A DNA stretch of 64,000 bases from assembly GCF_034424215.1 (NCBI RefSeq), contig NZ_CP139960.1, positions 1,426,001 through 1,490,000 of the forward strand, in the 5' to 3' direction. Source of the DNA: Niabella yanshanensis (lineage in GTDB: Bacteria > Bacteroidota > Bacteroidia > Chitinophagales > Chitinophagaceae). A program made the translations under genes and the position numbers. Under the pieces are notes generated by a model, which saw only the letters and a program-made list of their open reading frames with translations, ran no database searches and was not told the DNA's origin. Within the stretch, counting starts at the first letter, position 1. Each line of letters begins with the position of its first letter. Positions 1 through 64,000 of this stretch are shown here, one piece after another.

Positions 1-2063
1 AAAACCGACTCCATGGGGTGATCGGTATCGGTATCAAAAACCAGATGGATTTTCTTAATTGATTGAGGCTCTTCCCAGGATAATTGCAAAGCGGGTTCCG
101 GGTCTGCGATATCCGCTACCCAGGCGTTGGGCTGTATGGTAGGGCGATTGACCCCATTCCTGATATTGCCGGTATTAAAAGAAATAACCGTATCCAGCTG
201 TAATGCCAGGTTATGCCCTTCGGGGCGTCTCTGCGGGCACCAGAATTCGAAACTATCTACCGCCGACCCTGCAGGCGCTTCCTGCTTCCCGTGATTGGAG
301 ACGGCTTTATTGGTTCCATTAAATACTGATACCATCCCGGTAATACGTTGTGTAGAATAAGCCAGTTGCAGCTGCTCATTGGCCTGAAAACAAATAAAGA
401 CATACTGATCCTTATCGATAATGGTATCAAAATCAAGCTCCATATAATGAGCGCCCTGATCTACACCAATTTCAAGCTCCTTTAATGTCAGGTCGGGAGT
501 AAAAGATCCATACCGGCTACTGATCCTTAATGCTGCTTTTAACACGGTTCTTTCAAAAGCATGCACCAATAAATTGGAAACGGGCACTTTGCCGGCCTGT
601 ACAGGCAACATTTGCGCTGCAGATACCGACAAGGTTTTAAGCTGGTATCCTTCTTCATTGAAACCTACAAATTGCAAATCTGAACTGGCCCTTATATCAC
701 TGTGCTGCACCAGGTCATCAGCATCATCCAGGAGTAATCCCGGAATAAATTGTCCTGTGCGAATCAGTTGCATTTGCAATTCCGGCAGAAGACTGTCATT
801 AAATAAAGCCGCTGGCATTTTATGATATCTTAGACACAGCGCTGCTGCTACCGCAACAGCCTGCGCCGCATAACCACAGGTGGCCATTACTCTGGTAGCT
901 CCGAAAGCTACATGACTTACACTAATAATACGGCCCGCCAGGAACAGGTTTTTAATATTACGGCTATACAAACAACGATAGGGTATTTGAAAAACACCTT
1001 TGCTGTGCCATTGATTACAGGGCGACCGGTTGCTGAATACGCCATCAGCAGGGTGCAGGTCGATGGACCACCCTCCATATGCTACTGCATCTTCATGTAC
1101 CCTCTGTTCTATCAGATCCATTTGAGACAATATATAATCTCCTTCAAACCTGCGACTCTCGCGTTTGCCCGGGATCATACCTACCCACTCCAGCGTATAG
1201 TTCGCCGCTTCCGGAAAATTGCCGGAATTTTTAATATAATCCCAAACCCCGTAGATCACTTTCCATAACTCCCATTTTATTTTTTCGGTATCATGAACGG
1301 TATCCAAACGTCCACCATATTCTACCCACCACAACTTACATCCATGCTCACGTGCATTGAAACTTTTATAGCGTGGCACATTAGCCTGTACATCCATCGC
1401 AAAAGAAGGCGCGGAAAAATGCACGGGCTTGCCGGTATCCTTGGTATAAAAATATAAAGAGTGTCCAAGCAGTTCTCCATAACTTAAGTCCGGCGCCATA
1501 GGCTCGTTAAATTCTTCCCGACTCTCCGCTCCCATCCTAAAAGCAGCTCCTGCCAGGAAGCCCAGTATACCGTCCCCGGAAGCATCACAAAACAAAGGTG
1601 CGCCGATCAAATATTCGGTTGAATTCTGACTACAAAAAGCCTTAACACTTTCAATTTTATCATCACTCACTTTTACCACTTCATATACAGCAGTGTTGAG
1701 CAGCAACTGAATATTGGCCTCCTGCATCACCTTATCTAAAATGATCATATCGAGTATAACAGGATTTCCCTCCGGGTTTCTATACGTATTCTCAACCAGT
1801 ATTTCATCTATCACACCGCCCTCCCTGCTCCACCGGTTATTATTACCCAGGTGAGAAGTAGCACCTAATATCCACAAACGCACTTCACTAGAGGCATTAC
1901 CACCTAACACCGGCCGGTCTTGTACCAGTATTACCTGGAGCCCCTGCCTTGCAGCGGTTATTGCCGCGCACACGCCCGACATGCCGCCACCAATGATAGC
2001 CAGATCGGCCCGCTTCTCTTCTGCTTTTAAACTTCTTTTATTTTCTCCCTCTTTACGTATCAT
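1..2063 (-). CDS. FAD-dependent oxidoreductase (FAD_oxidored family), C-terminus cut by window edge
   Basis: Translating the minus strand from the ATG at 2063 gives an open frame of 687 codons that runs off the left edge without a stop. Residues 20-30 hold a Rossmann FAD-binding motif, IIGGGMSG, followed by a redox-protein-like stretch with GGNASSEVRLW. Further on are ASGDG (FAD domain) and, towards the cut end, a beta-sandwich-like region ending in a discoidin-type stretch (LSWEEPQ). Such proteins are common in Bacteroidota polysaccharide loci, but their substrates are mostly unknown. The gene follows the third large paralog by 30 bp and is probably the last or near-last gene of the susC operon. 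Unlike its neighbours it has no visible signal peptide from this start, so it may act in the cytoplasm or have a misjudged N-terminus. Confidence 0.8.
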   Translation of the reverse strand, partial: MIRKEGENKRSLKAEEKRADLAIIGGGMSGVCAAITAARQGLQVILVQDRPVLGGNASSEVRLWILGATSHLGNNNRWSREGGVIDEILVENTYRNPEGNPVILDMIILDKVMQEANIQLLLNTAVYEVVKVSDDKIESVKAFCSQNSTEYLIGAPLFCDASGDGILGFLAGAAFRMGAESREEFNEPMAPDLSYGELLGHSLYFYTKDTGKPVHFSAPSFAMDVQANVPRYKSFNAREHGCKLWWVEYGGRLDTVHDTEKIKWELWKVIYGVWDYIKNSGNFPEAANYTLEWVGMIPGKRESRRFEGDYILSQMDLIEQRVHEDAVAYGGWSIDLHPADGVFSNRSPCNQWHSKGVFQIPYRCLYSRNIKNLFLAGRIISVSHVAFGATRVMATCGYAAQAVAVAAALCLRYHKMPAALFNDSLLPELQMQLIRTGQFIPGLLLDDADDLVQHSDIRASSDLQFVGFNEEGYQLKTLSVSAAQMLPVQAGKVPVSNLLVHAFERTVLKAALRISSRYGSFTPDLTLKELEIGVDQGAHYMELDFDTIIDKDQYVFICFQANEQLQLAYSTQRITGMVSVFNGTNKAVSNHGKQEAPAGSAVDSFEFWCPQRRPEGHNLALQLDTVISFNTGNIRNGVNRPTIQPNAWVADIADPEPALQLSWEEPQSIKKIHLVFDTDTDHPMESV

Positions 2064-2093
2064 TCTATTTTCTTTATGTATTGTATTTATGAT

Positions 2094-4916
2094 TTATCTA
2101 CCTAACTCCGTTTCCTTTGATTGCACCTGTTTTCCATCTTTACCGGTTAACTGCAGGTGAAAACGGATGGGCAAGTCCATCTCCACCGGAACCGTAAATT
2201 CGAATGGATATTCTTTTTTTACCATCTCTTTAGGAGATGCTCCGTTAATACGATATACCAGTTTTGCTGAATTCCATTTAGTATCATCGTCCTGCAGGAA
2301 AACATAGAGCCGGCGTGCATAAGTGCCCATTGTAAATAACAGCGCTTTTGCATTTCCTTCAGCGATCACGGCATAGTCGGTAGTGCTCCCAGCCTTAGCC
2401 CCCAGTAGCTGATCCTGGAAACCTTTGGGAATATCAGCTCCTGGAATCGCTATCGCTGCTATGCCTGATGCAGGCACCATAAGTTGAAAAGAACTATCCT
2501 TTAATGCCTGTACCTGCCCGAGCGGTGACAATAATTTCACGGCTGCCTGTTTGGACAAAGCAACCCTGGATGGATTAACAGTAACCCTGGTAGTAACCGG
2601 TTTTAAGGACTGGTTCATAAAGGCGAGCAGCAACGTATCTCCCTTTTTTGCACTGATATAATTCAAGGCGATATCATCCGTCTTTAAAAGCCGGGAGGGC
2701 ATCCATAACTGAGCTTCCCCTAAAGAAAAAAACAAGCCTTTTGCAGCGCCATAAAATTTGTTTTGGAGATAAGCATATCCTTCAATATACTCGCTGGGGA
2801 AATCGATCTGCCCGTTACTTTTTACAAAAGCATCGGTTACCAGGTAATCCATAAACATAGATGCCATGGGCAGTATATGGTTATAGTGAAATGAGTTCAC
2901 GCTTTGGTCTTTATGCCGGTGGAGGGGAAAGTTTACTTTTTCATATGCTGTTGTTCTTTCGGTATTCATATGATAACCAGGGAAGCTTTCCGAACGCCCG
3001 ACTACAGCAGCTTTGGCAACATTCATCAAAAAGCTGTCTTGGGTATAATACCCGATCCTTAACAACCAGGGCGCGTAATTGGACATAAATATGCCCCTGT
3101 GCCCTGTTGAAGTGCCGGAGGATTCGGATGTAAGCCCCATTTCAGAAAGACGCCAGGCCGGTACTTTTTCTTCAGGATAATACATTTGCCGATGCCCTTT
3201 CGATTTCAGGTACCAATACATGGGAGCTTTACCACCTTTATTCACTGTAACAAGGGTATCAGGGATTCGCGGTCCCATCCAGGTAAATAAAGTGTAATGC
3301 CGCGCGCCATCGTGTGCTGCATCGAGATAACGCTTTTCACCCGTCAACTCATATAATTCCAATAATGCAGACCAGTTATTGGTAAACGTAGGCCAGAAAA
3401 AGTTAGAGCTCACCATGGGATCACCAAATTGCTCCATTTTTTTCTCTACCCTGTCTGCCAGGTATTGATCCGCCAATTCCATGCTTAGCTTCAGGTAAGA
3501 TGAATCGGATGTGAGCCTGAACATAAACATGGCATTGATCCAGTTTCTTCCTTTTTGCTTTTCATCCAGGTTCCGGACACGGGCCCCGCCAAATTCTTTT
3601 TCAGCCATAAGGGGATAAAAAGAATGGGTGCGACCGAGAAGATTATATAGGACCTGTAATTCGGACAAGGGTGCAATGGGTCCTTTTAATTTCCTGGAAG
3701 GTGATTGTATTTTCTGCGTACTATCGAGTGTAAACAAAAATTTTTCCCTTGACAACATAAACTCCATTAAAGGATATGCTCTCGTTTCAAACATATCTTT
3801 ATCATCTCGTATCAAAGCCAGCTCCATTGGATTCAGGCTCGACACATTTTTTACCGCGCCGGGCACATCTGTTGAATAAGCAAAGCCTTTTAAACTGTCG
3901 ATAAACCAGGCGTAATGTGTTTTCGAATAATCAATCAGGTTATCCAATGTTGTATTCATGGATACCGTTGCATTGGTACGATAGTCCCGGAATCCCATTT
4001 TTTCTTTAGCCAGCTGCTCATAAGTATGGGTGATATCAAGAGGCTTTACAATAAGGCTTACAGAAAATGAAAATCGGTTGCCCGCATTCATATGCGAGCC
4101 GGCTCCGCCCATAACGGGAGCAAACACCTGCGGCTGCAGCTTTCCCGCATCATTACACAACGCAATACCAAACTGGCTGTTCTCCAAAAGAGGCAGCGGC
4201 TGAAAAGGCAGGTGCCGGGGATCAGCCATTACACCGATCGAATGATGACCATCGTTTACCAACGTGGTGGGAAGCGTTGCCATGAAAGAGGGAGTCATAT
4301 AAGGCTGTTGCGGGGCTCTTTTCTCAGTCCAGATTAATGGCTGCCATAGTTCTGCCACCTGACCCTTATCCAAAGAAGGCGCGCCGATATAGCCTACGCT
4401 ATAGAAACCGTCTTCTTTTGGCGTTAATACAAAATGGATCTGAATATCACTTCTTGTTTTTTTTATCCATGCTTTAAGCACAAACAACGGGTTTTCCGGG
4501 AATAAGAGTAGCGTTGAATCGAGCGTTACTATTACTTTATTGGCCGTTAAAAAAAAGCTGGTTCCCGAGCGATATATATTGGCTGTCCTGTTCTCATTTT
4601 TACTCCTTAATATCTTATCATCAAATCCATCGCCGGCAACAGCTTCACTCACTTTTTGCTGCACATAGTCCGCGTTGGCAGTATCCGTAGTTTTCCAGGT
4701 AGGCACATTGTAGGAAACTTTGGCTATCCCCGCAGGTTTCAATGCCAGAGCAGGGTCTGCAGAATTAAACAAGACCATGAACCGCGGTAAAAAATCATAG
4801 GCCTGCCCGCCTGATGTAATAGTTACCCGTCCATCCTTTTCTATTGGCGATTGTGCCAATACCGGACCATAAACACAGGTGATCACTGCAAAAAAAAGTA
4901 TAACAACTGGCTTCAT
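2094..4916 (-). CDS. Large secreted putative carbohydrate-active protein (paralog C, 940 aa)
   Basis: The protein starts with a clear signal peptide (hydrophobic residues 3-21, then AQS). The middle third looks all-helical and rich in Trp, Tyr and His, as in (alpha/alpha)6-toroid glycosidases and lyases. The last ~200 residues look like beta-sandwich domains. The stretches YAPWLLR, SESFPGYH, SFHYNHILP and DFPSEYIEG align with equivalent segments in the proteins at 9512-12922 and 12930-15536, so the three are paralogs. I do not recognise a named family or catalytic residues. The position in a SusC/D operon next to a GH97 gene argues for a periplasmic or surface role in glycan breakdown. It lies 11 bp downstream of the GH97 gene. 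Confidence 0.75.
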   Translation of the reverse strand: MKPVVILFFAVITCVYGPVLAQSPIEKDGRVTITSGGQAYDFLPRFMVLFNSADPALALKPAGIAKVSYNVPTWKTTDTANADYVQQKVSEAVAGDGFDDKILRSKNENRTANIYRSGTSFFLTANKVIVTLDSTLLLFPENPLFVLKAWIKKTRSDIQIHFVLTPKEDGFYSVGYIGAPSLDKGQVAELWQPLIWTEKRAPQQPYMTPSFMATLPTTLVNDGHHSIGVMADPRHLPFQPLPLLENSQFGIALCNDAGKLQPQVFAPVMGGAGSHMNAGNRFSFSVSLIVKPLDITHTYEQLAKEKMGFRDYRTNATVSMNTTLDNLIDYSKTHYAWFIDSLKGFAYSTDVPGAVKNVSSLNPMELALIRDDKDMFETRAYPLMEFMLSREKFLFTLDSTQKIQSPSRKLKGPIAPLSELQVLYNLLGRTHSFYPLMAEKEFGGARVRNLDEKQKGRNWINAMFMFRLTSDSSYLKLSMELADQYLADRVEKKMEQFGDPMVSSNFFWPTFTNNWSALLELYELTGEKRYLDAAHDGARHYTLFTWMGPRIPDTLVTVNKGGKAPMYWYLKSKGHRQMYYPEEKVPAWRLSEMGLTSESSGTSTGHRGIFMSNYAPWLLRIGYYTQDSFLMNVAKAAVVGRSESFPGYHMNTERTTAYEKVNFPLHRHKDQSVNSFHYNHILPMASMFMDYLVTDAFVKSNGQIDFPSEYIEGYAYLQNKFYGAAKGLFFSLGEAQLWMPSRLLKTDDIALNYISAKKGDTLLLAFMNQSLKPVTTRVTVNPSRVALSKQAAVKLLSPLGQVQALKDSSFQLMVPASGIAAIAIPGADIPKGFQDQLLGAKAGSTTDYAVIAEGNAKALLFTMGTYARRLYVFLQDDDTKWNSAKLVYRINGASPKEMVKKEYPFEFTVPVEMDLPIRFHLQLTGKDGKQVQSKETELGR

Positions 4917-4927
4917 TGTAAAACAGG

Positions 4928-6973
4928 CTAAGGATTTAAAGATTTACTTTTGATCAAGCTGTCACGACGCGATGACCTGGTTGCAGCATTACCTGTTAGC
5001 CGCAATAACCAACCACCATGGGGTGCCAGCTTCAATGACAAAGATGTTAGATCTGCAGAAGGGATAGCAGCAACACTAAAGCGATTATCCTTGTCGGTTA
5101 TATGAGTAGCTTTATACTTCGACAATTGCTTTATAAAAGAAAGGTCAGGATCAATAACCAGTTCCTTATCCTGCCCATTGATTGCCGCTACGTACCAATC
5201 ATTACCACTTCTCTTTGCAATGACAGCACAGCCACCAATCTGGCTTTGCGAAAGCACAATACTACTATCCCAGGTGGCAGGAAGATCACGGATAAAGGGA
5301 ACGATGGCTTTATACAACGGATCATTTACCAGTTTGACGGGATTTTCAGCTATACATTGAAAAGGTGACTCCAGCAAATACAAAAGTGCCAGCTGATGAG
5401 TCAGGGTTGTAGGTCCCTTATTGCTGAAGAAACCTGGCGTATAGTCAGCCGGTCCCACCATAAACCTTGTAAAAGGCAGGGCTGTATTATGCCACGCGGG
5501 AATAGGCTCATTCATTATATTCAACTCCACCCCCCTCACGCCTTCTCTAGTCATTTCATTAGGAAAAGTCCGGAACTCACCGGTGGACGCATGGCAACCG
5601 TGAAAGTTGACCATCAGATTTTTACGCGCTGCTGCCTTCAGGAAATTAATTTCAAAATCAATAAGCTCCTTTGCTTCACTGTTCATAAAATCTATTTTGA
5701 TGCCCGCCACACCCAGGCGACTTAATGTATCCAGGAAGGCATTCCGGTAAACGGAATCTCTGAGAAATTTTGAATCCTTCCAAACCCACAATTGAATATT
5801 GTTCTTTTTACCATACGCCACCAGATCATTCAATACTTCCCATTTGTTTACCCAGGCCTGTTCCCATCCGTCATCAATTAATGTATAATCATAATGAAGT
5901 TGAGCAGCTGCATCTATGATCTTTTTTTCATTTGCGGGATCCAGGTAATTTTCATCGCGGCTAATCCAGCTCCAGGCGCTCTTTCCCGGTTTGATATAAT
6001 TAGTATTTTTAAATAGCTTTTTATCCGGTGCAGGATTTAAGGCAGCCACGACACACTGGTTGGCTAATCCGTCCAGGTCGGCCGCCCAGCCAATCACCCT
6101 CCAGGGCGTGAAAGATCCGGCCGGACTGTTTACATAAAAACCGGCTTCACCCTCTGTAAAGTCAACCAGGAGACTGTTTTTCCTGGCCCTGAGTCGCATG
6201 CCGCTGTAGTTGTATAATGCAGCCTCCGTTATAAACAGGTATTGCGGGCCAGGTAATTGTACAATCAATGGCTTACCCTGAACCGGACCGGTCGGAGAAA
6301 TTTTATCAAGGCTATCCAAACGGGTTTGTTGCCATAAACCTGCATAGGATTTCAACTTCCAGTTATTGGCACGTTCAAAAAACCAAACGGGGCGGTTACC
6401 TTCCAAAACAAAACTGGTTTGTTCGCCTGTAATATAAAGCTGTCCCTTCGGTAAATGATAACGAAAAGCACAACCGTTGTCAAATACAGCAAACTCAATG
6501 ATTGCTTTCCCCAACCTTACCTGGTATCTTTTGTAGGAGATAGCCCGTTCTCTATAATTATTTTTAAGAAGGTTTAAAGATACCTGCACATCGCCGGTTT
6601 CAATAAGCTCTGGTAAAGCTTTGGGATTTATCAAAGGAAGGCCAGCAATGCTCAGGCCTAAATCAGAATTATGTATCAGCGGCTGAGCATCTTTCAATAC
6701 CGTATAAAAAGCGCCTTGTTCATTTTTAATTACCTGCACTATTAAAGAGCCGGAAGGGCTTTCAAGTGTTAATCGTTGCTCTGTACTGTGGCCGGTAATT
6801 GATGTGGTAAGTATTATAGCAATGCTTAAGACGACGACACGCACCATACGACGGGCATGAAATATACAGGCAGCGTCTAACAAACGCTTGAATTTTATAA
6901 AACTATATATCCAGCCTGCATGTTTCATTGTATACCTGTTGTTTTCCGATGCCGGTACAAAAAAAATTTTCAT
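4928..6973 (-). CDS. Glycoside hydrolase family 97 (alpha-galactosidase-type candidate)
   Basis: The order of segments fits GH97: an N-terminal beta-sandwich (LESPSGSLIVQV), a TIM barrel with DYTLIDDGWE, then GIKIDFMNSE, VNFHGCHASTGEFRTFPNE and TREGVRG, and a C-terminal beta domain. GH97 enzymes cleave alpha-glycosides in the periplasm. The Asp in KIDFM sits where retaining members (BtGH97b type, alpha-galactosidase) carry the nucleophile; inverting SusB-type glucosidases use Glu bases instead, so a retaining mechanism is inferred. The ATG at 6973 overlaps the previous stop (TAATG), which supports coupling, but a normal signal peptide begins only at Met43 (ATG at 6847: MVRVVVLSIAIILTTSITG). 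The true start is therefore open. Confidence 0.9.
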   Translation of the reverse strand: MKIFFVPASENNRYTMKHAGWIYSFIKFKRLLDAACIFHARRMVRVVVLSIAIILTTSITGHSTEQRLTLESPSGSLIVQVIKNEQGAFYTVLKDAQPLIHNSDLGLSIAGLPLINPKALPELIETGDVQVSLNLLKNNYRERAISYKRYQVRLGKAIIEFAVFDNGCAFRYHLPKGQLYITGEQTSFVLEGNRPVWFFERANNWKLKSYAGLWQQTRLDSLDKISPTGPVQGKPLIVQLPGPQYLFITEAALYNYSGMRLRARKNSLLVDFTEGEAGFYVNSPAGSFTPWRVIGWAADLDGLANQCVVAALNPAPDKKLFKNTNYIKPGKSAWSWISRDENYLDPANEKKIIDAAAQLHYDYTLIDDGWEQAWVNKWEVLNDLVAYGKKNNIQLWVWKDSKFLRDSVYRNAFLDTLSRLGVAGIKIDFMNSEAKELIDFEINFLKAAARKNLMVNFHGCHASTGEFRTFPNEMTREGVRGVELNIMNEPIPAWHNTALPFTRFMVGPADYTPGFFSNKGPTTLTHQLALLYLLESPFQCIAENPVKLVNDPLYKAIVPFIRDLPATWDSSIVLSQSQIGGCAVIAKRSGNDWYVAAINGQDKELVIDPDLSFIKQLSKYKATHITDKDNRFSVAAIPSADLTSLSLKLAPHGGWLLRLTGNAATRSSRRDSLIKSKSLNP

Positions 6974-8061
6974 TATAGTTGAAATGTGATGGTACGGGAA
7001 GCAAGGGTTCTTCTGCCATCTGGCCTGAAGTCGAATGCATAGTATAACCGGATCTGCTGTCCTCCTTCAACACTACTTACTCCTATGATTGCCGGGTACC
7101 AGGCTTTTGGTCCGTCTTGCAAGAGCAATTTTGGATTTTCCCAGGTTTCTGCATTGGAGCTTGCAGAAATATATAATTTACCATCCCACCCATGCCATAT
7201 CATTATAAATTTATTCAGGTAGGTATTCCAGTGAACAGAAGGATTAGAGCCAGGATTCATTGTAAGCGGAGATAGCGCGGTTTGTTTGCCTCCCAGGCCA
7301 GGTTCTGAAAACGACCCATTATACCATTTTTTCCAGGACCCTACGTAGCCGTTCTGGTCGGACGAAACAGCCATACAAATAGATGTAACCCCGGTAGCAG
7401 GTGTGTAGTAACAATAGTATTTATTATTTAAGTGATTATAAATTACAGCTCCATCTCCCAGTCCTGACCAGGACGGTGTTGCGGGTTTATCCACCTCATG
7501 TTTTAATATCTGGTAAGGTGCGCCCCAGGATCTTCCACTGTCGCTTGAATAGGCAACTCCAATAGATTTATAAGCATACCACCCTTGGGTAGTTCTGGGA
7601 TACCAGTGCGTTTCCGCATGAAAAAAACCCGCTAAGCGACCGTCATTTAACTGTCTCACCCCAATAAACCACATGCCCCCGTCATTAAAACCATTAGAGG
7701 TGCCGTTATTAGGCTGATTACCTCCAAATACAGGAGTTAAAGGGTTCAACTGACCTAAATGATTTTCTAATAGCGGAGAATTGGCTACCGTTCTGTAATT
7801 GCGGTATCTGGCCCAAAAGCCGTAGTACTGGTTACCCAGTTTGATTAAAGGAATGGCGCCATCGGTATAATACCCGCTATCAGAAGGGGGAAATGTGCTC
7901 TGGGATAAAACGGAACGATCTCCCAATGTAAAACTCCAACCGGCTGTCAAAGATGCCTTCTTCAATCCAGGATTATCTTTTACAGGGCTGTCATATTTAC
8001 TACATGAATTCCAGTAAGAAAGTAGTGGTAAGGCAAATAAAACAAATGAAAATTTAATCAT
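6973..8061 (-). CDS. Beta-propeller lipoprotein, sialidase/GH43-like fold
   Basis: The 362-aa protein begins with a hydrophobic leader and a Cys at residue 20 (SYWNSCSK), consistent with lipidation, though the lipobox is not ideal. Repeated Trp/Tyr-rich strands and an Asp-box-like segment (SSDSGRSW) indicate a sialidase-type or five-bladed propeller. Segments such as WHGWDGKLYISAS and WSGLGDGAV also look like propeller blades. Enzymatic activity is uncertain: the sequence does not show me a full catalytic triad for a named GH family, and it could be a glycan-binding propeller. It is coupled to the GH97 gene by a 1-nt stop/start overlap and sits inside the SusC/D operon. Confidence 0.65.
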   Translation of the reverse strand: MIKFSFVLFALPLLSYWNSCSKYDSPVKDNPGLKKASLTAGWSFTLGDRSVLSQSTFPPSDSGYYTDGAIPLIKLGNQYYGFWARYRNYRTVANSPLLENHLGQLNPLTPVFGGNQPNNGTSNGFNDGGMWFIGVRQLNDGRLAGFFHAETHWYPRTTQGWYAYKSIGVAYSSDSGRSWGAPYQILKHEVDKPATPSWSGLGDGAVIYNHLNNKYYCYYTPATGVTSICMAVSSDQNGYVGSWKKWYNGSFSEPGLGGKQTALSPLTMNPGSNPSVHWNTYLNKFIMIWHGWDGKLYISASSNAETWENPKLLLQDGPKAWYPAIIGVSSVEGGQQIRLYYAFDFRPDGRRTLASRTITFQL

Positions 8062-8100
8062 GTGAAAAATTTTAGGGATGAAGATTTTAAACCCGATATA

Positions 8101-9525
8101 TTATTTAAGCATTGTTCCCCTGATTAAAATGCGTCCCAGGTAAATGACCGATTGATCATATTTTTCCGGGTAAGCTTCAATGTCGGCTCTTTGATCTGGT
8201 GATAATATTTTTAGTTTATCAGATTTTTGTGAAGACACATAAACTTTCACATCGTGTGTCCCCTTCACCAACCTAACGATATCGAACTGCCCGCGATATC
8301 GGTTATTGCAATAAGCATTGAAGCGGTTTAAAGCTGTAGCACTCGCGGCTTCTGCCACTTCAGCCTGATAATAAATAAAACTCCCCTGTTTCTGTCTGGT
8401 TAGCTGCACCGGCTTGCCATCAATGATCCATTCGAGCTGTCCTGCTTCGGGGCCGCCGATATCAAAAACGCCAACCATATCTCCTTTAAAACGGAAGCTA
8501 AATGAAGCGCCAGGCTGAGATGCAGCATAGACTTCACTAAACCACCCTTTGAATTTTTTAAGGTTGGAGTTTAGATCAGTATCAATGGCTTGCCATCCCT
8601 TATTATTCTCAGCAATATGACCGGGTATTACCATGGTAGCCTCATCCCAGTCCGCAGTAATTAAAGGCGCCGGCAATTCCTGTTTCCTTTTCTGTTGCTG
8701 CGACTCCATCTTCAACAGAGAACGTGCTATAGCTGCAGCATAAAGATTACCGCCGGCAATTGTAGGGTGAATGCCATCTTCGGAGAACATCATTTTATCC
8801 GGGTATTGCACTCCCGCGGTTTTCCAAATCAGTTTACCGGCCGCTTCCAGACTTGCTGCTTCCATGCCTAACTGAACAGAGGGAAGCCCATAATAATCCG
8901 CCACACGCTCCAATCCTTTAATATTTGCAGGCAGTTCATTCTTCTGATAAAATACAGTTTGCCCCGTCAAAATTGTATAAAGCAGGCAAACCTCTGTTCC
9001 AGGATGCTGCCTGATCGTTTGACGGATCATTCCTTCTATTCCATCGGGATACGCTCCGTTTACAGCAAACTCAATAAAAATAAGATCGGGATTATATTGC
9101 AATACCTGTTCGCCAATTCTAAAAGCCCCCAGCTCTGTACCCGTACCGGAAACACCTGCGTTGATCCATTTAAAATGGGAACCTGGAAAATGCTGCTTTA
9201 AATAATGAGCGGTCTGTAGCCGGTAACCAAAATTCGCCTGGGTAATACTTCCACCTACAAAAGCCACTACAAGATCCTGTCCTTTTTTAGCTTTTTCGAA
9301 AAAACCGGGGATGCCCAAACGCACCCGGCATTCCATGCTATTTTCGTAATTACCTGGCTGTATCGAAGTAATGCCCGATTCAGGAACATCAAAATAAACC
9401 GGCGAAGCTCCAGCCTGTGAAGCTGCTATCCTGTCCTTATCCATACCCGACTGACACACCACCACAGCCGGCAGTAACAGGCTCATCATTACAAAAACAT
9501 ATAAGCAGAATTTATTCGCTTTCAT
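8101..9525 (-). CDS. SGNH/GDSL hydrolase, probable secreted carbohydrate esterase
   Basis: SGNH blocks are visible in order: VAFVGGSITQ (block I Ser, in a GGSIT variant), NAGVSGTGTE (block II Gly), FIEFAVNGAYPDG (block III Asn) and SEDGIHPT (block V Asp/His). After residue ~230 there is a beta-rich C-terminal region. These hydrolases often remove acetyl or other acyl groups from polysaccharides; the substrate here is unknown. I chose the ATG at 9525 because MKANKFCLYVFVMMSLLLP is a typical signal peptide. The longer frame from 9597 would overlap the upstream gene by 86 bp and bury that leader. With this start the overlap is 14 bp. Confidence 0.82.
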   Translation of the reverse strand: MKANKFCLYVFVMMSLLLPAVVVCQSGMDKDRIAASQAGASPVYFDVPESGITSIQPGNYENSMECRVRLGIPGFFEKAKKGQDLVVAFVGGSITQANFGYRLQTAHYLKQHFPGSHFKWINAGVSGTGTELGAFRIGEQVLQYNPDLIFIEFAVNGAYPDGIEGMIRQTIRQHPGTEVCLLYTILTGQTVFYQKNELPANIKGLERVADYYGLPSVQLGMEAASLEAAGKLIWKTAGVQYPDKMMFSEDGIHPTIAGGNLYAAAIARSLLKMESQQQKRKQELPAPLITADWDEATMVIPGHIAENNKGWQAIDTDLNSNLKKFKGWFSEVYAASQPGASFSFRFKGDMVGVFDIGGPEAGQLEWIIDGKPVQLTRQKQGSFIYYQAEVAEAASATALNRFNAYCNNRYRGQFDIVRLVKGTHDVKVYVSSQKSDKLKILSPDQRADIEAYPEKYDQSVIYLGRILIRGTMLK

Positions 9526-12500
9526 TGAACACAATCTGTTTAGATATCGTCCTGGATTGATCATCTTTAAACGTAAGCGCGACAGCAATAGGTTCATTCA
9601 TTGGCAGTTTATTATAGCTCCATTCGTAGGGATACTGGTTGACCTGCTGTGTTTTTTTATTACAGGTTATCGTAACAGAGCAGTTCTGTAAAGGAGCTGT
9701 TTCTGCAAACCCATAGAAGGTATCCCACCCGAATGGTGAACGGATACGAAAAAGAAACACTTTGCCCCAGGGTGCTCCCAGGTCGATCACTTTCATACCA
9801 TTTTTAACAGGTGGATAGTTTTTAGCAACAACGGCAGTTTCTAACGGGACTGCTACTGCTTTAAATCCTTTAGCAGGTAGCATAACAGTCATGGTTGCGT
9901 CCTTAAAATCGATGGAAGTGGATTTACCGTCACTTTGATAACCCAAAGCTGCACCGCTTTTTTTAGCATTTGTTTTCGGTGACCACTTTAAATTGACGGT
10001 TTGTTCTGTGGCAGCTTCGGACGAAAGCAATATCCAAAACTTCCTGTCAGATGTTGCAGTCACATAGTTAATTGCAGGATTGCTGACAGACAACAATCCT
10101 TTTTGCATATACAAAGTTGCTTGTTCATCATCAAATACCTTACCCTTACCACCACCATAAACACGGTTATTAAACCACACAAAACCCTCCTGTTTACTAT
10201 ACGGGAACATTATATTTCCTCCGGACCGCTGAATCGTTTCGCTGATTAAATAATCAAGGCTGAAAGCCATATGTGCAGGAATATGGTGGTAATAAACAGA
10301 ACTCACATCCGGGCCTTTATATGGGAATGCAGCTGACATGGGCACATCGGTAAACCCTGTTGCATAATAACCCGGGTAATTAGCATAGCGCCCAATAACA
10401 CTATTGCGGGCGTAGATCTCATAAATAGGCTTTTGAGTAAACTGGTACAACCGCAGCAAGTGAGGAGCCCAGCTGCTCATAAATACCGGATGTACGTTTT
10501 GCCCCTTAACTCTTGTGAAGTAGGTGCTCGGTTGTTCCAGGCCCAGCCCTACGGGAGATACCACCCATTCGGAAACCTTCTTTTCCTGCACATCGCCGTC
10601 TTTTCTTGGAAAACCTAACCGGTAGGGAGCATTTCCCTTCCACCAGATACGTGTTACCCCGTCATAACGACCACCCGGATGAATCATTTGCAGCTGATCT
10701 TCTACTTTGGGATAGCTTCTTATTCCTGCAATCGTAAAATAAGCTCCATATCCAGCAGCTTTCAGCCATTTATCATTTTTCGTAGTTTCGTATAAGTCAA
10801 GCAGGTCCCACCATGGCGCATAAAAAGAAGCGTTATAAAACGGGATATGGCTTAATAACTTGTTGGTATTGGTATAGATTTTTTGCTTTACAAAATTGTC
10901 AGCATCTTTCTCCGCCATTGCTAACCATTTCTTTTGCCCGGTTAACCGGTAAGCCCATAGCGCCTGGTTCCATTTATGAAAATCGGTTGAGTAACCTTTC
11001 ACAGCTCTAAGCGAGTCTCCGGGTAAAGCGATATTGCTCAGCCATGGATTCAGCTCGCCCAATAAACGATGGAGGCCTAAGTAATAAGAAGTAGTAAACT
11101 GTGACTGGTAAGGATTTAATTTTAGTGTTTCGCGGGTTGCATTAAAAGCAGTAGGTACAATATCTGTGGCCCACCGGTAGCCGCTTCTTGAAATCGTAAA
11201 TTCAATGGTAGGTAAGGAGCGGGATACATACAGGTCTTCATCATTTTGCAACACTGCAAGCGACACGTTGAGTAAGGGCGTCGCATTCACCACCGTTGGA
11301 GCCGTTTTAGGATCTCCTTCAATATCATAAAAACCTTTCAACTCCGGAGCCCAGCCACCTGCGCTATCGTTCTTTGCCAGTTCGATCATATTGAACACGG
11401 CATCAGTTAGAGAAACATCCTGTTGTTTCCTGTAATCCTTTACTTCGAATACTTCGTTAGAAACTTCTTCCAAAGCGCTGTCCCAATCCCCGGTAGTTAT
11501 ACCAATAACAAAATGGCGGTCGATCAGCTGATCCTGCTGATACCGGGAGTCTTTCATACCAAACACCGGCGAAAACATTACCGGTTGCAGCTGGTTCTGC
11601 TCATTCTTCAAAGTAAATCCAACCGGTGCAAAGTCTACCGATCCCCAGTCCTTGGGAAATGATTTCAGATCTGCGGCCACATAGGCCGATACCAGCCCCT
11701 GTGCTGTTTTAGCCGATACGATAGCCAGTGGTTGTTGCATCATAGAGGAAAGCATCATTTGCGGGCCTTCAGATATGCGCTTGTATTGAAACATCGGGGC
11801 CATCATCACATTGTGCAGTTCGGCGTCGGCAATAGCCTGGAATGCGGCTACTCCCATACTGTAATAGCCGGGACGCGCCGTCTTGCAGGTCAGGCGCAAG
11901 TCAATATGTTTTTTACCGGCTGCCAGCGACCATAGCCCGGTAATAACAGAACTGTTACGCGTTACATATTGCACTTCGATTGTTTGCTGATCAATGGCGG
12001 TGGCAGATACCGGAATAGCTTCGCTAAAATTCCCCGCCTGGAAAGGATTAAACTCTTCGCCCGGCTTACGCACTTCATATTTTTTCCCTTCAAAAAGAAA
12101 ATGCGCATTTAGTTTTTTATTGTCCCAGGTTGGATAATATTTATTATAGCCAATTACTGCTGTGTCGTCATAGATAAGATATATTTTATGATCTTCTATT
12201 GAACTGCCTGATTGCAACCACTTACCATCCTTCTTAATTTCGGTTTTGCACGCAATAGCTTTTTGATGAGCCCCTCCCCTGACGAACTGCAGCCGAAGCA
12301 CCTCGTTATGTATGGTTGCTACTACTTTGTCATCAGCATGCAGCTCAAGCGGAGCACTTACCGCCTGTTGCTGACCGGACAACACCAGCTGTTCTTCCGG
12401 TCTTACTTTCCACGAAAGAAGGGTTTGCTTGTTTAACTTGTTTGGATTAATGCTGCTATCCTGTACGAAAAGGATAGCATCGCACCGGCCATAATTAAAA

Positions 12501-12922
12501 TTATGCAATCGTAAAAGAGAGGGGGCATTTTTCAAAGTCACCGCGCCCACTTTTTCCCATAAGTATCCGGGCTGACCATGTCCTCCGGCCTTCTTCAGGG
12601 TAATATCTCCAACTAACAATTGTATGAATCGCGTACGGGGATTCACATCAAAGTCGGGTGTTCGTACCCACACCGTAAAGTTGCCCGCCTGCTTTATATC
12701 AATCACAGTAAGTGCATCTGTTGCATCGTCACCGGATCCGCCTATACAACGCAATACCTGGCCGCTAAGCGTTTCCCTGTCTGGTTCTGTAAACCACTTA
12801 CCTTTAAACTGGAAGTCTGTCCCCAGCAATAAGTATTTTCCCTGTTGTGCAGAAACATTCGCCATTACCAGGATCGTAATGAAAAGCAGTACTGTTCTTA
12901 TTGTTCTACTCCAATGCATCAT
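9512..12922 (-). CDS. Large secreted putative carbohydrate-active protein with extra N-terminal domain (paralog B, 1136 aa)
   Basis: A signal peptide (residues 6-25, ending VSAQQ) is followed by a ~130-residue jelly-roll-like domain (GNFTVWVRTPDF, LLRLHNFNYGRCDAILF) resembling a carbohydrate-binding module, absent from the two other paralogs. The remainder follows the same plan as paralogs A and C: a beta-rich part, an all-helical part (LYETTKNDKWLKAAGYGAYF, SSWAPHLLRLYQF, YANYPGYYATGF, SSVYYHHIPAHMAF), the signature GGNIMFPYSKQEGFV, and a C-terminal beta domain. No family or active site recognised. It lies between paralog A (7 bp upstream) and the SGNH gene (14-bp overlap) in the susC operon. 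A lyase or exo-glycosidase role is a guess from context only. Confidence 0.75.
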   Translation of the reverse strand: MMHWSRTIRTVLLFITILVMANVSAQQGKYLLLGTDFQFKGKWFTEPDRETLSGQVLRCIGGSGDDATDALTVIDIKQAGNFTVWVRTPDFDVNPRTRFIQLLVGDITLKKAGGHGQPGYLWEKVGAVTLKNAPSLLRLHNFNYGRCDAILFVQDSSINPNKLNKQTLLSWKVRPEEQLVLSGQQQAVSAPLELHADDKVVATIHNEVLRLQFVRGGAHQKAIACKTEIKKDGKWLQSGSSIEDHKIYLIYDDTAVIGYNKYYPTWDNKKLNAHFLFEGKKYEVRKPGEEFNPFQAGNFSEAIPVSATAIDQQTIEVQYVTRNSSVITGLWSLAAGKKHIDLRLTCKTARPGYYSMGVAAFQAIADAELHNVMMAPMFQYKRISEGPQMMLSSMMQQPLAIVSAKTAQGLVSAYVAADLKSFPKDWGSVDFAPVGFTLKNEQNQLQPVMFSPVFGMKDSRYQQDQLIDRHFVIGITTGDWDSALEEVSNEVFEVKDYRKQQDVSLTDAVFNMIELAKNDSAGGWAPELKGFYDIEGDPKTAPTVVNATPLLNVSLAVLQNDEDLYVSRSLPTIEFTISRSGYRWATDIVPTAFNATRETLKLNPYQSQFTTSYYLGLHRLLGELNPWLSNIALPGDSLRAVKGYSTDFHKWNQALWAYRLTGQKKWLAMAEKDADNFVKQKIYTNTNKLLSHIPFYNASFYAPWWDLLDLYETTKNDKWLKAAGYGAYFTIAGIRSYPKVEDQLQMIHPGGRYDGVTRIWWKGNAPYRLGFPRKDGDVQEKKVSEWVVSPVGLGLEQPSTYFTRVKGQNVHPVFMSSWAPHLLRLYQFTQKPIYEIYARNSVIGRYANYPGYYATGFTDVPMSAAFPYKGPDVSSVYYHHIPAHMAFSLDYLISETIQRSGGNIMFPYSKQEGFVWFNNRVYGGGKGKVFDDEQATLYMQKGLLSVSNPAINYVTATSDRKFWILLSSEAATEQTVNLKWSPKTNAKKSGAALGYQSDGKSTSIDFKDATMTVMLPAKGFKAVAVPLETAVVAKNYPPVKNGMKVIDLGAPWGKVFLFRIRSPFGWDTFYGFAETAPLQNCSVTITCNKKTQQVNQYPYEWSYNKLPMNEPIAVALTFKDDQSRTISKQIVFNESE

Positions 12923-12929
12923 TTGTTGT

Positions 12930-15536
12930 TTAATCGAACCGGAAACTGTATACCTGAAGTCCGTACGGGTTGATATTTACCTGGTCGCCCCACGAAAAGG
13001 GAATCCGTTTACCATTTGCAGATAAGCAGTTAATACTCTCTAATTGCAAACGATGTCCTGCCATAAAACGTGATGGATTGATCTGCAAAGTGGACTGTTG
13101 CGCGTCATCATCATTATTCAATACAAACAGGTAAAACTTTTTTGTTTCCAGGTCGAGTGCGCAGAGGTAATCAATATTGGGGTTATCAAACGATACGAGC
13201 TGATCCATCAATACCAGCCGGGCTGGCTCACCGAATATCTTACCGGCATCAAATCCAAAAGTTTTATGAGGACCTACTTTAGGTGTTACAAAGCCCGAGG
13301 GAAATGCGATACGCCCCCCCGACCTCAATGATAACTCAGACATCAGGTAATCTGTTATCCAGCCTACCTGCCACCAGGCATGGTGTGGAAAAGGTCCCGC
13401 TCCTCTGTTCATAGCGCTCCAGTAATAGGAAGCCACACCCGTAGCAGGATCAACAAAAGCATCTTTAGCTAACGCCGCGGTACGGGCCATTTTAAGAAAA
13501 AGAGAATCTCGGGTCAACTCAAAAAAACGAACAAACATACCTGCGTGGCTGGCTAATAGTATAGGTCCGCTGGGATTGGCTGAACCTAAAGTGCCCCCAT
13601 GTTCAAAGCTTAAACCTACCTGGCTGATCTGCCAATCCTCTAATGTTCGCGCACCATTCTTCTTAGTGCTGCGATCCGGAATAGGGTGAGAATATATGGA
13701 TGTAGTATAATACCTTGCGGTAGTGATGGCCGCTTGCTTAAACCGAACCTGCCTGGTCATATCATACAGATCCAGCAAAGCCTGGGCGCTTTGGGCAGTT
13801 GCAAAATCAGGAGCAAACCTGGCATCGCCACAAACGCCTAAGAAGTAACCGGGCTCCACCGCGTTCTTTATAAACCAGTCAGCTGATCGCAATGCAGCAT
13901 CCAGGTATTTTTTATCGCCCAGTAGTTTGTAGGCAACCAGTAAGCCATAAAATGTAGGCCGGTAATCTTTTTGATCTGTGAACATCGGCTTTTGAGTACC
14001 ATTGTTATAAGCTACTTCCCAAAATCCTTCCGGCTTCATCTTTGCAAGCAGCCAGTCGGCAGCCAGCCTGAGTTCGGTCTTTAGTTTTTGATGCCCTGGC
14101 TCAAACAATAAAACATTCCCGATATCGAGCATCATATAATAAGTGGTAGCGATGGGCTCCGTATAAGCTCCCCATTCCTCTGTAAACCGTTTAGACCGGT
14201 ACAGGTAATACTGTCCTGCAGCAGCCCCTTTAAAAAAGTCATCTGCCGTATGTTGTTGCGCCAGTTTAAAATTCAGCGCCTGGGGTAAGCGGGTATGTTG
14301 TAGTACCGAATCGCCTGTTATGGTTCCCAGCATCCACATCGCACCATAGTCAGCATTTTTTACGGCATCCTTTTCAGATTCATGAACGCCTCCCAGATAT
14401 TCCTGGGCGCCAATAATACTCCCCTTATAGTCAAATGTGCGCCACCGGGAAGTGCTGTCATTTTTTACATAACCCAGCAACTGTTCCATTCTTTGCGATA
14501 AGGACAAATTCGTTTGCTTTAAATGCAATAGTTGATCAAAACGATACACATCATTTACTACGTGCTGGTAAACGGGATACCAGTTTTTATCTTCAATAGT
14601 AAACCTGAAATTGAACGATATAGACTCTCCTTTGTTTAAGAACGATTTTTGTTGCCCCAGCACAGGATGATACAAGGTAGGTGTTAATTGTTGATTACGA
14701 TTGACCAGAGATAAGCCCAATAACCAATCAGACTGGGTAGATTTGTCTGACAACCAGGGATGCCTGGCCGTACCCGGTTCTGCTGTCACTGCTATCGTAA
14801 CACCTTCTTTGTTGGTTAAAATGGAAGTAAGTGCCGCAGCGGTTCTTTCTCTTACAACTACAGGAACATCGGGGATACCGTGACCATAGGCATAAGCATC
14901 TACAAAGTTATTATTAATTGTTTTGCCCTGGAAAATACCGGGTATAACGGCCCAGTCAAATTGTTTTTTATCGTTTACTGTTAAAGCCGGCGTAGCTATT
15001 GAATAGTAGCCCGCAGCCCTGGCGGTTAACCTGATCGTAACCCTGAGATCATGCGCATGAACAGGATCCGGTTTCCAGGTAGCTTCTACATCCGCTACAT
15101 CCGTGTTCTGAGAAAATACAAGCGTATTCCCTACCGCCCTGCATTGTTGGGGATAGAAAGAAACTGCATTTCCTTCTTTGTTTAATGAGACCGCTGAGGT
15201 ATTGGCCTTCCAGGTTGGAATTATATAGCGATATTCCGGCTCAGGAAACAAAACCTCCCCTCCTTTTTCGTCTTTAATCACCTGGGCGTCCATTCCGGGC
15301 TGGTTCCTGCTGTAAAGTATGGTATATTGCCCTGATACTCCCGACAGGGAACGCCATTGCTGCTGCCCGTTTACCTGCAGCTGCTGTAACCGGTAGCCCT
15401 CGTTAGTGTATACCCAGTTCATGCGTAATCCACGACTTTCCAGCTTAGGCGCTTTTAACGACTGGCTATACCCGCCGATACCAGGTATCGATAACAATAC
15501 CACTGCCACAAAAATATACAAGCTCAATCGGTTCAT
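12930..15536 (-). CDS. Large secreted putative carbohydrate-active protein (paralog A, 868 aa)
   Basis: Signal peptide at residues 5-25 (FVAVVLLSIPGIGGYSQS). A beta-rich N-terminal half with IIPTWKA near residue 107 matches the NVPTWKT segment of paralog C. The helical part has YLDAALRSADWFIKN, SHAGMFVRFFEL, PHHAWWQVGWITDYLMSE and the shared signature SGGRIAFPSGFVTP. A C-terminal beta domain ends the protein. The helical repeats with 'LG-DKKYLDAALRSADWF' resemble those of six-hairpin glycosidases, but I cannot assign a GH or PL number. It is the first enzyme-like gene after susC, susD and the DUF5017 gene (7-bp spacers), so it may act early in handling the imported glycan. Confidence 0.75.
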   Translation of the reverse strand: MNRLSLYIFVAVVLLSIPGIGGYSQSLKAPKLESRGLRMNWVYTNEGYRLQQLQVNGQQQWRSLSGVSGQYTILYSRNQPGMDAQVIKDEKGGEVLFPEPEYRYIIPTWKANTSAVSLNKEGNAVSFYPQQCRAVGNTLVFSQNTDVADVEATWKPDPVHAHDLRVTIRLTARAAGYYSIATPALTVNDKKQFDWAVIPGIFQGKTINNNFVDAYAYGHGIPDVPVVVRERTAAALTSILTNKEGVTIAVTAEPGTARHPWLSDKSTQSDWLLGLSLVNRNQQLTPTLYHPVLGQQKSFLNKGESISFNFRFTIEDKNWYPVYQHVVNDVYRFDQLLHLKQTNLSLSQRMEQLLGYVKNDSTSRWRTFDYKGSIIGAQEYLGGVHESEKDAVKNADYGAMWMLGTITGDSVLQHTRLPQALNFKLAQQHTADDFFKGAAAGQYYLYRSKRFTEEWGAYTEPIATTYYMMLDIGNVLLFEPGHQKLKTELRLAADWLLAKMKPEGFWEVAYNNGTQKPMFTDQKDYRPTFYGLLVAYKLLGDKKYLDAALRSADWFIKNAVEPGYFLGVCGDARFAPDFATAQSAQALLDLYDMTRQVRFKQAAITTARYYTTSIYSHPIPDRSTKKNGARTLEDWQISQVGLSFEHGGTLGSANPSGPILLASHAGMFVRFFELTRDSLFLKMARTAALAKDAFVDPATGVASYYWSAMNRGAGPFPHHAWWQVGWITDYLMSELSLRSGGRIAFPSGFVTPKVGPHKTFGFDAGKIFGEPARLVLMDQLVSFDNPNIDYLCALDLETKKFYLFVLNNDDDAQQSTLQINPSRFMAGHRLQLESINCLSANGKRIPFSWGDQVNINPYGLQVYSFRFD

Positions 15537-15543
15537 TTTTTTG

Positions 15544-16443
15544 TTATTGAGTGATCGTAATCTCCATTTCTTTGATTGCAGACGCAGACGCTTTAACGTT
15601 TGCGTTGGTTGCTACAAGTGTTACTTTGTAGACCCCCGGCCTGGTATATACACGCCGGTATTCATACAAATTCTGTGATATATTTTTGATAGTCTCCCCC
15701 TTGTCCGGGTTGGTTTTATTGGGATTAAATTGCTTGGTGATCACCCAATCATCATCCAGCGCCAGCGGATTAGTAACCGTTAACAGCTGTACGGAAGTGA
15801 CACTCCATTTGGTTGTAGGGCCACTGAAGCTAAAAGAACTCCATCCTGCTGTTGCCATTGTAGCAATAGCGGTTTCTTCGTTTTGCTCATTTACGCTTTT
15901 CAGATCAAATGAACGGATCACCCAGCGGTTCTGGGCGCCATCAGGCTTCACAACATTAGTCTTATAACGGAAGGCTAATGCCATATTTTTATTACGTGCA
16001 GCAAACTCACTCAGGTCGATATTGCCAGAAGAGGTTTGATCCAGTCCGGATGACAGTATTGCTTTACTGGTAATATCCTCCCAGGTGGCGGCAAGTACAT
16101 TAGCTGAATCATACTTTCCATTAAAATCGGTAGAAACCAGCAACTTTAAAGTGCTCTGATCTACAGGTTTGGGTCCGTATTGAGCAAAGCTTTTAAAGTT
16201 CAGCCCGATAATATTACCCTCTACTACGGTCCTTTCTCTAAACTCATACCTGCGGCCTGGTTCACCCGACCAGAACACTATATTATCGGGCTTACCATTA
16301 AATGTAAACAAGATCGGCTCTCCCACTTTATAAGTGGCTTTTTCAAGTGTAACAGAAAAATCTTCCACTGATGCCAGCTCATAACGCTTTGTGCAGGATA
16401 CAAGCGCGGCAGATAGAATGACAATGGCTATAATCTTTTTCAT
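15544..16443 (-). CDS. DUF5017-type surface glycan-binding lipoprotein (SusE/F position)
   Basis: The 299-aa protein starts MKKIIAIVILSAALVSCTK, a textbook lipoprotein leader with the lipobox ending at Cys17. The ATG at 16443 was chosen for this reason; the longer frame from 16554 adds 37 residues that read through the susD tail. The region TYKVGEPILFTFNGKPDNI and FWSGEPGRRYEFRER is characteristic of DUF5017, an immunoglobulin-like domain of Bacteroidota glycan loci. A C-terminal PKD-like stretch (YTRPGVYKVTLVATN) follows. It lies directly after susD, where SusE/SusF-like proteins are found, so a role in holding the glycan at the cell surface is likely. Confidence 0.85.
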   Translation of the reverse strand: MKKIIAIVILSAALVSCTKRYELASVEDFSVTLEKATYKVGEPILFTFNGKPDNIVFWSGEPGRRYEFRERTVVEGNIIGLNFKSFAQYGPKPVDQSTLKLLVSTDFNGKYDSANVLAATWEDITSKAILSSGLDQTSSGNIDLSEFAARNKNMALAFRYKTNVVKPDGAQNRWVIRSFDLKSVNEQNEETAIATMATAGWSSFSFSGPTTKWSVTSVQLLTVTNPLALDDDWVITKQFNPNKTNPDKGETIKNISQNLYEYRRVYTRPGVYKVTLVATNANVKASASAIKEMEITITQ

Positions 16444-16453
16444 AAATATAATT

Positions 16454-18025
16454 TTACCAGCCGGGGTTTTGTTGAATATTGGGGTTAACGGCCAGTTCAC
16501 TGTTGGGGATAGGGAACAGGACCGAGCGTTCTGTGATTCTCTGAGCCTGGGCAATAGCCGGGTCTCTTAAGGCAGCAGGCATATTAGACTGGTATTCTCT
16601 TATCTGGGCCTGCATCGTGGAGGGATAAATGCCCCACCTGACAAGATCATGTTTGCGTAAGCCTTCAAAAGCCAGCTCCCTTAAGCGCTCACTCATAATT
16701 AAATCCTGGAAGTCCTGCTTTGAAAGTCCGGCGGGGGCGTCTATCGCGGGATCAGCGGAACCCACATCTTTACCGTATCCCCGTCTTCGCACCATATTGA
16801 TAGCCATATATGCCTGCTGCGAAGGGCCATTATTAACTTCGTTATCTGCTTCCGCGAACATGAGCAAAACATCAGCATAGCGTAACAAAGGCCAGTTAGT
16901 ACCGGTATAATTCTGATCACGGGGCAGTAGCGTTTCATATTCCCTTCTCCATTTACCATTGCTGCGTTCATATAACTGGTCTGCAGCCCAGGCAGTTCTT
17001 ACAACGGTTTGCCCGGTTGTCACAAATCTGAAGGGCGCTACCGTCCAGTCTCTCCTTAAGTCGCCGGGATCATATGCGTTATAGAGCTTAGCAGTAGCAT
17101 GAACATAATCATATCCGTAACCGGTATCTCTATTACCGCAAGTGATGCCGTTATAGCTGCCAATCATACCACCTTCCTGTATTTCGTTTTTGTTGGCTCC
17201 TTTAAACTCTACTTCCCAGATGCCCTCCCCTGTGTCGAATGCTTCCCGAACATGATTGATATAAATCTGCCTGAAATCCGGATTAAGCTTGTGTACGCCC
17301 GATTGTATGACGCTATCTGCATATTTTCTCGCTTCTGCATATTTTGACACATCGTTAAGGGGAGCGCCTGCCATGGTCAAATAAACCCGGGCCAGTATGC
17401 CCTGAACAGCCGTTTTGGTAATGCGAGTATTATACCCATAATCAGAGATGGTTCGCACCAAGCCTTCAGCCTTCTTCATGTCTTTGATAATTTGCTCATA
17501 GACTTGGGCAACCGGCGTACCCGGTAAGGGTGGTTCATAGGGGTTTTTACTCGACTGAAGTTTCAGAGGTACAGAACCAAACTCATCTGCAAGCATAAAA
17601 TAATAGTATCCTCTTAAAAAAAGTGCTTGTCCTTTGATCTCGTTGCGCCTCTGTTCACTAACACTTGTAGCCTTATCAATATTCTCCAATAGCATATTAG
17701 CTCTTTCAATACCTACATAGATAGATTCCCAATGCCGGTTTATTTCCAATGTTGAGGCATCAATGATATTGGCATTAATACCCGAAGTTTGGCTCTTCAT
17801 AAAAAACTCATCGCTGAAAACCAGATAACAGGCCATACCCTGGGAGTACATACGGTTATCGCCGAGCCTGTCGTACACGCCGGCAAGCGCTGACTCAAGC
17901 TCCATTTCGCTATTGTAGTAATTGGAAGGATGAACAAAGTCCTGTGGTGTAGTGTCCAGTATTTTATTACAGCTACCGGTTGCCACCAGTAGTACAACCA
18001 GAGTATAACAGTAAATCAATTTCAT
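16454..18025 (-). CDS. SusD/RagB family outer-membrane glycan-binding lipoprotein
   Basis: The 523-aa product has a lipoprotein leader (LIYCYTLVVLLVATGSC), then NKILDTTPQDF, the usual start of a mature SusD. Tetratricopeptide-like helices follow (QRRNEIKGQALFLRGYYYFMLADEFGSVPL, a SusD hallmark, here abbreviated by its central FLRGYYYFMLADEFG). The C-terminal SusD block includes MSERLRELAFEGLRKHDLVR and FPIPNSELAVNPNI. SusD lies over the SusC channel and captures oligosaccharide. I chose the ATG at 18025; the frame from 18109 adds 28 residues ahead of the leader. It lies 101 bp downstream of susC. Confidence 0.95.
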   Translation of the reverse strand: MKLIYCYTLVVLLVATGSCNKILDTTPQDFVHPSNYYNSEMELESALAGVYDRLGDNRMYSQGMACYLVFSDEFFMKSQTSGINANIIDASTLEINRHWESIYVGIERANMLLENIDKATSVSEQRRNEIKGQALFLRGYYYFMLADEFGSVPLKLQSSKNPYEPPLPGTPVAQVYEQIIKDMKKAEGLVRTISDYGYNTRITKTAVQGILARVYLTMAGAPLNDVSKYAEARKYADSVIQSGVHKLNPDFRQIYINHVREAFDTGEGIWEVEFKGANKNEIQEGGMIGSYNGITCGNRDTGYGYDYVHATAKLYNAYDPGDLRRDWTVAPFRFVTTGQTVVRTAWAADQLYERSNGKWRREYETLLPRDQNYTGTNWPLLRYADVLLMFAEADNEVNNGPSQQAYMAINMVRRRGYGKDVGSADPAIDAPAGLSKQDFQDLIMSERLRELAFEGLRKHDLVRWGIYPSTMQAQIREYQSNMPAALRDPAIAQAQRITERSVLFPIPNSELAVNPNIQQNPGW

Positions 18026-18126
18026 TCGCGGGTATTTATTGAGTTGAATCGAATGGAATATTTTCAAATACACTTCTTTATGAAAAGAATTTTTATGAGT
18101 ACATTTCATTGTAAAAGCATTTATCG

Positions 18127-21100
18127 TTAAAAGGTAATATTCATTCCCAGCGTAATCGTTCTCGCCCTCGGGTAAGGGCTCCAGTCAAAACCAGGCGTCA
18201 ATGCTGTATGTCGTACAGAGACTTCCGGGTCAAGACCGGTATAACCCGTCCATGTTACCAGGTTTTGAGCAGAAGCATGAAGCCTTGCAGATTGTATCTT
18301 CCATTTCTTCATTAGTGTTGCGGGAAAATTATAGCCAAGCGAAACCGTTTTTAGACGGATAAAAGACCCATCTTCAATATTACGGTCAGAATATACATTG
18401 GGCCCATACCCCCCCGCAACGGGCAATAAACTATTTTGATTATCGATGGACCATCGGTCTTCGTAGGTTTTAAACATATTGACATCCCGGCGGGCTTCTG
18501 CGCCTTCAAAAACGATCCTGTTGGCATTTAAGATATCGTTTCCGTAAGACCATTGCAGGAAAAGATTCAGATCAAATTGACGGTACCTGAAATTATTGGA
18601 GAAGCCCCCAATATGCACGGGATTAGGATTACCCACTATTGTCTGATCATTAGCATCCACTATCCCATCGCCATTAATGTCCTTGTATTTAATAAAGCCG
18701 GGCTTAATATTGGCCCTGTCACCCCCATTGTTAGGCACTTCCGGTTTCAGCTCATAGCTGCCGTTTGGCAAGGCATTGAAATCGTTCAGCTGATACAGGC
18801 CATCAAAAACATAGCCGTAGAAGAGAGCCACCGGCTTTCCTGGTAGCGCGATATAAGGCAGGGAGGTATTGAAATTTCCGTTCCAGTTAGATACCCGCGT
18901 CAATAAACTCGGCTCGTCACCATTTAGTTCTTCGATCCGGTTTCTGTTGAAAGCAATATTAAAATTAGAGGTCCATCCAAAGCGCTCTGTGTTAATATTT
19001 ACCGTGTTGAGCGTTAATTCAAAGCCACGGTTCGACACGGTACCAATATTTTTGAAAGCTGTTAAATAGCCGGTGGATGTAGGCATAGAGGCATTCAGCA
19101 ATAAATCCGTAGTTTTTTTGTAATAGTAATCTGCCGTTAAGCTGATCCGTTCTTTCAACAGGCTGACATCAAGTCCCGCATCCAGGTTGGCAGTACGTTC
19201 CCATTTTAAAAGATCATTGCCCACCATCACCGGCACCGTTCCCTTAACATAAGTTCCATTGAAATAATAACCACTTCTCGTGTTGCCCGTATTTGCGCCT
19301 ACCTCCTGGTCCAATACGCTCAGGTAAGCAAAATCTGATACTCTGTTGTTACCGGTGATACCATAGGAAACCCTGAGTTTGGCAGCGGAAATCGTTTTTA
19401 CCGGTTTCAGGAAGGGTTCATTTCCCAGGTTCCAGGCAAATGCTGCAGAAGGGAAATTACCCCACCGGTTCGCTGGGGTGAATTTGGAGGAACCGTCTGA
19501 TCTGAACGAAGCAGTGAACAGGTAACGGGAATTAAACGCATAATTGACACGCCCCAAAAAAGAAACCAGTGTGGCATAAGAACCCGAGGTGGTTTTGTTC
19601 AGAATATTACCCTGATCGAGGCCTTTAACACCCAAAGCTTCATTGGGTAACAAAATAGACACAAATCCATTGCCCTCAGTACTACTGCGTTGCATTGTTA
19701 ATCCTGCAACGGCATCGATACGATGCTTACTATTGAAGGTGCGGTTAAACGTAAGTAGGTTTTCATTCAGCAGGTTTTTTACATTCAGGTTGTCGATGGA
19801 ACCATTCATCCCGTAAGTAGCGCCGTAGACCGTCCTTGGATTTCCTGCAGCTGTTTTGGAATTATTAAACCGTTCGAAACGCATATCGCTTTCTGTTAAA
19901 CCTCCATTTACCCTGAGCTTAAAATATTTCAGAAAGGAATACTCCAGAAATGCATTGGTAAAAAATGATTTGTTCAAAACATGCATGTACATATTATTGG
20001 AGTTCACTACAGGGTTAACCCTTAGATCCGCATTACCTACCAGGTCATCAAAAGGCTGGTCTATAAAATCATCTTCATTATCCAAACCGGTAACCGGCCG
20101 GTATCCCCAGGTACTGAACAAGAGATAAGATGAGGCATTACCGGCTGAAGAGCTATTCAGATCATCGCTTGTTAAATTAGCAATCTGGCCGTTCTTAATA
20201 GCCTGGGTATAATTGGTATTAATACCTGCCCTGAAATTCTTGCCAATGCGCTGTTCTATCTGGAAACGTCCCTGGTACCTGGTAAAACCCCCATTAATAA
20301 CAATACCATCCTGGTCTAAAAAAGAACCGCTTAAAGAATACTTGGTAGCTGCCGTTCCTCCTCTTAAAGAAATGGTGTGGTTTTGCATAAAGGCATCGCG
20401 AAAAACATGATCCTGCCAGTTAATCCCTTTTTCCTCTTTATAGGATTCTAAGGTTTTGCCATCCTGGAAGTATATCTGCTCACCAATTGAACGATTCAGT
20501 TCCAGCTGGTACTTCACAAATTCATAAGCACTCATCACAGGTATTTGCTTTGGCAGGTACTGCATGCCCAACCAATTATTATAAGACACAACAGGAGGTC
20601 CTGTCTTCCCTTGCTTGGTCTTGATCATAATCACACCATTGGCTCCCCTGGCTCCATAGATAGCGGTAGAAGATGCGTCTTTCAATACTTCAATGGACTC
20701 GATATCATCAGGGTTAACGGCATTGTTATCCGGGTTCTCTATTGGAAAGCCATCAATAACGTATAAAGGCGCATTGGATTGGGTGATAGAATTGCCTCCC
20801 CTGATCACGATATTGCTGGTACTGCCCGGCTGCCCGTCGTTAGAGCTCACCTGTACGCCGGCAACTCTCCCCGCCAGCGCATCTTCAAATGATGGCACAG
20901 GCGCCTTTTCCATATCCTTCATATTAACTGAGCCTACCGCCCCGGTTAAGTCTTTACGTTTTACTTCACCGTATCCGATTACCACCACGTCATCCATTAC
21001 CTGGTTATTGGTGGCCATTTTTACCGCATAGCTGTTCTCATTGCTAATCTTAACCGATTGGGTCGTATAACCGATCATAGAAACGATCATCACGTCGTTC

Positions 21101-21303
21101 TCCCGTATGTTAGCAAGGGTAAATTTCCCCTGGGCGTCTGTAAGCACCGAGGCAGTTTTGCCCTGAATAGTAATAGTAACCCTGGGCAAGGGGCTTCCTT
21201 TTTCGTCTGTAACACTACCGGTTATAGTTTTTACAGCCTGCGCCAGGCAGGCTAATGGAAAACCGATGGCAAACAACAGTAACAATGTTAATTTTCGATT
21301 CAT
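18127..21303 (-). CDS. SusC/RagA family TonB-dependent outer-membrane receptor
   Basis: The 1058-aa product has a signal peptide (LTLLLLFAIGFPLACLAQ), a carboxypeptidase-like beta-sandwich (ITGSVTDEKGSPLPRVTI, residues ~25-90), a plug domain (DALAGRVAGVQVSSNDGQPG, APLYVIDGFPI, VLKDASSTAIYGARGANGVI) and a 22-strand barrel ending in the aromatic terminus NITF. It imports oligosaccharides through the outer membrane with SusD, powered by TonB. The frame opens two codons earlier at a TTG (21309); the ATG at 21303 is the sensible start. The gene heads the ten-gene minus-strand operon. A candidate promoter and operator lie ~200 bp upstream. Confidence 0.96.
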   Translation of the reverse strand: MNRKLTLLLLFAIGFPLACLAQAVKTITGSVTDEKGSPLPRVTITIQGKTASVLTDAQGKFTLANIRENDVMIVSMIGYTTQSVKISNENSYAVKMATNNQVMDDVVVIGYGEVKRKDLTGAVGSVNMKDMEKAPVPSFEDALAGRVAGVQVSSNDGQPGSTSNIVIRGGNSITQSNAPLYVIDGFPIENPDNNAVNPDDIESIEVLKDASSTAIYGARGANGVIMIKTKQGKTGPPVVSYNNWLGMQYLPKQIPVMSAYEFVKYQLELNRSIGEQIYFQDGKTLESYKEEKGINWQDHVFRDAFMQNHTISLRGGTAATKYSLSGSFLDQDGIVINGGFTRYQGRFQIEQRIGKNFRAGINTNYTQAIKNGQIANLTSDDLNSSSAGNASSYLLFSTWGYRPVTGLDNEDDFIDQPFDDLVGNADLRVNPVVNSNNMYMHVLNKSFFTNAFLEYSFLKYFKLRVNGGLTESDMRFERFNNSKTAAGNPRTVYGATYGMNGSIDNLNVKNLLNENLLTFNRTFNSKHRIDAVAGLTMQRSSTEGNGFVSILLPNEALGVKGLDQGNILNKTTSGSYATLVSFLGRVNYAFNSRYLFTASFRSDGSSKFTPANRWGNFPSAAFAWNLGNEPFLKPVKTISAAKLRVSYGITGNNRVSDFAYLSVLDQEVGANTGNTRSGYYFNGTYVKGTVPVMVGNDLLKWERTANLDAGLDVSLLKERISLTADYYYKKTTDLLLNASMPTSTGYLTAFKNIGTVSNRGFELTLNTVNINTERFGWTSNFNIAFNRNRIEELNGDEPSLLTRVSNWNGNFNTSLPYIALPGKPVALFYGYVFDGLYQLNDFNALPNGSYELKPEVPNNGGDRANIKPGFIKYKDINGDGIVDANDQTIVGNPNPVHIGGFSNNFRYRQFDLNLFLQWSYGNDILNANRIVFEGAEARRDVNMFKTYEDRWSIDNQNSLLPVAGGYGPNVYSDRNIEDGSFIRLKTVSLGYNFPATLMKKWKIQSARLHASAQNLVTWTGYTGLDPEVSVRHTALTPGFDWSPYPRARTITLGMNITF

Positions 21304-21497
21304 ATGCAATAATCCTTATTTAAAAAGCTGGTTTATAAATGGGGAACAATCATTGTATCGTAGGCAATAACCATCCGTACTTCATTACAGCAGCCCTATG
21401 CTGACTATCATAAAGCTTGTACTGAATCAATAATATCCCTGGTAATGACAAACTACATTTAAGCATTTTACAATCGTTAAAAATAAAAATAGTCTGG

Positions 21498-21512
21498 TCT
21501 GGACTGGTTTGG
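21498..21512. promoter_or_regulatory. Candidate regulator-binding repeat, copy 1 (susC side)
   Basis: The 15-mer TCTGGACTGGTTTGG matches the copy at 21627-21641 at 13 of 15 positions, including CTGGTTTGG exactly. An overlapping partial copy (GTCTGGTCTGG) starts at 21492. It falls just downstream of the minus-strand TATGTTTG box, where a repressor would block susC transcription. Binding by the adjacent GntR-type regulator is inference. Confidence 0.45.
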
Positions 21513-21517
21513 CTTTA

Positions 21518-21525
21518 CAAACATA
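21518..21525 (-). promoter_or_regulatory. Candidate susC operon promoter, -7 element
   Basis: On the minus strand this reads TATGTTTG, a full match to the Bacteroidota -7 consensus TAnnTTTG. No perfect -33 TTTG is seen at the usual spacing. The implied transcript would have a leader of about 200 nt before the susC ATG. Confidence 0.45.
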
Positions 21526-21626
21526 AGAAAATATTTATTTCACAACTAATTTTTTTAAAAATCAATATAGATGGGACGTATGCGAGTGTGGATCGGTAAC
21601 TCTATAGCAAAAGAAAATAACATAAA

Positions 21627-21641
21627 TCTGTTCTGGTTTGG
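21627..21641. promoter_or_regulatory. Candidate regulator-binding repeat, copy 2 (regulator side)
   Basis: TCTGTTCTGGTTTGG repeats the element at 21498-21512 with two mismatches, in the same orientation. It ends 9 bp before the candidate -7 box of the regulator gene, so binding here could give autoregulation. Confidence 0.45.
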
Positions 21642-21650
21642 TTTGTTTAT

Positions 21651-21658
21651 TATTTTTG
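21651..21658 (+). promoter_or_regulatory. Candidate promoter of the GntR-type regulator, -7 element
   Basis: TATTTTTG matches TAnnTTTG. The ATG at 21672 is only 13 bp beyond it, so the leader would be about 8 nt long. A later in-frame ATG at 21711 would give a longer leader and still keep the whole DNA-binding domain. Confidence 0.4.
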
Positions 21659-21671
21659 TAAAAATGGTCAT

Positions 21672-22700
21672 ATGAATGCAGCGATGACGGCAGCTATCAA
21701 GAACGCCAAAATGCCTAAAGATAAAATGAAGTACCAGCAGCTGGCTGACTACATTATCACGCTTATAGAAAATGATGAATTGCATATTGGCGACCAGATA
21801 CCCTCGCTGAAGCAATTACAGCTACAGCTAAAAATGAGCAAGGAAACATTACTCAAAGGATTAAATGAACTGGTGGAAAAAGGCATCATTGAATCGGTAT
21901 ACCGCAAAGGCTATTTTGTACGAAAAAAGACCATCCAGCATAATTTCCGCGTGTTTCTCTTACTCGATAAAATGAATATTTTGCGGGAGCAGCTTTACCG
22001 GAATCTTTTTAACCAGCTACAGCCTCGTGCTGATATTGACATTTACTTTCACCACCATAACTACCAGGTTTTCGAAAAACTAGTCAGGGAAAACCTGGGG
22101 AAATATACTCATTATGTGATCGCCACTTTTTTGAAAGAAGATGTAGCACCGCTATTGAATTTGATACCGGATAAAAAAAGAATTATCATCGATCTAAACC
22201 AGCAGGGATTAAATGGTAATTATACCTGCATTTACCAGGATTATGGCTATGACATTTTCCATAGTCTTCATAAACTGAAAGCCGAACTGGCCAAATATCA
22301 ACGCCTGATACTGGTTGCGCATTCTGAGGCGATTCACGCAAGATTGGTGATAGAAGGCTTCCTGCACTATTGTACAGAGATGGAATACCCCTACCTGATC
22401 CAGTCGGAAATAGATGAAAAAAACTTTCAAAAAGGCAATGCCTATGTTACCTTTAGCAGGTACGACACTGACGACGTAAAGCTGATAAAGCTGGCCAGGA
22501 AAAAGAAGCTGAAACTGGGGAAGGATGTTGGCCTGATCTCTTATAACGATACCGAGGTAAAAGAAATACTGGAAGATGGTATCACTGTTATCTCAACAGA
22601 TTTTGATGCGATGGGTAAGACCGTAGCCCAGGCTATATTAGACGATAAGATCATTGTAAAAAGAAACACCACCCGGGTAATTAAAAGACATTCCTTGTAA
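21672..22700 (+). CDS. GntR-type winged-helix regulator with LacI/periplasmic-binding-protein-like sensor domain
   Basis: Residues ~18-88 form a GntR winged helix (YQQLADYIITLIENDELHIG, IPSLKQLQLQLKMSKETLLKGL, EKGIIESVYRKGYFV). The remaining ~250 residues resemble a type I periplasmic-binding-protein fold as in LacI regulators, with DVGLISYNDTEVKEIL and TDFDAMGKTVAQAILDD near the C-terminus. Such proteins bind a sugar and release or bind DNA. It is divergent from susC with a 368-bp shared intergenic region, so control of the locus is the natural inference. Two other Met codons (21711 and 21726) could be used as starts. The hybrid two-component or ECF sigma regulators common for such loci are not seen. 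Confidence 0.88.
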   Translation: MNAAMTAAIKNAKMPKDKMKYQQLADYIITLIENDELHIGDQIPSLKQLQLQLKMSKETLLKGLNELVEKGIIESVYRKGYFVRKKTIQHNFRVFLLLDKMNILREQLYRNLFNQLQPRADIDIYFHHHNYQVFEKLVRENLGKYTHYVIATFLKEDVAPLLNLIPDKKRIIIDLNQQGLNGNYTCIYQDYGYDIFHSLHKLKAELAKYQRLILVAHSEAIHARLVIEGFLHYCTEMEYPYLIQSEIDEKNFQKGNAYVTFSRYDTDDVKLIKLARKKKLKLGKDVGLISYNDTEVKEILEDGITVISTDFDAMGKTVAQAILDDKIIVKRNTTRVIKRHSL

Positions 22701-22757
22701 ACCGGACTTCGCTGATCAATTTCGGCACTGCCCGCCAACAGGTACAAAAAGGAATCC

Positions 22758-23324
22758 ATGCAAAAAGGAACGCGCAGCGACAAAGCGCTGATTGTTGATA
22801 TATTAACGAAAGCGTTTAACGATAATAAAAGCGTTAACTATATTATTCAGCAAGACAAACGCAGAATGGAGCGCATCCGGGAGCTGGGTAACTACTCGTG
22901 TGAAATGTGCCTGCGGTTCGGGGAAATATTTATTTCTGAAGACCAAACCGCCTGCGCACTTATTCTTTTTCCCGACAGGAAACGAACGACAGCAGGATCG
23001 GTTGTATGCGACCTCCGGTTGATTATTAAGGCGATGGGATTATCCAATCTACCAAGAGCACTAAAACGCAACAAGGCGATCAGCAAAGTACATCCGCCGG
23101 GATTTCTTTATCATATATGGTATATAGGCGTTGAACCTCAGCAACAGGGTAAAGGTACCGGGTCATTGTTGCTCAGGGAGCTGATAGCCAGAGCCCGAAG
23201 GCTCAACAGGAAGCCCGTGTTAGAAACTTCAACAAAGCAGAATGTGCCCTGGTATCAGAAACATGGTTTTACTATTTACCGCCAGCTCAATTTCGGATTT
23301 GACTTTTACTGCATGAAATTATAA
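22758..23324 (+). CDS. GNAT family N-acetyltransferase
   Basis: The 188-aa protein has the acetyl-CoA-binding motif A of GNAT enzymes, YIGVEPQQQGKGTGSLLL (Q-x-x-G-x-G), at residues ~130-147. Motif B-like residues ETSTKQNVPWYQKHGF follow. The acceptor substrate cannot be told from the sequence. It lies 57 bp after the regulator on the same strand and is separated from the tRNA by a strong inverted repeat. A link to the polysaccharide locus is not supported by anything beyond position. Confidence 0.85.
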   Translation: MQKGTRSDKALIVDILTKAFNDNKSVNYIIQQDKRRMERIRELGNYSCEMCLRFGEIFISEDQTACALILFPDRKRTTAGSVVCDLRLIIKAMGLSNLPRALKRNKAISKVHPPGFLYHIWYIGVEPQQQGKGTGSLLLRELIARARRLNRKPVLETSTKQNVPWYQKHGFTIYRQLNFGFDFYCMKL

Positions 23325-23463
23325 TACATGAATGAATAAAGACCTGAAAAAAGCTGACTGTTGTACGCGCTAAAGAACAACGTGCGAGCAGGATCAGGAA
23401 TCCATGGATCCCCAAATGCTCATTTAACGCAAAGCGCCATTAATATTTAATAGGATTCTCTTT

Positions 23464-23507
23464 AAAGTTAAAAAGTCTGAAGTAAATACTTCAGACTTTT
23501 TAACTTT
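23464..23507. terminator. Bidirectional terminator: perfect 21-bp inverted repeat
   Basis: The arms 23464-23484 and 23487-23507 are perfectly complementary, with a 2-base centre (the real loop will be larger). Each arm carries A/T runs, giving a U-tract on either strand. It lies 140 bp after the GNAT stop and directly at the 3' end of tRNA-Ser, so it can end both transcripts. Confidence 0.85.
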
Positions 23508-23599
23508 TGGCGGTGAGGGCGGGATTCGAACCCGCGGTACAGTTTAACCCGTACGGCAGTTTAGCAAACTACTGATTTCAGCCACTCATCCACCTCACC
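23508..23599 (-). tRNA. tRNA-Ser (anticodon GCU)
   Basis: On the minus strand the 92-nt gene has a 7-bp acceptor stem (GGTGAGG/CCTCACC), discriminator G, an encoded CCA (23508-23510), the anticodon loop TTTGCTAAA with anticodon at 23563-23565, a long variable arm typical of class II tRNAs, and the T-loop GGTTCGAATCC. It decodes AGC/AGU. Confidence 0.97.
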
Positions 23600-23669
23600 A
23601 AAAGGGATGCAAATATAAGGGAAAATCTTTAAGATTATATGCTCTTAAAAAATGTTTTTTTGAGCCATT

Positions 23670-25103
23670 TTACATCGCTGCCAATTGCACTTTCTGGTGC
23701 AGCTCCAGCACGTTCTCACGGAACAGCGCATCGGTATCCATCAGGTCTTTCACTGTCTGACAAGAGTGTATTACCGTAGTATGATCACGTCCGCCGAAAT
23801 GTTCACCAATAGTCTTCAAACTGTTTTTAGTAAAGGCTTTGGCCAGGTACATAGTAATCTGCCGGGCCTGAACAATTTCGCGTTTACGGGTCTTTTGTAA
23901 TAATTTATCGTAGGCTACATCGAAATAATCGCATACCATTTTTTGAATGGTGTCGATCGTAATTTCTTTACTGGATGATTTAATAAAGTTACGCAATACT
24001 TTCTTGGCCAGTTCCAGGTCTATATCCCGGCGATTCAATGAAGATTGGGCTAATAAAGAGATCAGGGCACCTTCCAGTTCTCTTACATTGCTGTTAATAT
24101 TATAAGCAATATATTTCACCACTTCTTTAGGCATATCCAATCCATCGGCCTTCATCTTCCTTTCGAGTATCTCAATGCGGGTTTCATAATCGGGGATCTG
24201 AAGATCGGCACTGAGCCCCCATCTGAAGCGGCTTAGTAAGCGCTCCTGCACCCCATCCAGATCTTTCGGCGATTTATCAGATGTAAGAACCAGCTGTTTA
24301 CCGGATTGGTGCAAATGATTGAATATTGCAAAAAAGGCATCCTGTGATTTTTCAGCTTTGCTGAAAAATTGTACATCATCTACAATTAATACATCTATCA
24401 ACTGGTAGAAGTGTATAAAATCGTTAATGGCGCCATTGCGGCTATGGTCCATAAACTGGTTGATGAACTTTTCTGAACTTACGTACAGTACTATTTTGTT
24501 AGGATGTAAGCGCTTTACCTCGTTGCCTATTGCCTGCACCAGGTGCGTTTTACCAAGCCCTACGCCCCCATATACTACCAAAGGATTAAAAGAATTGGCT
24601 CCGGGCTTATCCGCTACTGTTTTTCCTGCTCTTCGGGCTACCCGGTTACTGTCACCTTCCACGTAGGCATCGAACGTGTAATTCACATTCAATTGCGGGT
24701 CAATCTGCATTTTTTTAATGCCTGGAATGACAAAGGGATTTTTTACAGAATTATTCACCACGAGCGGAAAGTCCATTTCGTTATTGGAATATGTTTTGTA
24801 ACCCGTACCCGGTACATCCATTGTAAGCGGCTTATTCTTACTATTACCGCTATCCACCATTATCCTGTATTCTAACCGAGCCTCTTTACCCAACTCACGC
24901 TTCAGTGTTTTCGCTAATAAATTTACATAATGCTCTTCGAGGTACTCAAAAAAGAATTGACTGGGTACCTGTATAACTAATACATTGCTTTTTAAAGAAA
25001 TTGCCTTAATAGGTTCGAACCATGTTTTGTAATGCTGCCATTCTACTATATCTTTTATAATCTTTAAACAATTAGACCAAACTTTGTCGGCATTTTTCTC
25101 CAT
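23670..25103 (-). CDS. dnaA: Chromosomal replication initiator DnaA
   Basis: The 477-aa product has domain I at the N-terminus (WFEPIKAISL), a short domain II, the AAA+ core with Walker A GGVGLGKTHLVQA and Walker B LIVDDVQFF, and the C-terminal DnaA-box-binding helix-turn-helix with the signature GGRDHTTVIHSC. It opens the replication origin by binding DnaA boxes. The ATG at 25103 matches the family start (MEKN..VWSNCL). The 419-bp AT-rich region upstream has one near-consensus box. Confidence 0.98.
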   Translation of the reverse strand: MEKNADKVWSNCLKIIKDIVEWQHYKTWFEPIKAISLKSNVLVIQVPSQFFFEYLEEHYVNLLAKTLKRELGKEARLEYRIMVDSGNSKNKPLTMDVPGTGYKTYSNNEMDFPLVVNNSVKNPFVIPGIKKMQIDPQLNVNYTFDAYVEGDSNRVARRAGKTVADKPGANSFNPLVVYGGVGLGKTHLVQAIGNEVKRLHPNKIVLYVSSEKFINQFMDHSRNGAINDFIHFYQLIDVLIVDDVQFFSKAEKSQDAFFAIFNHLHQSGKQLVLTSDKSPKDLDGVQERLLSRFRWGLSADLQIPDYETRIEILERKMKADGLDMPKEVVKYIAYNINSNVRELEGALISLLAQSSLNRRDIDLELAKKVLRNFIKSSSKEITIDTIQKMVCDYFDVAYDKLLQKTRKREIVQARQITMYLAKAFTKNSLKTIGEHFGGRDHTTVIHSCQTVKDLMDTDALFRENVLELHQKVQLAAM

Positions 25104-25522
25104 TGAAACAGCGAATTTATTGGGGTGCTACAATTTAAAAAAATCATCAAAAAACATCATCAGACTCACAACTCTATACAACAAAAAAATTTTAAGACGG
25201 ACGGCGAATATCCACATTTATTCAACATAAAAAAAATAATCGCAAACATTTTTTTACCTGCTATACAAATTCAAATTTATACGCTTGCTGCTTTCGAAAT
25301 TATTCAACAATTAAACAAAATAATTGCAAAAAAGATGTTCGGTAAAAAATTGCCTTTTTCAATGATTTTATTGCATGGAGATCATTCTACAGGAGGTGCT
25401 AAAACGCATGAAACCCTTTACTGTAAAGGGTTTCAGACAAAATATAATAAATATGGAGGTATATAACAACTACTTAAACAAACACTTATAAAATATACTA
25501 TATAAGTAGCTACAAAACATGC
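25104..25522. other. AT-rich intergenic region upstream of dnaA
   Basis: This stretch is visibly AT-rich with many A and T runs. It has one DnaA-box-like 9-mer, ATATCCACA at 25208-25216 (8 of 9 to TTATCCACA), and two copies of TTATTCAACA. A dense cluster of DnaA boxes is not seen, so an origin is possible but unproven. A forward frame at 25125-25466 looks like non-coding low-complexity sequence. Confidence 0.5.
25409..25435. terminator. Perfect hairpin downstream of the DsbA-fold gene
   Basis: TGAAACCCTTTA and its exact complement flank a 3-nt loop. On the minus strand the hairpin is followed within a few bases by a TTTT run, so it may end the transcript of the gene that stops at 25523, about 90 bp upstream. 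The T run is short, so confidence is limited. Confidence 0.45.
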
Positions 25523-26134
25523 TTACTTCTTTGATTTTGCTGTAGCAGCAGCTGCTTTTTTAGGTGCAACCTTAGATTTGGAAGCAGCAGTTTTTTTACC
25601 ATTTTTTAATGCAGCGTCAATAGCCGCGCTTATAGAAGCATAGGTAGGCTTGCCCTTTATCATTTCACTATTGACAAAGAAAGTCGGCACTTCCTTAACC
25701 CCCCTATCCAGTCCTTCTTTAAGGTCATCCTGAACCTGCCAGCCATAGGTTCCATTAACCAGCTCTTCCAGGAAATTCTTATTCTTTACCCCTGCATCTT
25801 TAGAGTGTAACTTCAGACTGGTAGTGCCCAGGTTCCTCCTATTCTGAAACAATACATTGTGCATTTCCCAAAACTTATCTTCCTGCGCTGCAGCAATAGC
25901 TGCTTCTGCGGCCTTTAAGCTTCGCTGGTGAATTCTTGTTTGAGGAAAGTGGCGGAAATTGAACTTTACCTGGCCTTCATAATCGGTAAGAATTTGCTTA
26001 ACTATCTCGTTAGCTTTTGCACAATCCTCACTTTCGTACTCACCAAATTCCATTAAGATAACAGGAGCATCTTTTTTACCCACAAAAATATCTTTAGGTT
26101 CTATTATTGGTTCATCGTCTTTCTTTAAGCTCAT
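25523..26134 (-). CDS. Cytoplasmic DsbA-fold (thioredoxin_4) protein with monothiol SEDC motif and Lys/Ala tail
   Basis: The 203-aa protein begins without a signal peptide and shows the DsbA-like layout: DAPVILMEFGEYESEDCAKA, a helical insert (RIHQRSLKAAEAAIAAAQEDKFWEM, central part AAEAAIAAAQ), and the cis-proline loop EVPTFFVN (Pro150). At the redox site the usual C-x-x-C is S35-E36-D37-C38, so the first, nucleophilic Cys is replaced by Ser and only the second remains. Residues 179-203 form a Lys/Ala-rich tail like those of histone-H1-like proteins. An oxidoreductase with dithiol chemistry is unlikely; a monothiol, binding or DNA-associated role is possible. It lies between dnaA and clpB as a single gene. 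Confidence 0.8.
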   Translation of the reverse strand: MSLKKDDEPIIEPKDIFVGKKDAPVILMEFGEYESEDCAKANEIVKQILTDYEGQVKFNFRHFPQTRIHQRSLKAAEAAIAAAQEDKFWEMHNVLFQNRRNLGTTSLKLHSKDAGVKNKNFLEELVNGTYGWQVQDDLKEGLDRGVKEVPTFFVNSEMIKGKPTYASISAAIDAALKNGKKTAASKSKVAPKKAAAATAKSKK

Positions 26135-26306
26135 AACATTAAAAATTTATTTTGGCCAGGTATCTTCCTTTTTTGCTGAAAATTTACGCTATTTTAAAAA
26201 GCGGTTGAAGATAATTTTTTTTTTGAACTAACAAATTTTTTCTTCAAAATATCGAAAAAAAAGCTTATAAAATAACAAAATGCCGGAGATGATTGTTCCC
26301 GATAAA

Positions 26307-26340
26307 GTCATGAGGCCTCCCCCTGGGGAAGCCTCATGAC
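26307..26340 (-). terminator. Rho-independent-type terminator of clpB
   Basis: GTCATGAGGC pairs with GCCTCATGAC, and inside this TCCCC pairs with GGGGA after a single C/A mismatch, leaving a 2-nt centre. The hairpin starts 2 bp after the clpB stop codon. The following T run on the minus strand is short (TTTATC). Confidence 0.75.
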
Positions 26341-26342
26341 TA

Positions 26343-28958
26343 TTACACCGTTTTACTTTCATGCGTTTCATTGCGGAAGACGACCGTGTTATCGAATACA
26401 TCTATCAAAATGGGCGTATTTCGATCTACATCGCCTGAGAGGATCCGTTTACTTAACTGGTTTACAATTTCCTTCTGGATCAGCCTTTTTAACGGCCGGG
26501 CTCCAAATTGTGGATCAAATCCCTGTTCAGCTAAAAAGTCGAGCGCATAATCACTAAAATGCAATTGTAAGCCGCTGTTTTGCAACACCTGTCTTTTTAA
26601 ACCCTCTAACTGTATCTTGATAATACCTATAATGTCTTTTTTAAGTAAAGGCTGAAACATAATGATCTCATCTACCCGGTTTAGAAATTCAGGTCTTACG
26701 GTTTCCCTCAGCAAACTCATTACCTGCACCTTTGCTTTTTCGGTAACTTCCTCAAGATTTTTCTCTGAAACACCTTCAAAAGCTTCCTGTATCAGATGAC
26801 TGCCTATATTGCTGGTCATTATAATAATTGTATTCTTAAAGTTCACTACGCGACCCTTATTGTCTGTTAGCCTGCCATCATCCAATACCTGCAACAAAAC
26901 GTTCCATACATCCGGATGTGCTTTTTCAATCTCATCTAAAAGCACAACACTGTAAGGTTTGCGACGCACGGCTTCAGTAAGTTGTCCACCTTCATCATAC
27001 CCTACGTAGCCGGGAGGTGCGCCTACCAGTCTGCTTACTGTATGCTTTTCCTGGTATTCGCTCATATCAATACGGGTCATCATGCCCTCATCATCAAACA
27101 GGTACTCAGCCAGCGCCTTTGCCAGTTCCGTCTTACCTACACCTGTTGTACCCAGGAAAATAAACGAACCGATCGGTTTTTTAGGATCACTTAGTCCTGC
27201 CCTGCTACGCCGGATAGCATCCGCCACAGCCGTAATGGCTTCCTCCTGTCCTACTACTCTCTCATGCAGGTGCGCTTCCAGGTGCAGCAGCTTTTCTTTA
27301 TCGCTCTGCATCATCTTACTCACAGGTATACCGGTTGATTTGGCTACACTTTCCGCAATATCCTCTGCATCTACCTCTTCTTTCAATAATCGCTTTTCGC
27401 TATCTTCCTGTAACTCCTTTGTGAGTTTTGCAATACGCTCCTCCTCCTCTTTTATCTTACCATATCGTATTTCAGCTACTTTGCCGTAATCGCCGTTACG
27501 TTCCGCCTGCTCTGCCTCTACTTTTAAGCTCTCAATGCCTGCTTTGGCATTCTGGATCTGCTCAACCAATTCCTTTTCTTCCGACCACTTGGCTTTTAGC
27601 GTATCCCGCTCTACAGAAAGATTGGCTATCTCAGTATTTAATTGTTTCAGCTTCTCTTCATCATTCTCTCTTTTAATAGCTTCACGCTCAATTTCCAACT
27701 GGCGGATCTGCCGGTCCAGCCGGTCCAGCTCTTCAGGCATCGAATTCATTTCAAGCCGAAGTTTAGCTGCACTCTCATCAATCAGGTCAATGGCTTTATC
27801 GGGTAAAAACCGATCGGTAATATACCTGCTGGACAATTCTACCGCAGCTATGATAGCATCGTCTTTGATACGCACATGGTGGTGGGTCTCATATTTATCT
27901 TTTAAGCCTCTTAAAATAGAGATAGCATCTTCTACCGAAGGCTCATCTACCATTACCTTTTGGAACCGGCGTTCCAGCGCTTTATCTTTTTCAAAGAATT
28001 TCTGGTACTCGTTCAGAGTGGTAGCACCTACCGCACGCAATTCGCCGCGGGCCAGGGCCGGCTTTAGTATGTTAGCCGCATCCATAGCCCCATCGCCACC
28101 ACCGGCACCTACCAGCGTATGAATCTCGTCTATAAACAATATAATCTCACCGTCACTTCCGCTCACTTCCTTCACCACGCCTTTTAAACGCTCTTCAAAT
28201 TCTCCTTTATATTTAGCGCCGGCTATCAATAAGCCCATATCCAGCGCATAAATGATCTTCGACTTCAAATTTTCGGGCACATCTCCGTTCACGATACGAT
28301 GAGCTATACCTTCGGCAATCGCTGTCTTACCCACACCGGGCTCTCCCACCAAAATCGGATTATTCTTGGTTCTTCTGCTCAAAATATGAAGGGTGCGACG
28401 AATCTCCTCATCCCTTCCAATTACCGGATCCAACTTGCCTTGCCGCGCTAATTCATTTAAATTCTTGGCGTACTTATTCAACGCATTAAACTCCTGTGAC
28501 TGTGTTTGAGAAGATACGGTTGACCCCTGCCTTAATTCTTTAATAGCAGTAACCAATCCCTTTGCAGTAAGACCTGCATCTTTCAATAATTTGCCGGTAG
28601 CATCATTACCCTCCACAATGGCCAACAATAAATGCTCGGGAGTAATGAACTCGTCATTGAACTGCTTTAAGGCAGCTCCCGCCCTCAATACTACGTTATT
28701 GGCATCGCGGCTGATCTGCTGCGCCGGCTCTCCTGATGACTTTGGCAATTTGGATATCAACTCATTGAGTTTGTTATCTACCAGATTGATGGTCACATTA
28801 TTCTTCTTTAAAAGATAATCTACCGGAGAGTCTTCCTGCTCCAATAAAGCTTTTAAAATATGCTCTGTCTCTATATTGGGGTTCTGAGCATTAAATGCCA
28901 GTTGCTGAGCTTGTTGAAAAGCCTCCGCTGCTTTTATTGTAAAATTTCCCAGATTCAT
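26343..28958 (-). CDS. clpB: ATP-dependent disaggregase ClpB
   Basis: The 871-aa protein has the Clp N-terminal repeat domain, two AAA+ modules with Walker A motifs [13 protein letters not shown] (~205) and [13 protein letters not shown] (~605), and Walker [11 protein letters not shown] and [13 protein letters not shown]. Between them lies the long coiled-coil M domain (~410-530) that marks ClpB rather than ClpA or ClpC. It pulls apart protein aggregates with DnaK in the cytoplasm. Full length; the ATG at 28958 matches the family start. No heat-shock operator such as CIRCE was seen upstream. Confidence 0.97.
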
Positions 28959-29162
28959 AATTAAAGTTTCTTAGTTAAAAGTTCATGCCCTGGTATACGA
29001 CAGCAACAATCACGCTGAAGTTTAGTATAAACAGGACATACCCTGATTATCAAATCAAAATCCAAGCCGGTATTTAATGTAATGATGTCATATTCAGCTC
29101 ATTAAATATGACTAAAGTGCAGGAAAACAGTAATTGGTATGCTATTTTAGCAGAATGTAGCG

Positions 29163-29774
29163 CTACTTCTGTATAGGTTGAATGGCAATATCGCGAATAT
29201 CTCCCAGCTTCATTAATGTTTCTGCCAGGCGGTATTGAGGAATTGCAATATCCATCACACAAAATAGCTGCAGTTCCTGCTTTATTACTTCACATTCAAA
29301 TTGTTTGACGGTGGTCATAATATCATTCATTTGGGTATAGTCGAACTGCAGGTGGTAAGAAACCAATACCGGCTTCCTGATCAATGGTGTAACCTGCAAC
29401 GCCATAGCTGCCGCGGATTTATACGCATTAATCAGGCCGGGCACACCCAATAAGGTTCCGCCAAAATATCGAACTACTACAATAAGTATATCAGTAACGC
29501 CGCGACTATCAATCTGGCCCAGGATAGGTCTTCCTGCAGAACCTGAAGGTTCTCCGTCATCGCTTACCCTGTATTGATTATTATCGAGCCCCAAACGATA
29601 GGCAAAGCAATAATGGCTTGCTTTGGGGTATTCCTTTTTAATATCCAGTAGCTTTTGTTTGCAGTCGGCGATGGTTTTAACCGGGTAAGCTACCGCAATA
29701 AAACGACTTCCCTTGTCTTTAAATTCAGCAGCACCTGTTGTATTGATTGTATTAAAGTAATGCGGTACCTGCAT
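29163..29774 (-). CDS. YigZ/IMPACT family protein (UPF0029)
   Basis: The 203-aa protein carries the family signature DDGEPSGSAGRPIL and VVVRYFGGTLLGVPGLINAY, followed by a C-terminal ferredoxin-like domain. Relatives are linked to translation control or are uncharacterised, so I leave the role open. The frame opens with TTG at 29780, but the ATG at 29774 is better. It overlaps the end of ribD by 23 bp, so the two are probably co-transcribed. Confidence 0.88.
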   Translation of the reverse strand: MQVPHYFNTINTTGAAEFKDKGSRFIAVAYPVKTIADCKQKLLDIKKEYPKASHYCFAYRLGLDNNQYRVSDDGEPSGSAGRPILGQIDSRGVTDILIVVVRYFGGTLLGVPGLINAYKSAAAMALQVTPLIRKPVLVSYHLQFDYTQMNDIMTTVKQFECEVIKQELQLFCVMDIAIPQYRLAETLMKLGDIRDIAIQPIQK

Positions 29775-30831
29775 GAACAAATGAGTTATTTTGGTTTTTA
29801 AAATATATAATTTCGTCGTTTTGCAATACTGTTGCTTTTAGCTTTACCTGTTCTGAAAGCATGGGTGCAGTCACACCTTTACTTACCAGCAGTTCCTTAT
29901 TAGTAATTACACGGGCTTCATCCCACATACCGGCTTTTATAAAAGACTGGTGCAGGAAAGCGCCTCCTTCAACTAATACACTTTGTATGTTTAATTGGTG
30001 TAACTGGCGCAGACCATCCGGTATCATGCTATTTTTATCCATTTTTAAATAGATAATATTTCCCGCAACCGCATCCTTAATAGTATTCAAAATGATCACA
30101 ACCGCTGTTGTATTAAAAAGACGAAGACTTACCGGCACCTTTAGATTGGGATCAAATACTATTTTCTTCGGAGCAGGTCCCATCCAGTTGCGGTTGTCCA
30201 GCAGCGGATCATCCGCTATGGCAGTATTGGCTCCTACCATAATAGCAGCGTGCTCAGTTCGCCAGCTGTGCACCAGGCGATTGGTATAATCATTACTGAT
30301 CATCAGCCTGGTTTTACCTTCTTCAGAAATATACCCGTTTGCTGTTTGGGCCCATTTCAAGGTAATATAAGGACGAGTTAACTGGTGAAATGTAAAAAAG
30401 GCTTTATTTAAGGCGATGGCCTCTTTTTCCAAAACGCCCACTATTACTTCGATACCTGCAGCTTTGAGTTTCGCGATCCCCTTTCCGTCTACCTTTTCAA
30501 AACTATCTCTGCAGCCAATAACTACTTTAGGTATTTGATGCCGGATGATCAGATCGGCGCAGGGCGGCGTTTTACCGAAATGGGCGCAGGGCTCGAGCGA
30601 AACATATAAAGTAGATAAAGGAATTTTATCCGGATGATTTTGCAAGGCGTCCTGTATACAATGTACTTCAGCATGCGGGCCGCCGTACTGCTGATGATAT
30701 CCCTCAGCTATCACTTGTCCTTTATGCACCAGCACTGCACCTACCATCGGGTTAGGCGCCACATGCCCCGCGGCTAATCTTGCCAGTTGCAGACAACGCC
30801 GCATATAAACCTCATGTGCCTGTTCGTACAT
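29752..30831 (-). CDS. ribD: Bifunctional riboflavin biosynthesis deaminase/reductase RibD
   Basis: The N-terminal cytidine-deaminase-like domain has GGPHAEVHCI and SLEPCAHFGKTPPCADLI, the zinc-binding HAE and PCxxxGxTPPC motifs. The C-terminal reductase domain has TLKWAQTANGYI and GANTAIADDPLL. It performs the second and third steps of riboflavin synthesis from GTP. Start: the frame extends to an ATG at 30861, but a TAnnTTTG box at 30837-30844 would place the transcript start right at the ATG at 30831, so the 359-aa form (MYEQAHEVYMRRCL) is preferred. Confidence 0.93.
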   Translation of the reverse strand: MYEQAHEVYMRRCLQLARLAAGHVAPNPMVGAVLVHKGQVIAEGYHQQYGGPHAEVHCIQDALQNHPDKIPLSTLYVSLEPCAHFGKTPPCADLIIRHQIPKVVIGCRDSFEKVDGKGIAKLKAAGIEVIVGVLEKEAIALNKAFFTFHQLTRPYITLKWAQTANGYISEEGKTRLMISNDYTNRLVHSWRTEHAAIMVGANTAIADDPLLDNRNWMGPAPKKIVFDPNLKVPVSLRLFNTTAVVIILNTIKDAVAGNIIYLKMDKNSMIPDGLRQLHQLNIQSVLVEGGAFLHQSFIKAGMWDEARVITNKELLVSKGVTAPMLSEQVKLKATVLQNDEIIYFKNQNNSFVHAGTALL

Positions 30832-30836
30832 TTTTG

Positions 30837-30844
30837 CAAATGTA
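30837..30844 (-). promoter_or_regulatory. Candidate ribD promoter, -7 element
   Basis: On the minus strand this reads TACATTTG, matching TAnnTTTG. With the usual distance, transcription would begin at about 30831-30832, at the internal ribD ATG, giving a leaderless or nearly leaderless mRNA. No clear -33 TTTG is seen. Confidence 0.45.
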
Positions 30845-30916
30845 AATGAATTAACATCCATCTTCTTCTATTTGCCGGCAGTTTACCATAAATGCAGTGG
30901 CCTTCAGTAAATTTTA

Positions 30917-30924
30917 TAAGTTTG
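30917..30924 (+). promoter_or_regulatory. Candidate prmC promoter, -7 element
   Basis: TAAGTTTG matches TAnnTTTG. Its last base is 5 nt before the prmC ATG (30929), so transcription would start at the ATG itself. A -33 element is not evident. Confidence 0.42.
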
Positions 30925-30928
30925 TAAT

Positions 30929-31774
30929 ATGTCGCTACAAAAATTAAAAGCAGTTTTTATTGAAAAATTAAAAGGTATTTACCCGGCGGACGAAGCCGGC
31001 AACCTGTTTAACCTGGCCATTGAAAACCTGACGGGAATTAATCTCCGGAATAATAGTACGGCAACATTTGCTCCCGACGGATGCTTTATGAAAATGTGGG
31101 ATGCGATTGAAAAGCGACTACAGCAATCAGAACCGATACAATATATCTTAAATGAAGCCTGGTTCTATGACATTCCATTTTACGTCAATCAATCAGTATT
31201 AATTCCCCGCCCCGAAACAGAGGAACTGGTGGATTGGATTATAAAGGATCATAAAGAAAAACATGACCTGTCCATTTTAGACATTGGCACGGGAAGCGGC
31301 TGTATTCCTGTTATATTAAAAAGAAAAATACCACAATCCCGGGTAAGCTCCTGCGATATCAGCAACGAAGCCCTGCTGGTGGCTCAGAAAAATGCCCGTA
31401 AACATAAAACCGAAATCAATTTTATACAAAGCGATTTTTTAAATAAAAACAACTGGTCCTCCTTCTCAGCAACAGATATTATAGTAAGCAACCCCCCCTA
31501 TATTCCGCAACAGGAAAAAAGCCTGATGCACGACAATGTTTTAGCCCACGAGCCTCACCTGGCACTTTTTGTAGAAGACAGTAACCCGCTTATTTTTTAT
31601 GCAGCCATTGCAGAAGCAGGTAAAACATTATTGAAAGATAACGGAACGATTTACGTTGAGATATTTGAAGGACTGGGTAAGGAAACGCAGTTGTTGTTCG
31701 AAAACCAGGGTTTTAATCCTGTTTTAAAAAAGGACATGCAGGGCAAAGACCGCTTTGTTAAGGCCCGGAAATAA
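30929..31774 (+). CDS. prmC: Release factor glutamine methyltransferase PrmC
   Basis: The 281-aa protein has the N-terminal helical domain (residues ~1-80), the SAM-binding motif ILDIGTGSGCIPVIL and the substrate motif SNPPYIP that defines the Gln/N-methyltransferase active site. It methylates the GGQ glutamine of RF1 and RF2 in the cytoplasm. Length is usual for the family. It diverges from ribD with a 97-bp gap and converges on the lipoprotein gene at 31788. Confidence 0.95.
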   Translation: MSLQKLKAVFIEKLKGIYPADEAGNLFNLAIENLTGINLRNNSTATFAPDGCFMKMWDAIEKRLQQSEPIQYILNEAWFYDIPFYVNQSVLIPRPETEELVDWIIKDHKEKHDLSILDIGTGSGCIPVILKRKIPQSRVSSCDISNEALLVAQKNARKHKTEINFIQSDFLNKNNWSSFSATDIIVSNPPYIPQQEKSLMHDNVLAHEPHLALFVEDSNPLIFYAAIAEAGKTLLKDNGTIYVEIFEGLGKETQLLFENQGFNPVLKKDMQGKDRFVKARK

Positions 31775-31787
31775 TGAATTTACTGAA

Positions 31788-33380
31788 CTAATCAATTTGA
31801 TCTACGGTTATAAATACGGGACGTTCTGACACCTCAGCAAATATCTCGCCATTATGAATGGTCAGCAACTGCTGCTCACCCGATGTGCTACCAGCTAACA
31901 GTGAAATAACGTGGGCGGTTGATGCCTTAGCTGAAAGACGGACAGGAAAATTTTCTACTTTATAGTCTTTACTTGTTTTGGCCCATACTGCATAAACGCC
32001 CCGGGGACTCTTGATATCTTTAAATTTATAAACCAACACATCAGGGTGTGATGATTTTACTTCTCCCAGGAAACGCATATTTTTTAAAACATTTTTGAGT
32101 GTAGCTACATAATACCAGGATTTTTTCGGCGTCCAATCACCTTTTGGCCCCACTAAACCTGAACTGGCAAATTGTGTTTTATCAGCAGGATTAACATCGC
32201 GCAACATATACATTTGCGCCCGGTCTACCCCCGCAGCGGCGAACGCCAGGTAAGCTCTTATCATCCAGATTCCCTGTACCTCCTGCCGATCCATTGATCC
32301 TATTTCAGGCACGCTCAACCTGGAGTCAGGATGCGTATCCCACCCAAATTCCGAAACCCACACTTCTTTTCCCGGCAAATGGTCGTTCCTGTACTTAATA
32401 ACAGGAACCAACTGTTCTTTTAGCCGCCCTTCCTCTGGCGATAAGGCCGGGCCACTATCTCCAAATTGTGAGCCATCCGGAAAGGTATATAAATGGAAAT
32501 TAAGCACATCCACTGCAAACTTTTGATCCTTCCGGTTCAATTCGAACCAACGTTTCATTTTCTCAACATAGCTGATATCGAATATAGCGAGGCCTCCCAT
32601 CACCAACTTTACCAAACTATCGGCATTTTTTATACCGTATTTCCTGTTGTATAAATTCATAGTGCCCCCGTGCCCGTCGTAGTCGGCACTTGCCATAGCG
32701 GCATACTCTTCGGGTGTAAATTCTGCATTTTCTCCCTCCCATGTTCTGTCCTGTTCATTCCAGTCCTCAATGTATTTTACATAACCCAAACCTGAGACTT
32801 TTCGTTCGCCTGGAGCTAATTGGAGCAAACTATCCGGCACCGCGCGACTTGCGTAACGCGCAGCAAACTGGTACATAAAGTTAGCCTTTGCATGGTACGA
32901 ATAGGGATCGGCAGCGTTGAGACCTGGTGCATCTATTGGTTTATTGGCACTGTGGAAAGAAACAGTTTTTTGCAGCCAGTGAACGGAATTTTGAATGCAG
33001 GGAGCCACTCCTACTCCCAGATTATTGACATTACGGTAAAAGTCGTCGTAACTCCAGCCGGGATAACTGGGAGAAAATCGCATCTGGTTATGGGGAAATC
33101 CTTTATAAGCAGGATCGCCATTTCCCTCATCCCAATCCCAATTATGATATTCTCGCACAAAACCGGTTGCAGCGATGAGTTGAGGCGGATCGTCAACGAA
33201 AGCATTGAGCCCTATAAATTGATCGATAGTAATGGGAGCCGCTGTATCAATGATCCTTCCTTCATATTGGTATTTTTTACCATCAGGCACCACCTGATTA
33301 GTGGTTTCAGAACAGCCGGATATAACGAATAACAGTAAAATCAATCTAAAAAGTGTCAAATTTATAGCCATCATTAGCAT
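31788..33380 (-). CDS. Clan GH-A-like glycoside hydrolase lipoprotein
   Basis: After a short leader comes a lipobox ending in Cys (LLLFVISGC), indicating an outer-membrane or periplasmic lipoprotein. A TIM barrel is suggested by VREYHNWDWDEG, YIEDWNEQDRTWEG and VWVSEFGWDTHP. The Glu in DWNEQD and the Glu in SEFGWD are at the ends of two barrel strands, as expected for acid/base and nucleophile of clan GH-A (GH5/30/39-like) enzymes. The last ~90 residues look like a beta-sandwich. The family number is unclear. The frame begins with GTG at 33395; ATGs at 33380, 33374 and 33371 are better. Position beside an exopolysaccharide cluster suggests a role in trimming or degrading that polymer. Confidence 0.75.
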   Translation of the reverse strand: MLMMAINLTLFRLILLLFVISGCSETTNQVVPDGKKYQYEGRIIDTAAPITIDQFIGLNAFVDDPPQLIAATGFVREYHNWDWDEGNGDPAYKGFPHNQMRFSPSYPGWSYDDFYRNVNNLGVGVAPCIQNSVHWLQKTVSFHSANKPIDAPGLNAADPYSYHAKANFMYQFAARYASRAVPDSLLQLAPGERKVSGLGYVKYIEDWNEQDRTWEGENAEFTPEEYAAMASADYDGHGGTMNLYNRKYGIKNADSLVKLVMGGLAIFDISYVEKMKRWFELNRKDQKFAVDVLNFHLYTFPDGSQFGDSGPALSPEEGRLKEQLVPVIKYRNDHLPGKEVWVSEFGWDTHPDSRLSVPEIGSMDRQEVQGIWMIRAYLAFAAAGVDRAQMYMLRDVNPADKTQFASSGLVGPKGDWTPKKSWYYVATLKNVLKNMRFLGEVKSSHPDVLVYKFKDIKSPRGVYAVWAKTSKDYKVENFPVRLSAKASTAHVISLLAGSTSGEQQLLTIHNGEIFAEVSERPVFITVDQID

Positions 33381-33547
33381 ATTTAAAATAAACACATCGT
33401 TTTATTGAAAAAAAAATAAATATGCATAATCCACTAAAAAACAACATAGTTGGCAGGATGTTTGTGAATTTTTCTCCATCATTTCACTTTCAATTTTTTA
33501 AAATTTATAAACATTTGTTAAACAGGTAACGCCCGAACCCTAAACCC

Positions 33548-33555
33548 TATCTTTG
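33548..33555 (+). promoter_or_regulatory. Candidate promoter of the beta-helix lipoprotein, -7 element
   Basis: TATCTTTG matches TAnnTTTG and lies 46 bp before the ATG at 33602. A TTTG at 33514-33517 is too far upstream (30 bp) for standard -33 spacing. Confidence 0.4.
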
Positions 33556-33601
33556 CGCGCGTCCGCAAGTAGCGTTGCCCAATCTGTATAAAATTCTCAA
33601 C

Positions 33602-34972
33602 ATGATTAAACTATTTTTAAGCCCTTTAAAGTACTTTAGTATCTTTATTTGCGCCACCGCATTGGTGCAATTCTATTCGTCTTGCACAAAGGCTACGCCA
33701 CTCTATACGGGCGGAGACACTACGACTACTCCTCCTAAGGATACCACCACTACAACACCACCCAAAGATACCACAACTACGCCACCCAAAGATACCACAA
33801 TAAAAGGAAGATCATTCCAGGTGGGCAGCGGTTCGGGCAACCTGACCATAGATGGCAGCAATTTAGTTATTAACGGATCAAATATAGTACTAACGAATGG
33901 GGATATAGTGAAGATTAAAGGTGGGTCTTATACAAGTATCACAATCAGGAACGTGAATGTCCCTACCAACGGCGCCAGGGTTACCTTTATTAATGACGGG
34001 CTTATTACCTTGGCGGGAACGCGGCAAATGAATTTATCCAACTTGAATAATGTAACGGTTTCAGGCGCGGGAAGCTCACAAAATGACCGGGGTTTGGTAT
34101 TTACAAACAACAGCTTCAGGGCCGTTGTTTTATCGGGCTCAGTTAACAATTTCACTTTACAAAATGTTCTTTTTAAAAACATCGCCGATTATGTAATCAC
34201 TTATAACGGCCTGGATAATTTAATTTACAATGGCAGCCCTAATTCTTATGTATCAAATCTCGCTTTCAAGAATATTGACGCAGAAAACGTTGCCCCTTTA
34301 ATACAACTCAATGGAGATATAACAGCCAGCGGTTACAAAGGGCTTATCAACGGCCTTGAGATCTCTAACATGACCTGTATTAACTCTCCTGGTCTTGGCG
34401 CGGTGGTATATGCGGGTTGCGTCATTAATTTCAATATTCATGATAATTATGTAAACAATATCAATACTACCAACGATAATCACAATGGTGTATTTTTTAT
34501 CCATGGAAATGGTAAATTTTACAATAATCGTGTAACCAATCACCAGGGTAACGCCTTAAGGGCATGGATTTTCAGTGCAGGAGAGTTTGCCAATAATAAT
34601 ACCGTAACTATTTACAACAACATAGTACATAATAGCCGGAAGTACAGCGCTTTTGAAATACAGGTTTTGGACTACATGAGAAGAAGTTCTGTATTCAAAG
34701 CTGCCAACACTATTGTGTACAATAATACCGTCGGCAAATTAAACACCGATAAAATGACCTTTCCTGGCAGGCTTATCGACGTGTACAATACCTTCGGAAC
34801 GTTATCGGTTTACAACAATTTGGTTTTTAATAATAACGATTCTCAAATTTTAAATAATATGTCGAGCACTACTATTGTGAGGAATGAAAACAATGTATAT
34901 ATTGCTAATGAACAGGAAGCCGTGGTAATGTCGACTTTTGCTTCTAAAATAGCCGGTGTAGGAGCTAATTAA
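33602..34972 (+). CDS. Right-handed parallel beta-helix lipoprotein with repeated TTTPPKD linker
   Basis: The 456-aa protein has a lipoprotein leader with Cys at residue 28 (VQFYSSCTK), a linker with three TTTPPKD-type repeats, and then strings of Asn/Val/Ile-rich short strands typical of parallel beta-helix folds (NFTLQNVLFKNI, FNIHDNYVNNI, TVTIYNNIVHN). Such folds are used by pectate-lyase-like and other polysaccharide lyases, epimerases and glycosidases. No calcium-binding or catalytic set is obvious, so activity is unassigned. The frame opens with TTG at 33575; the ATG at 33602 is used. It diverges from the GH-A-like lipoprotein gene and precedes the polysaccharide cluster. Confidence 0.75.
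   Translation: MIKLFLSPLKYFSIFICATALVQFYSSCTKATPLYTGGDTTTTPPKDTTTTTPPKDTTTTPPKDTTIKGRSFQVGSGSGNLTIDGSNLVINGSNIVLTNGDIVKIKGGSYTSITIRNVNVPTNGARVTFINDGLITLAGTRQMNLSNLNNVTVSGAGSSQNDRGLVFTNNSFRAVVLSGSVNNFTLQNVLFKNIADYVITYNGLDNLIYNGSPNSYVSNLAFKNIDAENVAPLIQLNGDITASGYKGLINGLEISNMTCINSPGLGAVVYAGCVINFNIHDNYVNNINTTNDNHNGVFFIHGNGKFYNNRVTNHQGNALRAWIFSAGEFANNNTVTIYNNIVHNSRKYSAFEIQVLDYMRRSSVFKAANTIVYNNTVGKLNTDKMTFPGRLIDVYNTFGTLSVYNNLVFNNNDSQILNNMSSTTIVRNENNVYIANEQEAVVMSTFASKIAGVGAN
33719..33800 (+). repeat. Tandem repeat coding a Thr/Pro linker
   Basis: Three imperfect copies of a ~24-bp unit around ACACCACCCAAAGATACCAC code the TTTPPKD spacer of the beta-helix lipoprotein. Copies differ mostly at synonymous positions. 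The spacer probably holds the fold away from the membrane, and the copy number may vary between strains. Confidence 0.7.
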
Positions 34973-34996
34973 GGAAAATTTTCAATAAAATATGTT

Positions 34997-35034
34997 AGTA
35001 AAAAAGTTGTTATATAAATAGCAACTTTTTTACT
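34997..35034 (+). terminator. Rho-independent terminator after the beta-helix lipoprotein
   Basis: AGTAAAAAAGTTG and CAACTTTTTTACT form a perfect 13-bp stem around an AT-rich loop, starting 25 bp after the stop. The 3' arm and following bases supply the U-rich tail. Confidence 0.8.
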
Positions 35035-35103
35035 TTATAGCCACTTCGGGGGATTTGATCAGCTTATTGAATAAATAAGTTCAATCTTAATAAAATTCGT
35101 ACC

Positions 35104-35111
35104 TATATTTG
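35104..35111 (+). promoter_or_regulatory. Candidate promoter of the flippase-GT8 pair, -7 element
   Basis: TATATTTG matches TAnnTTTG and lies 92 bp before the flippase ATG, in the gap after a strong terminator. No -33 TTTG at normal spacing. Confidence 0.4.
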
Positions 35112-35203
35112 TGGAATTAACCATATATTAATTGCTTCATTGCAACTAAAGTCTTCTTCAAAAATACAAACCCCTTTTAATAGAATAAATTAATTAAGAC
35201 CAG

Positions 35204-36535
35204 ATGGGTTCAAAGAGTTATTGGATAAAAAATGGCTTACTTAACTTGCTCCAAAACATGAGCGGCGTGTTATTCGGATTCGTAAATTTTTTTATTCTGG
35301 TTCGTATCCTTTCAAAAGAAGATTATGGCCTTTGGATTATTTTCATGAGTTTCACCGGTATCGTTGAGTTTGCAAAAAACGGGCTGACGCAGGAAGCCTC
35401 TATAAAATACTTAGCCGCGGCAGACGAAGAGAACAGAAAGAAAATCATTACTGCATCTTTCGCCATTAATTGTTTGTTTTCATTTATCGCAATTCTTCTC
35501 ACCCTCATCTTCGCTCCTTTCCTGGGAAAACTCTGGCATTCGGAAAAAATAGTACCTATATTAAATTTGTATGTAATTGTATTTTTTGTATCAAGTATTC
35601 TCAACCAGCTAAATTGCATAGAGCAGGCACGCTTGCAGTTCAGAGGCGTTTTTTTTGCTACAGTGGCAAGGCAGTTCTTCTTCTTTATTTTTATTGTTTT
35701 CTGCTTTCTGACCAATTTTAAAATAACTTTAATATCGCTGACGGTAGGACTTATAGTAGTGACCATGATCGCTACGGCTGTAGCATTTTTATTTACCCGA
35801 AAAGCGATTCAGTATTCTAAAAAACTTGACTTCGCCTGGGTTAAAAAAATAGTCAATTTCGGTAAATATTCGTTCGGAGTATCGCTGAGCTCCATTTTAT
35901 CAGGCTCGATAGACCAAATGATGTTAGGCTCTATGTTATCTACCTCTGCCAGCGGTTCTTTTAATGTGGCTGTTCGCATCACCAATTTGACCGATATACC
36001 GGTTAACTCCATGGCCAATGTTGTCTTTCCCCAAAGTTCGTTGAGGGTGGAAAAAGAAGGACCCGGAGCACTCAAGTATTTATACGAAAAGTCGATAGGC
36101 GTTATACTGAGCATACTGGTTCCAGCAATGCTTTTCGTATACATACTATCTGACTATATTATTATTTTCATCGCCGGCGAAAATTACCAGGATGCCATTC
36201 CGCTGTTACATGTCACATTACTGCTTTGCATCTTTAGCCCTTACAGCAGGCAGGCAGGCACCATACTGGCCGCTGCAAGCAAAACGAAGATTAACTTCTA
36301 TATTATTATTATGAATACAGTTCTGCTGATTACGTTGAATTATTTTCTCATTCAGGAGTTTGGCGTAATGGGTGCCGCCTATGCTTCCTTTATATGTACC
36401 GCTATTATGTTTGTAATTACACAGATCATTCTTAAAAGACATTTTGGAATAAATGCCCTGGCTCCCTGGAAATATGCATTACACTTTTATCCTGAGTTTT
36501 ATCACAAATACCTGAAAAAAGAAAGTAGATCTTAA
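35204..36535 (+). CDS. Wzx-type polysaccharide flippase (MOP/MATE superfamily)
   Basis: The 443-aa protein is almost wholly hydrophobic with about 12 predicted membrane segments. The N-terminus (GVLFGFVNFFILVRILSKEDYGLW, centred on ILSKEDYGLW) and the loop near SGSIDQMMLGSMLS match polysaccharide transporters of the MOP superfamily. It would move undecaprenyl-linked repeat units across the inner membrane for the polysaccharide made by the nearby glycosyltransferases. It is followed after 23 bp by the GT8 gene. Confidence 0.88.
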   Translation: MGSKSYWIKNGLLNLLQNMSGVLFGFVNFFILVRILSKEDYGLWIIFMSFTGIVEFAKNGLTQEASIKYLAAADEENRKKIITASFAINCLFSFIAILLTLIFAPFLGKLWHSEKIVPILNLYVIVFFVSSILNQLNCIEQARLQFRGVFFATVARQFFFFIFIVFCFLTNFKITLISLTVGLIVVTMIATAVAFLFTRKAIQYSKKLDFAWVKKIVNFGKYSFGVSLSSILSGSIDQMMLGSMLSTSASGSFNVAVRITNLTDIPVNSMANVVFPQSSLRVEKEGPGALKYLYEKSIGVILSILVPAMLFVYILSDYIIIFIAGENYQDAIPLLHVTLLLCIFSPYSRQAGTILAAASKTKINFYIIIMNTVLLITLNYFLIQEFGVMGAAYASFICTAIMFVITQIILKRHFGINALAPWKYALHFYPEFYHKYLKKESRS

Positions 36536-36558
36536 ACTCTTACCTAAATTATTTTTTC

Positions 36559-37443
36559 ATGAACGATACAATACATATAGTTGCCGCAACCGACAATCAT
36601 TACGCTATACTGTTAGCTGCATTGGTAAAATCAGTAGAGGTCAACCATCATACACCGGAACCGGTTGTTTTTACGGTAATCGATGATGGCATCAGCGCCG
36701 GAAATCGCAAAAAAATAGCGGCATCTGTACAGGGTGGGCGCGTTAGCATTAATTGGGTTAACTCAAAAAACCTGATCCCGGAGAATATACAGCTGCCCCT
36801 AGACAATTCGGCATTTCCGCTTACAACTTACTTAAGAATATTCGGGCCTTACGCTCCTGCAGAAGCGTCAAAAGTTATTTATCTCGATGTAGATACGATT
36901 GTACTCGACGACATTTCAAAACTCTGGCATACTGATCTTAACAATAACTTATTTGCAGCCGTGCAGGATGTTCAGGAGACCGTAAGCTGCTCATGGGCCG
37001 GCATACCCAATTACAAGGAACTCGGCATTCCGCCGGAAACGAAATACTTTAATGCAGGCGTTCTTCTGATCAATGCCAAACGCTGGCGCGATGAACAAAT
37101 TGCCGGTAAAGTAATACAGTTCCTGCACGAAAACAGGAAACATATCAACTACGCAGACCAGTATGGCTTAAATGGAGTGCTTTATAACCAATGGCTTCAG
37201 CTCGATCCTCAATGGAACTGGTTTGCCTTTAAAGAACATCAACGACCTGCACTCATACACTTTCTCGACATTAAGCCCATTTTTAAAAACTATAAGTCAG
37301 AGCCTTTATTTCAGAAATACTTCTTTGAGTACCTGAATCAAACACCTTTTAAAGGAACAAAGCTAATTGCAGGTAACAGAAGAATCCTTAAAAAAATTCG
37401 CACCCGGATTAAAAAAGCGCTTATGTCATTAGTCAAAAAATGA
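36559..37443 (+). CDS. Glycosyltransferase family 8 (LPS galactosyl/glucosyltransferase-like)
   Basis: The 294-aa protein opens with IHIVAATDNHYAILLAAL and carries the GT8 metal-binding motif YLDVDTIVLDD (DxD) and the later motifs FNAGVLLINAKRW and YADQYGLN. These enzymes use UDP-sugars with retention and act on lipid-linked or LPS glycans at the cytoplasmic face. Donor and linkage cannot be read. It forms a two-gene unit with the flippase and converges on the oxidoreductase gene (12-bp gap). Confidence 0.9.
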   Translation: MNDTIHIVAATDNHYAILLAALVKSVEVNHHTPEPVVFTVIDDGISAGNRKKIAASVQGGRVSINWVNSKNLIPENIQLPLDNSAFPLTTYLRIFGPYAPAEASKVIYLDVDTIVLDDISKLWHTDLNNNLFAAVQDVQETVSCSWAGIPNYKELGIPPETKYFNAGVLLINAKRWRDEQIAGKVIQFLHENRKHINYADQYGLNGVLYNQWLQLDPQWNWFAFKEHQRPALIHFLDIKPIFKNYKSEPLFQKYFFEYLNQTPFKGTKLIAGNRRILKKIRTRIKKALMSLVKK

Positions 37444-37455
37444 TCTGACATTCTA

Positions 37456-39123
37456 TTATAGTTCTCCCTTTTTTAACTGATCTACTGCATACGCAGCAGC
37501 ACGTGCCGTTAATGCCATATATGTAAGAGAAGGATTTTGACAGGCGGAAGACGTCATGCAACTGCCATCGGTTACGAAAACATTTTTCACGTTATGTATT
37601 TGATTGTTGGCATTCAAAACGGAAGTTTTGGGATCTCTTCCCATGCGGGCAGTTCCCATTTCGTGCACTGTGAGGCCGCCTGATTTGTGGTAAATAAAAG
37701 TATCTATGTTTTTAAAGCCCGCCTCTGTCAACATTTCCCCACAGGTATTCCTGATGTCTTCCATCATTTTCTTTTCGTTTTCCCCGAAAGAGAAATCAAT
37801 ATGTACCAGCGGCTGTCCCCATTTATCTTTTTTTGTTTTGCTTAAATAAACTTTGTTATCGTGATAGGGCAGGCATTCACCCCATCCTGCCATCCACACC
37901 GACCATTTACCAGGCGTTGTGAGCCTGGCTTTGAAATCAGCGCCTGTTTCATCTGATTCATACATCCGGTCGGGCCACTCTGCCCGTTCGCCGTCTCCTT
38001 GAATATTATAGCCACGGACAAAATCAAGCTTTTCATCTCCGTTATTGATATTCCGGTACCTGGGGATCAGAAATCCGCAAGGGCGCCTGCCCTTGTAATA
38101 ACTATCCTGAAATCCTTCATGTTGTCCGGATGCGCCTGCGGCCGAATGGTGATCCATCAGGTTATGTCCCAGTGCGCCGCTGTCATTCCCGAGGCCATCG
38201 GGAAATCTTGCCGATTTTGAATTAAGAAGTATAGATGTAGAGCCGATTGTTGAAGCGTTTACAAATATTATTCTGGCGGCAAACTCGTAGTGTTGCATAG
38301 TTAGCATGTCAATCACCCTAACTCCTTTTGCACGCCGGGTGGTATCATCATAAATAATTTCCGAAACTACCGAAAACGGACGCAGGGTTAAATTACCTGT
38401 TGCTAAAGCTGCGGGAATCGTTGAGCTGTTGCTGCTAAAATAAGCGCCAAACGGGCAGCCCCTGGAACATAGGTTCCTGTTGAGGCAGCTTCCCCTACTT
38501 CCGATAGGACTGGTTAAATTAGCCACTCTTGCTATCGTGAGCAGCCTTTCCTCATTTTTATTTCTGATGGACTCCTTCAAATGATTTTCAATACAGTTGA
38601 GTTGCATGGGGCTGAGAAACGCTCCGTCGGGAAGCTGGGGCAGGCCATCGCTTTGACCGCTTACGCCAATAAACTTTTCAACATAAGTGTACCAGGGAGC
38701 AATATCTTTATAACGGATAGGCCAATCTACACCAAAGCCGTCGCGCAAATTGGCTTCAAAATCCAGATCACTCCACCTGTAACACTGTCTTCCCCACACC
38801 AGCGAACGCCCTCCCACCTGATAACCGCGTATCCAGGCAAATGGGCTATCCTGTACATAAGGATGATCGTTATCATTTACAAAAAAATGCTTGGAGCCCG
38901 GATCACAGGCCTGGCTTTGCACCGGTTGGTCCTGTAAATCTTTTTGAGTGGTCAGAAGCCTGTCTGCAAACTCCCATGGCTTCAGTAATGCTGTAGGATA
39001 ATCGCCATGCTTCACATCACGGCCTCTTTCCAGAAGCAGCGTTTTCAGTCCTTTTTCACACAGCTCTTTGGCAGCCCACCCCCCGCTGATACCCGAACCT
39101 ATCACAATTGCGTCGTAAACCAT
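37456..39123 (-). CDS. GMC oxidoreductase, FAD-dependent sugar dehydrogenase alpha-subunit type
   Basis: The 555-aa protein has an N-terminal FAD motif AIVIGSGISGGWAAKEL, the catalytic His region GGLTVHEMGTARMG and the C-terminal NPSLTYMALTARAA. A cysteine motif C213-x5-C219-x3-C223 corresponds to the 3Fe-4S site of the alpha subunit of FAD-glucose dehydrogenase. It probably oxidises a sugar or sugar alcohol in the periplasm. There is no own signal peptide; export with the Tat-carrying small subunit encoded 11 bp upstream is inferred, as in the known complexes. The frame continues to 39180, but the ATG at 39123 matches the family start. The cytochrome subunit is absent nearby. Confidence 0.9.
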   Translation of the reverse strand: MVYDAIVIGSGISGGWAAKELCEKGLKTLLLERGRDVKHGDYPTALLKPWEFADRLLTTQKDLQDQPVQSQACDPGSKHFFVNDNDHPYVQDSPFAWIRGYQVGGRSLVWGRQCYRWSDLDFEANLRDGFGVDWPIRYKDIAPWYTYVEKFIGVSGQSDGLPQLPDGAFLSPMQLNCIENHLKESIRNKNEERLLTIARVANLTSPIGSRGSCLNRNLCSRGCPFGAYFSSNSSTIPAALATGNLTLRPFSVVSEIIYDDTTRRAKGVRVIDMLTMQHYEFAARIIFVNASTIGSTSILLNSKSARFPDGLGNDSGALGHNLMDHHSAAGASGQHEGFQDSYYKGRRPCGFLIPRYRNINNGDEKLDFVRGYNIQGDGERAEWPDRMYESDETGADFKARLTTPGKWSVWMAGWGECLPYHDNKVYLSKTKKDKWGQPLVHIDFSFGENEKKMMEDIRNTCGEMLTEAGFKNIDTFIYHKSGGLTVHEMGTARMGRDPKTSVLNANNQIHNVKNVFVTDGSCMTSSACQNPSLTYMALTARAAAYAVDQLKKGEL

Positions 39124-39134
39124 TTTAAAGTACT

Positions 39135-39698
39135 TTATTTTGTTGCCCAGCTTTTCTGTCCTGGAGTCAGTTTTGTGCAAGGTATATAGGTAGCCGGGAT
39201 ATAATCAAAAGCCAGCCCCCGCGTAGCACCCGGTTCCGACGTACAATAGCCTACTACAACCAGCTCACGTAAAATTTCGGTAAAGCTTCTGCCCGTCAGT
39301 TTGCGCTTCACCTTCCTGAGAAAATTATTCATAGGGAACTGTTCCCGCATGTTACTTAAAGCTTCGGATCTTTCTTTGGTCGTACACTTTTCAAAATCTT
39401 TATGATATACATTCAGACAATAAGCCTCAAGTTTTTTTAATCCGTTAATGAAAGTATTCTTCTCTGATCTTTCCAATATTTCCTTCACTGCATGTACCAC
39501 GAACGCGGCAACGCCGGCCTCTTTAGCGCCTGGCGTATCGGTTGCAGGTATTATTGTTTCGGATATTTCTGCGATAAGATAGTGTCTTCCTTTTAAATAT
39601 TCATAATCGGGAGCCTGATATCTGCTGTACAGTTCAAATCCAAAAACTGAAGCTACGCCGGCAGCTCCGAAAATTTTTATAATCTGACGCCTCTTCAT
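39135..39698 (-). CDS. Gluconate 2-dehydrogenase subunit 3-like (gamma) protein with Tat signal
   Basis: The 187-aa protein starts MKRRQIIKIFGAAGVASVFG, a twin-arginine leader, followed by the family core (HYLIAEISETIIPATDTPGAKEAGV, centred on SETIIPATDTPGA). Such gamma subunits fold with and export the GMC-type alpha subunit. The gene directly precedes that partner. It reads on the minus strand against the surrounding plus-strand polysaccharide genes. Confidence 0.88.
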   Translation of the reverse strand: MKRRQIIKIFGAAGVASVFGFELYSRYQAPDYEYLKGRHYLIAEISETIIPATDTPGAKEAGVAAFVVHAVKEILERSEKNTFINGLKKLEAYCLNVYHKDFEKCTTKERSEALSNMREQFPMNNFLRKVKRKLTGRSFTEILRELVVVGYCTSEPGATRGLAFDYIPATYIPCTKLTPGQKSWATK

Positions 39699-39943
39699 CC
39701 GTGTATATATCTATATTGTTTTGGTTTAGATTTTGTCGAGAGCAGTGCTGTAATACGCTTTCGGCGTATTAGTTTTGTTGCTATTGGGTTTCCAGACCTT
39801 ATTATCCCCGAAATCGAGAATATAGAAAGTGACCGGCAAAGAAACTAATAATAAAGTTAGTATTTTCGTTCAAAATAAATACAAAACATCTTCGTACAAG
39901 TTTTGTAATCGTTAAATTGCATAAAAATAAACCTTTCTACGCA

Positions 39944-40804
39944 ATGTATATCTTTTCATCTCCGAGCTGGATACTTAAATACAGGCACGAGTATGATAGT
40001 GTTGAGCGTGTTCCGCAAGAGGTGTTTGACAATATCAATAAAAAACTGGACACGAAGACTTCGCCAACGCCGAAGGTAACGGTTGCCATCGCCGCCTGGA
40101 ACGAAGAAGTTAATATTCTCAACTGCATTTCTAGCATTGCGGACACCAGCAGTAGCGTTCCATTCGAAATTGTTGTTGTAAATAATAATTCAACCGACAA
40201 AACGCAAACGACGCTGGACAAGCTTCATATACGATCATTTTTTCAACCTGTACAGGGTTGTGGCCCGGCCAGACAAATGGGGCAGGAAAATGCAAGGGGC
40301 GAATATATACTTTTAGCAGATGCTGACTGCATATACCCTAATGGCTGGATGGATAAAATGCTGGAGCAGCTTACTCAACCCGGTGTGGTGTGTGTATACG
40401 GCCGCTACTCTTTTATCCCCGATAATGGCTATCCCAGATGGAAGCTGTTTTTGCTGGAAAGACTAAAAGATGTGATTGCCGAACTACGTCACTATAAACG
40501 GCCGTATTTAAATGCTTTTGGTATCAGTATGGGCTATGTAAAAAAATATGGGCTGGAAGTTGGCTTTGTTAACTATCAGATACGTGGCGAAGATGGGCGT
40601 CTTTGTTTCGATCTGATGAAGTATGGCAAGATCAGGCAAGTTAAGTCAGACCAGGCCCGGCCCTGGACGCCGCCCAGGACCTTACAGCTCGAAGGCAGTT
40701 TCCTTAAAGTGTTAAGCAAGCGTATTGTAAGGGAAACAAGAAGATTCGGTTCTATGTTTGTTCCGCACCCCCCGCACGACACCAAAACATCAAAAAATGA
40801 ATAA
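39944..40804 (+). CDS. Family 2 glycosyltransferase
   Basis: The 286-aa protein has the GT2 core: VTVAIAAWNEEVNILNC, EIVVVNNNSTDKT and a DxD-type ILLADADCIYP. A later stretch, GYVKKYGLEVGF, with IRGEDGRLCF, corresponds to the acceptor-side ED motif. It would transfer a sugar from a nucleotide donor in polysaccharide synthesis. The frame begins with TTG at 39917; the ATG at 39944 (MYIFSSPSWI) is used. It overlaps the next gene by 8 bp, indicating coupling. Confidence 0.87.
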   Translation: MYIFSSPSWILKYRHEYDSVERVPQEVFDNINKKLDTKTSPTPKVTVAIAAWNEEVNILNCISSIADTSSSVPFEIVVVNNNSTDKTQTTLDKLHIRSFFQPVQGCGPARQMGQENARGEYILLADADCIYPNGWMDKMLEQLTQPGVVCVYGRYSFIPDNGYPRWKLFLLERLKDVIAELRHYKRPYLNAFGISMGYVKKYGLEVGFVNYQIRGEDGRLCFDLMKYGKIRQVKSDQARPWTPPRTLQLEGSFLKVLSKRIVRETRRFGSMFVPHPPHDTKTSKNE

Positions 40805-41594
40805 CCAATATATGGGTACGCATTTTGCAGATATAACACTCCTGGTCACACATTATAACCGCAGCGCCTCTTTAGAAAATCTTTTAGAATCCTTTGTTGC
40901 CCGAAATTTAAGTTTCGCGGATATTGTGGTATCTGATGACGGCAGCCAACATTCTCATTTTAGCCGGCTACAGGAACTGCAGGAAAAGTATCATTTTAGA
41001 CTTGTGCCTGCTGTTACAAATGGAGGATTGGGGAAAAATCTTAATAAAGGGCAGGATGCAGCAACTACACTCTACACCCTATATGTACAGGAGGATTTCG
41101 AAGCCACTGACAAACTACGCGACGCGTTAGTTGCTGCACATACGTTTATGGAGGATGATAAGGATCTGGATTACGTGCGGTTTTATGCCTATATCCCATA
41201 TCCCTATCTGAAAAAATTTAAACACGGATTCTCTAAAATAGAAATTCGTAACCTTGGCCGGAATTACCGGAAGATATATGCCTACTCAGATCATCCGCAT
41301 TTAAGACGCAGCAATTTCTTTGAAAAGTTCGGCAGATACCCGGAAGGCCTTAAAGGGGACTTAACCGAGTACAAAATGTGCATTTCATTTCTTCAGAATA
41401 AAGGGAATGGCCTATTTTATGATCAGTTTTCAGAACTTTTTGTGCAAAAGAATTCTGCCGCAGAACCCAGCACGATGACCCGATCGAATATACGGCAAAG
41501 CGATAATTTCTTTATTTCTATAGTGAGAGATATTTACCGTCAGTTTAAATACAACTACGATATTCTATTCATGAAAAGCCTGAAACGTCACTAA
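40797..41594 (+). CDS. Glycosyltransferase, GT2-like
   Basis: The 265-aa protein starts near ITLLVTHYNRSASLENLLES and has IVVSDDGSQHSHF and YTLYVQEDFEAT, the latter in place of a DxD motif. Compared with typical GT2 enzymes the metal-binding site is E/D-rich (QEDFEA), so donor type is open. The ATG at 40797 overlaps the stop of the preceding GT2 gene; ATG 40812 is an alternative. Both genes converge on the minus-strand glycosyltransferase run. Confidence 0.8.
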   Translation: MNNQYMGTHFADITLLVTHYNRSASLENLLESFVARNLSFADIVVSDDGSQHSHFSRLQELQEKYHFRLVPAVTNGGLGKNLNKGQDAATTLYTLYVQEDFEATDKLRDALVAAHTFMEDDKDLDYVRFYAYIPYPYLKKFKHGFSKIEIRNLGRNYRKIYAYSDHPHLRRSNFFEKFGRYPEGLKGDLTEYKMCISFLQNKGNGLFYDQFSELFVQKNSAAEPSTMTRSNIRQSDNFFISIVRDIYRQFKYNYDILFMKSLKRH

Positions 41595-41609
41595 TATAGT
41601 ATAGCAGTC

Positions 41610-42482
41610 CTACCCGGTGCGGTGATCCTTTCCCGCCAACAATTCATCGAGCTTATCGAGAACATATGCATCGACAGATTCGTCAAATTTCCTGGCAAAA
41701 AAGCTTTCAGATGCGGATATTGCCTGGAGGTCTTTTATGGTGAGCAACTTAGGCCGCGGATTTTTTTCAGACCAATCAATAAACCGGTAATTATTATTAA
41801 CGACCCTGGACTTAAAATCCGAATTCATCAGTATGGTAGCGAAAAGATACTCATCCGCCCCCCAGGTAAGTTTTGCGAATCTCCTTAATTTGCGGTTATT
41901 CCCGATCGTGTGCGCAAGGAAATAAGCTGCTTCCGCGGGCAACGTCCACCAGGTGGAGCAACTTCCACCATATAGCTTCCAATTCATAGGAAACTTTCTC
42001 GTTGGTAATAAGAAGTTCACAAGCCGTTGCGCCATGTACTTGCCTTTTACAGGAAAGTCGTTGAAGTGATATCTGGTTAACCTCACAATATTCTCTTTCC
42101 ACCAGAACAGCCCCTCTACGTCTTCATAAAAAATAAAACATTTTCCCTTGTTTTCCTGGAGAAAGGCCGTAAAATCGCTTGCCTTTTTAATAGGATAGTC
42201 CTGGGCGCTTAACAGATTAATAAACTCATAGGGCTTTCCACCATCCCTGATTTCTTCCAGTGAAGAAACGATGGCTTCGACCAGACTGTATCCCCCCCAG
42301 TTAACCTTGACTCTTTTTTTTACAAAACGCACACCCTGACTTTCAAGGAAGGTAAAAGCATTTATATCAGTTTTTTTATCTACATGCACATAAATGTCAC
42401 TTCCCGGCAGGCGTAAGGACTTTGCCAATCTAGCTACCTGTTCCGGTTTATTATGAGCAATGATTAAATGGCAAATATTCAT
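41610..42482 (-). CDS. Family 14 glycosyltransferase (core-2/I-branching type)
   Basis: The 290-aa protein has the GT14 features ICHLIIAHNKPEQVARL, YVHVDKKTD, FINLLSAQDYPIK and YGGSCSTWWTLP. Eukaryotic relatives add beta-1,6-GlcNAc branches, and bacterial members often serve in capsule or exopolysaccharide synthesis. The ATG at 42482 is chosen over the longer frame (42515), which overlaps the preceding gene. The spacer to that gene is 4 bp. Confidence 0.88.
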   Translation of the reverse strand: MNICHLIIAHNKPEQVARLAKSLRLPGSDIYVHVDKKTDINAFTFLESQGVRFVKKRVKVNWGGYSLVEAIVSSLEEIRDGGKPYEFINLLSAQDYPIKKASDFTAFLQENKGKCFIFYEDVEGLFWWKENIVRLTRYHFNDFPVKGKYMAQRLVNFLLPTRKFPMNWKLYGGSCSTWWTLPAEAAYFLAHTIGNNRKLRRFAKLTWGADEYLFATILMNSDFKSRVVNNNYRFIDWSEKNPRPKLLTIKDLQAISASESFFARKFDESVDAYVLDKLDELLAGKDHRTG

Positions 42483-42486
42483 ACAC

Positions 42487-43689
42487 TTATCTTTGTGTGC
42501 TGTTAATAGCAGCATAAATAGCCTTCACAGAATTCTCCCAACTGTGAGAATGCGCAAACGCTATCTTTTCTCTTATTGCCGTCTGCGGTTGAGACTCAAG
42601 CGCCTTTTTTAATAACCTTTGATAATCCGATGGGGTTTCAGCCAGCAACACAAACTCTTCAAATAATTTCATAGCCTCCGTTCTGGTAGCTATTACCGGC
42701 TTTCCCATAGCAAGATACTCATCTATTTTCCTGGGGTAGTTCCCAACCGTAAGGTCATTTATAACCTGCGGATTGATACAGACATCAAAGGCGGAAATAT
42801 AGGCGGGAAGTACTTCCGGGGGCTTCGATCCGGTAAAGAAAGTGTTAGGCATACTATGCAGTCTGCTCCTCCTGAAATCCTCATCTTCCGGTCCTACAAA
42901 AACGAAAAGCAGGGCCTGATTTTTTGCAGCAAGTTCTTCCAATAATGCTATATTCAGCCGGGCTGACAAAAGAGCACCGACATAGCCAATCACCGGAGCC
43001 AGGCCAAACTCCTTTTTCTTATTGATAATATCTTCCGGAACCGTTTGCTCCATCGTGAATAAAGAAAAATCGCAGCCTTGCCCTACGTAATGGGAGTTGG
43101 GATTAAAGCCGGCACAATGCTCTGTCAGATACATTGAATTGGCTACACAAACATCGGCTTTGGCAATAAGTTTCGGTTGCCATACCGGGCCATGTTTTTT
43201 CCAATAGTCTGTTGCATAAAAATTATCACGCAAATAATAAACCGAAACCGAAGGATTGATATAATCCTGTAAGTAAAAGCTTCGGAACATATCGCCATCA
43301 TTGAAAAGAATGTAGTCTTTAAAGCCCGTCAAACCTATCGCGGTTTGAATACTGCGCGCAAGAAGCCGGTTATTTCTACGGTTAAACAGATCGAAGAGCG
43401 CTTCACTCTTTATCCAGTTGATCGATTCAATGACAACATCATGGTACCAGACCCAAAGGTTATCCTGTACCATTTCTAGTGGCTCCTTGTGCCTACGAAC
43501 TACATCAAGCCTTCTTTTAGTGGAAGCCTTTTCTTTTTGTTGATATCTAGACTTCCTATCCAATGGCGTACTAACATACAAAACACGATTATGCCTGCTA
43601 AACTCTACCGCAATATTTTTACAGTTACTGCCAATGTCGGTATCCCAGGACTGCTGGCCAACAATAATTATGTCCCTGTTATTGATCAT
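42487..43689 (-). CDS. GT4/GT1-like glycosyltransferase
   Basis: The 400-aa protein fits a GT-B fold: an N-terminal Rossmann half (IIIVGQQSWDTDIG, RVLYVSTPLDRK) and a C-terminal half with VIGYVGALLSARLN, FVFVGPED, LPAYISAFDVCINP and PRKIDEYLAMGKPVIAT. The last holds the E-x7-E-like nucleotide-sugar contact region. It works at the cytoplasmic side on the growing repeat unit. It follows the membrane GT2 gene by 14 bp in the minus-strand operon. Confidence 0.86.
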   Translation of the reverse strand: MINNRDIIIVGQQSWDTDIGSNCKNIAVEFSRHNRVLYVSTPLDRKSRYQQKEKASTKRRLDVVRRHKEPLEMVQDNLWVWYHDVVIESINWIKSEALFDLFNRRNNRLLARSIQTAIGLTGFKDYILFNDGDMFRSFYLQDYINPSVSVYYLRDNFYATDYWKKHGPVWQPKLIAKADVCVANSMYLTEHCAGFNPNSHYVGQGCDFSLFTMEQTVPEDIINKKKEFGLAPVIGYVGALLSARLNIALLEELAAKNQALLFVFVGPEDEDFRRSRLHSMPNTFFTGSKPPEVLPAYISAFDVCINPQVINDLTVGNYPRKIDEYLAMGKPVIATRTEAMKLFEEFVLLAETPSDYQRLLKKALESQPQTAIREKIAFAHSHSWENSVKAIYAAINSTQR

Positions 43690-43703
43690 AACTGTAACGT
43701 CTT

Positions 43704-44858
43704 TTATTCAAAATGTTTAGTAGCAACCGATCTCTTATTAGCGTTTCCGGCATGTATAAGAGATATCACCTGATAGAAAATGAAAGACGGTATATGTTTT
43801 AAGGCATTAATAATACGCCTGTCGGCGCCCCGTAAAGGCAGCATAAACCCGAGAACGAACAAACCAAAAGCCAATAGCCAAAACAGCGAATGAGCTGGAA
43901 CTATAAAAAGATTAAGTATTGCACAGATCACTGATAAAATCAGGAAAATAAACAATGGTGGGCGTAAGAGTACCAATCCAAATATCGCCTGGTTACGATT
44001 CAGTCGTTTTACTCCAAGGCCCAATACCCTGAAACCGAACCTGGCATATTTAAACCAGGTGTTAATCCACCGGGCCCGCTGGTTTACCAACTGAGCGGGT
44101 CTTGTTGTTTTTTGATCATATACTATAGCCCTTTCGCTAAACGCTATGCGATGTCCCCGTCTTACAATTTCATATTGTAGGACTTTATCAAATCCCGCGC
44201 CGGAAACATCCCTGTTGGCCAGGCATTGCTGGTAAAGTTCTACAGAAAAAGTCATTCCTGAACCCGATAAGGTTGCCGAAGATCCTACTGTAAACAGTAC
44301 TTTACCATCATAGAAGTGATAATATATATCCCGCGCGGCGTCAAGACTCGCATACTGGCTGTCGAGGTTTTTGGCTGCGCGCAAGCCCTGTACCGCATCG
44401 AATCCCTGGCTTAAAGCCGCATTCATTTCATCCAGATAATACATATCCACGATGTTGTCGCTATCTATGATAGTCAGATAATCATGCTTTCTTCGAAAAT
44501 GTTCAATCGCATAAAAATGAGACCGGACGTTACCGCCCAATACTTGTTCGGGCTTCAATAGTATCACACGTTCATCGGTGAATACAAGCGAAGAAATATC
44601 TGTACAATTATCCAGTACAACGTAGCAAAGGAAATTGGTGTACTTTAAATTGAGAATAGATTGAACAGTTTCGGGGATGTGCGTTATTTCCTGGTAAGCA
44701 GTTACAATAATGGCATAATCCGGCTGTAAGCCGACGGCTGCCGGAAGCTTTGTTTTCTGCACACGAGACTTGTTCCATAAAAACAAAAGATACAGTATTA
44801 CCGGCAGTACGAGGTTATAGCCGATCAGGAACTGTATCAGATACCACAAATAAATCAT
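43704..44858 (-). CDS. Membrane-bound processive-type family 2 glycosyltransferase
   Basis: The 384-aa protein has an N-terminal membrane helix, the GT2 motifs YAIIVTAYQEITHI, VVLDNCTD and TIIDSDNIVD (DxD), and a QxxRW-type motif QRARW at the end of the catalytic domain, as in cellulose- and hyaluronan-synthase-like enzymes. Two or three C-terminal helices follow. It probably builds or extends a polymer at the inner membrane. It is 94 bp downstream of the polymerase gene and 14 bp ahead of the GT4-like gene. Confidence 0.88.
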   Translation of the reverse strand: MIYLWYLIQFLIGYNLVLPVILYLLFLWNKSRVQKTKLPAAVGLQPDYAIIVTAYQEITHIPETVQSILNLKYTNFLCYVVLDNCTDISSLVFTDERVILLKPEQVLGGNVRSHFYAIEHFRRKHDYLTIIDSDNIVDMYYLDEMNAALSQGFDAVQGLRAAKNLDSQYASLDAARDIYYHFYDGKVLFTVGSSATLSGSGMTFSVELYQQCLANRDVSGAGFDKVLQYEIVRRGHRIAFSERAIVYDQKTTRPAQLVNQRARWINTWFKYARFGFRVLGLGVKRLNRNQAIFGLVLLRPPLFIFLILSVICAILNLFIVPAHSLFWLLAFGLFVLGFMLPLRGADRRIINALKHIPSFIFYQVISLIHAGNANKRSVATKHFE

Positions 44859-44952
44859 GATATTCTATTTTATTGTTTTAATACCGGCTTTTAAACCCCA
44901 TAAAAAGCATAACAGGCCGGGTATGATGAATATGATAAATGGCATAAGAAAT

Positions 44953-46392
44953 TTATTCCGTTTTATTATTACGCACTGCATTTTCCAAGGCAGCCGCATT
45001 AAATACCATTGCAAAAGCCAGGTTCACAAAAATATTGGAAGGCATATTGTTGATGACTTCGTTGCCATAGCTACAAGCGAATATACCTGCAATTCCGGCA
45101 TTGAGGGCAATCAATTTTACTTTTAGATTAGGATCGCGAATACCCCAGGTAATACCCAAACCTTTACCCAGTAAATACATAATCATACAAAACCATAGGG
45201 TAAATCCTACAATACCGGTTTGCGCCCAAACCTTTACCCAATAGCTGTCTGGTTCGATGGTAGACAAGTATTGATCGGCATTATATTCGTGACCAAACGC
45301 TCCGATAACACCCAGCCCACCACCAAACGGATGACTGCTAAGGTAGTCTGCCAGCTTCTTTTGATTAATAAATCGTAAATTAAGAGAAGCATCTTTGGGA
45401 TCCAAGGCACTTCTAAAACGGAATATGGCATAATTACCACTTCCGATAGTGGTGAATTTCAGAAATCCTACAAACAAGCCTAAAATGACGCAACCTGCTA
45501 AAAGTATTTTAAACTTTTTTGTAAGTAATAACGCAAAGCCGCCACCGGCAATTAAAGCGAAAAATGCACCCCTGGTTCCCGATATCAACATGGCTATGCC
45601 AAATAACGGGACACTGGCCAGCAAGGCCAGTTTTATCTTCGTGTTTTTCAGACCCACAGCCAGTACCAGGGCCACTACTACGAAAACCGCCATTGAAGCA
45701 CCATACTGCCCGGCATCGATGTAAAAAGAAAAAACCCTTAATTGTCCCCAAATCAAATGTGTTGGGAAATCTTCCACGAACTGCCTGTCACCAGCGCTGA
45801 GCCCAATGTATTTTTGCTTCATTCCGTATAGCGCCCCCAGGAACGATATGGTTAACAGCAGTTTTAAAATCTGGGAAATACGTTCCTTGGAGTTGATCAG
45901 CAGTAGCCCCAGGCCTGAAATAGCAACGGGATAAATTCCCATACCCCTTATCTCGGCCAGCCAGCCCCGGGGGCTTCCGCCAGCCGGGTTAAAAAGCTGA
46001 AGTATACAAAGTGCCAACCACCCCATATACAACCAGGTTAAATTTGTATTGAGCAGCGAGAAGTTCAGTTTGTCTGCATTATACCAGACACTTAACCATG
46101 TCATCAAAAGAAAAAATTCGATCCCCACTCCGTAGGGCAAATGCCCTATCTCGCGGTAAAAGAAAAAAAGAACAAAGCAGTAGATGATCAATATGACCAA
46201 ACCAAAAAATGGATCCCTGAAAACCAGAATCAAATAGATTACAAAGGCCAAGAGCATTATCGGAACGAATGTAATTGCATAATTTTCATTCAAGACTGCA
46301 ACTACACCAATTATTAGTGCCAATACAAGCCCGAGTGCAATGAGCAGGCGCTCCTTTGTCGACATTCTTATCTGATCGGACAATTTTCTCAT
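44953..46392 (-). CDS. O-antigen polymerase/ligase family membrane protein (Wzy/WaaL)
   Basis: The 479-aa protein has about 10-12 membrane helices and a large periplasmic loop holding the family block GGGLGVIGAFGHEYNAD ahead of PDSYWVKVWAQTGIVG. This Wzy_C-type region polymerises or ligates lipid-linked repeat units at the periplasmic face. Polymerase rather than ligase is likely given the neighbouring Wzx and Wzz-like genes. The frame opens with TTG at 46410; the ATG at 46392 is used. Confidence 0.85.
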   Translation of the reverse strand: MRKLSDQIRMSTKERLLIALGLVLALIIGVVAVLNENYAITFVPIMLLAFVIYLILVFRDPFFGLVILIIYCFVLFFFYREIGHLPYGVGIEFFLLMTWLSVWYNADKLNFSLLNTNLTWLYMGWLALCILQLFNPAGGSPRGWLAEIRGMGIYPVAISGLGLLLINSKERISQILKLLLTISFLGALYGMKQKYIGLSAGDRQFVEDFPTHLIWGQLRVFSFYIDAGQYGASMAVFVVVALVLAVGLKNTKIKLALLASVPLFGIAMLISGTRGAFFALIAGGGFALLLTKKFKILLAGCVILGLFVGFLKFTTIGSGNYAIFRFRSALDPKDASLNLRFINQKKLADYLSSHPFGGGLGVIGAFGHEYNADQYLSTIEPDSYWVKVWAQTGIVGFTLWFCMIMYLLGKGLGITWGIRDPNLKVKLIALNAGIAGIFACSYGNEVINNMPSNIFVNLAFAMVFNAAALENAVRNNKTE

Positions 46393-46412
46393 AGTAACCA
46401 ATCCATTCAAGT

Positions 46413-48635
46413 CTAAGTAGCGCTTACCACTTTTACCTTATTTAGTACCCACCCTAAGAACCCTTTTTGTGTAGACAAGTATTTGACAAACCCCATATCT
46501 CCCTCCGTAATTTTATTCCCGGCGGCAAATACAGCGATACTCTTGTCAGTAAACATGAGCCATTCCTTTACATTGTGAAGATCCTGAGCGCTATCAATAT
46601 CAACGATGATCACATCAAATGTATCTTTTAAAATACTGAATCCGGCTATCAAACTGTTACTATCTTTTAACTCCAACAGCGAACTGTCTGAATTTTTACG
46701 ATTTAAAATAGTAATCCTGTCTTCAATCAGAATCTCCTTTTTAACCAGAAACGATTCGAATACCTGGGCACCTTCAGCGGTCGATTTGCTCTTTTTGCTT
46801 CCACCCTGGTTCGTAACCAAACCCGTGAGGCTCTGATGATCGTTTGAAATCAGGAGCACATTTTTACCCATCATTGCAAAGGCATAGCTAAGACTTCCGG
46901 CGACAAAGCTTTTTCCTTCCCCATCAAGCAAACTGGTTATTCCCAAGACATTATTATTGCCCGAAAGTTCTTCAAGTAATTCAAACCTCAGTGATCGCAA
47001 CAAATCTTTGTATACCGAATAGCTTAAGGTACTTCCCTTGTCTTCCCAAATATCTCTAAGATCTTTGTTGTCCTGATCAATTAAATTCAGGCTGCCAATC
47101 ACTCTCTGACCAGTTGCTGCTGCCAAATGTTTGGGATTAGCAATAGCAGTATTCAGCATAAAGATCAGAAACAAGGTGAGCAGGCATATCATAAAACTTG
47201 ATACACCGGAAAGACCGACATACAAAGCATTTTTTGAAGGTTCAGGAAGTTGAGGAAGCCCCGGCTCGGCTAAGTTCAGCCTGATACCGGCCTTCGTCAA
47301 CATATTTGTTTGTTCCAGCAAAGCCTGGGCATCGGCGTACTCTTTTGCCGCCATTTCTGCATCCCTGGCAAGTGCAGACTGAGCGCCGTTTTCAGCGACC
47401 ACACTACCGCCTCCCCCGCCGGAAGAACGTCGTGGCCCCAGTTTGGCCAGTTGCTGCTCAATTACGGTTAATGTGCTTTTGGCAGCTGCCAAATCATTCT
47501 CCAGTTTTATTTTGTCGTTAATCAGCCCCTGGCGTATAGCTGCTGCATTAGCGCCCACTGCCTGATCGCTACCCCTTGCAATAAGCCTCGCTTTGATACG
47601 TTGGAGTGAATCTAAAGAGGCTTTATCTTCCGGGCGAAAATTATTGTTAACCCATCGCTTATTAGCCAGGGCCAGCTGATTATCGATGTTAATGATTTCA
47701 TTATTATCTCTCGAACTGTTGGGGGTGACATATCCGCCACTACCGCTTAATTTGCTATTTACTTCGGCCATTGCCCCCTGTAACGAACTTATATTTCTTA
47801 TAACTGCAACTCTCTGAGACTCTGCTTCTGCTATCTGCTGATTGATAAAGTCACTTTGTTGCTGCGCACTGGATGCTCCTGCTGCATTAGATGCGGCACT
47901 TATAGATGAATTGATTAAGGCTGAGTTCTTTTTTTGCAATTCTGACTGCTTTTCACGTACAATCGTATCCAGCACTGCCAATGATTGTCGTTGGTTGGTT
48001 TGAGCTAAACCTGTGTAATAAGCTATAAAACCGGTGGAAACTGTATTCACCACAAACACAGAAAGTGCCGGATTGGAGGAAGTAAATTCAACTTTTATAA
48101 AATCGCTCTCTCCGTTACGATAAACGTCGAGTTTTTCGGACAGGCTTTTATCGTCATAACCAACAGATTTCAACAGATCAAATAGTTTTATTTTTCCATT
48201 ATCTGCAATTGAAATAAGAGCACCGGTTTGGTATCGCTGTTCATATTCTCTGATGGCCTGCTCCCGCTGGTCCGGGCTTAACTTCTTCATTGCATCGGAA
48301 TAGGGTTTAAACGGATTCTGAGGATTTTGCAAATCGTGAATAATGAGCTGATACGAAAGCAGGCTGATCCGTTTTTTGGACTTAATCATTTCCAGAAGGT
48401 TACCAAATTGCTGACTCAGTTTAAAATAGTCCATATTCTTTTCAGCACTCAGTGCAGCGTCCTGAAACTGGCTGGTGAGCCCTGTTGAAATGAGTGCTTC
48501 CGACCTATACTGTCTTGGTAATGTCTTCACCATAAAATAGGTAGCAACCACACATACAATGGGAATCACGATCAACAGCCATTTGAACCGTAGGGCATAT
48601 TTAATAAATTCCTTCAGGTTAAGATTAAAATTCAT
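46413..48635 (-). CDS. Polysaccharide co-polymerase Wzz with C-terminal BY-kinase-like ATPase domain
   Basis: The 740-aa protein starts with a cytoplasmic tip and a membrane helix (WLLIVIPIVCVVATYFMV), then a long periplasmic coiled-coil part, a second membrane helix (~490-510), and a cytoplasmic ATPase domain with Walker A SLLDGEGKSFVAG and Walker B VIIVDID. Such proteins set chain length and control export. The Walker A' region reads LLISNDHQ where kinases usually have LLIDxD, and the Tyr-rich tail of BY-kinases is missing, so autophosphorylation is doubtful. It lies upstream of the polymerase (20-bp gap). Confidence 0.88.
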   Translation of the reverse strand: MNFNLNLKEFIKYALRFKWLLIVIPIVCVVATYFMVKTLPRQYRSEALISTGLTSQFQDAALSAEKNMDYFKLSQQFGNLLEMIKSKKRISLLSYQLIIHDLQNPQNPFKPYSDAMKKLSPDQREQAIREYEQRYQTGALISIADNGKIKLFDLLKSVGYDDKSLSEKLDVYRNGESDFIKVEFTSSNPALSVFVVNTVSTGFIAYYTGLAQTNQRQSLAVLDTIVREKQSELQKKNSALINSSISAASNAAGASSAQQQSDFINQQIAEAESQRVAVIRNISSLQGAMAEVNSKLSGSGGYVTPNSSRDNNEIINIDNQLALANKRWVNNNFRPEDKASLDSLQRIKARLIARGSDQAVGANAAAIRQGLINDKIKLENDLAAAKSTLTVIEQQLAKLGPRRSSGGGGGSVVAENGAQSALARDAEMAAKEYADAQALLEQTNMLTKAGIRLNLAEPGLPQLPEPSKNALYVGLSGVSSFMICLLTLFLIFMLNTAIANPKHLAAATGQRVIGSLNLIDQDNKDLRDIWEDKGSTLSYSVYKDLLRSLRFELLEELSGNNNVLGITSLLDGEGKSFVAGSLSYAFAMMGKNVLLISNDHQSLTGLVTNQGGSKKSKSTAEGAQVFESFLVKKEILIEDRITILNRKNSDSSLLELKDSNSLIAGFSILKDTFDVIIVDIDSAQDLHNVKEWLMFTDKSIAVFAAGNKITEGDMGFVKYLSTQKGFLGWVLNKVKVVSAT

Positions 48636-48720
48636 ACAAACGATAATATATTATTTACAGTGTCGAAGATCTGTTGATTGATACTACTGCCGAGCTGTTT
48701 TTCACTCGATAGCGAACAGT

Positions 48721-49419
48721 TTACTTCACATCTTCCAACTTCTTACCAATAATTTCTTCCAGCAAATTTTTTGATTTCAGGAATGCCACTTCAGCAGCAA
48801 GAGCAAGGGCATCAGCCTGGGTAGCGGCGTTTCTCGATTCGGTATACACATCAATACCTATTTCAGAACGTTCATACTTTGCTTTGACATCACTCATAAT
48901 ACCCTTGTAATTTTGAGAGGCAAGCGACCGGATCTCTAGTGTTCTCCTGGCTAATAAAAAATCATAGTAGCGGGATTTAACTTCATTATTGAGCGTAGCG
49001 TCGTATTGCTCTCTCTCTGCCTTGGCGATGGTATACTCTGCTTTTGCTGTTTTTACCAGTCCCGGCTTAGAAAAAAGGTTACCGATATTTACAGTGACAC
49101 CCGTTAAAAAGCCTTGTGTGATAATTTGCCCCTGGGTGTTAATGCCAACACCTCCATTATCTGCGTTTGACCTACTACGCTGAGGCTGATAATAATAACC
49201 AATATTGAAAATATCGAGCCAGGTTAATTTAGCAATGTTCACTGCTATCTGAGCACGTTCCAATCGCGCGTCCGCTGCTTTTTTCGCGGGAAAATGCTGC
49301 CTGGCAAGCGTAATATATTTATCAAGCGTTTTATCATCAATATCCTCAATAATAGACTCTTGTGAAAACGCAAAGCTGTAACCTGTACATAGGAATAAGA
49401 GAAAAAAAATAGCTTTCAT
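48721..49419 (-). CDS. Short TolC/OEP-like outer-membrane protein
   Basis: The 232-aa protein has a signal peptide (FFLLFLCTGYSFAFSQE) and one long helical hairpin with an inserted beta segment (FLTGVTVNIGNLFSKPG), then RSLASQNYKGIMSDVKAKYERSEI (central part IMSDVKAKYERSEI). This is about half the length of a normal TolC-family protein, which has two such repeats. It may oligomerise differently, or be a partial relative. It would provide or assist an outer-membrane exit for the polysaccharide. No Wza-type export gene is in the window. Confidence 0.72.
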   Translation of the reverse strand: MKAIFFLLFLCTGYSFAFSQESIIEDIDDKTLDKYITLARQHFPAKKAADARLERAQIAVNIAKLTWLDIFNIGYYYQPQRSRSNADNGGVGINTQGQIITQGFLTGVTVNIGNLFSKPGLVKTAKAEYTIAKAEREQYDATLNNEVKSRYYDFLLARRTLEIRSLASQNYKGIMSDVKAKYERSEIGIDVYTESRNAATQADALALAAEVAFLKSKNLLEEIIGKKLEDVK

Positions 49420-49445
49420 GGTAGAAGTTATGTTTTGATCAGAAA

Positions 49446-50570
49446 TTATACTTTTTCTTTTTGCAACATAGCGGGTATAGTCTTAAAAATAATTTTTAGA
49501 TCCATTAAAAAAGAACCATCCTTCGCATATGTATTATCCAGTAGTTTACGTTCACTTTCAGACATCTCGGCCTTACCCCTTTTGCTGATCTGCCAGAGGC
49601 CGGTGATCCCGGCGGGCCCGAGAAACCGCATCGCAAACTCATCAGAGGTCAATTGCTCGGCCTCGTACAGTGGCAAAGGCCGGTTGCCAACAATAGACAT
49701 ATCACCTTTTAGAACATTGATAAGCTGGGGTAATTCGTCTATACTCGTCTTACGCAAAAAGTTTCCGAATCTTGTAATTCGTGGATCATTTAATATTTTG
49801 ACAAACGCTTTCTGACCACCTTCTTCGCCCGATGCATATTGATTATTGGTTTGACTGAGCTTGGCAAGCTTCTTATCTGCATCCGCCACCATGGACCGAA
49901 ACTTGTAAAAATCAAATATTTTATATCCGCTCCCCGCCCTTTTGCTTTTATATACCACAGGGCCCCTGCTTTCCAGCTTTATCAAAACCGCAATTAAAAT
50001 AAACAGCGGACATAATAACAGCAGTAGCACCGACGAAACAAAAATATCGAAAAGTCTTTTTCCTAACGGCATCTTATACTCGGTGGCTTTAACCGACAAC
50101 TTGCCGGAATCATGAGGCTTTAATAATTTGAATCGGATCAAAAAACTGATTCGCTCAAATATCAATGCGGCGTTAAATGGCTTAAAATAGATATCATTGG
50201 CTTTGGCCTCAAGCGCTTTCTGATGAAGTTCAGTTTTATTGGAAGAGGACAATAAAATCACGATAATGCCTGAAGTTAATGCATTTTCCCTGATAGCTTT
50301 AACCTGGTTGAAAACACGCAACTCATCATCGTTATACATTTCTATTAACAATGCATAAGGTAAGTCGACCATCGACGAATTAGATAATTGATTATTAAAA
50401 TCAATTACACTATCATACCTGTCAATGCGATAATTAAGATAACCCTCGCCTTCAACAATTTCATCAAAAAACGTATTTCCTATGTAGGCAATCCCTACAG
50501 TCTGGCTTAGTCCGTTAGTTTTCAGAGGCGGTAATCTTTGTGTGTTCGAAAAGTAAATATCTGACTGCAT
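49446..50570 (-). CDS. Undecaprenyl-phosphate priming sugar transferase with N-terminal pseudo-receiver domain
   Basis: Residues ~165-374 are a bacterial sugar transferase (WcaJ/WbaP-type core): MPLGKRLFDIFVSSV, a membrane helix (178-198), VVYKSKRAGSGYKIF, FYKFRSM, IDELPQLINVLKGDMS and VGNRPLP. It adds the first sugar phosphate to undecaprenyl phosphate. Residues ~22-150 look like a receiver domain but with Glu77 (LLIEMYN) at the phospho-acceptor place, S108 and K130 (YFKPF) retained, and no N-terminal acidic pair, so it is a probable non-phosphorylated pseudo-receiver. Its start overlaps the end of the receiver gene by 56 bp. Confidence 0.86.
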   Translation of the reverse strand: MQSDIYFSNTQRLPPLKTNGLSQTVGIAYIGNTFFDEIVEGEGYLNYRIDRYDSVIDFNNQLSNSSMVDLPYALLIEMYNDDELRVFNQVKAIRENALTSGIIVILLSSSNKTELHQKALEAKANDIYFKPFNAALIFERISFLIRFKLLKPHDSGKLSVKATEYKMPLGKRLFDIFVSSVLLLLLCPLFILIAVLIKLESRGPVVYKSKRAGSGYKIFDFYKFRSMVADADKKLAKLSQTNNQYASGEEGGQKAFVKILNDPRITRFGNFLRKTSIDELPQLINVLKGDMSIVGNRPLPLYEAEQLTSDEFAMRFLGPAGITGLWQISKRGKAEMSESERKLLDNTYAKDGSFLMDLKIIFKTIPAMLQKEKV

Positions 50571-50922
50571 CTTTCAACTTGGTTGGATTAAAGGGTTTTT
50601 GAAAAATTTCATTTACAGGAAATGGTAATTGAGTTTCCAGCATTTTTGTATCTGATGTGCCCGTAAGCACTATTACAGGAATTTTTGAAAATATTCCACT
50701 GATTTTTATAGACTTAAGAAACTCAGGACCGTTAAAATACGGCATATTAATATCCAATATTATCAAATCAGGTTTGTTACTCTCTTCGAGCCATTGTATG
50801 GCTTCATATCCATTGCTTTTCAAAACAGTACTATAATCCTTTGCTAAAACAAACTCCAGGAGCTTTAAAATGGTGGGCTCATCATCGACTATAAGTATAG
50901 TTTTTTTATGCATATATTTCAT
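50515..50922 (-). CDS. Stand-alone response regulator receiver protein
   Basis: The 135-aa protein is a single receiver domain with a complete active site: D13-D14 (IVDDEP), phospho-acceptor D57 (IILDINMP), T87 (VLTGT) and K109 (FQKPF). No output domain follows, as in CheY-type regulators. The gene precedes and overlaps the pseudo-receiver sugar transferase, so it may act on that protein or on a partner kinase; no histidine kinase is in the window. A second ATG at 50913 is possible. Confidence 0.9.
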   Translation of the reverse strand: MKYMHKKTILIVDDEPTILKLLEFVLAKDYSTVLKSNGYEAIQWLEESNKPDLIILDINMPYFNGPEFLKSIKISGIFSKIPVIVLTGTSDTKMLETQLPFPVNEIFQKPFNPTKLKDAVRYLLFEHTKITASEN

Positions 50923-50964
50923 TTAGGGAATACCCTGTAAAATTAAGTACAAGATAGTAAATAA

Positions 50965-50990
50965 CTGATATTCTGCTTAAATAATATCAG
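50965..50990. terminator. Weak hairpin between the NRPS and the receiver gene
   Basis: CTGATATT and AATATCAG form an 8-bp stem with a 10-nt loop, about 40 bp after the NRPS stop. The following minus-strand bases are AT-rich but not a proper T run, so read-through into the polysaccharide genes is possible. Confidence 0.4.
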
Positions 50991-51029
50991 CCAATGCCCA
51001 CTTTGGTGCCAATACGGGGGAGGCCGCCA

Positions 51030-54000
51030 CTATTTGGTGTTCTCCAATGCCTTTTCTATCGTAGTTACCAGGCTTTTATTGTGAGGAGGTAACAAAAATG
51101 TTTTATGATCTCCGCTCACATCGTACACAATTACGTCTTTTGTATAATTCCGCCAGCCCAGATAAACAGGGTCGTCAAGAAAATAGATCCGATCCTGAAC
51201 CCGGAATAAATGGACGCGAACATCAAGTGGCTTCATCCTGTAGTTGCAAAAAGCCCTTGTATAAGCCTCGATCACATTTTCACCATAATCATAGATCTTT
51301 TCGTCCTCTGTTTCAACATAGTTCTTAAATACTTTATATTTCAGGAATGACCACTGATATAATATCACCTCTTTAGGCGACCGGAAAAGATTGGCTCCGA
51401 TAAAGAGCGCCTTTTTCGACTGACGCTGCAGCGTTTGAAATATCTTTTGTGTTTTATTGGCGGGCGCTTCCCGGCCTCCTACATTGGTGTCGAGAATGCC
51501 AAGCATCTTAACCTTTTTACCCATGGCCATCAGTTGCCTGGCCATTTCATAGGCTACCACTCCTCCGTAAGAGTAGCCTATAATAATATACGGCCCCTCA
51601 GCGTTATGTACTAAAATCTCTTTTAAATATCTTGCAGATATAGTTTCGATACTGTCGAGATGCGCTGTATCTCCATCCAGCCCCAGTGCCTGAATACCAT
51701 ATAATGGTTGATCATCGCTCAGGAAAGGTTCTAGATTTTTATATAAAAGAATGTTTAAAGCGCCCCCGTGTATAAGATAAATGGGCGGCTTCGAACCCGA
51801 CTTTTTAATTTCTACCAGTATTTTTTGTTCGACAGTAGCATCGGCATTTATAAGCTTTGCGATAGAGACGATGGTGGGATGTTGAAATAGTGTAGCAATA
51901 GGGAACCGCACTCCCATCTCTCTGCTAATCCGGTTCATTACTTTAACCGCTATCATAGAATGTCCACCCAGCTCAAAGAAGTTATCTTCGGTAGTTAAAC
52001 CGTTAATACCCAGCTCTTCTTCCCAAATTGTCATTATTTTTTGCTCAACCTGGCTAATTGCAGCCTGAGGTTGGGCAGGAGCATCTCCAACCGCAGCCTG
52101 CTTTCTTTTTTGAAAATCAGGGGGCGTTATTTGTTTAACATCAACTTTACCATTAGGACTAAGCGGGAAAACCTTCTTTTTTACCCAATACGATGGTACC
52201 ATGAAATAGGGCAGATTCACTCTCAGCTCGTGACCCCAGTTGACAATCGTCTCTTTCGAAAATTCACCGGTTCCGTTCTCTTCATCAATTTGGGGGATAA
52301 TATAGGCTACTATAGCTTTTTCTCCTGTATGATCTTCAAGAACAGTAGCAACAACGTCCTTTACATTATTGAGACGCGACAGGTGGTACTCTATTTCACC
52401 GAGTTCTATTCGGAAGCCCCTTATTTTCACCTGGTTATCGATTCTTCCCTCATATTTTATTTCGCCATTCTTCTTAAAGCGGCCCAGATCCCCGCTTTTA
52501 TACATTTTCGCGCCGGCAATATTCGCGAAAGGATCTCTTACAAACCGGGTAGCCGTTAAATCAGCTCTTTGCCAATATCCCTTAGACACCCCCTCACCAC
52601 CTATGTATATTTCGCCCATTTCGCCTTCAGCAACCTCTTTAAGATTTTCATCCAGAATATAAACAGGCGTATCAAGAATAGGTGCGCCAATCGTGATTCT
52701 TTCGTCACTCATAATTCTGGTTAATGTACAGATCACTGTAGTTTCTGTGGGGCCATATACGTTATATAATGCCTGGCATCTGGGCAAAAGCTCTTTGGCC
52801 AAAGAAGGCAGCAATGTTTCCCCGGCAGAAAGCAGTTTTACAGGTATGCGCCTGCTCCAATCGGCAGTAAGCATCAGCTTAAACGTGATAGGCGTGGCCA
52901 GAATGATGCTGATATTCCTTTTGAGCACCTCTTCCAACAAAAGCTGCCCGTCTTTTACCGTTTCATTTCCGGTTAATACCAACTCGGCACCATTGACCAG
53001 GCATAAGTAATTATCAAAACACGAAGCATCAAAAGAAATACTTGATACCGATAAGAATTTATCCCGATCGGTAATTTGAAATGCATCTTGCATTCCTCTC
53101 AGAAAATGCACCAGGTTGCGGTGAGTTACCATGGCGCCTTTAGGCTTTCCGGTTGAACCGGATGTATATAAAATATAAGCTAATGTATCCGACCCGTAGT
53201 TGATTTCCGGATCGGTTATAACACCCTTGTTCAATTCAACCTCAATGGTGGCCAGATCAACCCCGATGGCCTTCCCGTTAGAAAATTCAGTACCAGCTCC
53301 CGAGCTGATCATGAACTGGGCATCTGCATCTTCTACCAGGAATGTAACCCTTTCTCCAGGATAGTTAGGATCGATAGGAATATAAGCTGCACCACATTTT
53401 AACACCGCCACAATCGATACGATGATATCGATACCCCGTTCTAATATAATCGCCACACGATCGTTTGCCTGGAGCCCGCGGCTGAGCAGGTAATGCGCGA
53501 GCCGGTTAGATGCCGAATTGAGTTCCTCGTAAGTCAATGCCTGATCTTCGAGTCGAACTGCCACATGCTTTGGAAAAGCCAGCACCGACTCCCGGAATAA
53601 ATCTATAATTGTTTTTTCCAGGATCTGTTCACCATTCGAGGCGAGTGACCGCGTGAACAGGCTTTCCCGGTTGGCAAGGGATATATTACTGATGCGCAGC
53701 CCGGGATTTGCCGTAACCTGGTTGATCACATTCCGGAAAGAGTTCATCAGGCTCTGGATATCAGTAGCATCGAACAAATCAGACTGGTAATAGATCTGGA
53801 AATAAATAAGCCCGTCTCTCTTGTAGGTATCAATATAAAATTCCAGACTACTGCGTTCCTCGGTGATGAATGCAGTCTCATGCTCAATATCAATAAATGA
53901 AAAGTTTTTATCCACTTTTTCGAACTGGCTGCCGAAACTTACTGATATAAATTTATTTTTTGCCGCACGATTGAATTTAACCTTCTTCAATACTGACCCA

Positions 54001-57000
54001 AACGTCACTTTCTGATGATCAAAATCGCTCAACATTTCCGCACGTCTCCGCTCTAAAAAACTGCGGAACGATTGCCCGCTGCTAACCAGCGTTCTAACCG
54101 GAAGCATATTGATCGTATGCCCTATTAAAGTATAACCTGACACGGAAAGGTGATCGGTAGCCGGAAGCCCTATAACAAAATCTTTCTGACCTGTCTGTTT
54201 ATAAATAAACACTTCAAACAAGGTTCTCAGCAGAATGGTAAGGGTTGTGTTCCCGTTTGCAGCGAGTTTCTCGACTGCTTCCGTCTCGGATGCGGACAGC
54301 ATATAAGCATCAACAGCACTTTTAAAGGTTCGTTGACCGGGATCGGGGTACTTAGATGCTAAGTCCACTGCTTCCGGGATATCCCCGTCGAATTTGGAAA
54401 TCCAGTAAGCCTGGTCGCGCGCATACCGCTCGCTCCGGTAACGTTTCTGTTCATGCAACGCGTAGCTGCTGAATTTTACTGCCTTATCCAGCTCAGGCAG
54501 GTGCCCCAACTGAAACCCGTTATATAATTGGCTGACTTCCCTTATGATCACGTCGAACGAACCACCGTCGCAAATCAGATGATGAATTACGAAAAGCAGC
54601 AGGTGTTTTGTATCAGACAATTTTACCAGGCTGACCCTGAAAAGGATATCGTGCTCCAGATCAAAGGGCTTTTCATATTCCTTTTTTAAAAAATCTCCTA
54701 CGAAAGCTTCCTGCTCCTCGGGCTTCAGGGCCGATATGTCTGTTGTAAATAAAGGTAACGGTGCATTCCGTTTTAAGTACACTTCTGCCCCATCTGAACT
54801 GAATGTAGCACGAAGCAACTCGTGCCGACGCATCATTTCCTGAAAAGCATTTTCCAGGGCCTTCATGTTTACATTGCCGTTAAGATATTCGGCATGCGCA
54901 ACATTATACGAAACATTAATTTCATCGCCGCCAATTATACAATTTTGCCAGATTTCTAATTGGGGCTCAGTTGCAGGAAAAGTTTCAGTGAAAATTTCCT
55001 CATCCTGTAAATACCATTCAGTCACCGGCTCTTTATCGGTCGATTGGGATCGAGTGTTTGCCAGTTCCGCGGCAAAATATTGTAATACGGGATACCGGAA
55101 AAGGGTTGTAAGCGGCAGGCCGATGCCGGTACGTTTTTCGAGCATCCGTGTAACGCGAACAGCCAGCAAAGAATGCCCCCCTAGTTCAAAGAAATTATCA
55201 TAAAGACCGATTTCCTCTTTTCCAAATACATCCTTCCATATCTCTGCCAGCAGTAACTCTTCGTTTGTTTGAGGTGCAACATATTTATGCGCCTGCATTT
55301 CCGGAGCGGGAAGGCGCTTTTTGTCAACTTTTCCATTTTGTGTTAACGGCAGTTCGTCTACGATTACGAAAATGCCGGGCACCATATAATCCGGAAGTTT
55401 GTTCCGGAGTATTTCCCTCCATACCTGCTTCACTTGGGCTTCGTCTTCTACCTTTTCTTTTAAAACCACGTAAGATGCCAGATATTCGTTGCCGGGGCTA
55501 TCGCTCCTCACAACGGTTACCACGTTCTTTATCCCACTAATGGTTGACAGGTGATAATCGATCTCTCCTAACTCTATGCGATATCCTCTTAACTTTACCT
55601 GGTCGTCAATTCGTCCTTTAAACAACAATACATCGTTATTCAACATAACGGCATTATCGCCGGTCTTATACATTCTTCCGTTCGCTACAAACGGATCCGG
55701 CAGGAAACGCTCACGGGTTAATGCTTCATTTTTGTAATACCCTTCGGCTACACAAACACCCCCGATATAAATTTCACCCGTAATGCCTTTCGGTACCAGG
55801 TTTAAAGCGCTGTCTAAAAGATAAATATTGGCATTGGATATAGGTACACCAATAGGCACAGCCGACAATTGATCCGCAACAGTATAATCATAAATCATAC
55901 AGCCAACAGTAGCTTCTGTGGGACCATATTCGTTGCAGATAAGCACATTGCCATTAAATAATTCGTGCACCTCCTTCGACACGGAAGTTTCCAGTTCCTC
56001 CCCTCCCACTATTAAAGTGATAAACTGCGCCGGTAACCGGCTGCGTATCGCATGGCTGTCTTTTACAAGTTTCAGATGCGAAGGGGTAAGTTTGACCACG
56101 TTGATCTGATCGTCGGCAAATATTTTTTCCAGCATCGTCACAGGCTCCTCTTCTTCGTAAATCTTCAGAAGGCTTCCGGATACCAGGGGTGAAAAAATAG
56201 AGGTAATAGTGAGGTCGAACGAAATGGATGTGTATAAAGGGAAGGCGCCCGGCTTCCCCTTCAGGTAGTATGCTACCGCCCAGCTTATATAATTCACCAA
56301 CGATTTATTGGCGATCATGACACCTTTGGGTCGCCCGGTAGATCCGGAAGTATATAATATATACACAAGACTGTCGGGGTTAATCACAACATTGGGCAGC
56401 GTAGCGGGATATTCCGACAGATCAGACCTGATATCTTCTACTAACACTTCAAGCGCACCAGTGGTAAACCTGCTTTTATACCGGGTTGAAGTAAGTAATA
56501 TTTCGGCCCCTGAGTTTTCCAGCATATACTCTATGCGTTCCCGCGCATACTGCGGATCGAGTGGCACAAAAACGCCCCCGGCTTTAACTACCGCCAGTAG
56601 TGAGAGTACAAGATCAACGCTTCTATCCATCGCCACACCTACAACCACACCCTTTTGTACACCCTTTTCTATAAGGGAATGCGCCATTTTATTAGACAGG
56701 TCGCTAATTTCACGGTAGGTGTAAACCACTCCTTTAAACTCCAATGCTGTTTTTTCTGCGTTGACTAAAGAAGAATCGTTAATCAGCCCGGCAAGCGTTT
56801 CGCCTTTATACCGGATATCATTACTACCATTCCAATTGGTCCAGTAGTTGGTCAACGATTGCTCACTCTGGAGTTTTAGATCAATTATTTTTTTTTCAGG
56901 ATTTTCTACTATCTGTGAAAGCAAAAATGAATACTTTTCCATCAAACCTTTAATGGTTGATGCACTGTATAGCTGCGTGTTATACGACCACTGCAACTCG

Positions 57001-58244
57001 TACCCCTCTTTATGATCGGCTATATTGAGAAACAGCTCATAGGTTTCAGAAACCCTCTTGTTATGAATCAGTTTATATTCCAGCCCCTCAAATCCCACCT
57101 GAAGATCTATACCCAGGTCGATATTTAAAGAAACCGGTGCCAGGGGCATACGCGATAAATCCCGTTGCATCTTCAGTTCCTTCAGAAATGAGCCAAATGT
57201 GAACCGTTGTTTCTCATAATCCTGAAGCAGTTTTGATTTACGTAAATGCAGGTAATCTGCAAACCTGGTTTCGGGCAGCGGATTGCTTCGCAGGGGCAAC
57301 AGGTTGACGCAATGACCAACGAGCGTGAAGTTTTCGGTAGCGGCCTGTCCTGAAGTTGGAAGGCCGATCACGATGTCTTCATGGCCTGTATATTTCTGCA
57401 GCAGTACTTCAAAAGCAGCCATTAATATGCTTACGAAGCTTGCCCCATACTTAACTCCGGTTTCCTTAACCTGATCAGCTAAAGCAGCCGGCAGTATATA
57501 ATCATCCCTTCGTCCTTTATAAGTTCTTACCGGTGGCCGTGGAAAATCAGGCGGTATCTCAAAGACAGGAACCGTGCCTTCGTATTCCTTTTTCCAGTAT
57601 TGTACAATATCTTTATAAGCGGATGTTTGTTCAAATAAAATGTTTTCCACCGCGTATTTACTAAACTCCGCGGCTTCAACAGGTAATGGTGTGCCTTTGA
57701 TTTTTGCGTTGTAAAACCGGCTTAGGTCTTCCAGCAAAATACTTAAAGACCATCCATCGCAAACCAGGTGATGTACCGTTATAACAAAGCTGTACTGTTT
57801 ATCATTCAGTTGAAACAGAGCAAAGCGGATGAGAGGTCCGTGTATGATGTCGAAGGTTGTGGACGCATCCTTCCATAAGTACGCTTCCAGTTCTTTCTGT
57901 TGTTGCGCTGCAGTTTCCGATGTCAGATCATAGTAATCGAAAAGGATGTCCTGATTTTCATAAATGATCATTTTACTTCCATCGTCACTGAAAGATGCCC
58001 TTAAAGACTCATGCCTTTTAACAACTTCCCGGGCACACTCTTTAAGCAGAACGGTATTCAATTCGCCGGTGAAATGCAAAGACATCGACAGGTTGTAGGC
58101 CAGGTTGGCATCTTCACCTCCTAACAGGCAGGATGCAAACACCTCCTTTTGTGATTCGGTGCATGGAACTACTTTTTGTATTATATCTCCATCAAATGGA
58201 TCAAAATCAACAGGAACCCTGGTGTTTAAATTAGAATGACTCAT
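51030..58244 (-). CDS. Nonribosomal peptide synthetase, C-A-T-C-A-T-TE (2404 aa)
   Basis: Two complete elongation modules and a release domain are visible. C1 (~25-460) has HHLVCDG at 158-164. A1 (~490-980) has LYTSGSTGRPKG near 631. T1 has DNFFELGGHSL near 1023. C2 (~1095-1520) has HHLICDG near 1224. A2 (~1545-2050) has LYTSGSTGKPKG near 1693. T2 has DNFFELGGHSM near 2091. The TE has GYSYGG near 2225 and a C-terminal GDHKTF His. By-eye alignment to the GrsA pocket gives DLTKIGEVGK for A1 (the asparagine code) and DAFLLAVVIK for A2 (hydrophobic, unassigned). There is no epimerase. The ATG overlaps the stop of the upstream PKS-NRPS gene by 1 nt, which fixes the order of synthesis. Confidence 0.95.
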   Translation of the reverse strand: MSHSNLNTRVPVDFDPFDGDIIQKVVPCTESQKEVFASCLLGGEDANLAYNLSMSLHFTGELNTVLLKECAREVVKRHESLRASFSDDGSKMIIYENQDILFDYYDLTSETAAQQQKELEAYLWKDASTTFDIIHGPLIRFALFQLNDKQYSFVITVHHLVCDGWSLSILLEDLSRFYNAKIKGTPLPVEAAEFSKYAVENILFEQTSAYKDIVQYWKKEYEGTVPVFEIPPDFPRPPVRTYKGRRDDYILPAALADQVKETGVKYGASFVSILMAAFEVLLQKYTGHEDIVIGLPTSGQAATENFTLVGHCVNLLPLRSNPLPETRFADYLHLRKSKLLQDYEKQRFTFGSFLKELKMQRDLSRMPLAPVSLNIDLGIDLQVGFEGLEYKLIHNKRVSETYELFLNIADHKEGYELQWSYNTQLYSASTIKGLMEKYSFLLSQIVENPEKKIIDLKLQSEQSLTNYWTNWNGSNDIRYKGETLAGLINDSSLVNAEKTALEFKGVVYTYREISDLSNKMAHSLIEKGVQKGVVVGVAMDRSVDLVLSLLAVVKAGGVFVPLDPQYARERIEYMLENSGAEILLTSTRYKSRFTTGALEVLVEDIRSDLSEYPATLPNVVINPDSLVYILYTSGSTGRPKGVMIANKSLVNYISWAVAYYLKGKPGAFPLYTSISFDLTITSIFSPLVSGSLLKIYEEEEPVTMLEKIFADDQINVVKLTPSHLKLVKDSHAIRSRLPAQFITLIVGGEELETSVSKEVHELFNGNVLICNEYGPTEATVGCMIYDYTVADQLSAVPIGVPISNANIYLLDSALNLVPKGITGEIYIGGVCVAEGYYKNEALTRERFLPDPFVANGRMYKTGDNAVMLNNDVLLFKGRIDDQVKLRGYRIELGEIDYHLSTISGIKNVVTVVRSDSPGNEYLASYVVLKEKVEDEAQVKQVWREILRNKLPDYMVPGIFVIVDELPLTQNGKVDKKRLPAPEMQAHKYVAPQTNEELLLAEIWKDVFGKEEIGLYDNFFELGGHSLLAVRVTRMLEKRTGIGLPLTTLFRYPVLQYFAAELANTRSQSTDKEPVTEWYLQDEEIFTETFPATEPQLEIWQNCIIGGDEINVSYNVAHAEYLNGNVNMKALENAFQEMMRRHELLRATFSSDGAEVYLKRNAPLPLFTTDISALKPEEQEAFVGDFLKKEYEKPFDLEHDILFRVSLVKLSDTKHLLLFVIHHLICDGGSFDVIIREVSQLYNGFQLGHLPELDKAVKFSSYALHEQKRYRSERYARDQAYWISKFDGDIPEAVDLASKYPDPGQRTFKSAVDAYMLSASETEAVEKLAANGNTTLTILLRTLFEVFIYKQTGQKDFVIGLPATDHLSVSGYTLIGHTINMLPVRTLVSSGQSFRSFLERRRAEMLSDFDHQKVTFGSVLKKVKFNRAAKNKFISVSFGSQFEKVDKNFSFIDIEHETAFITEERSSLEFYIDTYKRDGLIYFQIYYQSDLFDATDIQSLMNSFRNVINQVTANPGLRISNISLANRESLFTRSLASNGEQILEKTIIDLFRESVLAFPKHVAVRLEDQALTYEELNSASNRLAHYLLSRGLQANDRVAIILERGIDIIVSIVAVLKCGAAYIPIDPNYPGERVTFLVEDADAQFMISSGAGTEFSNGKAIGVDLATIEVELNKGVITDPEINYGSDTLAYILYTSGSTGKPKGAMVTHRNLVHFLRGMQDAFQITDRDKFLSVSSISFDASCFDNYLCLVNGAELVLTGNETVKDGQLLLEEVLKRNISIILATPITFKLMLTADWSRRIPVKLLSAGETLLPSLAKELLPRCQALYNVYGPTETTVICTLTRIMSDERITIGAPILDTPVYILDENLKEVAEGEMGEIYIGGEGVSKGYWQRADLTATRFVRDPFANIAGAKMYKSGDLGRFKKNGEIKYEGRIDNQVKIRGFRIELGEIEYHLSRLNNVKDVVATVLEDHTGEKAIVAYIIPQIDEENGTGEFSKETIVNWGHELRVNLPYFMVPSYWVKKKVFPLSPNGKVDVKQITPPDFQKRKQAAVGDAPAQPQAAISQVEQKIMTIWEEELGINGLTTEDNFFELGGHSMIAVKVMNRISREMGVRFPIATLFQHPTIVSIAKLINADATVEQKILVEIKKSGSKPPIYLIHGGALNILLYKNLEPFLSDDQPLYGIQALGLDGDTAHLDSIETISARYLKEILVHNAEGPYIIIGYSYGGVVAYEMARQLMAMGKKVKMLGILDTNVGGREAPANKTQKIFQTLQRQSKKALFIGANLFRSPKEVILYQWSFLKYKVFKNYVETEDEKIYDYGENVIEAYTRAFCNYRMKPLDVRVHLFRVQDRIYFLDDPVYLGWRNYTKDVIVYDVSGDHKTFLLPPHNKSLVTTIEKALENTK

Positions 58245-61200
58245 TAAATTGAAATTTGCAAATATCGCCCCGGGTTATTATCATCCTTTACAAACCAAGC
58301 GGGATTTCCGTTTTTATCTTTTCCTAACCTGGCTCCGGCTAGCGGAGCATCTGAGTTGCTTATAATTTTTATTCCGCCCAATAAGGGATTCTGTGTTTCG
58401 TTAGATAGCACCTGGGCCTTATCAGCAGCTGATTCACTATTAACGTTATTTACATTGCCATGTGTCGAAAGAATGCCGGCCTGCACTTCCTGTAACCGGG
58501 CTACTTGTTGGGTAAGGGCATGCATCTGCGACAGAATAGCTTCCAGAATATGCTTTGTATCTGAATCAGCAGCCTGCAGGCCGGGTTGCTTCATGATGGA
58601 TGCTGAAGCATTGGCGCGTTGGCGGTCAAAATTCAATATATCGGCCGATACGCTGGTTGCGAGATAGTCTGACAGTTTTTTAATCGTTCCGTACTCCTCA
58701 TTCAGCTGTTTAAAAGTGATGGGCACTTTAAATTCCCGTTTTAAAGTACTGGCAATCTGGGTTAACAGCAATGAGTCAAACCCTAATTCTATAAAGCTGA
58801 GATTGGGATTAAAATCCTCCATTTTATTTCCTGAAGCCTCTTCCAATATGGATATTATTCTTTTCAGCGGTTGATCTGCAGTTAAATCACCTCCATCTGC
58901 GCCTTCCTCGTTTTCTGAAGAAAACGCGGAGATTGAACCATCACTGACCTGCTGAACATGAGCTGGCTCAATCCAATACTTCTTTTTATCGTAGGCATAC
59001 GTTGGAAGATTATGCAGATGAGCAATACCGGTCCCTTTTTGAACAAGACTCCAGTTCATATTGACGCCAGCCGTCCATAATTTGGCAATTGCCTTATTGA
59101 CAGATATAAGATCGTTATTTACTTTTCCCGTTTCGATAGAATGAATAGCCCGTGAAGCCAGTTGGGTATTGTGTTGCTTAATGAGGGTTGTAGTGGCATT
59201 TCCCGGTCCTACTTCCAGGAAAACGGGATTAAGCGCCGATACAAGTTCGCTGATCGCATCACTGAAGTTAACTGTGGCCCTGGCGTGTTCCGACCAATAC
59301 GCTGCATCCTGCGCCTGGCTATCTGTAAGCCAACTGGCCATAACAGTTGAAAGAATAGGGATTTTAGGAGCTGATAACTTACAGGATGCAATCACATCTT
59401 TTAAGGGAGCAAGTATCGGATCCATCATTCCTGAATGAAAAGCATGGCTGGTGCGAAGTGACTTATTGATGATCTGATGTTCGTCAAGCAAAGCCGAAAA
59501 CCGGTTCACCTCAACCACATCTCCCGAAACAACGCAAAGATTTGGGGCATTAATAGCTGCCACCGACAGCGAATCTGGCATTAGTGAGCGCACTTTATCC
59601 CCGGGTGCCCTAACAGACAACATGGTACCGGCAGGCAATTGGCTGATAAGACTAGCCCGTGCCGCGACTATTTTGATTACGTCTGACAACGACATAACAC
59701 CGGCTAAGTGGGCGCACACAAATTCTCCTATGCTATGCCCTACCATAGCTACCGGATTTATCCCAATGCTCATGTAGTATTTTGCCAAAGCATAAGATAC
59801 AATGAAGGTAGCCGGTTGTGTATAGTAGGTATTTTTTAACTTTTCTGATGCTGCTTCCGACTCTTCTGCGAAAAGAACATTTCTGATATCTTCATTAATG
59901 ATATGCATTAGCAACTCCGCACATTCATCAACAGCAGCCTTATAAACGGGTTCGTTGTCATACAATTCTTTCCCCATGTTCACAAATTGCGAGCCCTGGC
60001 CCGGAAAAACAAAAACGAGGTTAGGGTCGCTTTCCGCGATGGTTCGCGTCTCTACCCGGAGAAGCTCTTCATCCTCCAGCTGTGCGCGGAGACCGGCGAT
60101 ATCCCTGGCAACCAGCGCTGTTCTTACACCCAGTGACGGGCGTGTGGTTTGAAGATGGCGAGCTATTGCGGTAAGACTGCTACTGCTGTTCTTTTGAATA
60201 AAGGATAACAGCTTTTTACCAAAAAGGATGTTGCTCCGTTCCGTTTTCGAAGACCAGCTGATAATTTGCGCGCCAGACTCAACATCCTTTTGGGAAGCTA
60301 ACTGCTCTACTTCTTCCAGTATAATATGAACATTAGTTCCCCCAATTCCAAATGAACTAACACCTGCCATTCTTTTTCCTTTAACCCTCCAATCTTTCAA
60401 TTGAGTATTGACAACAAAAGGACTGTTCGTGAAATCTATGGAAGGATTGGGTGTTTTGTAATTGACGGAGGGCACCAGTTTCCTGTTAAATAAAGAAAGA
60501 GATGTTTTGATAACACCTGCGACCCCTGCTGCATGCGTAAGATGCCCGATATTACTCTTTACAGAACCTATTGCACAATATTGCTGCTCCTGCTGCTCTC
60601 CGAACGCAAGTTTCAATCCTTCTACTTCAATAGGATCTCCCAATGGAGTGGCCGTACCGTGGGCTTCTATATAAGAGATATCAGCAGCTTCTACCCCTGC
60701 ATCCTGGATTGCCATAGATATAGCTTCTGCCTGACCACCCGTACTTGGCGCCGTAAAGCTACCCTTACCACCTCCATCATTGTTTACACCAATGCCCTTA
60801 ATAACCGCGTAAACCAGATCCTTATCAGCCAACGCATCTTCTAACCGTTTTAATAAAACCACACCCGCCCCGTCACTGAACACAGTTCCCTTTGCCTGTG
60901 CATCAAAGGGCCTGCACCGGCCATCGTCGCTAAACATAGCTCCCTCTTCATACAAATGACCGCTTTTCACAGGTACGTTTACAGCTACCCCCCCCGCAAT
61001 AGCGGCATCACACTGACCCAGCCTTAAACTTTCTACCGCCTGCGCAATAGCCAGCAACGAAGTGGAACAGGCGGAGTTGACATTGACAGCCGGGCCTTTC
61101 AAATTTAAATGATAAGCCACCCGGGTGGCGAGGTAATCTTTTTCCGAAACAGACATGGTTTGGTAGTACCCCTGCGTTTCTATCTTATCTTTATTGAAAA

Positions 61201-63442
61201 AAACGTTATTATTAAAATATGTGTTGGTGTTGCTTCCGGCAAATACGCCTATTTTATACCCATCATCATCATTCAGCAAACCGGTCGTCTCCAGAACTTC
61301 CCTAGACACCTCAAGAAATATCCGCATTTGCGGATCCATCAACTCGGCCAGTTTCGGGTTGATACCGAATAAACCGGCGTCAAAATGATCTACATCGTCC
61401 AGTATCCCCCTTGCCCGAACATATAACGGGCTATTTAATATCGATTCGGGAACGGCCTTATCAATCTCTTCTTTCTCGAAAAAACTGATGGTTTCCTTGC
61501 CCTCTTTTAAAACTTCCCAGAACGCCTCAATCGTTGCGGCTCCGGGAAATCGCCCCGCCATTCCAACAATAGCAACGCCAGCCCCGTTATCCTTTTTACG
61601 CAATTTCGAGGAAACCCTTTTTTCTACGGTACTTTTATCAAGTAAAGATCCTAGTTCACGAATAGTGGGATACTGATACAGCTTGGTAATCGGAATATCA
61701 TATTTGTGGTGCTGCTTCAGGGCCAGAATGGTTTTTTGAGCCAGAATGGAGTTACCACCCAATTCAAAAAAGTTATCATTCACACCTACAACTTCCATTT
61801 GCAACAGTTCCCTCCATACCGTTGCTATATTCTTTTCGGTTTCCCCCTTGGGTTGCTGAAACAGTACGTTCAGATCGGGTCGTTCAAATTTAGGAGTGAT
61901 CAGTGCCTTTTTGTTTACCTTGCCACTGGCCGTTTTGGGAATTTCATTGAGCCATATAAAAGCAGAGGGGATCATGTAGTCTGGCAAACTCTTTTGTAAA
62001 AACGTCTTTACGGCCTGCGTGTCCTTTTGCTCATTTCTGGCAACCATATAAGCTACCAATTTTTTCTGAGCAGCATTATCGCCCTGCGCTATTACTACGC
62101 AATTAGCAATTTCAGCATATTGCATCAGCGCTGTCTCAATTTCACCCAATTCGACCCTAAACCCCCTGATTTTGATCTGGTCGTCAATCCTTCCTAAAAA
62201 TTCTATATTCCCATCATCCAGCAGCCGGGCAAGATCGCCGGTCTTATAAATACGACCAATACCTGTATCTCCTTTATGTTCAATGAATTTTTCGCGTGTC
62301 AGGTCTGGCCGGTTAACATATCCTTCTGCCAATGCAATGCCCCCAATATACAGCTCTCCTTGTACGCCGGGCTTTACCTCATTCAACTCCTTATCAAGAA
62401 TATAAATATTAACAAGTTTTATCGGCCTGCCAATGCCGGGCAAATCAGGCCATTCATTAGCGTCGCCCTCCAGCGCCAGGCTTGTTACAACATGAGCTTC
62501 TGTGGGTCCATATTGGTTAAAAAGTTTGACACCGTTGATTTCGGAGAAAAATGCCCGCACCTGCGGCGTTATTTTTAATTGTTCGCCTGCGGTCATCACT
62601 TCCTTCAAAGAGCGCGGGTAAGTTTTAGACTGAAAAGCCGATTCACATAACATCTGCAGGGCAACAAAGGGCAGGAACAACCGGTTAATCTGGTGTGTTT
62701 CCAAAAAAGAAAGTAAAGCTGCAGGATCGAGCCTCAGATCGTCGTCGATCAGAAACAAAGTGCCGCCGACAGCAAAAGTTGAAAAAATTTCCTGAAACGA
62801 TACATCGAAGGTAAGCGGGGAGAAATTCACCGTCCGTGATAGCGCGCCCATCTCAGAGTTTTCAACCTGCCATTGGATAAGGTTAACAAGTGCCTGCTGC
62901 CTCATTAAAACCCCCTTGGGCCTGCCTGTAGAACCCGAAGTAAAGAGTACGTAGGTATACAATGCGTTTTTCTGAACCTGTAATTGCGCCGCTGCAACAT
63001 TGCCAGCATCATCATATAGCTCCGGATCGGGATCTATCAGAAGTTTACCTGGAAATAACTGTTTGTATTTGGAAGCCGATACAACTGCTTTAGGACTGGC
63101 ATCTTCAAGCATAAAAGAAATACGCTCCTGAGGATAAGAAGGGTCCACCGGCATATAAGCTGCCCCTACCTTTAGTATTGCAATAATAGAAATGATTACA
63201 TCAAAACCTTTATCCAGGCAAATGGCTATAATATCATTAGCTACGATATTTTCAGACGCCAGGTGTTGGGCCAGAATTGTTGCCCTTTCATTTAACTGGG
63301 CGTATGTAAGCTGTTGATCTCTGTAAAACAGGGCTACAGCGTCAGGTGCTATAACTACCTGATTGTGAAAAATTTCGATTAGCGAAGTCTCCAAGCTCCA
63401 TCCGGCTCCAGCTTTACCAGAGGAATTAATTCGTTCATTCAT
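58244..63442 (-). CDS. Hybrid NRPS-PKS, A-T-KS-AT-ACP (1732 aa)
   Basis: The protein begins directly with an A domain (LFTSGSTGRPKG near 169) with no condensation domain before it, so it is a loading module. T follows (DNFFELGGNSI near 559). KS has ACSTSL (Cys near 792), HGTATPLGDP and NIGHLTHAAG, the full Cys-His-His set. AT has GHSIGE (near 1235) and HAFH (near 1333), the malonyl-CoA signature. ACP has GFDSLL (near 1555). No KR, DH or ER is present, so the beta-keto group should remain. The A pocket reads DVQFMAQVVK by eye, closest to proline codes. A C-terminal tail with GARLGKD and PAWFVKD probably links to the next C domain. The ATG at 63442 replaces a longer frame to 63520 that begins with a Lys-rich, non-domain stretch. 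Confidence 0.94.
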   Translation of the reverse strand: MNERINSSGKAGAGWSLETSLIEIFHNQVVIAPDAVALFYRDQQLTYAQLNERATILAQHLASENIVANDIIAICLDKGFDVIISIIAILKVGAAYMPVDPSYPQERISFMLEDASPKAVVSASKYKQLFPGKLLIDPDPELYDDAGNVAAAQLQVQKNALYTYVLFTSGSTGRPKGVLMRQQALVNLIQWQVENSEMGALSRTVNFSPLTFDVSFQEIFSTFAVGGTLFLIDDDLRLDPAALLSFLETHQINRLFLPFVALQMLCESAFQSKTYPRSLKEVMTAGEQLKITPQVRAFFSEINGVKLFNQYGPTEAHVVTSLALEGDANEWPDLPGIGRPIKLVNIYILDKELNEVKPGVQGELYIGGIALAEGYVNRPDLTREKFIEHKGDTGIGRIYKTGDLARLLDDGNIEFLGRIDDQIKIRGFRVELGEIETALMQYAEIANCVVIAQGDNAAQKKLVAYMVARNEQKDTQAVKTFLQKSLPDYMIPSAFIWLNEIPKTASGKVNKKALITPKFERPDLNVLFQQPKGETEKNIATVWRELLQMEVVGVNDNFFELGGNSILAQKTILALKQHHKYDIPITKLYQYPTIRELGSLLDKSTVEKRVSSKLRKKDNGAGVAIVGMAGRFPGAATIEAFWEVLKEGKETISFFEKEEIDKAVPESILNSPLYVRARGILDDVDHFDAGLFGINPKLAELMDPQMRIFLEVSREVLETTGLLNDDDGYKIGVFAGSNTNTYFNNNVFFNKDKIETQGYYQTMSVSEKDYLATRVAYHLNLKGPAVNVNSACSTSLLAIAQAVESLRLGQCDAAIAGGVAVNVPVKSGHLYEEGAMFSDDGRCRPFDAQAKGTVFSDGAGVVLLKRLEDALADKDLVYAVIKGIGVNNDGGGKGSFTAPSTGGQAEAISMAIQDAGVEAADISYIEAHGTATPLGDPIEVEGLKLAFGEQQEQQYCAIGSVKSNIGHLTHAAGVAGVIKTSLSLFNRKLVPSVNYKTPNPSIDFTNSPFVVNTQLKDWRVKGKRMAGVSSFGIGGTNVHIILEEVEQLASQKDVESGAQIISWSSKTERSNILFGKKLLSFIQKNSSSSLTAIARHLQTTRPSLGVRTALVARDIAGLRAQLEDEELLRVETRTIAESDPNLVFVFPGQGSQFVNMGKELYDNEPVYKAAVDECAELLMHIINEDIRNVLFAEESEAASEKLKNTYYTQPATFIVSYALAKYYMSIGINPVAMVGHSIGEFVCAHLAGVMSLSDVIKIVAARASLISQLPAGTMLSVRAPGDKVRSLMPDSLSVAAINAPNLCVVSGDVVEVNRFSALLDEHQIINKSLRTSHAFHSGMMDPILAPLKDVIASCKLSAPKIPILSTVMASWLTDSQAQDAAYWSEHARATVNFSDAISELVSALNPVFLEVGPGNATTTLIKQHNTQLASRAIHSIETGKVNNDLISVNKAIAKLWTAGVNMNWSLVQKGTGIAHLHNLPTYAYDKKKYWIEPAHVQQVSDGSISAFSSENEEGADGGDLTADQPLKRIISILEEASGNKMEDFNPNLSFIELGFDSLLLTQIASTLKREFKVPITFKQLNEEYGTIKKLSDYLATSVSADILNFDRQRANASASIMKQPGLQAADSDTKHILEAILSQMHALTQQVARLQEVQAGILSTHGNVNNVNSESAADKAQVLSNETQNPLLGGIKIISNSDAPLAGARLGKDKNGNPAWFVKDDNNPGRYLQISI

Positions 63443-63890
63443 AGCCAAGTTTACTGCTTTTTTTTTTTTACAGCCAAAATCGGTTTTAACGCAAGCCTCA
63501 ATATGAAAAGTCACCCTCAAGTATAGTTGTATAAACTATTGAAAACCAAGTAATAAAAAATTACTTAAAAACACTTAAACAGTGTGTATACTTAATACAG
63601 TTACCATTGGTTTACGAGAAGACTATTATTCTTAGCATTTTGGATGTTTCCTATCTTCAAAGGTATTAATTTATGGTTACATTACGAACAACAAATGACG
63701 GAGCCCTAAATTTCCACCCTCACTATTTGAGGTGATGAAGCAACTGCAAGGGCCGGCAACCCGGAGAAATAAACACATCTATATTTGTACAAAATCCCAG
63801 CGCGCTCATTCCGGCAGGATAATGGCAGCCCATATTATACTATTGCCCTATACCATAAACATGTCGATACAACCAAGCGAAAAATACTGA
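63443..63890. other. Intergenic region between the two NRPS genes
   Basis: About 450 bp without a gene I can support. It has the candidate promoter at 63658-63665 and a small inverted repeat AAGTAAT/ATTACTT at 63548-63566. A CACC-CTCA/TGAG-GTG stem with one bulged base lies at about 63716-63735. No recognised operator or riboswitch. Confidence 0.6.
63658..63665 (-). promoter_or_regulatory. Candidate promoter of the hybrid NRPS-PKS transcript, -7 element
   Basis: On the minus strand this reads TACCTTTG, matching TAnnTTTG. A TTTG lies 26 bp upstream (forward CAAA at 63692-63695), somewhat farther than usual. The leader to the ATG at 63442 would be about 210 nt. Confidence 0.35.
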
Positions 63891-64000
63891 CTACAAAGGG
63901 TTCATATTTGAAAGTGTTTTTTCTATTTCTTCTATAAGTTTCTTATTGTGGGGAGGCAGCAGGAACGTTTTATGATCTCCGTCTATTTCGTGCACTGTTA
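63891..64000 (-). CDS. Partial NRPS: thioesterase C-terminus of a second synthetase
   Basis: The minus strand read from the right edge gives 35 codons and a TAG at 63891-63893. The peptide contains GDHKTFLLPPHNK, identical over 13 residues to the end of the TE domain of the NRPS at 51030 (its catalytic His region), followed by a similar helix (LIEEIEKTLSN). So the gene upstream of the hybrid NRPS-PKS also ends in a type I thioesterase, and the cluster extends beyond the window. Only the tail is visible, so module composition is unknown. Confidence 0.85.
   Translation of the reverse strand, partial: TVHEIDGDHKTFLLPPHNKKLIEEIEKTLSNMNPL

Follow-up and report, generated by a model that had tools for sequence, protein, structure and literature searches.

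A putative family of giant glycan-cleaving proteins in SusC/SusD operons of Bacteroidota, linked to a FAD oxidoreductase

Three large secreted proteins encoded in one SusC/SusD operon of Niabella yanshanensis, here called P1, P2 and P3, likely represent a new family of glycan-cleaving enzymes, named in none of the libraries searched. Genes for these giants travel with a gene for a FAD oxidoreductase, and this linkage is a new observation. Glycan cleavage by hydrolysis is somewhat more likely than cleavage by a lyase mechanism.

A SusC/SusD operon with three paralogous giants

The window, that is, the whole 64,000-nucleotide stretch of DNA analyzed, encodes P1 (940 aa; 2094–4916), P2 (1136 aa; 9512–12922) and P3 (868 aa; 12930–15536) on the minus strand. 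These lengths and coordinates agree exactly with the initial annotation. Each open reading frame begins with a signal-peptide-like hydrophobic segment, as judged by eye. On the same strand lie genes for a SusC-type TonB-dependent transporter (18127–21309; TIGR04056, E 3e-268), a SusD-type binding lipoprotein (16454–18109, start probably near 18025 by eye; PF07980, E 5e-38, and PF14322, E 2e-32), a DUF5017 lipoprotein (15544–16554, start probably near 16443 by eye; PF16409, E 4e-63), a secreted SGNH/GDSL esterase (8101–9597, start probably near 9525 by eye; PF13472, E 9e-11) and a GH97 protein (4928–6973; Pfam and NCBIfam scans). The nearest solved relatives of the GH97 protein are mixed: an alpha-glucosidase (5hq4), an alpha-galactosidase (3a24) and a beta-arabinopyranosidase (5xfm). 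The minus-strand series continues with a probably cytosolic FAD oxidoreductase (PF12831; 1–2063), whose gene extends beyond the window to G000:C1:1425787 and is followed there by a Na+/solute symporter gene (G000:C1:1424107-1425771).

A GntR-type regulator with a sugar-sensor domain is encoded divergently on the plus strand (21672–22700) and has relatives in 15 of 74 loci, a sample comprising 73 loci chosen with P2 as the query plus the window. A 362-aa protein (6973–8061, minus strand) belongs to no Pfam or NCBIfam family and occurs in only three of these loci; it could also be an enzyme, a point against the model proposed below. SusC adjoins SusD, carbohydrate-active genes run in the same direction and a regulator is present, as in a SusC/SusD polysaccharide utilization locus. 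The tight minus-strand cluster and the matches to SusC and SusD models thus bear out the earlier claim that all three giants belong to one SusC/D operon.

The giants had also been described as paralogs, and pairwise comparisons established this. BLASTP aligned P1 with P2 over 713 columns (E 3e-59, 26% identity), P2 with P3 at E 2e-28 (24%) and P1 with P3 at E 7e-20 (21%). Profile–profile comparison matched P3 to P2 (probability 100, E 2e-52, 746 columns) and P1 to P3 (probability 99.9, E 5e-36, 734 columns). The motifs said to be shared were found in part: P2 has YPGYY and SVYYHHI, and P1 has FPGYH and SFHYNHI, whereas P3 lacks a PGY motif and has PFPHHAW instead. Likewise, GGxIxFP occurs in P2 and P3, but P1 has NGQIDFP.

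In a tree of 148 proteins, P1, P2 and P3 each fall into a monophyletic subfamily on a long stem. Relatives within a subfamily are 56–70% (P1), 30–69% (P2) or 47–73% (P3) identical to the window protein, compared with 21–26% between the paralogs. Judged from these sequences, the family comprises three, perhaps four, subfamilies. Because the subfamilies are monophyletic across Bacteroidota, the triplication is old, and the monophyly and long stems rule out a recent tandem triplication. Judging by record names, the carriers are soil, rumen and gut Bacteroidota plus one Verrucomicrobia assembly; among them are strains of Chitinophaga pinensis, Niabella aurantiaca and Pedobacter steynii. A phylum-wide search with the P3 profile gave full-length matches in four genomes; apart from P2 itself, the remainder were short matches to one helical stretch. 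P3 and P2 are the usual pair, and P1 tends to accompany GH97. Six further loci encode P3 but neither P1 nor P2, and in five of these SusC/SusD are visible in the sampled stretch. The initial annotation had read the triplication as a sign of distinct steps on one complex glycan. The age of the copies and the occurrence of P3 alone call for a change in that inference from the triplication. Each giant may still perform a step of its own, since in the 148-protein alignment most of the strongly conserved positions are confined to a single subfamily.

Predicted fold and invariant residues

AlphaFold2 models of P2 and P3 (pLDDT 91.7 and 90.8) consist of a beta-sandwich followed by an (alpha/alpha)6 barrel of 12 helices, with another beta domain at the C-terminus, confirming for these two proteins the beta, helical toroid and beta plan proposed earlier; for P1, the fold is inferred from homology. 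The barrel spans residues 505–899 of P2 (10226–11410, minus strand; model secondary structure) and 346–738 of P3 (13323–14501, minus strand; model and structural matches). Most close folds found with Foldseek and VIA-align are carbohydrate-active enzymes. P2 also carries an N-terminal CBM6/CBM35-like module (residues 28–154; 12461–12841, minus strand), which shares their lectin-like beta-sandwich (Z 12–13, rmsd 2.1–2.7). It superposes on 2cdp with Z 13.2 and rmsd 2.1 over 116 residues and on single-domain CBM35 structures with Z 12.3–12.5, and no Pfam CBM matched this segment at E up to 1. Elsewhere, secreted FAD oxidoreductases likewise carry such a module at their N-terminal end.

None of the three proteins had a match above the Pfam or NCBIfam cut-offs. 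The initial annotation could not place the giants in a known GH or PL family; Pfam, NCBIfam and PDB sequences gave no such assignment either, and in these libraries there was no strong match of all three to a characterized GH or PL family. By sequence, GH127, GH88, GH76, PL26, PL27 and AGE were all sub-threshold or absent. The weak glycosidase matches of P1–P3 in Pfam and the PDB are confined to one helical stretch (e.g., P3 531–605) and so indicate the barrel rather than a family. GH127 beta-L-arabinofuranosidase and GH88 unsaturated glucuronyl hydrolase share the (alpha/alpha)6 barrel with the giants. For GH127, PF07944 scored 17.7, 14.3 and 14.1 bits against a cut-off of 24.9. GH127 enzymes have a conserved catalytic cysteine; unlike in GH127, no cysteine column of the giants reaches 93% in more than one of their three subfamilies. 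For GH88, PF07470 scored 20.4 bits with P3 (cut-off, 26.6) and did not match P1 or P2, and the profile–profile comparison gave a probability of 70.8 over 139 columns, versus 99.9–100 over 734–746 columns among the giants. L120 and L138 provided no bridge to a solved enzyme, and searches of open-licence papers yielded no description or reported activity of the giants.

Across the 148 aligned proteins, just three acidic or basic residues are invariant: a Glu, a His and an Asp that lies in a helix. The Glu is Glu598 in P1 (codon 3123–3125), Glu796 in P2 (10535–10537) and Glu645 in P3 (13602–13604); the His is His680 (2877–2879), His880 (10283–10285) and His719 (13380–13382), respectively. On the basis of conservation, these two are candidate catalytic residues. 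The Asp (Asp690, Asp890 and Asp729) is identical in 148 of 148 proteins. A classical inverting hydrolase requires two carboxylates; the Glu and the helix Asp are the only ones common to all giants, and this is a point against hydrolysis by that mechanism.

Gene neighbors and the flavoenzyme

The giants lie among glycan genes. Among the 74 loci, SusC was found in 62, SusD in 61, DUF5017 in 51 and the Na+/solute symporter in 44; P3 accompanied P2 in 60 and P1 did so in 29. The enzymes were FAD oxidoreductase (50 loci), SGNH (46), GH3 (25) and GH97 (19). In 24 of these P2-selected loci, the flavoenzyme was absent from the sampled stretch, which weighs against the model below. The symporter and the flavoenzyme, both frequent partners, did not figure in the initial annotation. 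Across 244 genomes of the host's taxonomic family, the flavoenzyme occurs in 30: in 24 of 25 giant-bearing genomes and in 6 of 219 others, counted with relatedness ignored. The number of giant-bearing genomes is at least 25, being based on P1 and P2 queries only, with the best three or so candidates per genome scored. All 26 giant–flavoenzyme pairs in the 24 genomes lie within 10 kb, and 25 of them within 5 kb. In two genomes (G002 and G226), the giants are divided over two loci, each with its own copy of the flavoenzyme.

Six of the 30 flavoenzyme genomes have no detected giant, indicating that the flavoenzyme is not giant-specific; this is a point against the model below. In these genomes, its neighbors are GH95, GH29, GH16, GH43, GH2, a DHDPS-family aldolase and SSF or MFS, which do not converge on one sugar. 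Matches to PDB relatives are confined to about the first 80 residues of the flavoenzyme.

The partner genes encode GH97, GH3, GH2, one GH31, one GH92 and esterases, together with one galactose-1-phosphate uridylyltransferase and one galactokinase-type kinase. These partners suggest side sugars such as galactose or glucose and give no indication of a backbone. The esterase and GH97 are the only recognized enzymes in the window operon besides the giants. Elsewhere, 72 unlabeled same-strand neighbors fall into 47 families, and the 25 of these that were listed include no PL, GH88 or GH105. The giants are thus the best candidates for the main cuts. The genome itself has nine matches to the GH88 model (E < 1e-40), none of them inside the locus.

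A proposed glycan route and alternative readings

We tentatively propose, with a confidence slightly short of even, a route that combines hydrolytic giants, esterases, exo-glycosidases and the symporter with the FAD oxidoreductase. What the data show is homology, the predicted fold of P2 and P3, residue conservation and genetic linkage. P1, P2 and P3 would be three ancient subfamilies of one secreted glycan-cleaving family with the active site in the (alpha/alpha)6 barrel. An acylated glycan would enter via SusC/SusD, and the giants would make the main cuts, each at a different linkage. Esterases would trim the acyl groups, and exo-glycosidases (GH97, GH3 or GH2, depending on the lineage) would take off side sugars. 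In hydrolysis, the invariant Glu of the GLxxE motif would act as general acid, and the pocket would also hold the invariant His, located at the last helix of the barrel. The Na+/solute symporter may import one of the products, which the linked FAD oxidoreductase would then oxidize in the cytosol. Catalysis, its hydrolytic chemistry, acylation, the order of the steps and the substrate are what we infer in this scheme.

The structural comparisons bear on the chemistry in different ways. Hydrolases or transglycosylases occupy the top of the whole-chain Foldseek list of P2, in which the PL27 L-rhamnose-alpha-1,4-D-glucuronate lyase BACCELL_00875 (5no8) ranks 15th (E 8e-6). For P3, this lyase ranks first (E 4e-12), which counts against a hydrolytic model, with GH65 and GH94 enzymes behind it by no more than two to three orders of magnitude; VIA-align superposed it on P3 with Z 21.4 and rmsd 3.8 over 324 residues at 9% identity. 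His/Asn-rich motifs of the giants (HYNH, YYHH and PHH) resemble lyase pockets. Like P2 and P3, PL27 has an N-terminal beta-sandwich followed by an (alpha/alpha)6 barrel, as described in PMC8377490, but the giants carry an additional C-terminal beta domain. The PL26 exo-rhamnogalacturonan lyase 5xqg aligned in its beta domain and helical part with P2 196–903 (Z 15.9, 476 residues), but with an rmsd of 25; for PL26 5xq3, the beta domain alone superposed well on P2 (237 residues, 3.9 Å). Together, these likenesses suggest that the giants might form a new PL27/PL26-like lyase family that cleaves uronate glycans through beta-elimination, the base being the invariant His or a neighboring Tyr. We consider this rather unlikely, since the locus contains no unsaturated-uronate hydrolase, none is listed among the 72 neighbors, and hydrolases head the P2 list and come close to the lyase in that of P3. 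In searches of PDB sequences with the P1, P2 and P3 profiles (E up to 10), in which only members with solved structures are visible, neither PL27 nor PL26 appeared.

The barrel of P3 (about 342–742) gave its top structural Z scores, 24–25 (best, 25.3), with cellobiose 2-epimerases, and Z 23.1 with GH76 6u4z; a family missing from the VIA-align lists was not counted as excluded. His719 is placed like the epimerase catalytic His, which precedes the last helix. The giants could accordingly be sugar epimerases or isomerases, or else catalytically inactive scaffolds that bind glycans, a reading we regard as very improbable. Cellobiose 2-epimerases lack an N-terminal beta-sandwich, and their substrates are small sugars; they and AGE are single-domain chains of about 390–410 aa, whereas the giants have 868–1136 aa, signal-like N-termini and, on P2, a binding module. 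Only one His is common to all giants, unlike in these enzymes, and PF07221 was absent from the Pfam matches of P1–P3 at E up to 1.

A bolder version of the proposed route, which we find quite improbable, would have the giants cut without plain hydrolysis, by lyase- or epimerase-like His/Glu chemistry. They would release an unusual sugar, for instance an unsaturated, anhydro or keto one, to be taken up by a dedicated Na+ symporter, and the cytosolic FAD oxidoreductase would be obligatory for its entry into metabolism. If true, this obligatory step would account for the linkage of the genes regardless of which side-chain enzymes accompany them.

New carbohydrate-active enzyme families arise from large family-less secreted proteins in sugar-uptake loci. 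With its subfamilies, two invariant catalytic candidates and a flavoenzyme that accompanies it in 24 of the 25 giant-bearing genomes, the giant family offers a short list of residues to mutate and test, as well as a genetic hint at the end product. The giants beside a symporter and a flavin oxidoreductase hint at an undescribed route of glycan breakdown. Identification of the glycan would add a degradation route whose key proteins are nameless in every library searched.

Operon layout and relationship of the giant proteins

Re-checking the open reading frames in the window confirmed exactly the coordinates of the initial annotation for P1 (940 aa, 2094-4916), P2 (1136 aa, 9512-12922), and P3 (868 aa, 12930-15536), all on the minus strand. 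These giants belong to a co-directional run on that strand: SusC, SusD, a DUF5017 lipoprotein, P3, P2, an SGNH esterase, a 362-aa protein (6973-8061), GH97, P1, and then a FAD oxidoreductase (1-2063) that extends past the window start. Spacing between genes is at most about 40 bases, or the genes overlap. A divergent GntR-type regulator lies upstream of the run, and a Na+/solute symporter directly follows the flavoenzyme in the genome, its gene starting about 230 bases beyond the window. The 362-aa protein, present in three loci, had no Pfam or NCBIfam match. A GMC-type oxidoreductase (PF05199/PF00732; 37456-39180, minus) lies about 16 kb from the SusC end of the operon. The window also contains a natural product cluster of the hybrid NRPS-PKS type (51030-63520, minus), whose two very large genes (2404 and 1758 aa) encode condensation, AMP-binding, ketoacyl-synthase, acyltransferase, carrier, and thioesterase domains.

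On sequence grounds, the homology of P1, P2, and P3 is beyond doubt, because BLASTP among them gave E values of 3e-59, 7e-20, and 2e-28, and profile-profile comparison gave 2e-52 for P3/P2 and 5e-36 for P1/P3, each over more than 730 columns. The initial annotation could not place them in a known GH or PL family, and the scans bear this out: Pfam matches were all sub-threshold (GH127 at 17.7, 14.3, and 14.1 bits, cut-off 24.9; for P3, also GH88 at 20.4 bits, cut-off 26.6, and C5-epim_C at 15.3 bits, cut-off 23.3), and no NCBIfam match came close to its cut-off. Single-sequence PDB searches with E up to 1 returned only dynein (E 0.54). When profiles built from 65 P2, 53 P3, and 27 P1 proteins were searched against PDB, those of P2 and P3 hit GH76-type enzymes along a single helical stretch (E 4e-4 and 1e-3); P3 also matched LanC-like proteins and GH88 more weakly, and P1 had no match with E < 0.04. 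A GH88 profile of seven proteins from the same genome matched P3 with 70.8% probability, over 139 columns only. The giants resemble the broad class of beta-sandwich plus (alpha/alpha)6 carbohydrate enzymes, but match none of its tested families by sequence criteria in comparisons covering Pfam, NCBIfam, and PDB; a very recent CAZy family may exist for them.

Predicted fold and invariant residues

The proposed plan of a beta-rich, a helical toroid-like, and a second beta region reappeared in the AlphaFold2 models of P2 (pLDDT 91.7, pTM 0.87; 65 sequences) and P3 (pLDDT 90.8, pTM 0.91; 53 sequences), which consist of a beta-sandwich, a twelve-helix (alpha/alpha)6 barrel (P2 505-899; P3 346-738), and a C-terminal beta domain. 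The same fold would follow for P1 from homology. An extra module of P2 (28-154) matches CBM6 and CBM35 structures in VIA-align (Z 12-13, rmsd 2.1-2.7). In Foldseek, the best match of P3 was the PL27 lyase BACCELL_00875 (E 4e-12), followed by GH65 (3e-10), GH94 (1e-9), and other hydrolases. The P2 list was headed by dextran dextrinase, endo-alpha-N-acetylgalactosaminidase, and alpha-galactosidase (E 3e-7 to 2e-6), and PL27 ranked 15th; its TM-scores are low because the chains are multi-domain. By VIA-align, the P3 barrel is nearest to cellobiose 2-epimerases (Z 24-25), followed by GH76 (up to 23.1), PL27 (21.4), and a GH88-type unsaturated glucuronyl hydrolase (20.5). Many glycosidase beta domains align with the beta-sandwich of P2, and an alignment with PL26 covers P2 196-903 with poor superposition.

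We aligned 148 proteins, including related sequences: 65 P2, 53 P3, 27 P1, and 3 from a fourth subfamily that resembles P1. Among acidic and basic residues, identity across all 148 is limited to the Glu of a GLxxE motif (598/796/645 in P1/P2/P3), the His opening the last barrel helix (680/880/719), and an Asp within that helix (690/890/729). Ser (319/504/345) and Trp (337/524/365) are invariant as well, and conservation of an Arg (379/568/416) reaches 99%. The invariant Glu and His are the main candidate pocket residues. Most of the remaining strongly conserved residues are particular to one or two subfamilies.

Distribution and neighbors of the giants

Scanning a species-genome collection with the P2 alignment gave 134 candidate stretches, 94 of them relatives; the top 80 of the 94 yielded 73 distinct loci, some sharing a contig (such as L082 and L091) and some truncated at contig ends. 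Their main sources are Pedobacter, Niabella, Chitinophaga and relatives, gut or rumen Bacteroidales, and Dysgonomonas; one lies in a Verrucomicrobia assembly and two in an unclassified bacterial assembly. With the window included, 28 of 74 loci have all three subfamilies. P3 immediately precedes P2 in 58 of the 61 loci having both; one of the 61 has a short P3 fragment that falls below the length limit behind the P3 count of 60 given further on. Several loci without P1 carry a second P2-like gene instead, and six other loci have P3 without P1 and P2, SusC/SusD being in view at five. Each of P1, P2, and P3 forms a monophyletic group (support 1.0, 0.99, and 1.0; midpoint rooting), and the set is old and modular. 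The initial annotation had read the three paralogs as a triplication suggesting distinct steps on one glycan. Local triplication is ruled out by the monophyly and the varied subfamily combinations; differing substrates or linkages are compatible with the subfamily-specific conservation.

The fourth subfamily (about 985 aa; L026-L028), sister to P1, is full length at L167 9605-12547, L177 5002-7959, and L178 4452-7397; its loci carry the FAD oxidoreductase, symporter, and SGNH genes, and those at L167 and L177 an alpha-fucosidase gene too. At L060 6719-11005 one long open frame spans the symporter and P3, and at L061 17061-21629 another spans GH97 and P1, as fusions or through missed stops. Niabella defluvii (L077) has all of P1, P2, P3, SusC, and the flavoenzyme in shortened or fragmented form, through decay or an error-rich assembly.

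Among the 74 loci, where P2 is present by construction, neighbors were SusC (62), SusD (61), P3 (60), DUF5017 (51), FAD oxidoreductase (50), SGNH (46), Na+/solute symporter (44), P1 (29), GH3 (25), GH97 (19), GntR (15), DUF4886 (10), and GH2 (7). Where 6 kb or more was available downstream of P2 (64 loci), P1 associates with GH97 (both 17, P1 alone 12, GH97 alone 2, neither 33; Fisher 4e-6) and shows a tendency to avoid GH3 (both 4, P1 alone 25, GH3 alone 18, neither 17; 0.002), relatedness being ignored in both tests. Scanning 72 unlabeled same-strand neighbors matched 47 families, 22 of them by single matches with weaker E; the 25 families listed include no polysaccharide lyase, GH88, or GH105, and single proteins matched GH92, GH31, and an acetylesterase.

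Flavoenzyme linkage and proposed glycan breakdown

The FAD oxidoreductase (PF12831, about 760 aa) is likely cytosolic, since no signal peptide is visible by eye. It occurs in 30 of the 244 genomes searched in the family (E up to 1e-100). Giants occur in at least 25, a lower bound from P1 and P2 queries with about three candidates scored per genome, and their matches spread over 14-16 of 101 genera. This count leaves out G087, G106, and G199, whose matches are confined to the P2 binding module; in such proteins that were scanned, the module forms the start of a secreted FAD oxidoreductase of about 600 aa (L148, L149, the related L150-L154, and L162 8231-10030; PF12831 shown for L148 and L149), one of which lies in a P3 locus. 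The flavoenzyme is present in 24 of the 25 giant genomes (Fisher p 1e-26, uncorrected for relatedness); the exception, G153 (84% complete), has a 111-residue giant match at a contig end. All 26 pairs in the 24 genomes lie on one contig less than 10 kb apart, 25 of them within 5 kb. Where giants are divided between two loci (G002 and G226), each locus has its own flavoenzyme copy, and in two P3 carriers from another family (G426 and G485) the flavoenzyme likewise lies no more than 5 kb away. In six genomes the flavoenzyme is present with no giant detected, which counts against exclusivity; five were searched with all three profiles over about 19 kb around the gene, the sixth over a 5.2-kb contig only. 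The linkage itself is new and solidly supported; any chemistry proposed for it is a guess.

Among the operon's proteins, the giants are the strongest candidates for the main cleavages of the chain. We tentatively favor hydrolysis, a possibility just short of probable, over elimination, which we consider rather unlikely. Elimination would agree with PL27 as the closest whole-chain fold to the P3 model and with one Glu and one His as main invariant pocket candidates; against it, the locus has no unsaturated-uronate hydrolase, and hydrolase folds score nearly equally for P3 and better for P2. The GH88 model matches the genome nine times with E below 1e-40, and further times more weakly; inside the giants' locus its only match is a sub-threshold one in P3 itself.

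The locus works like other SusC/D polysaccharide loci and most likely imports and digests a probably acylated glycan: esterases together with GH97/GH3/GH2 would strip decorations from the chain that the giants cut, and a freed sugar would cross the inner membrane via the symporter and then be oxidized by the flavoenzyme. With 81 SusD-model matches in 5.5 Mb, the host is a glycan specialist.
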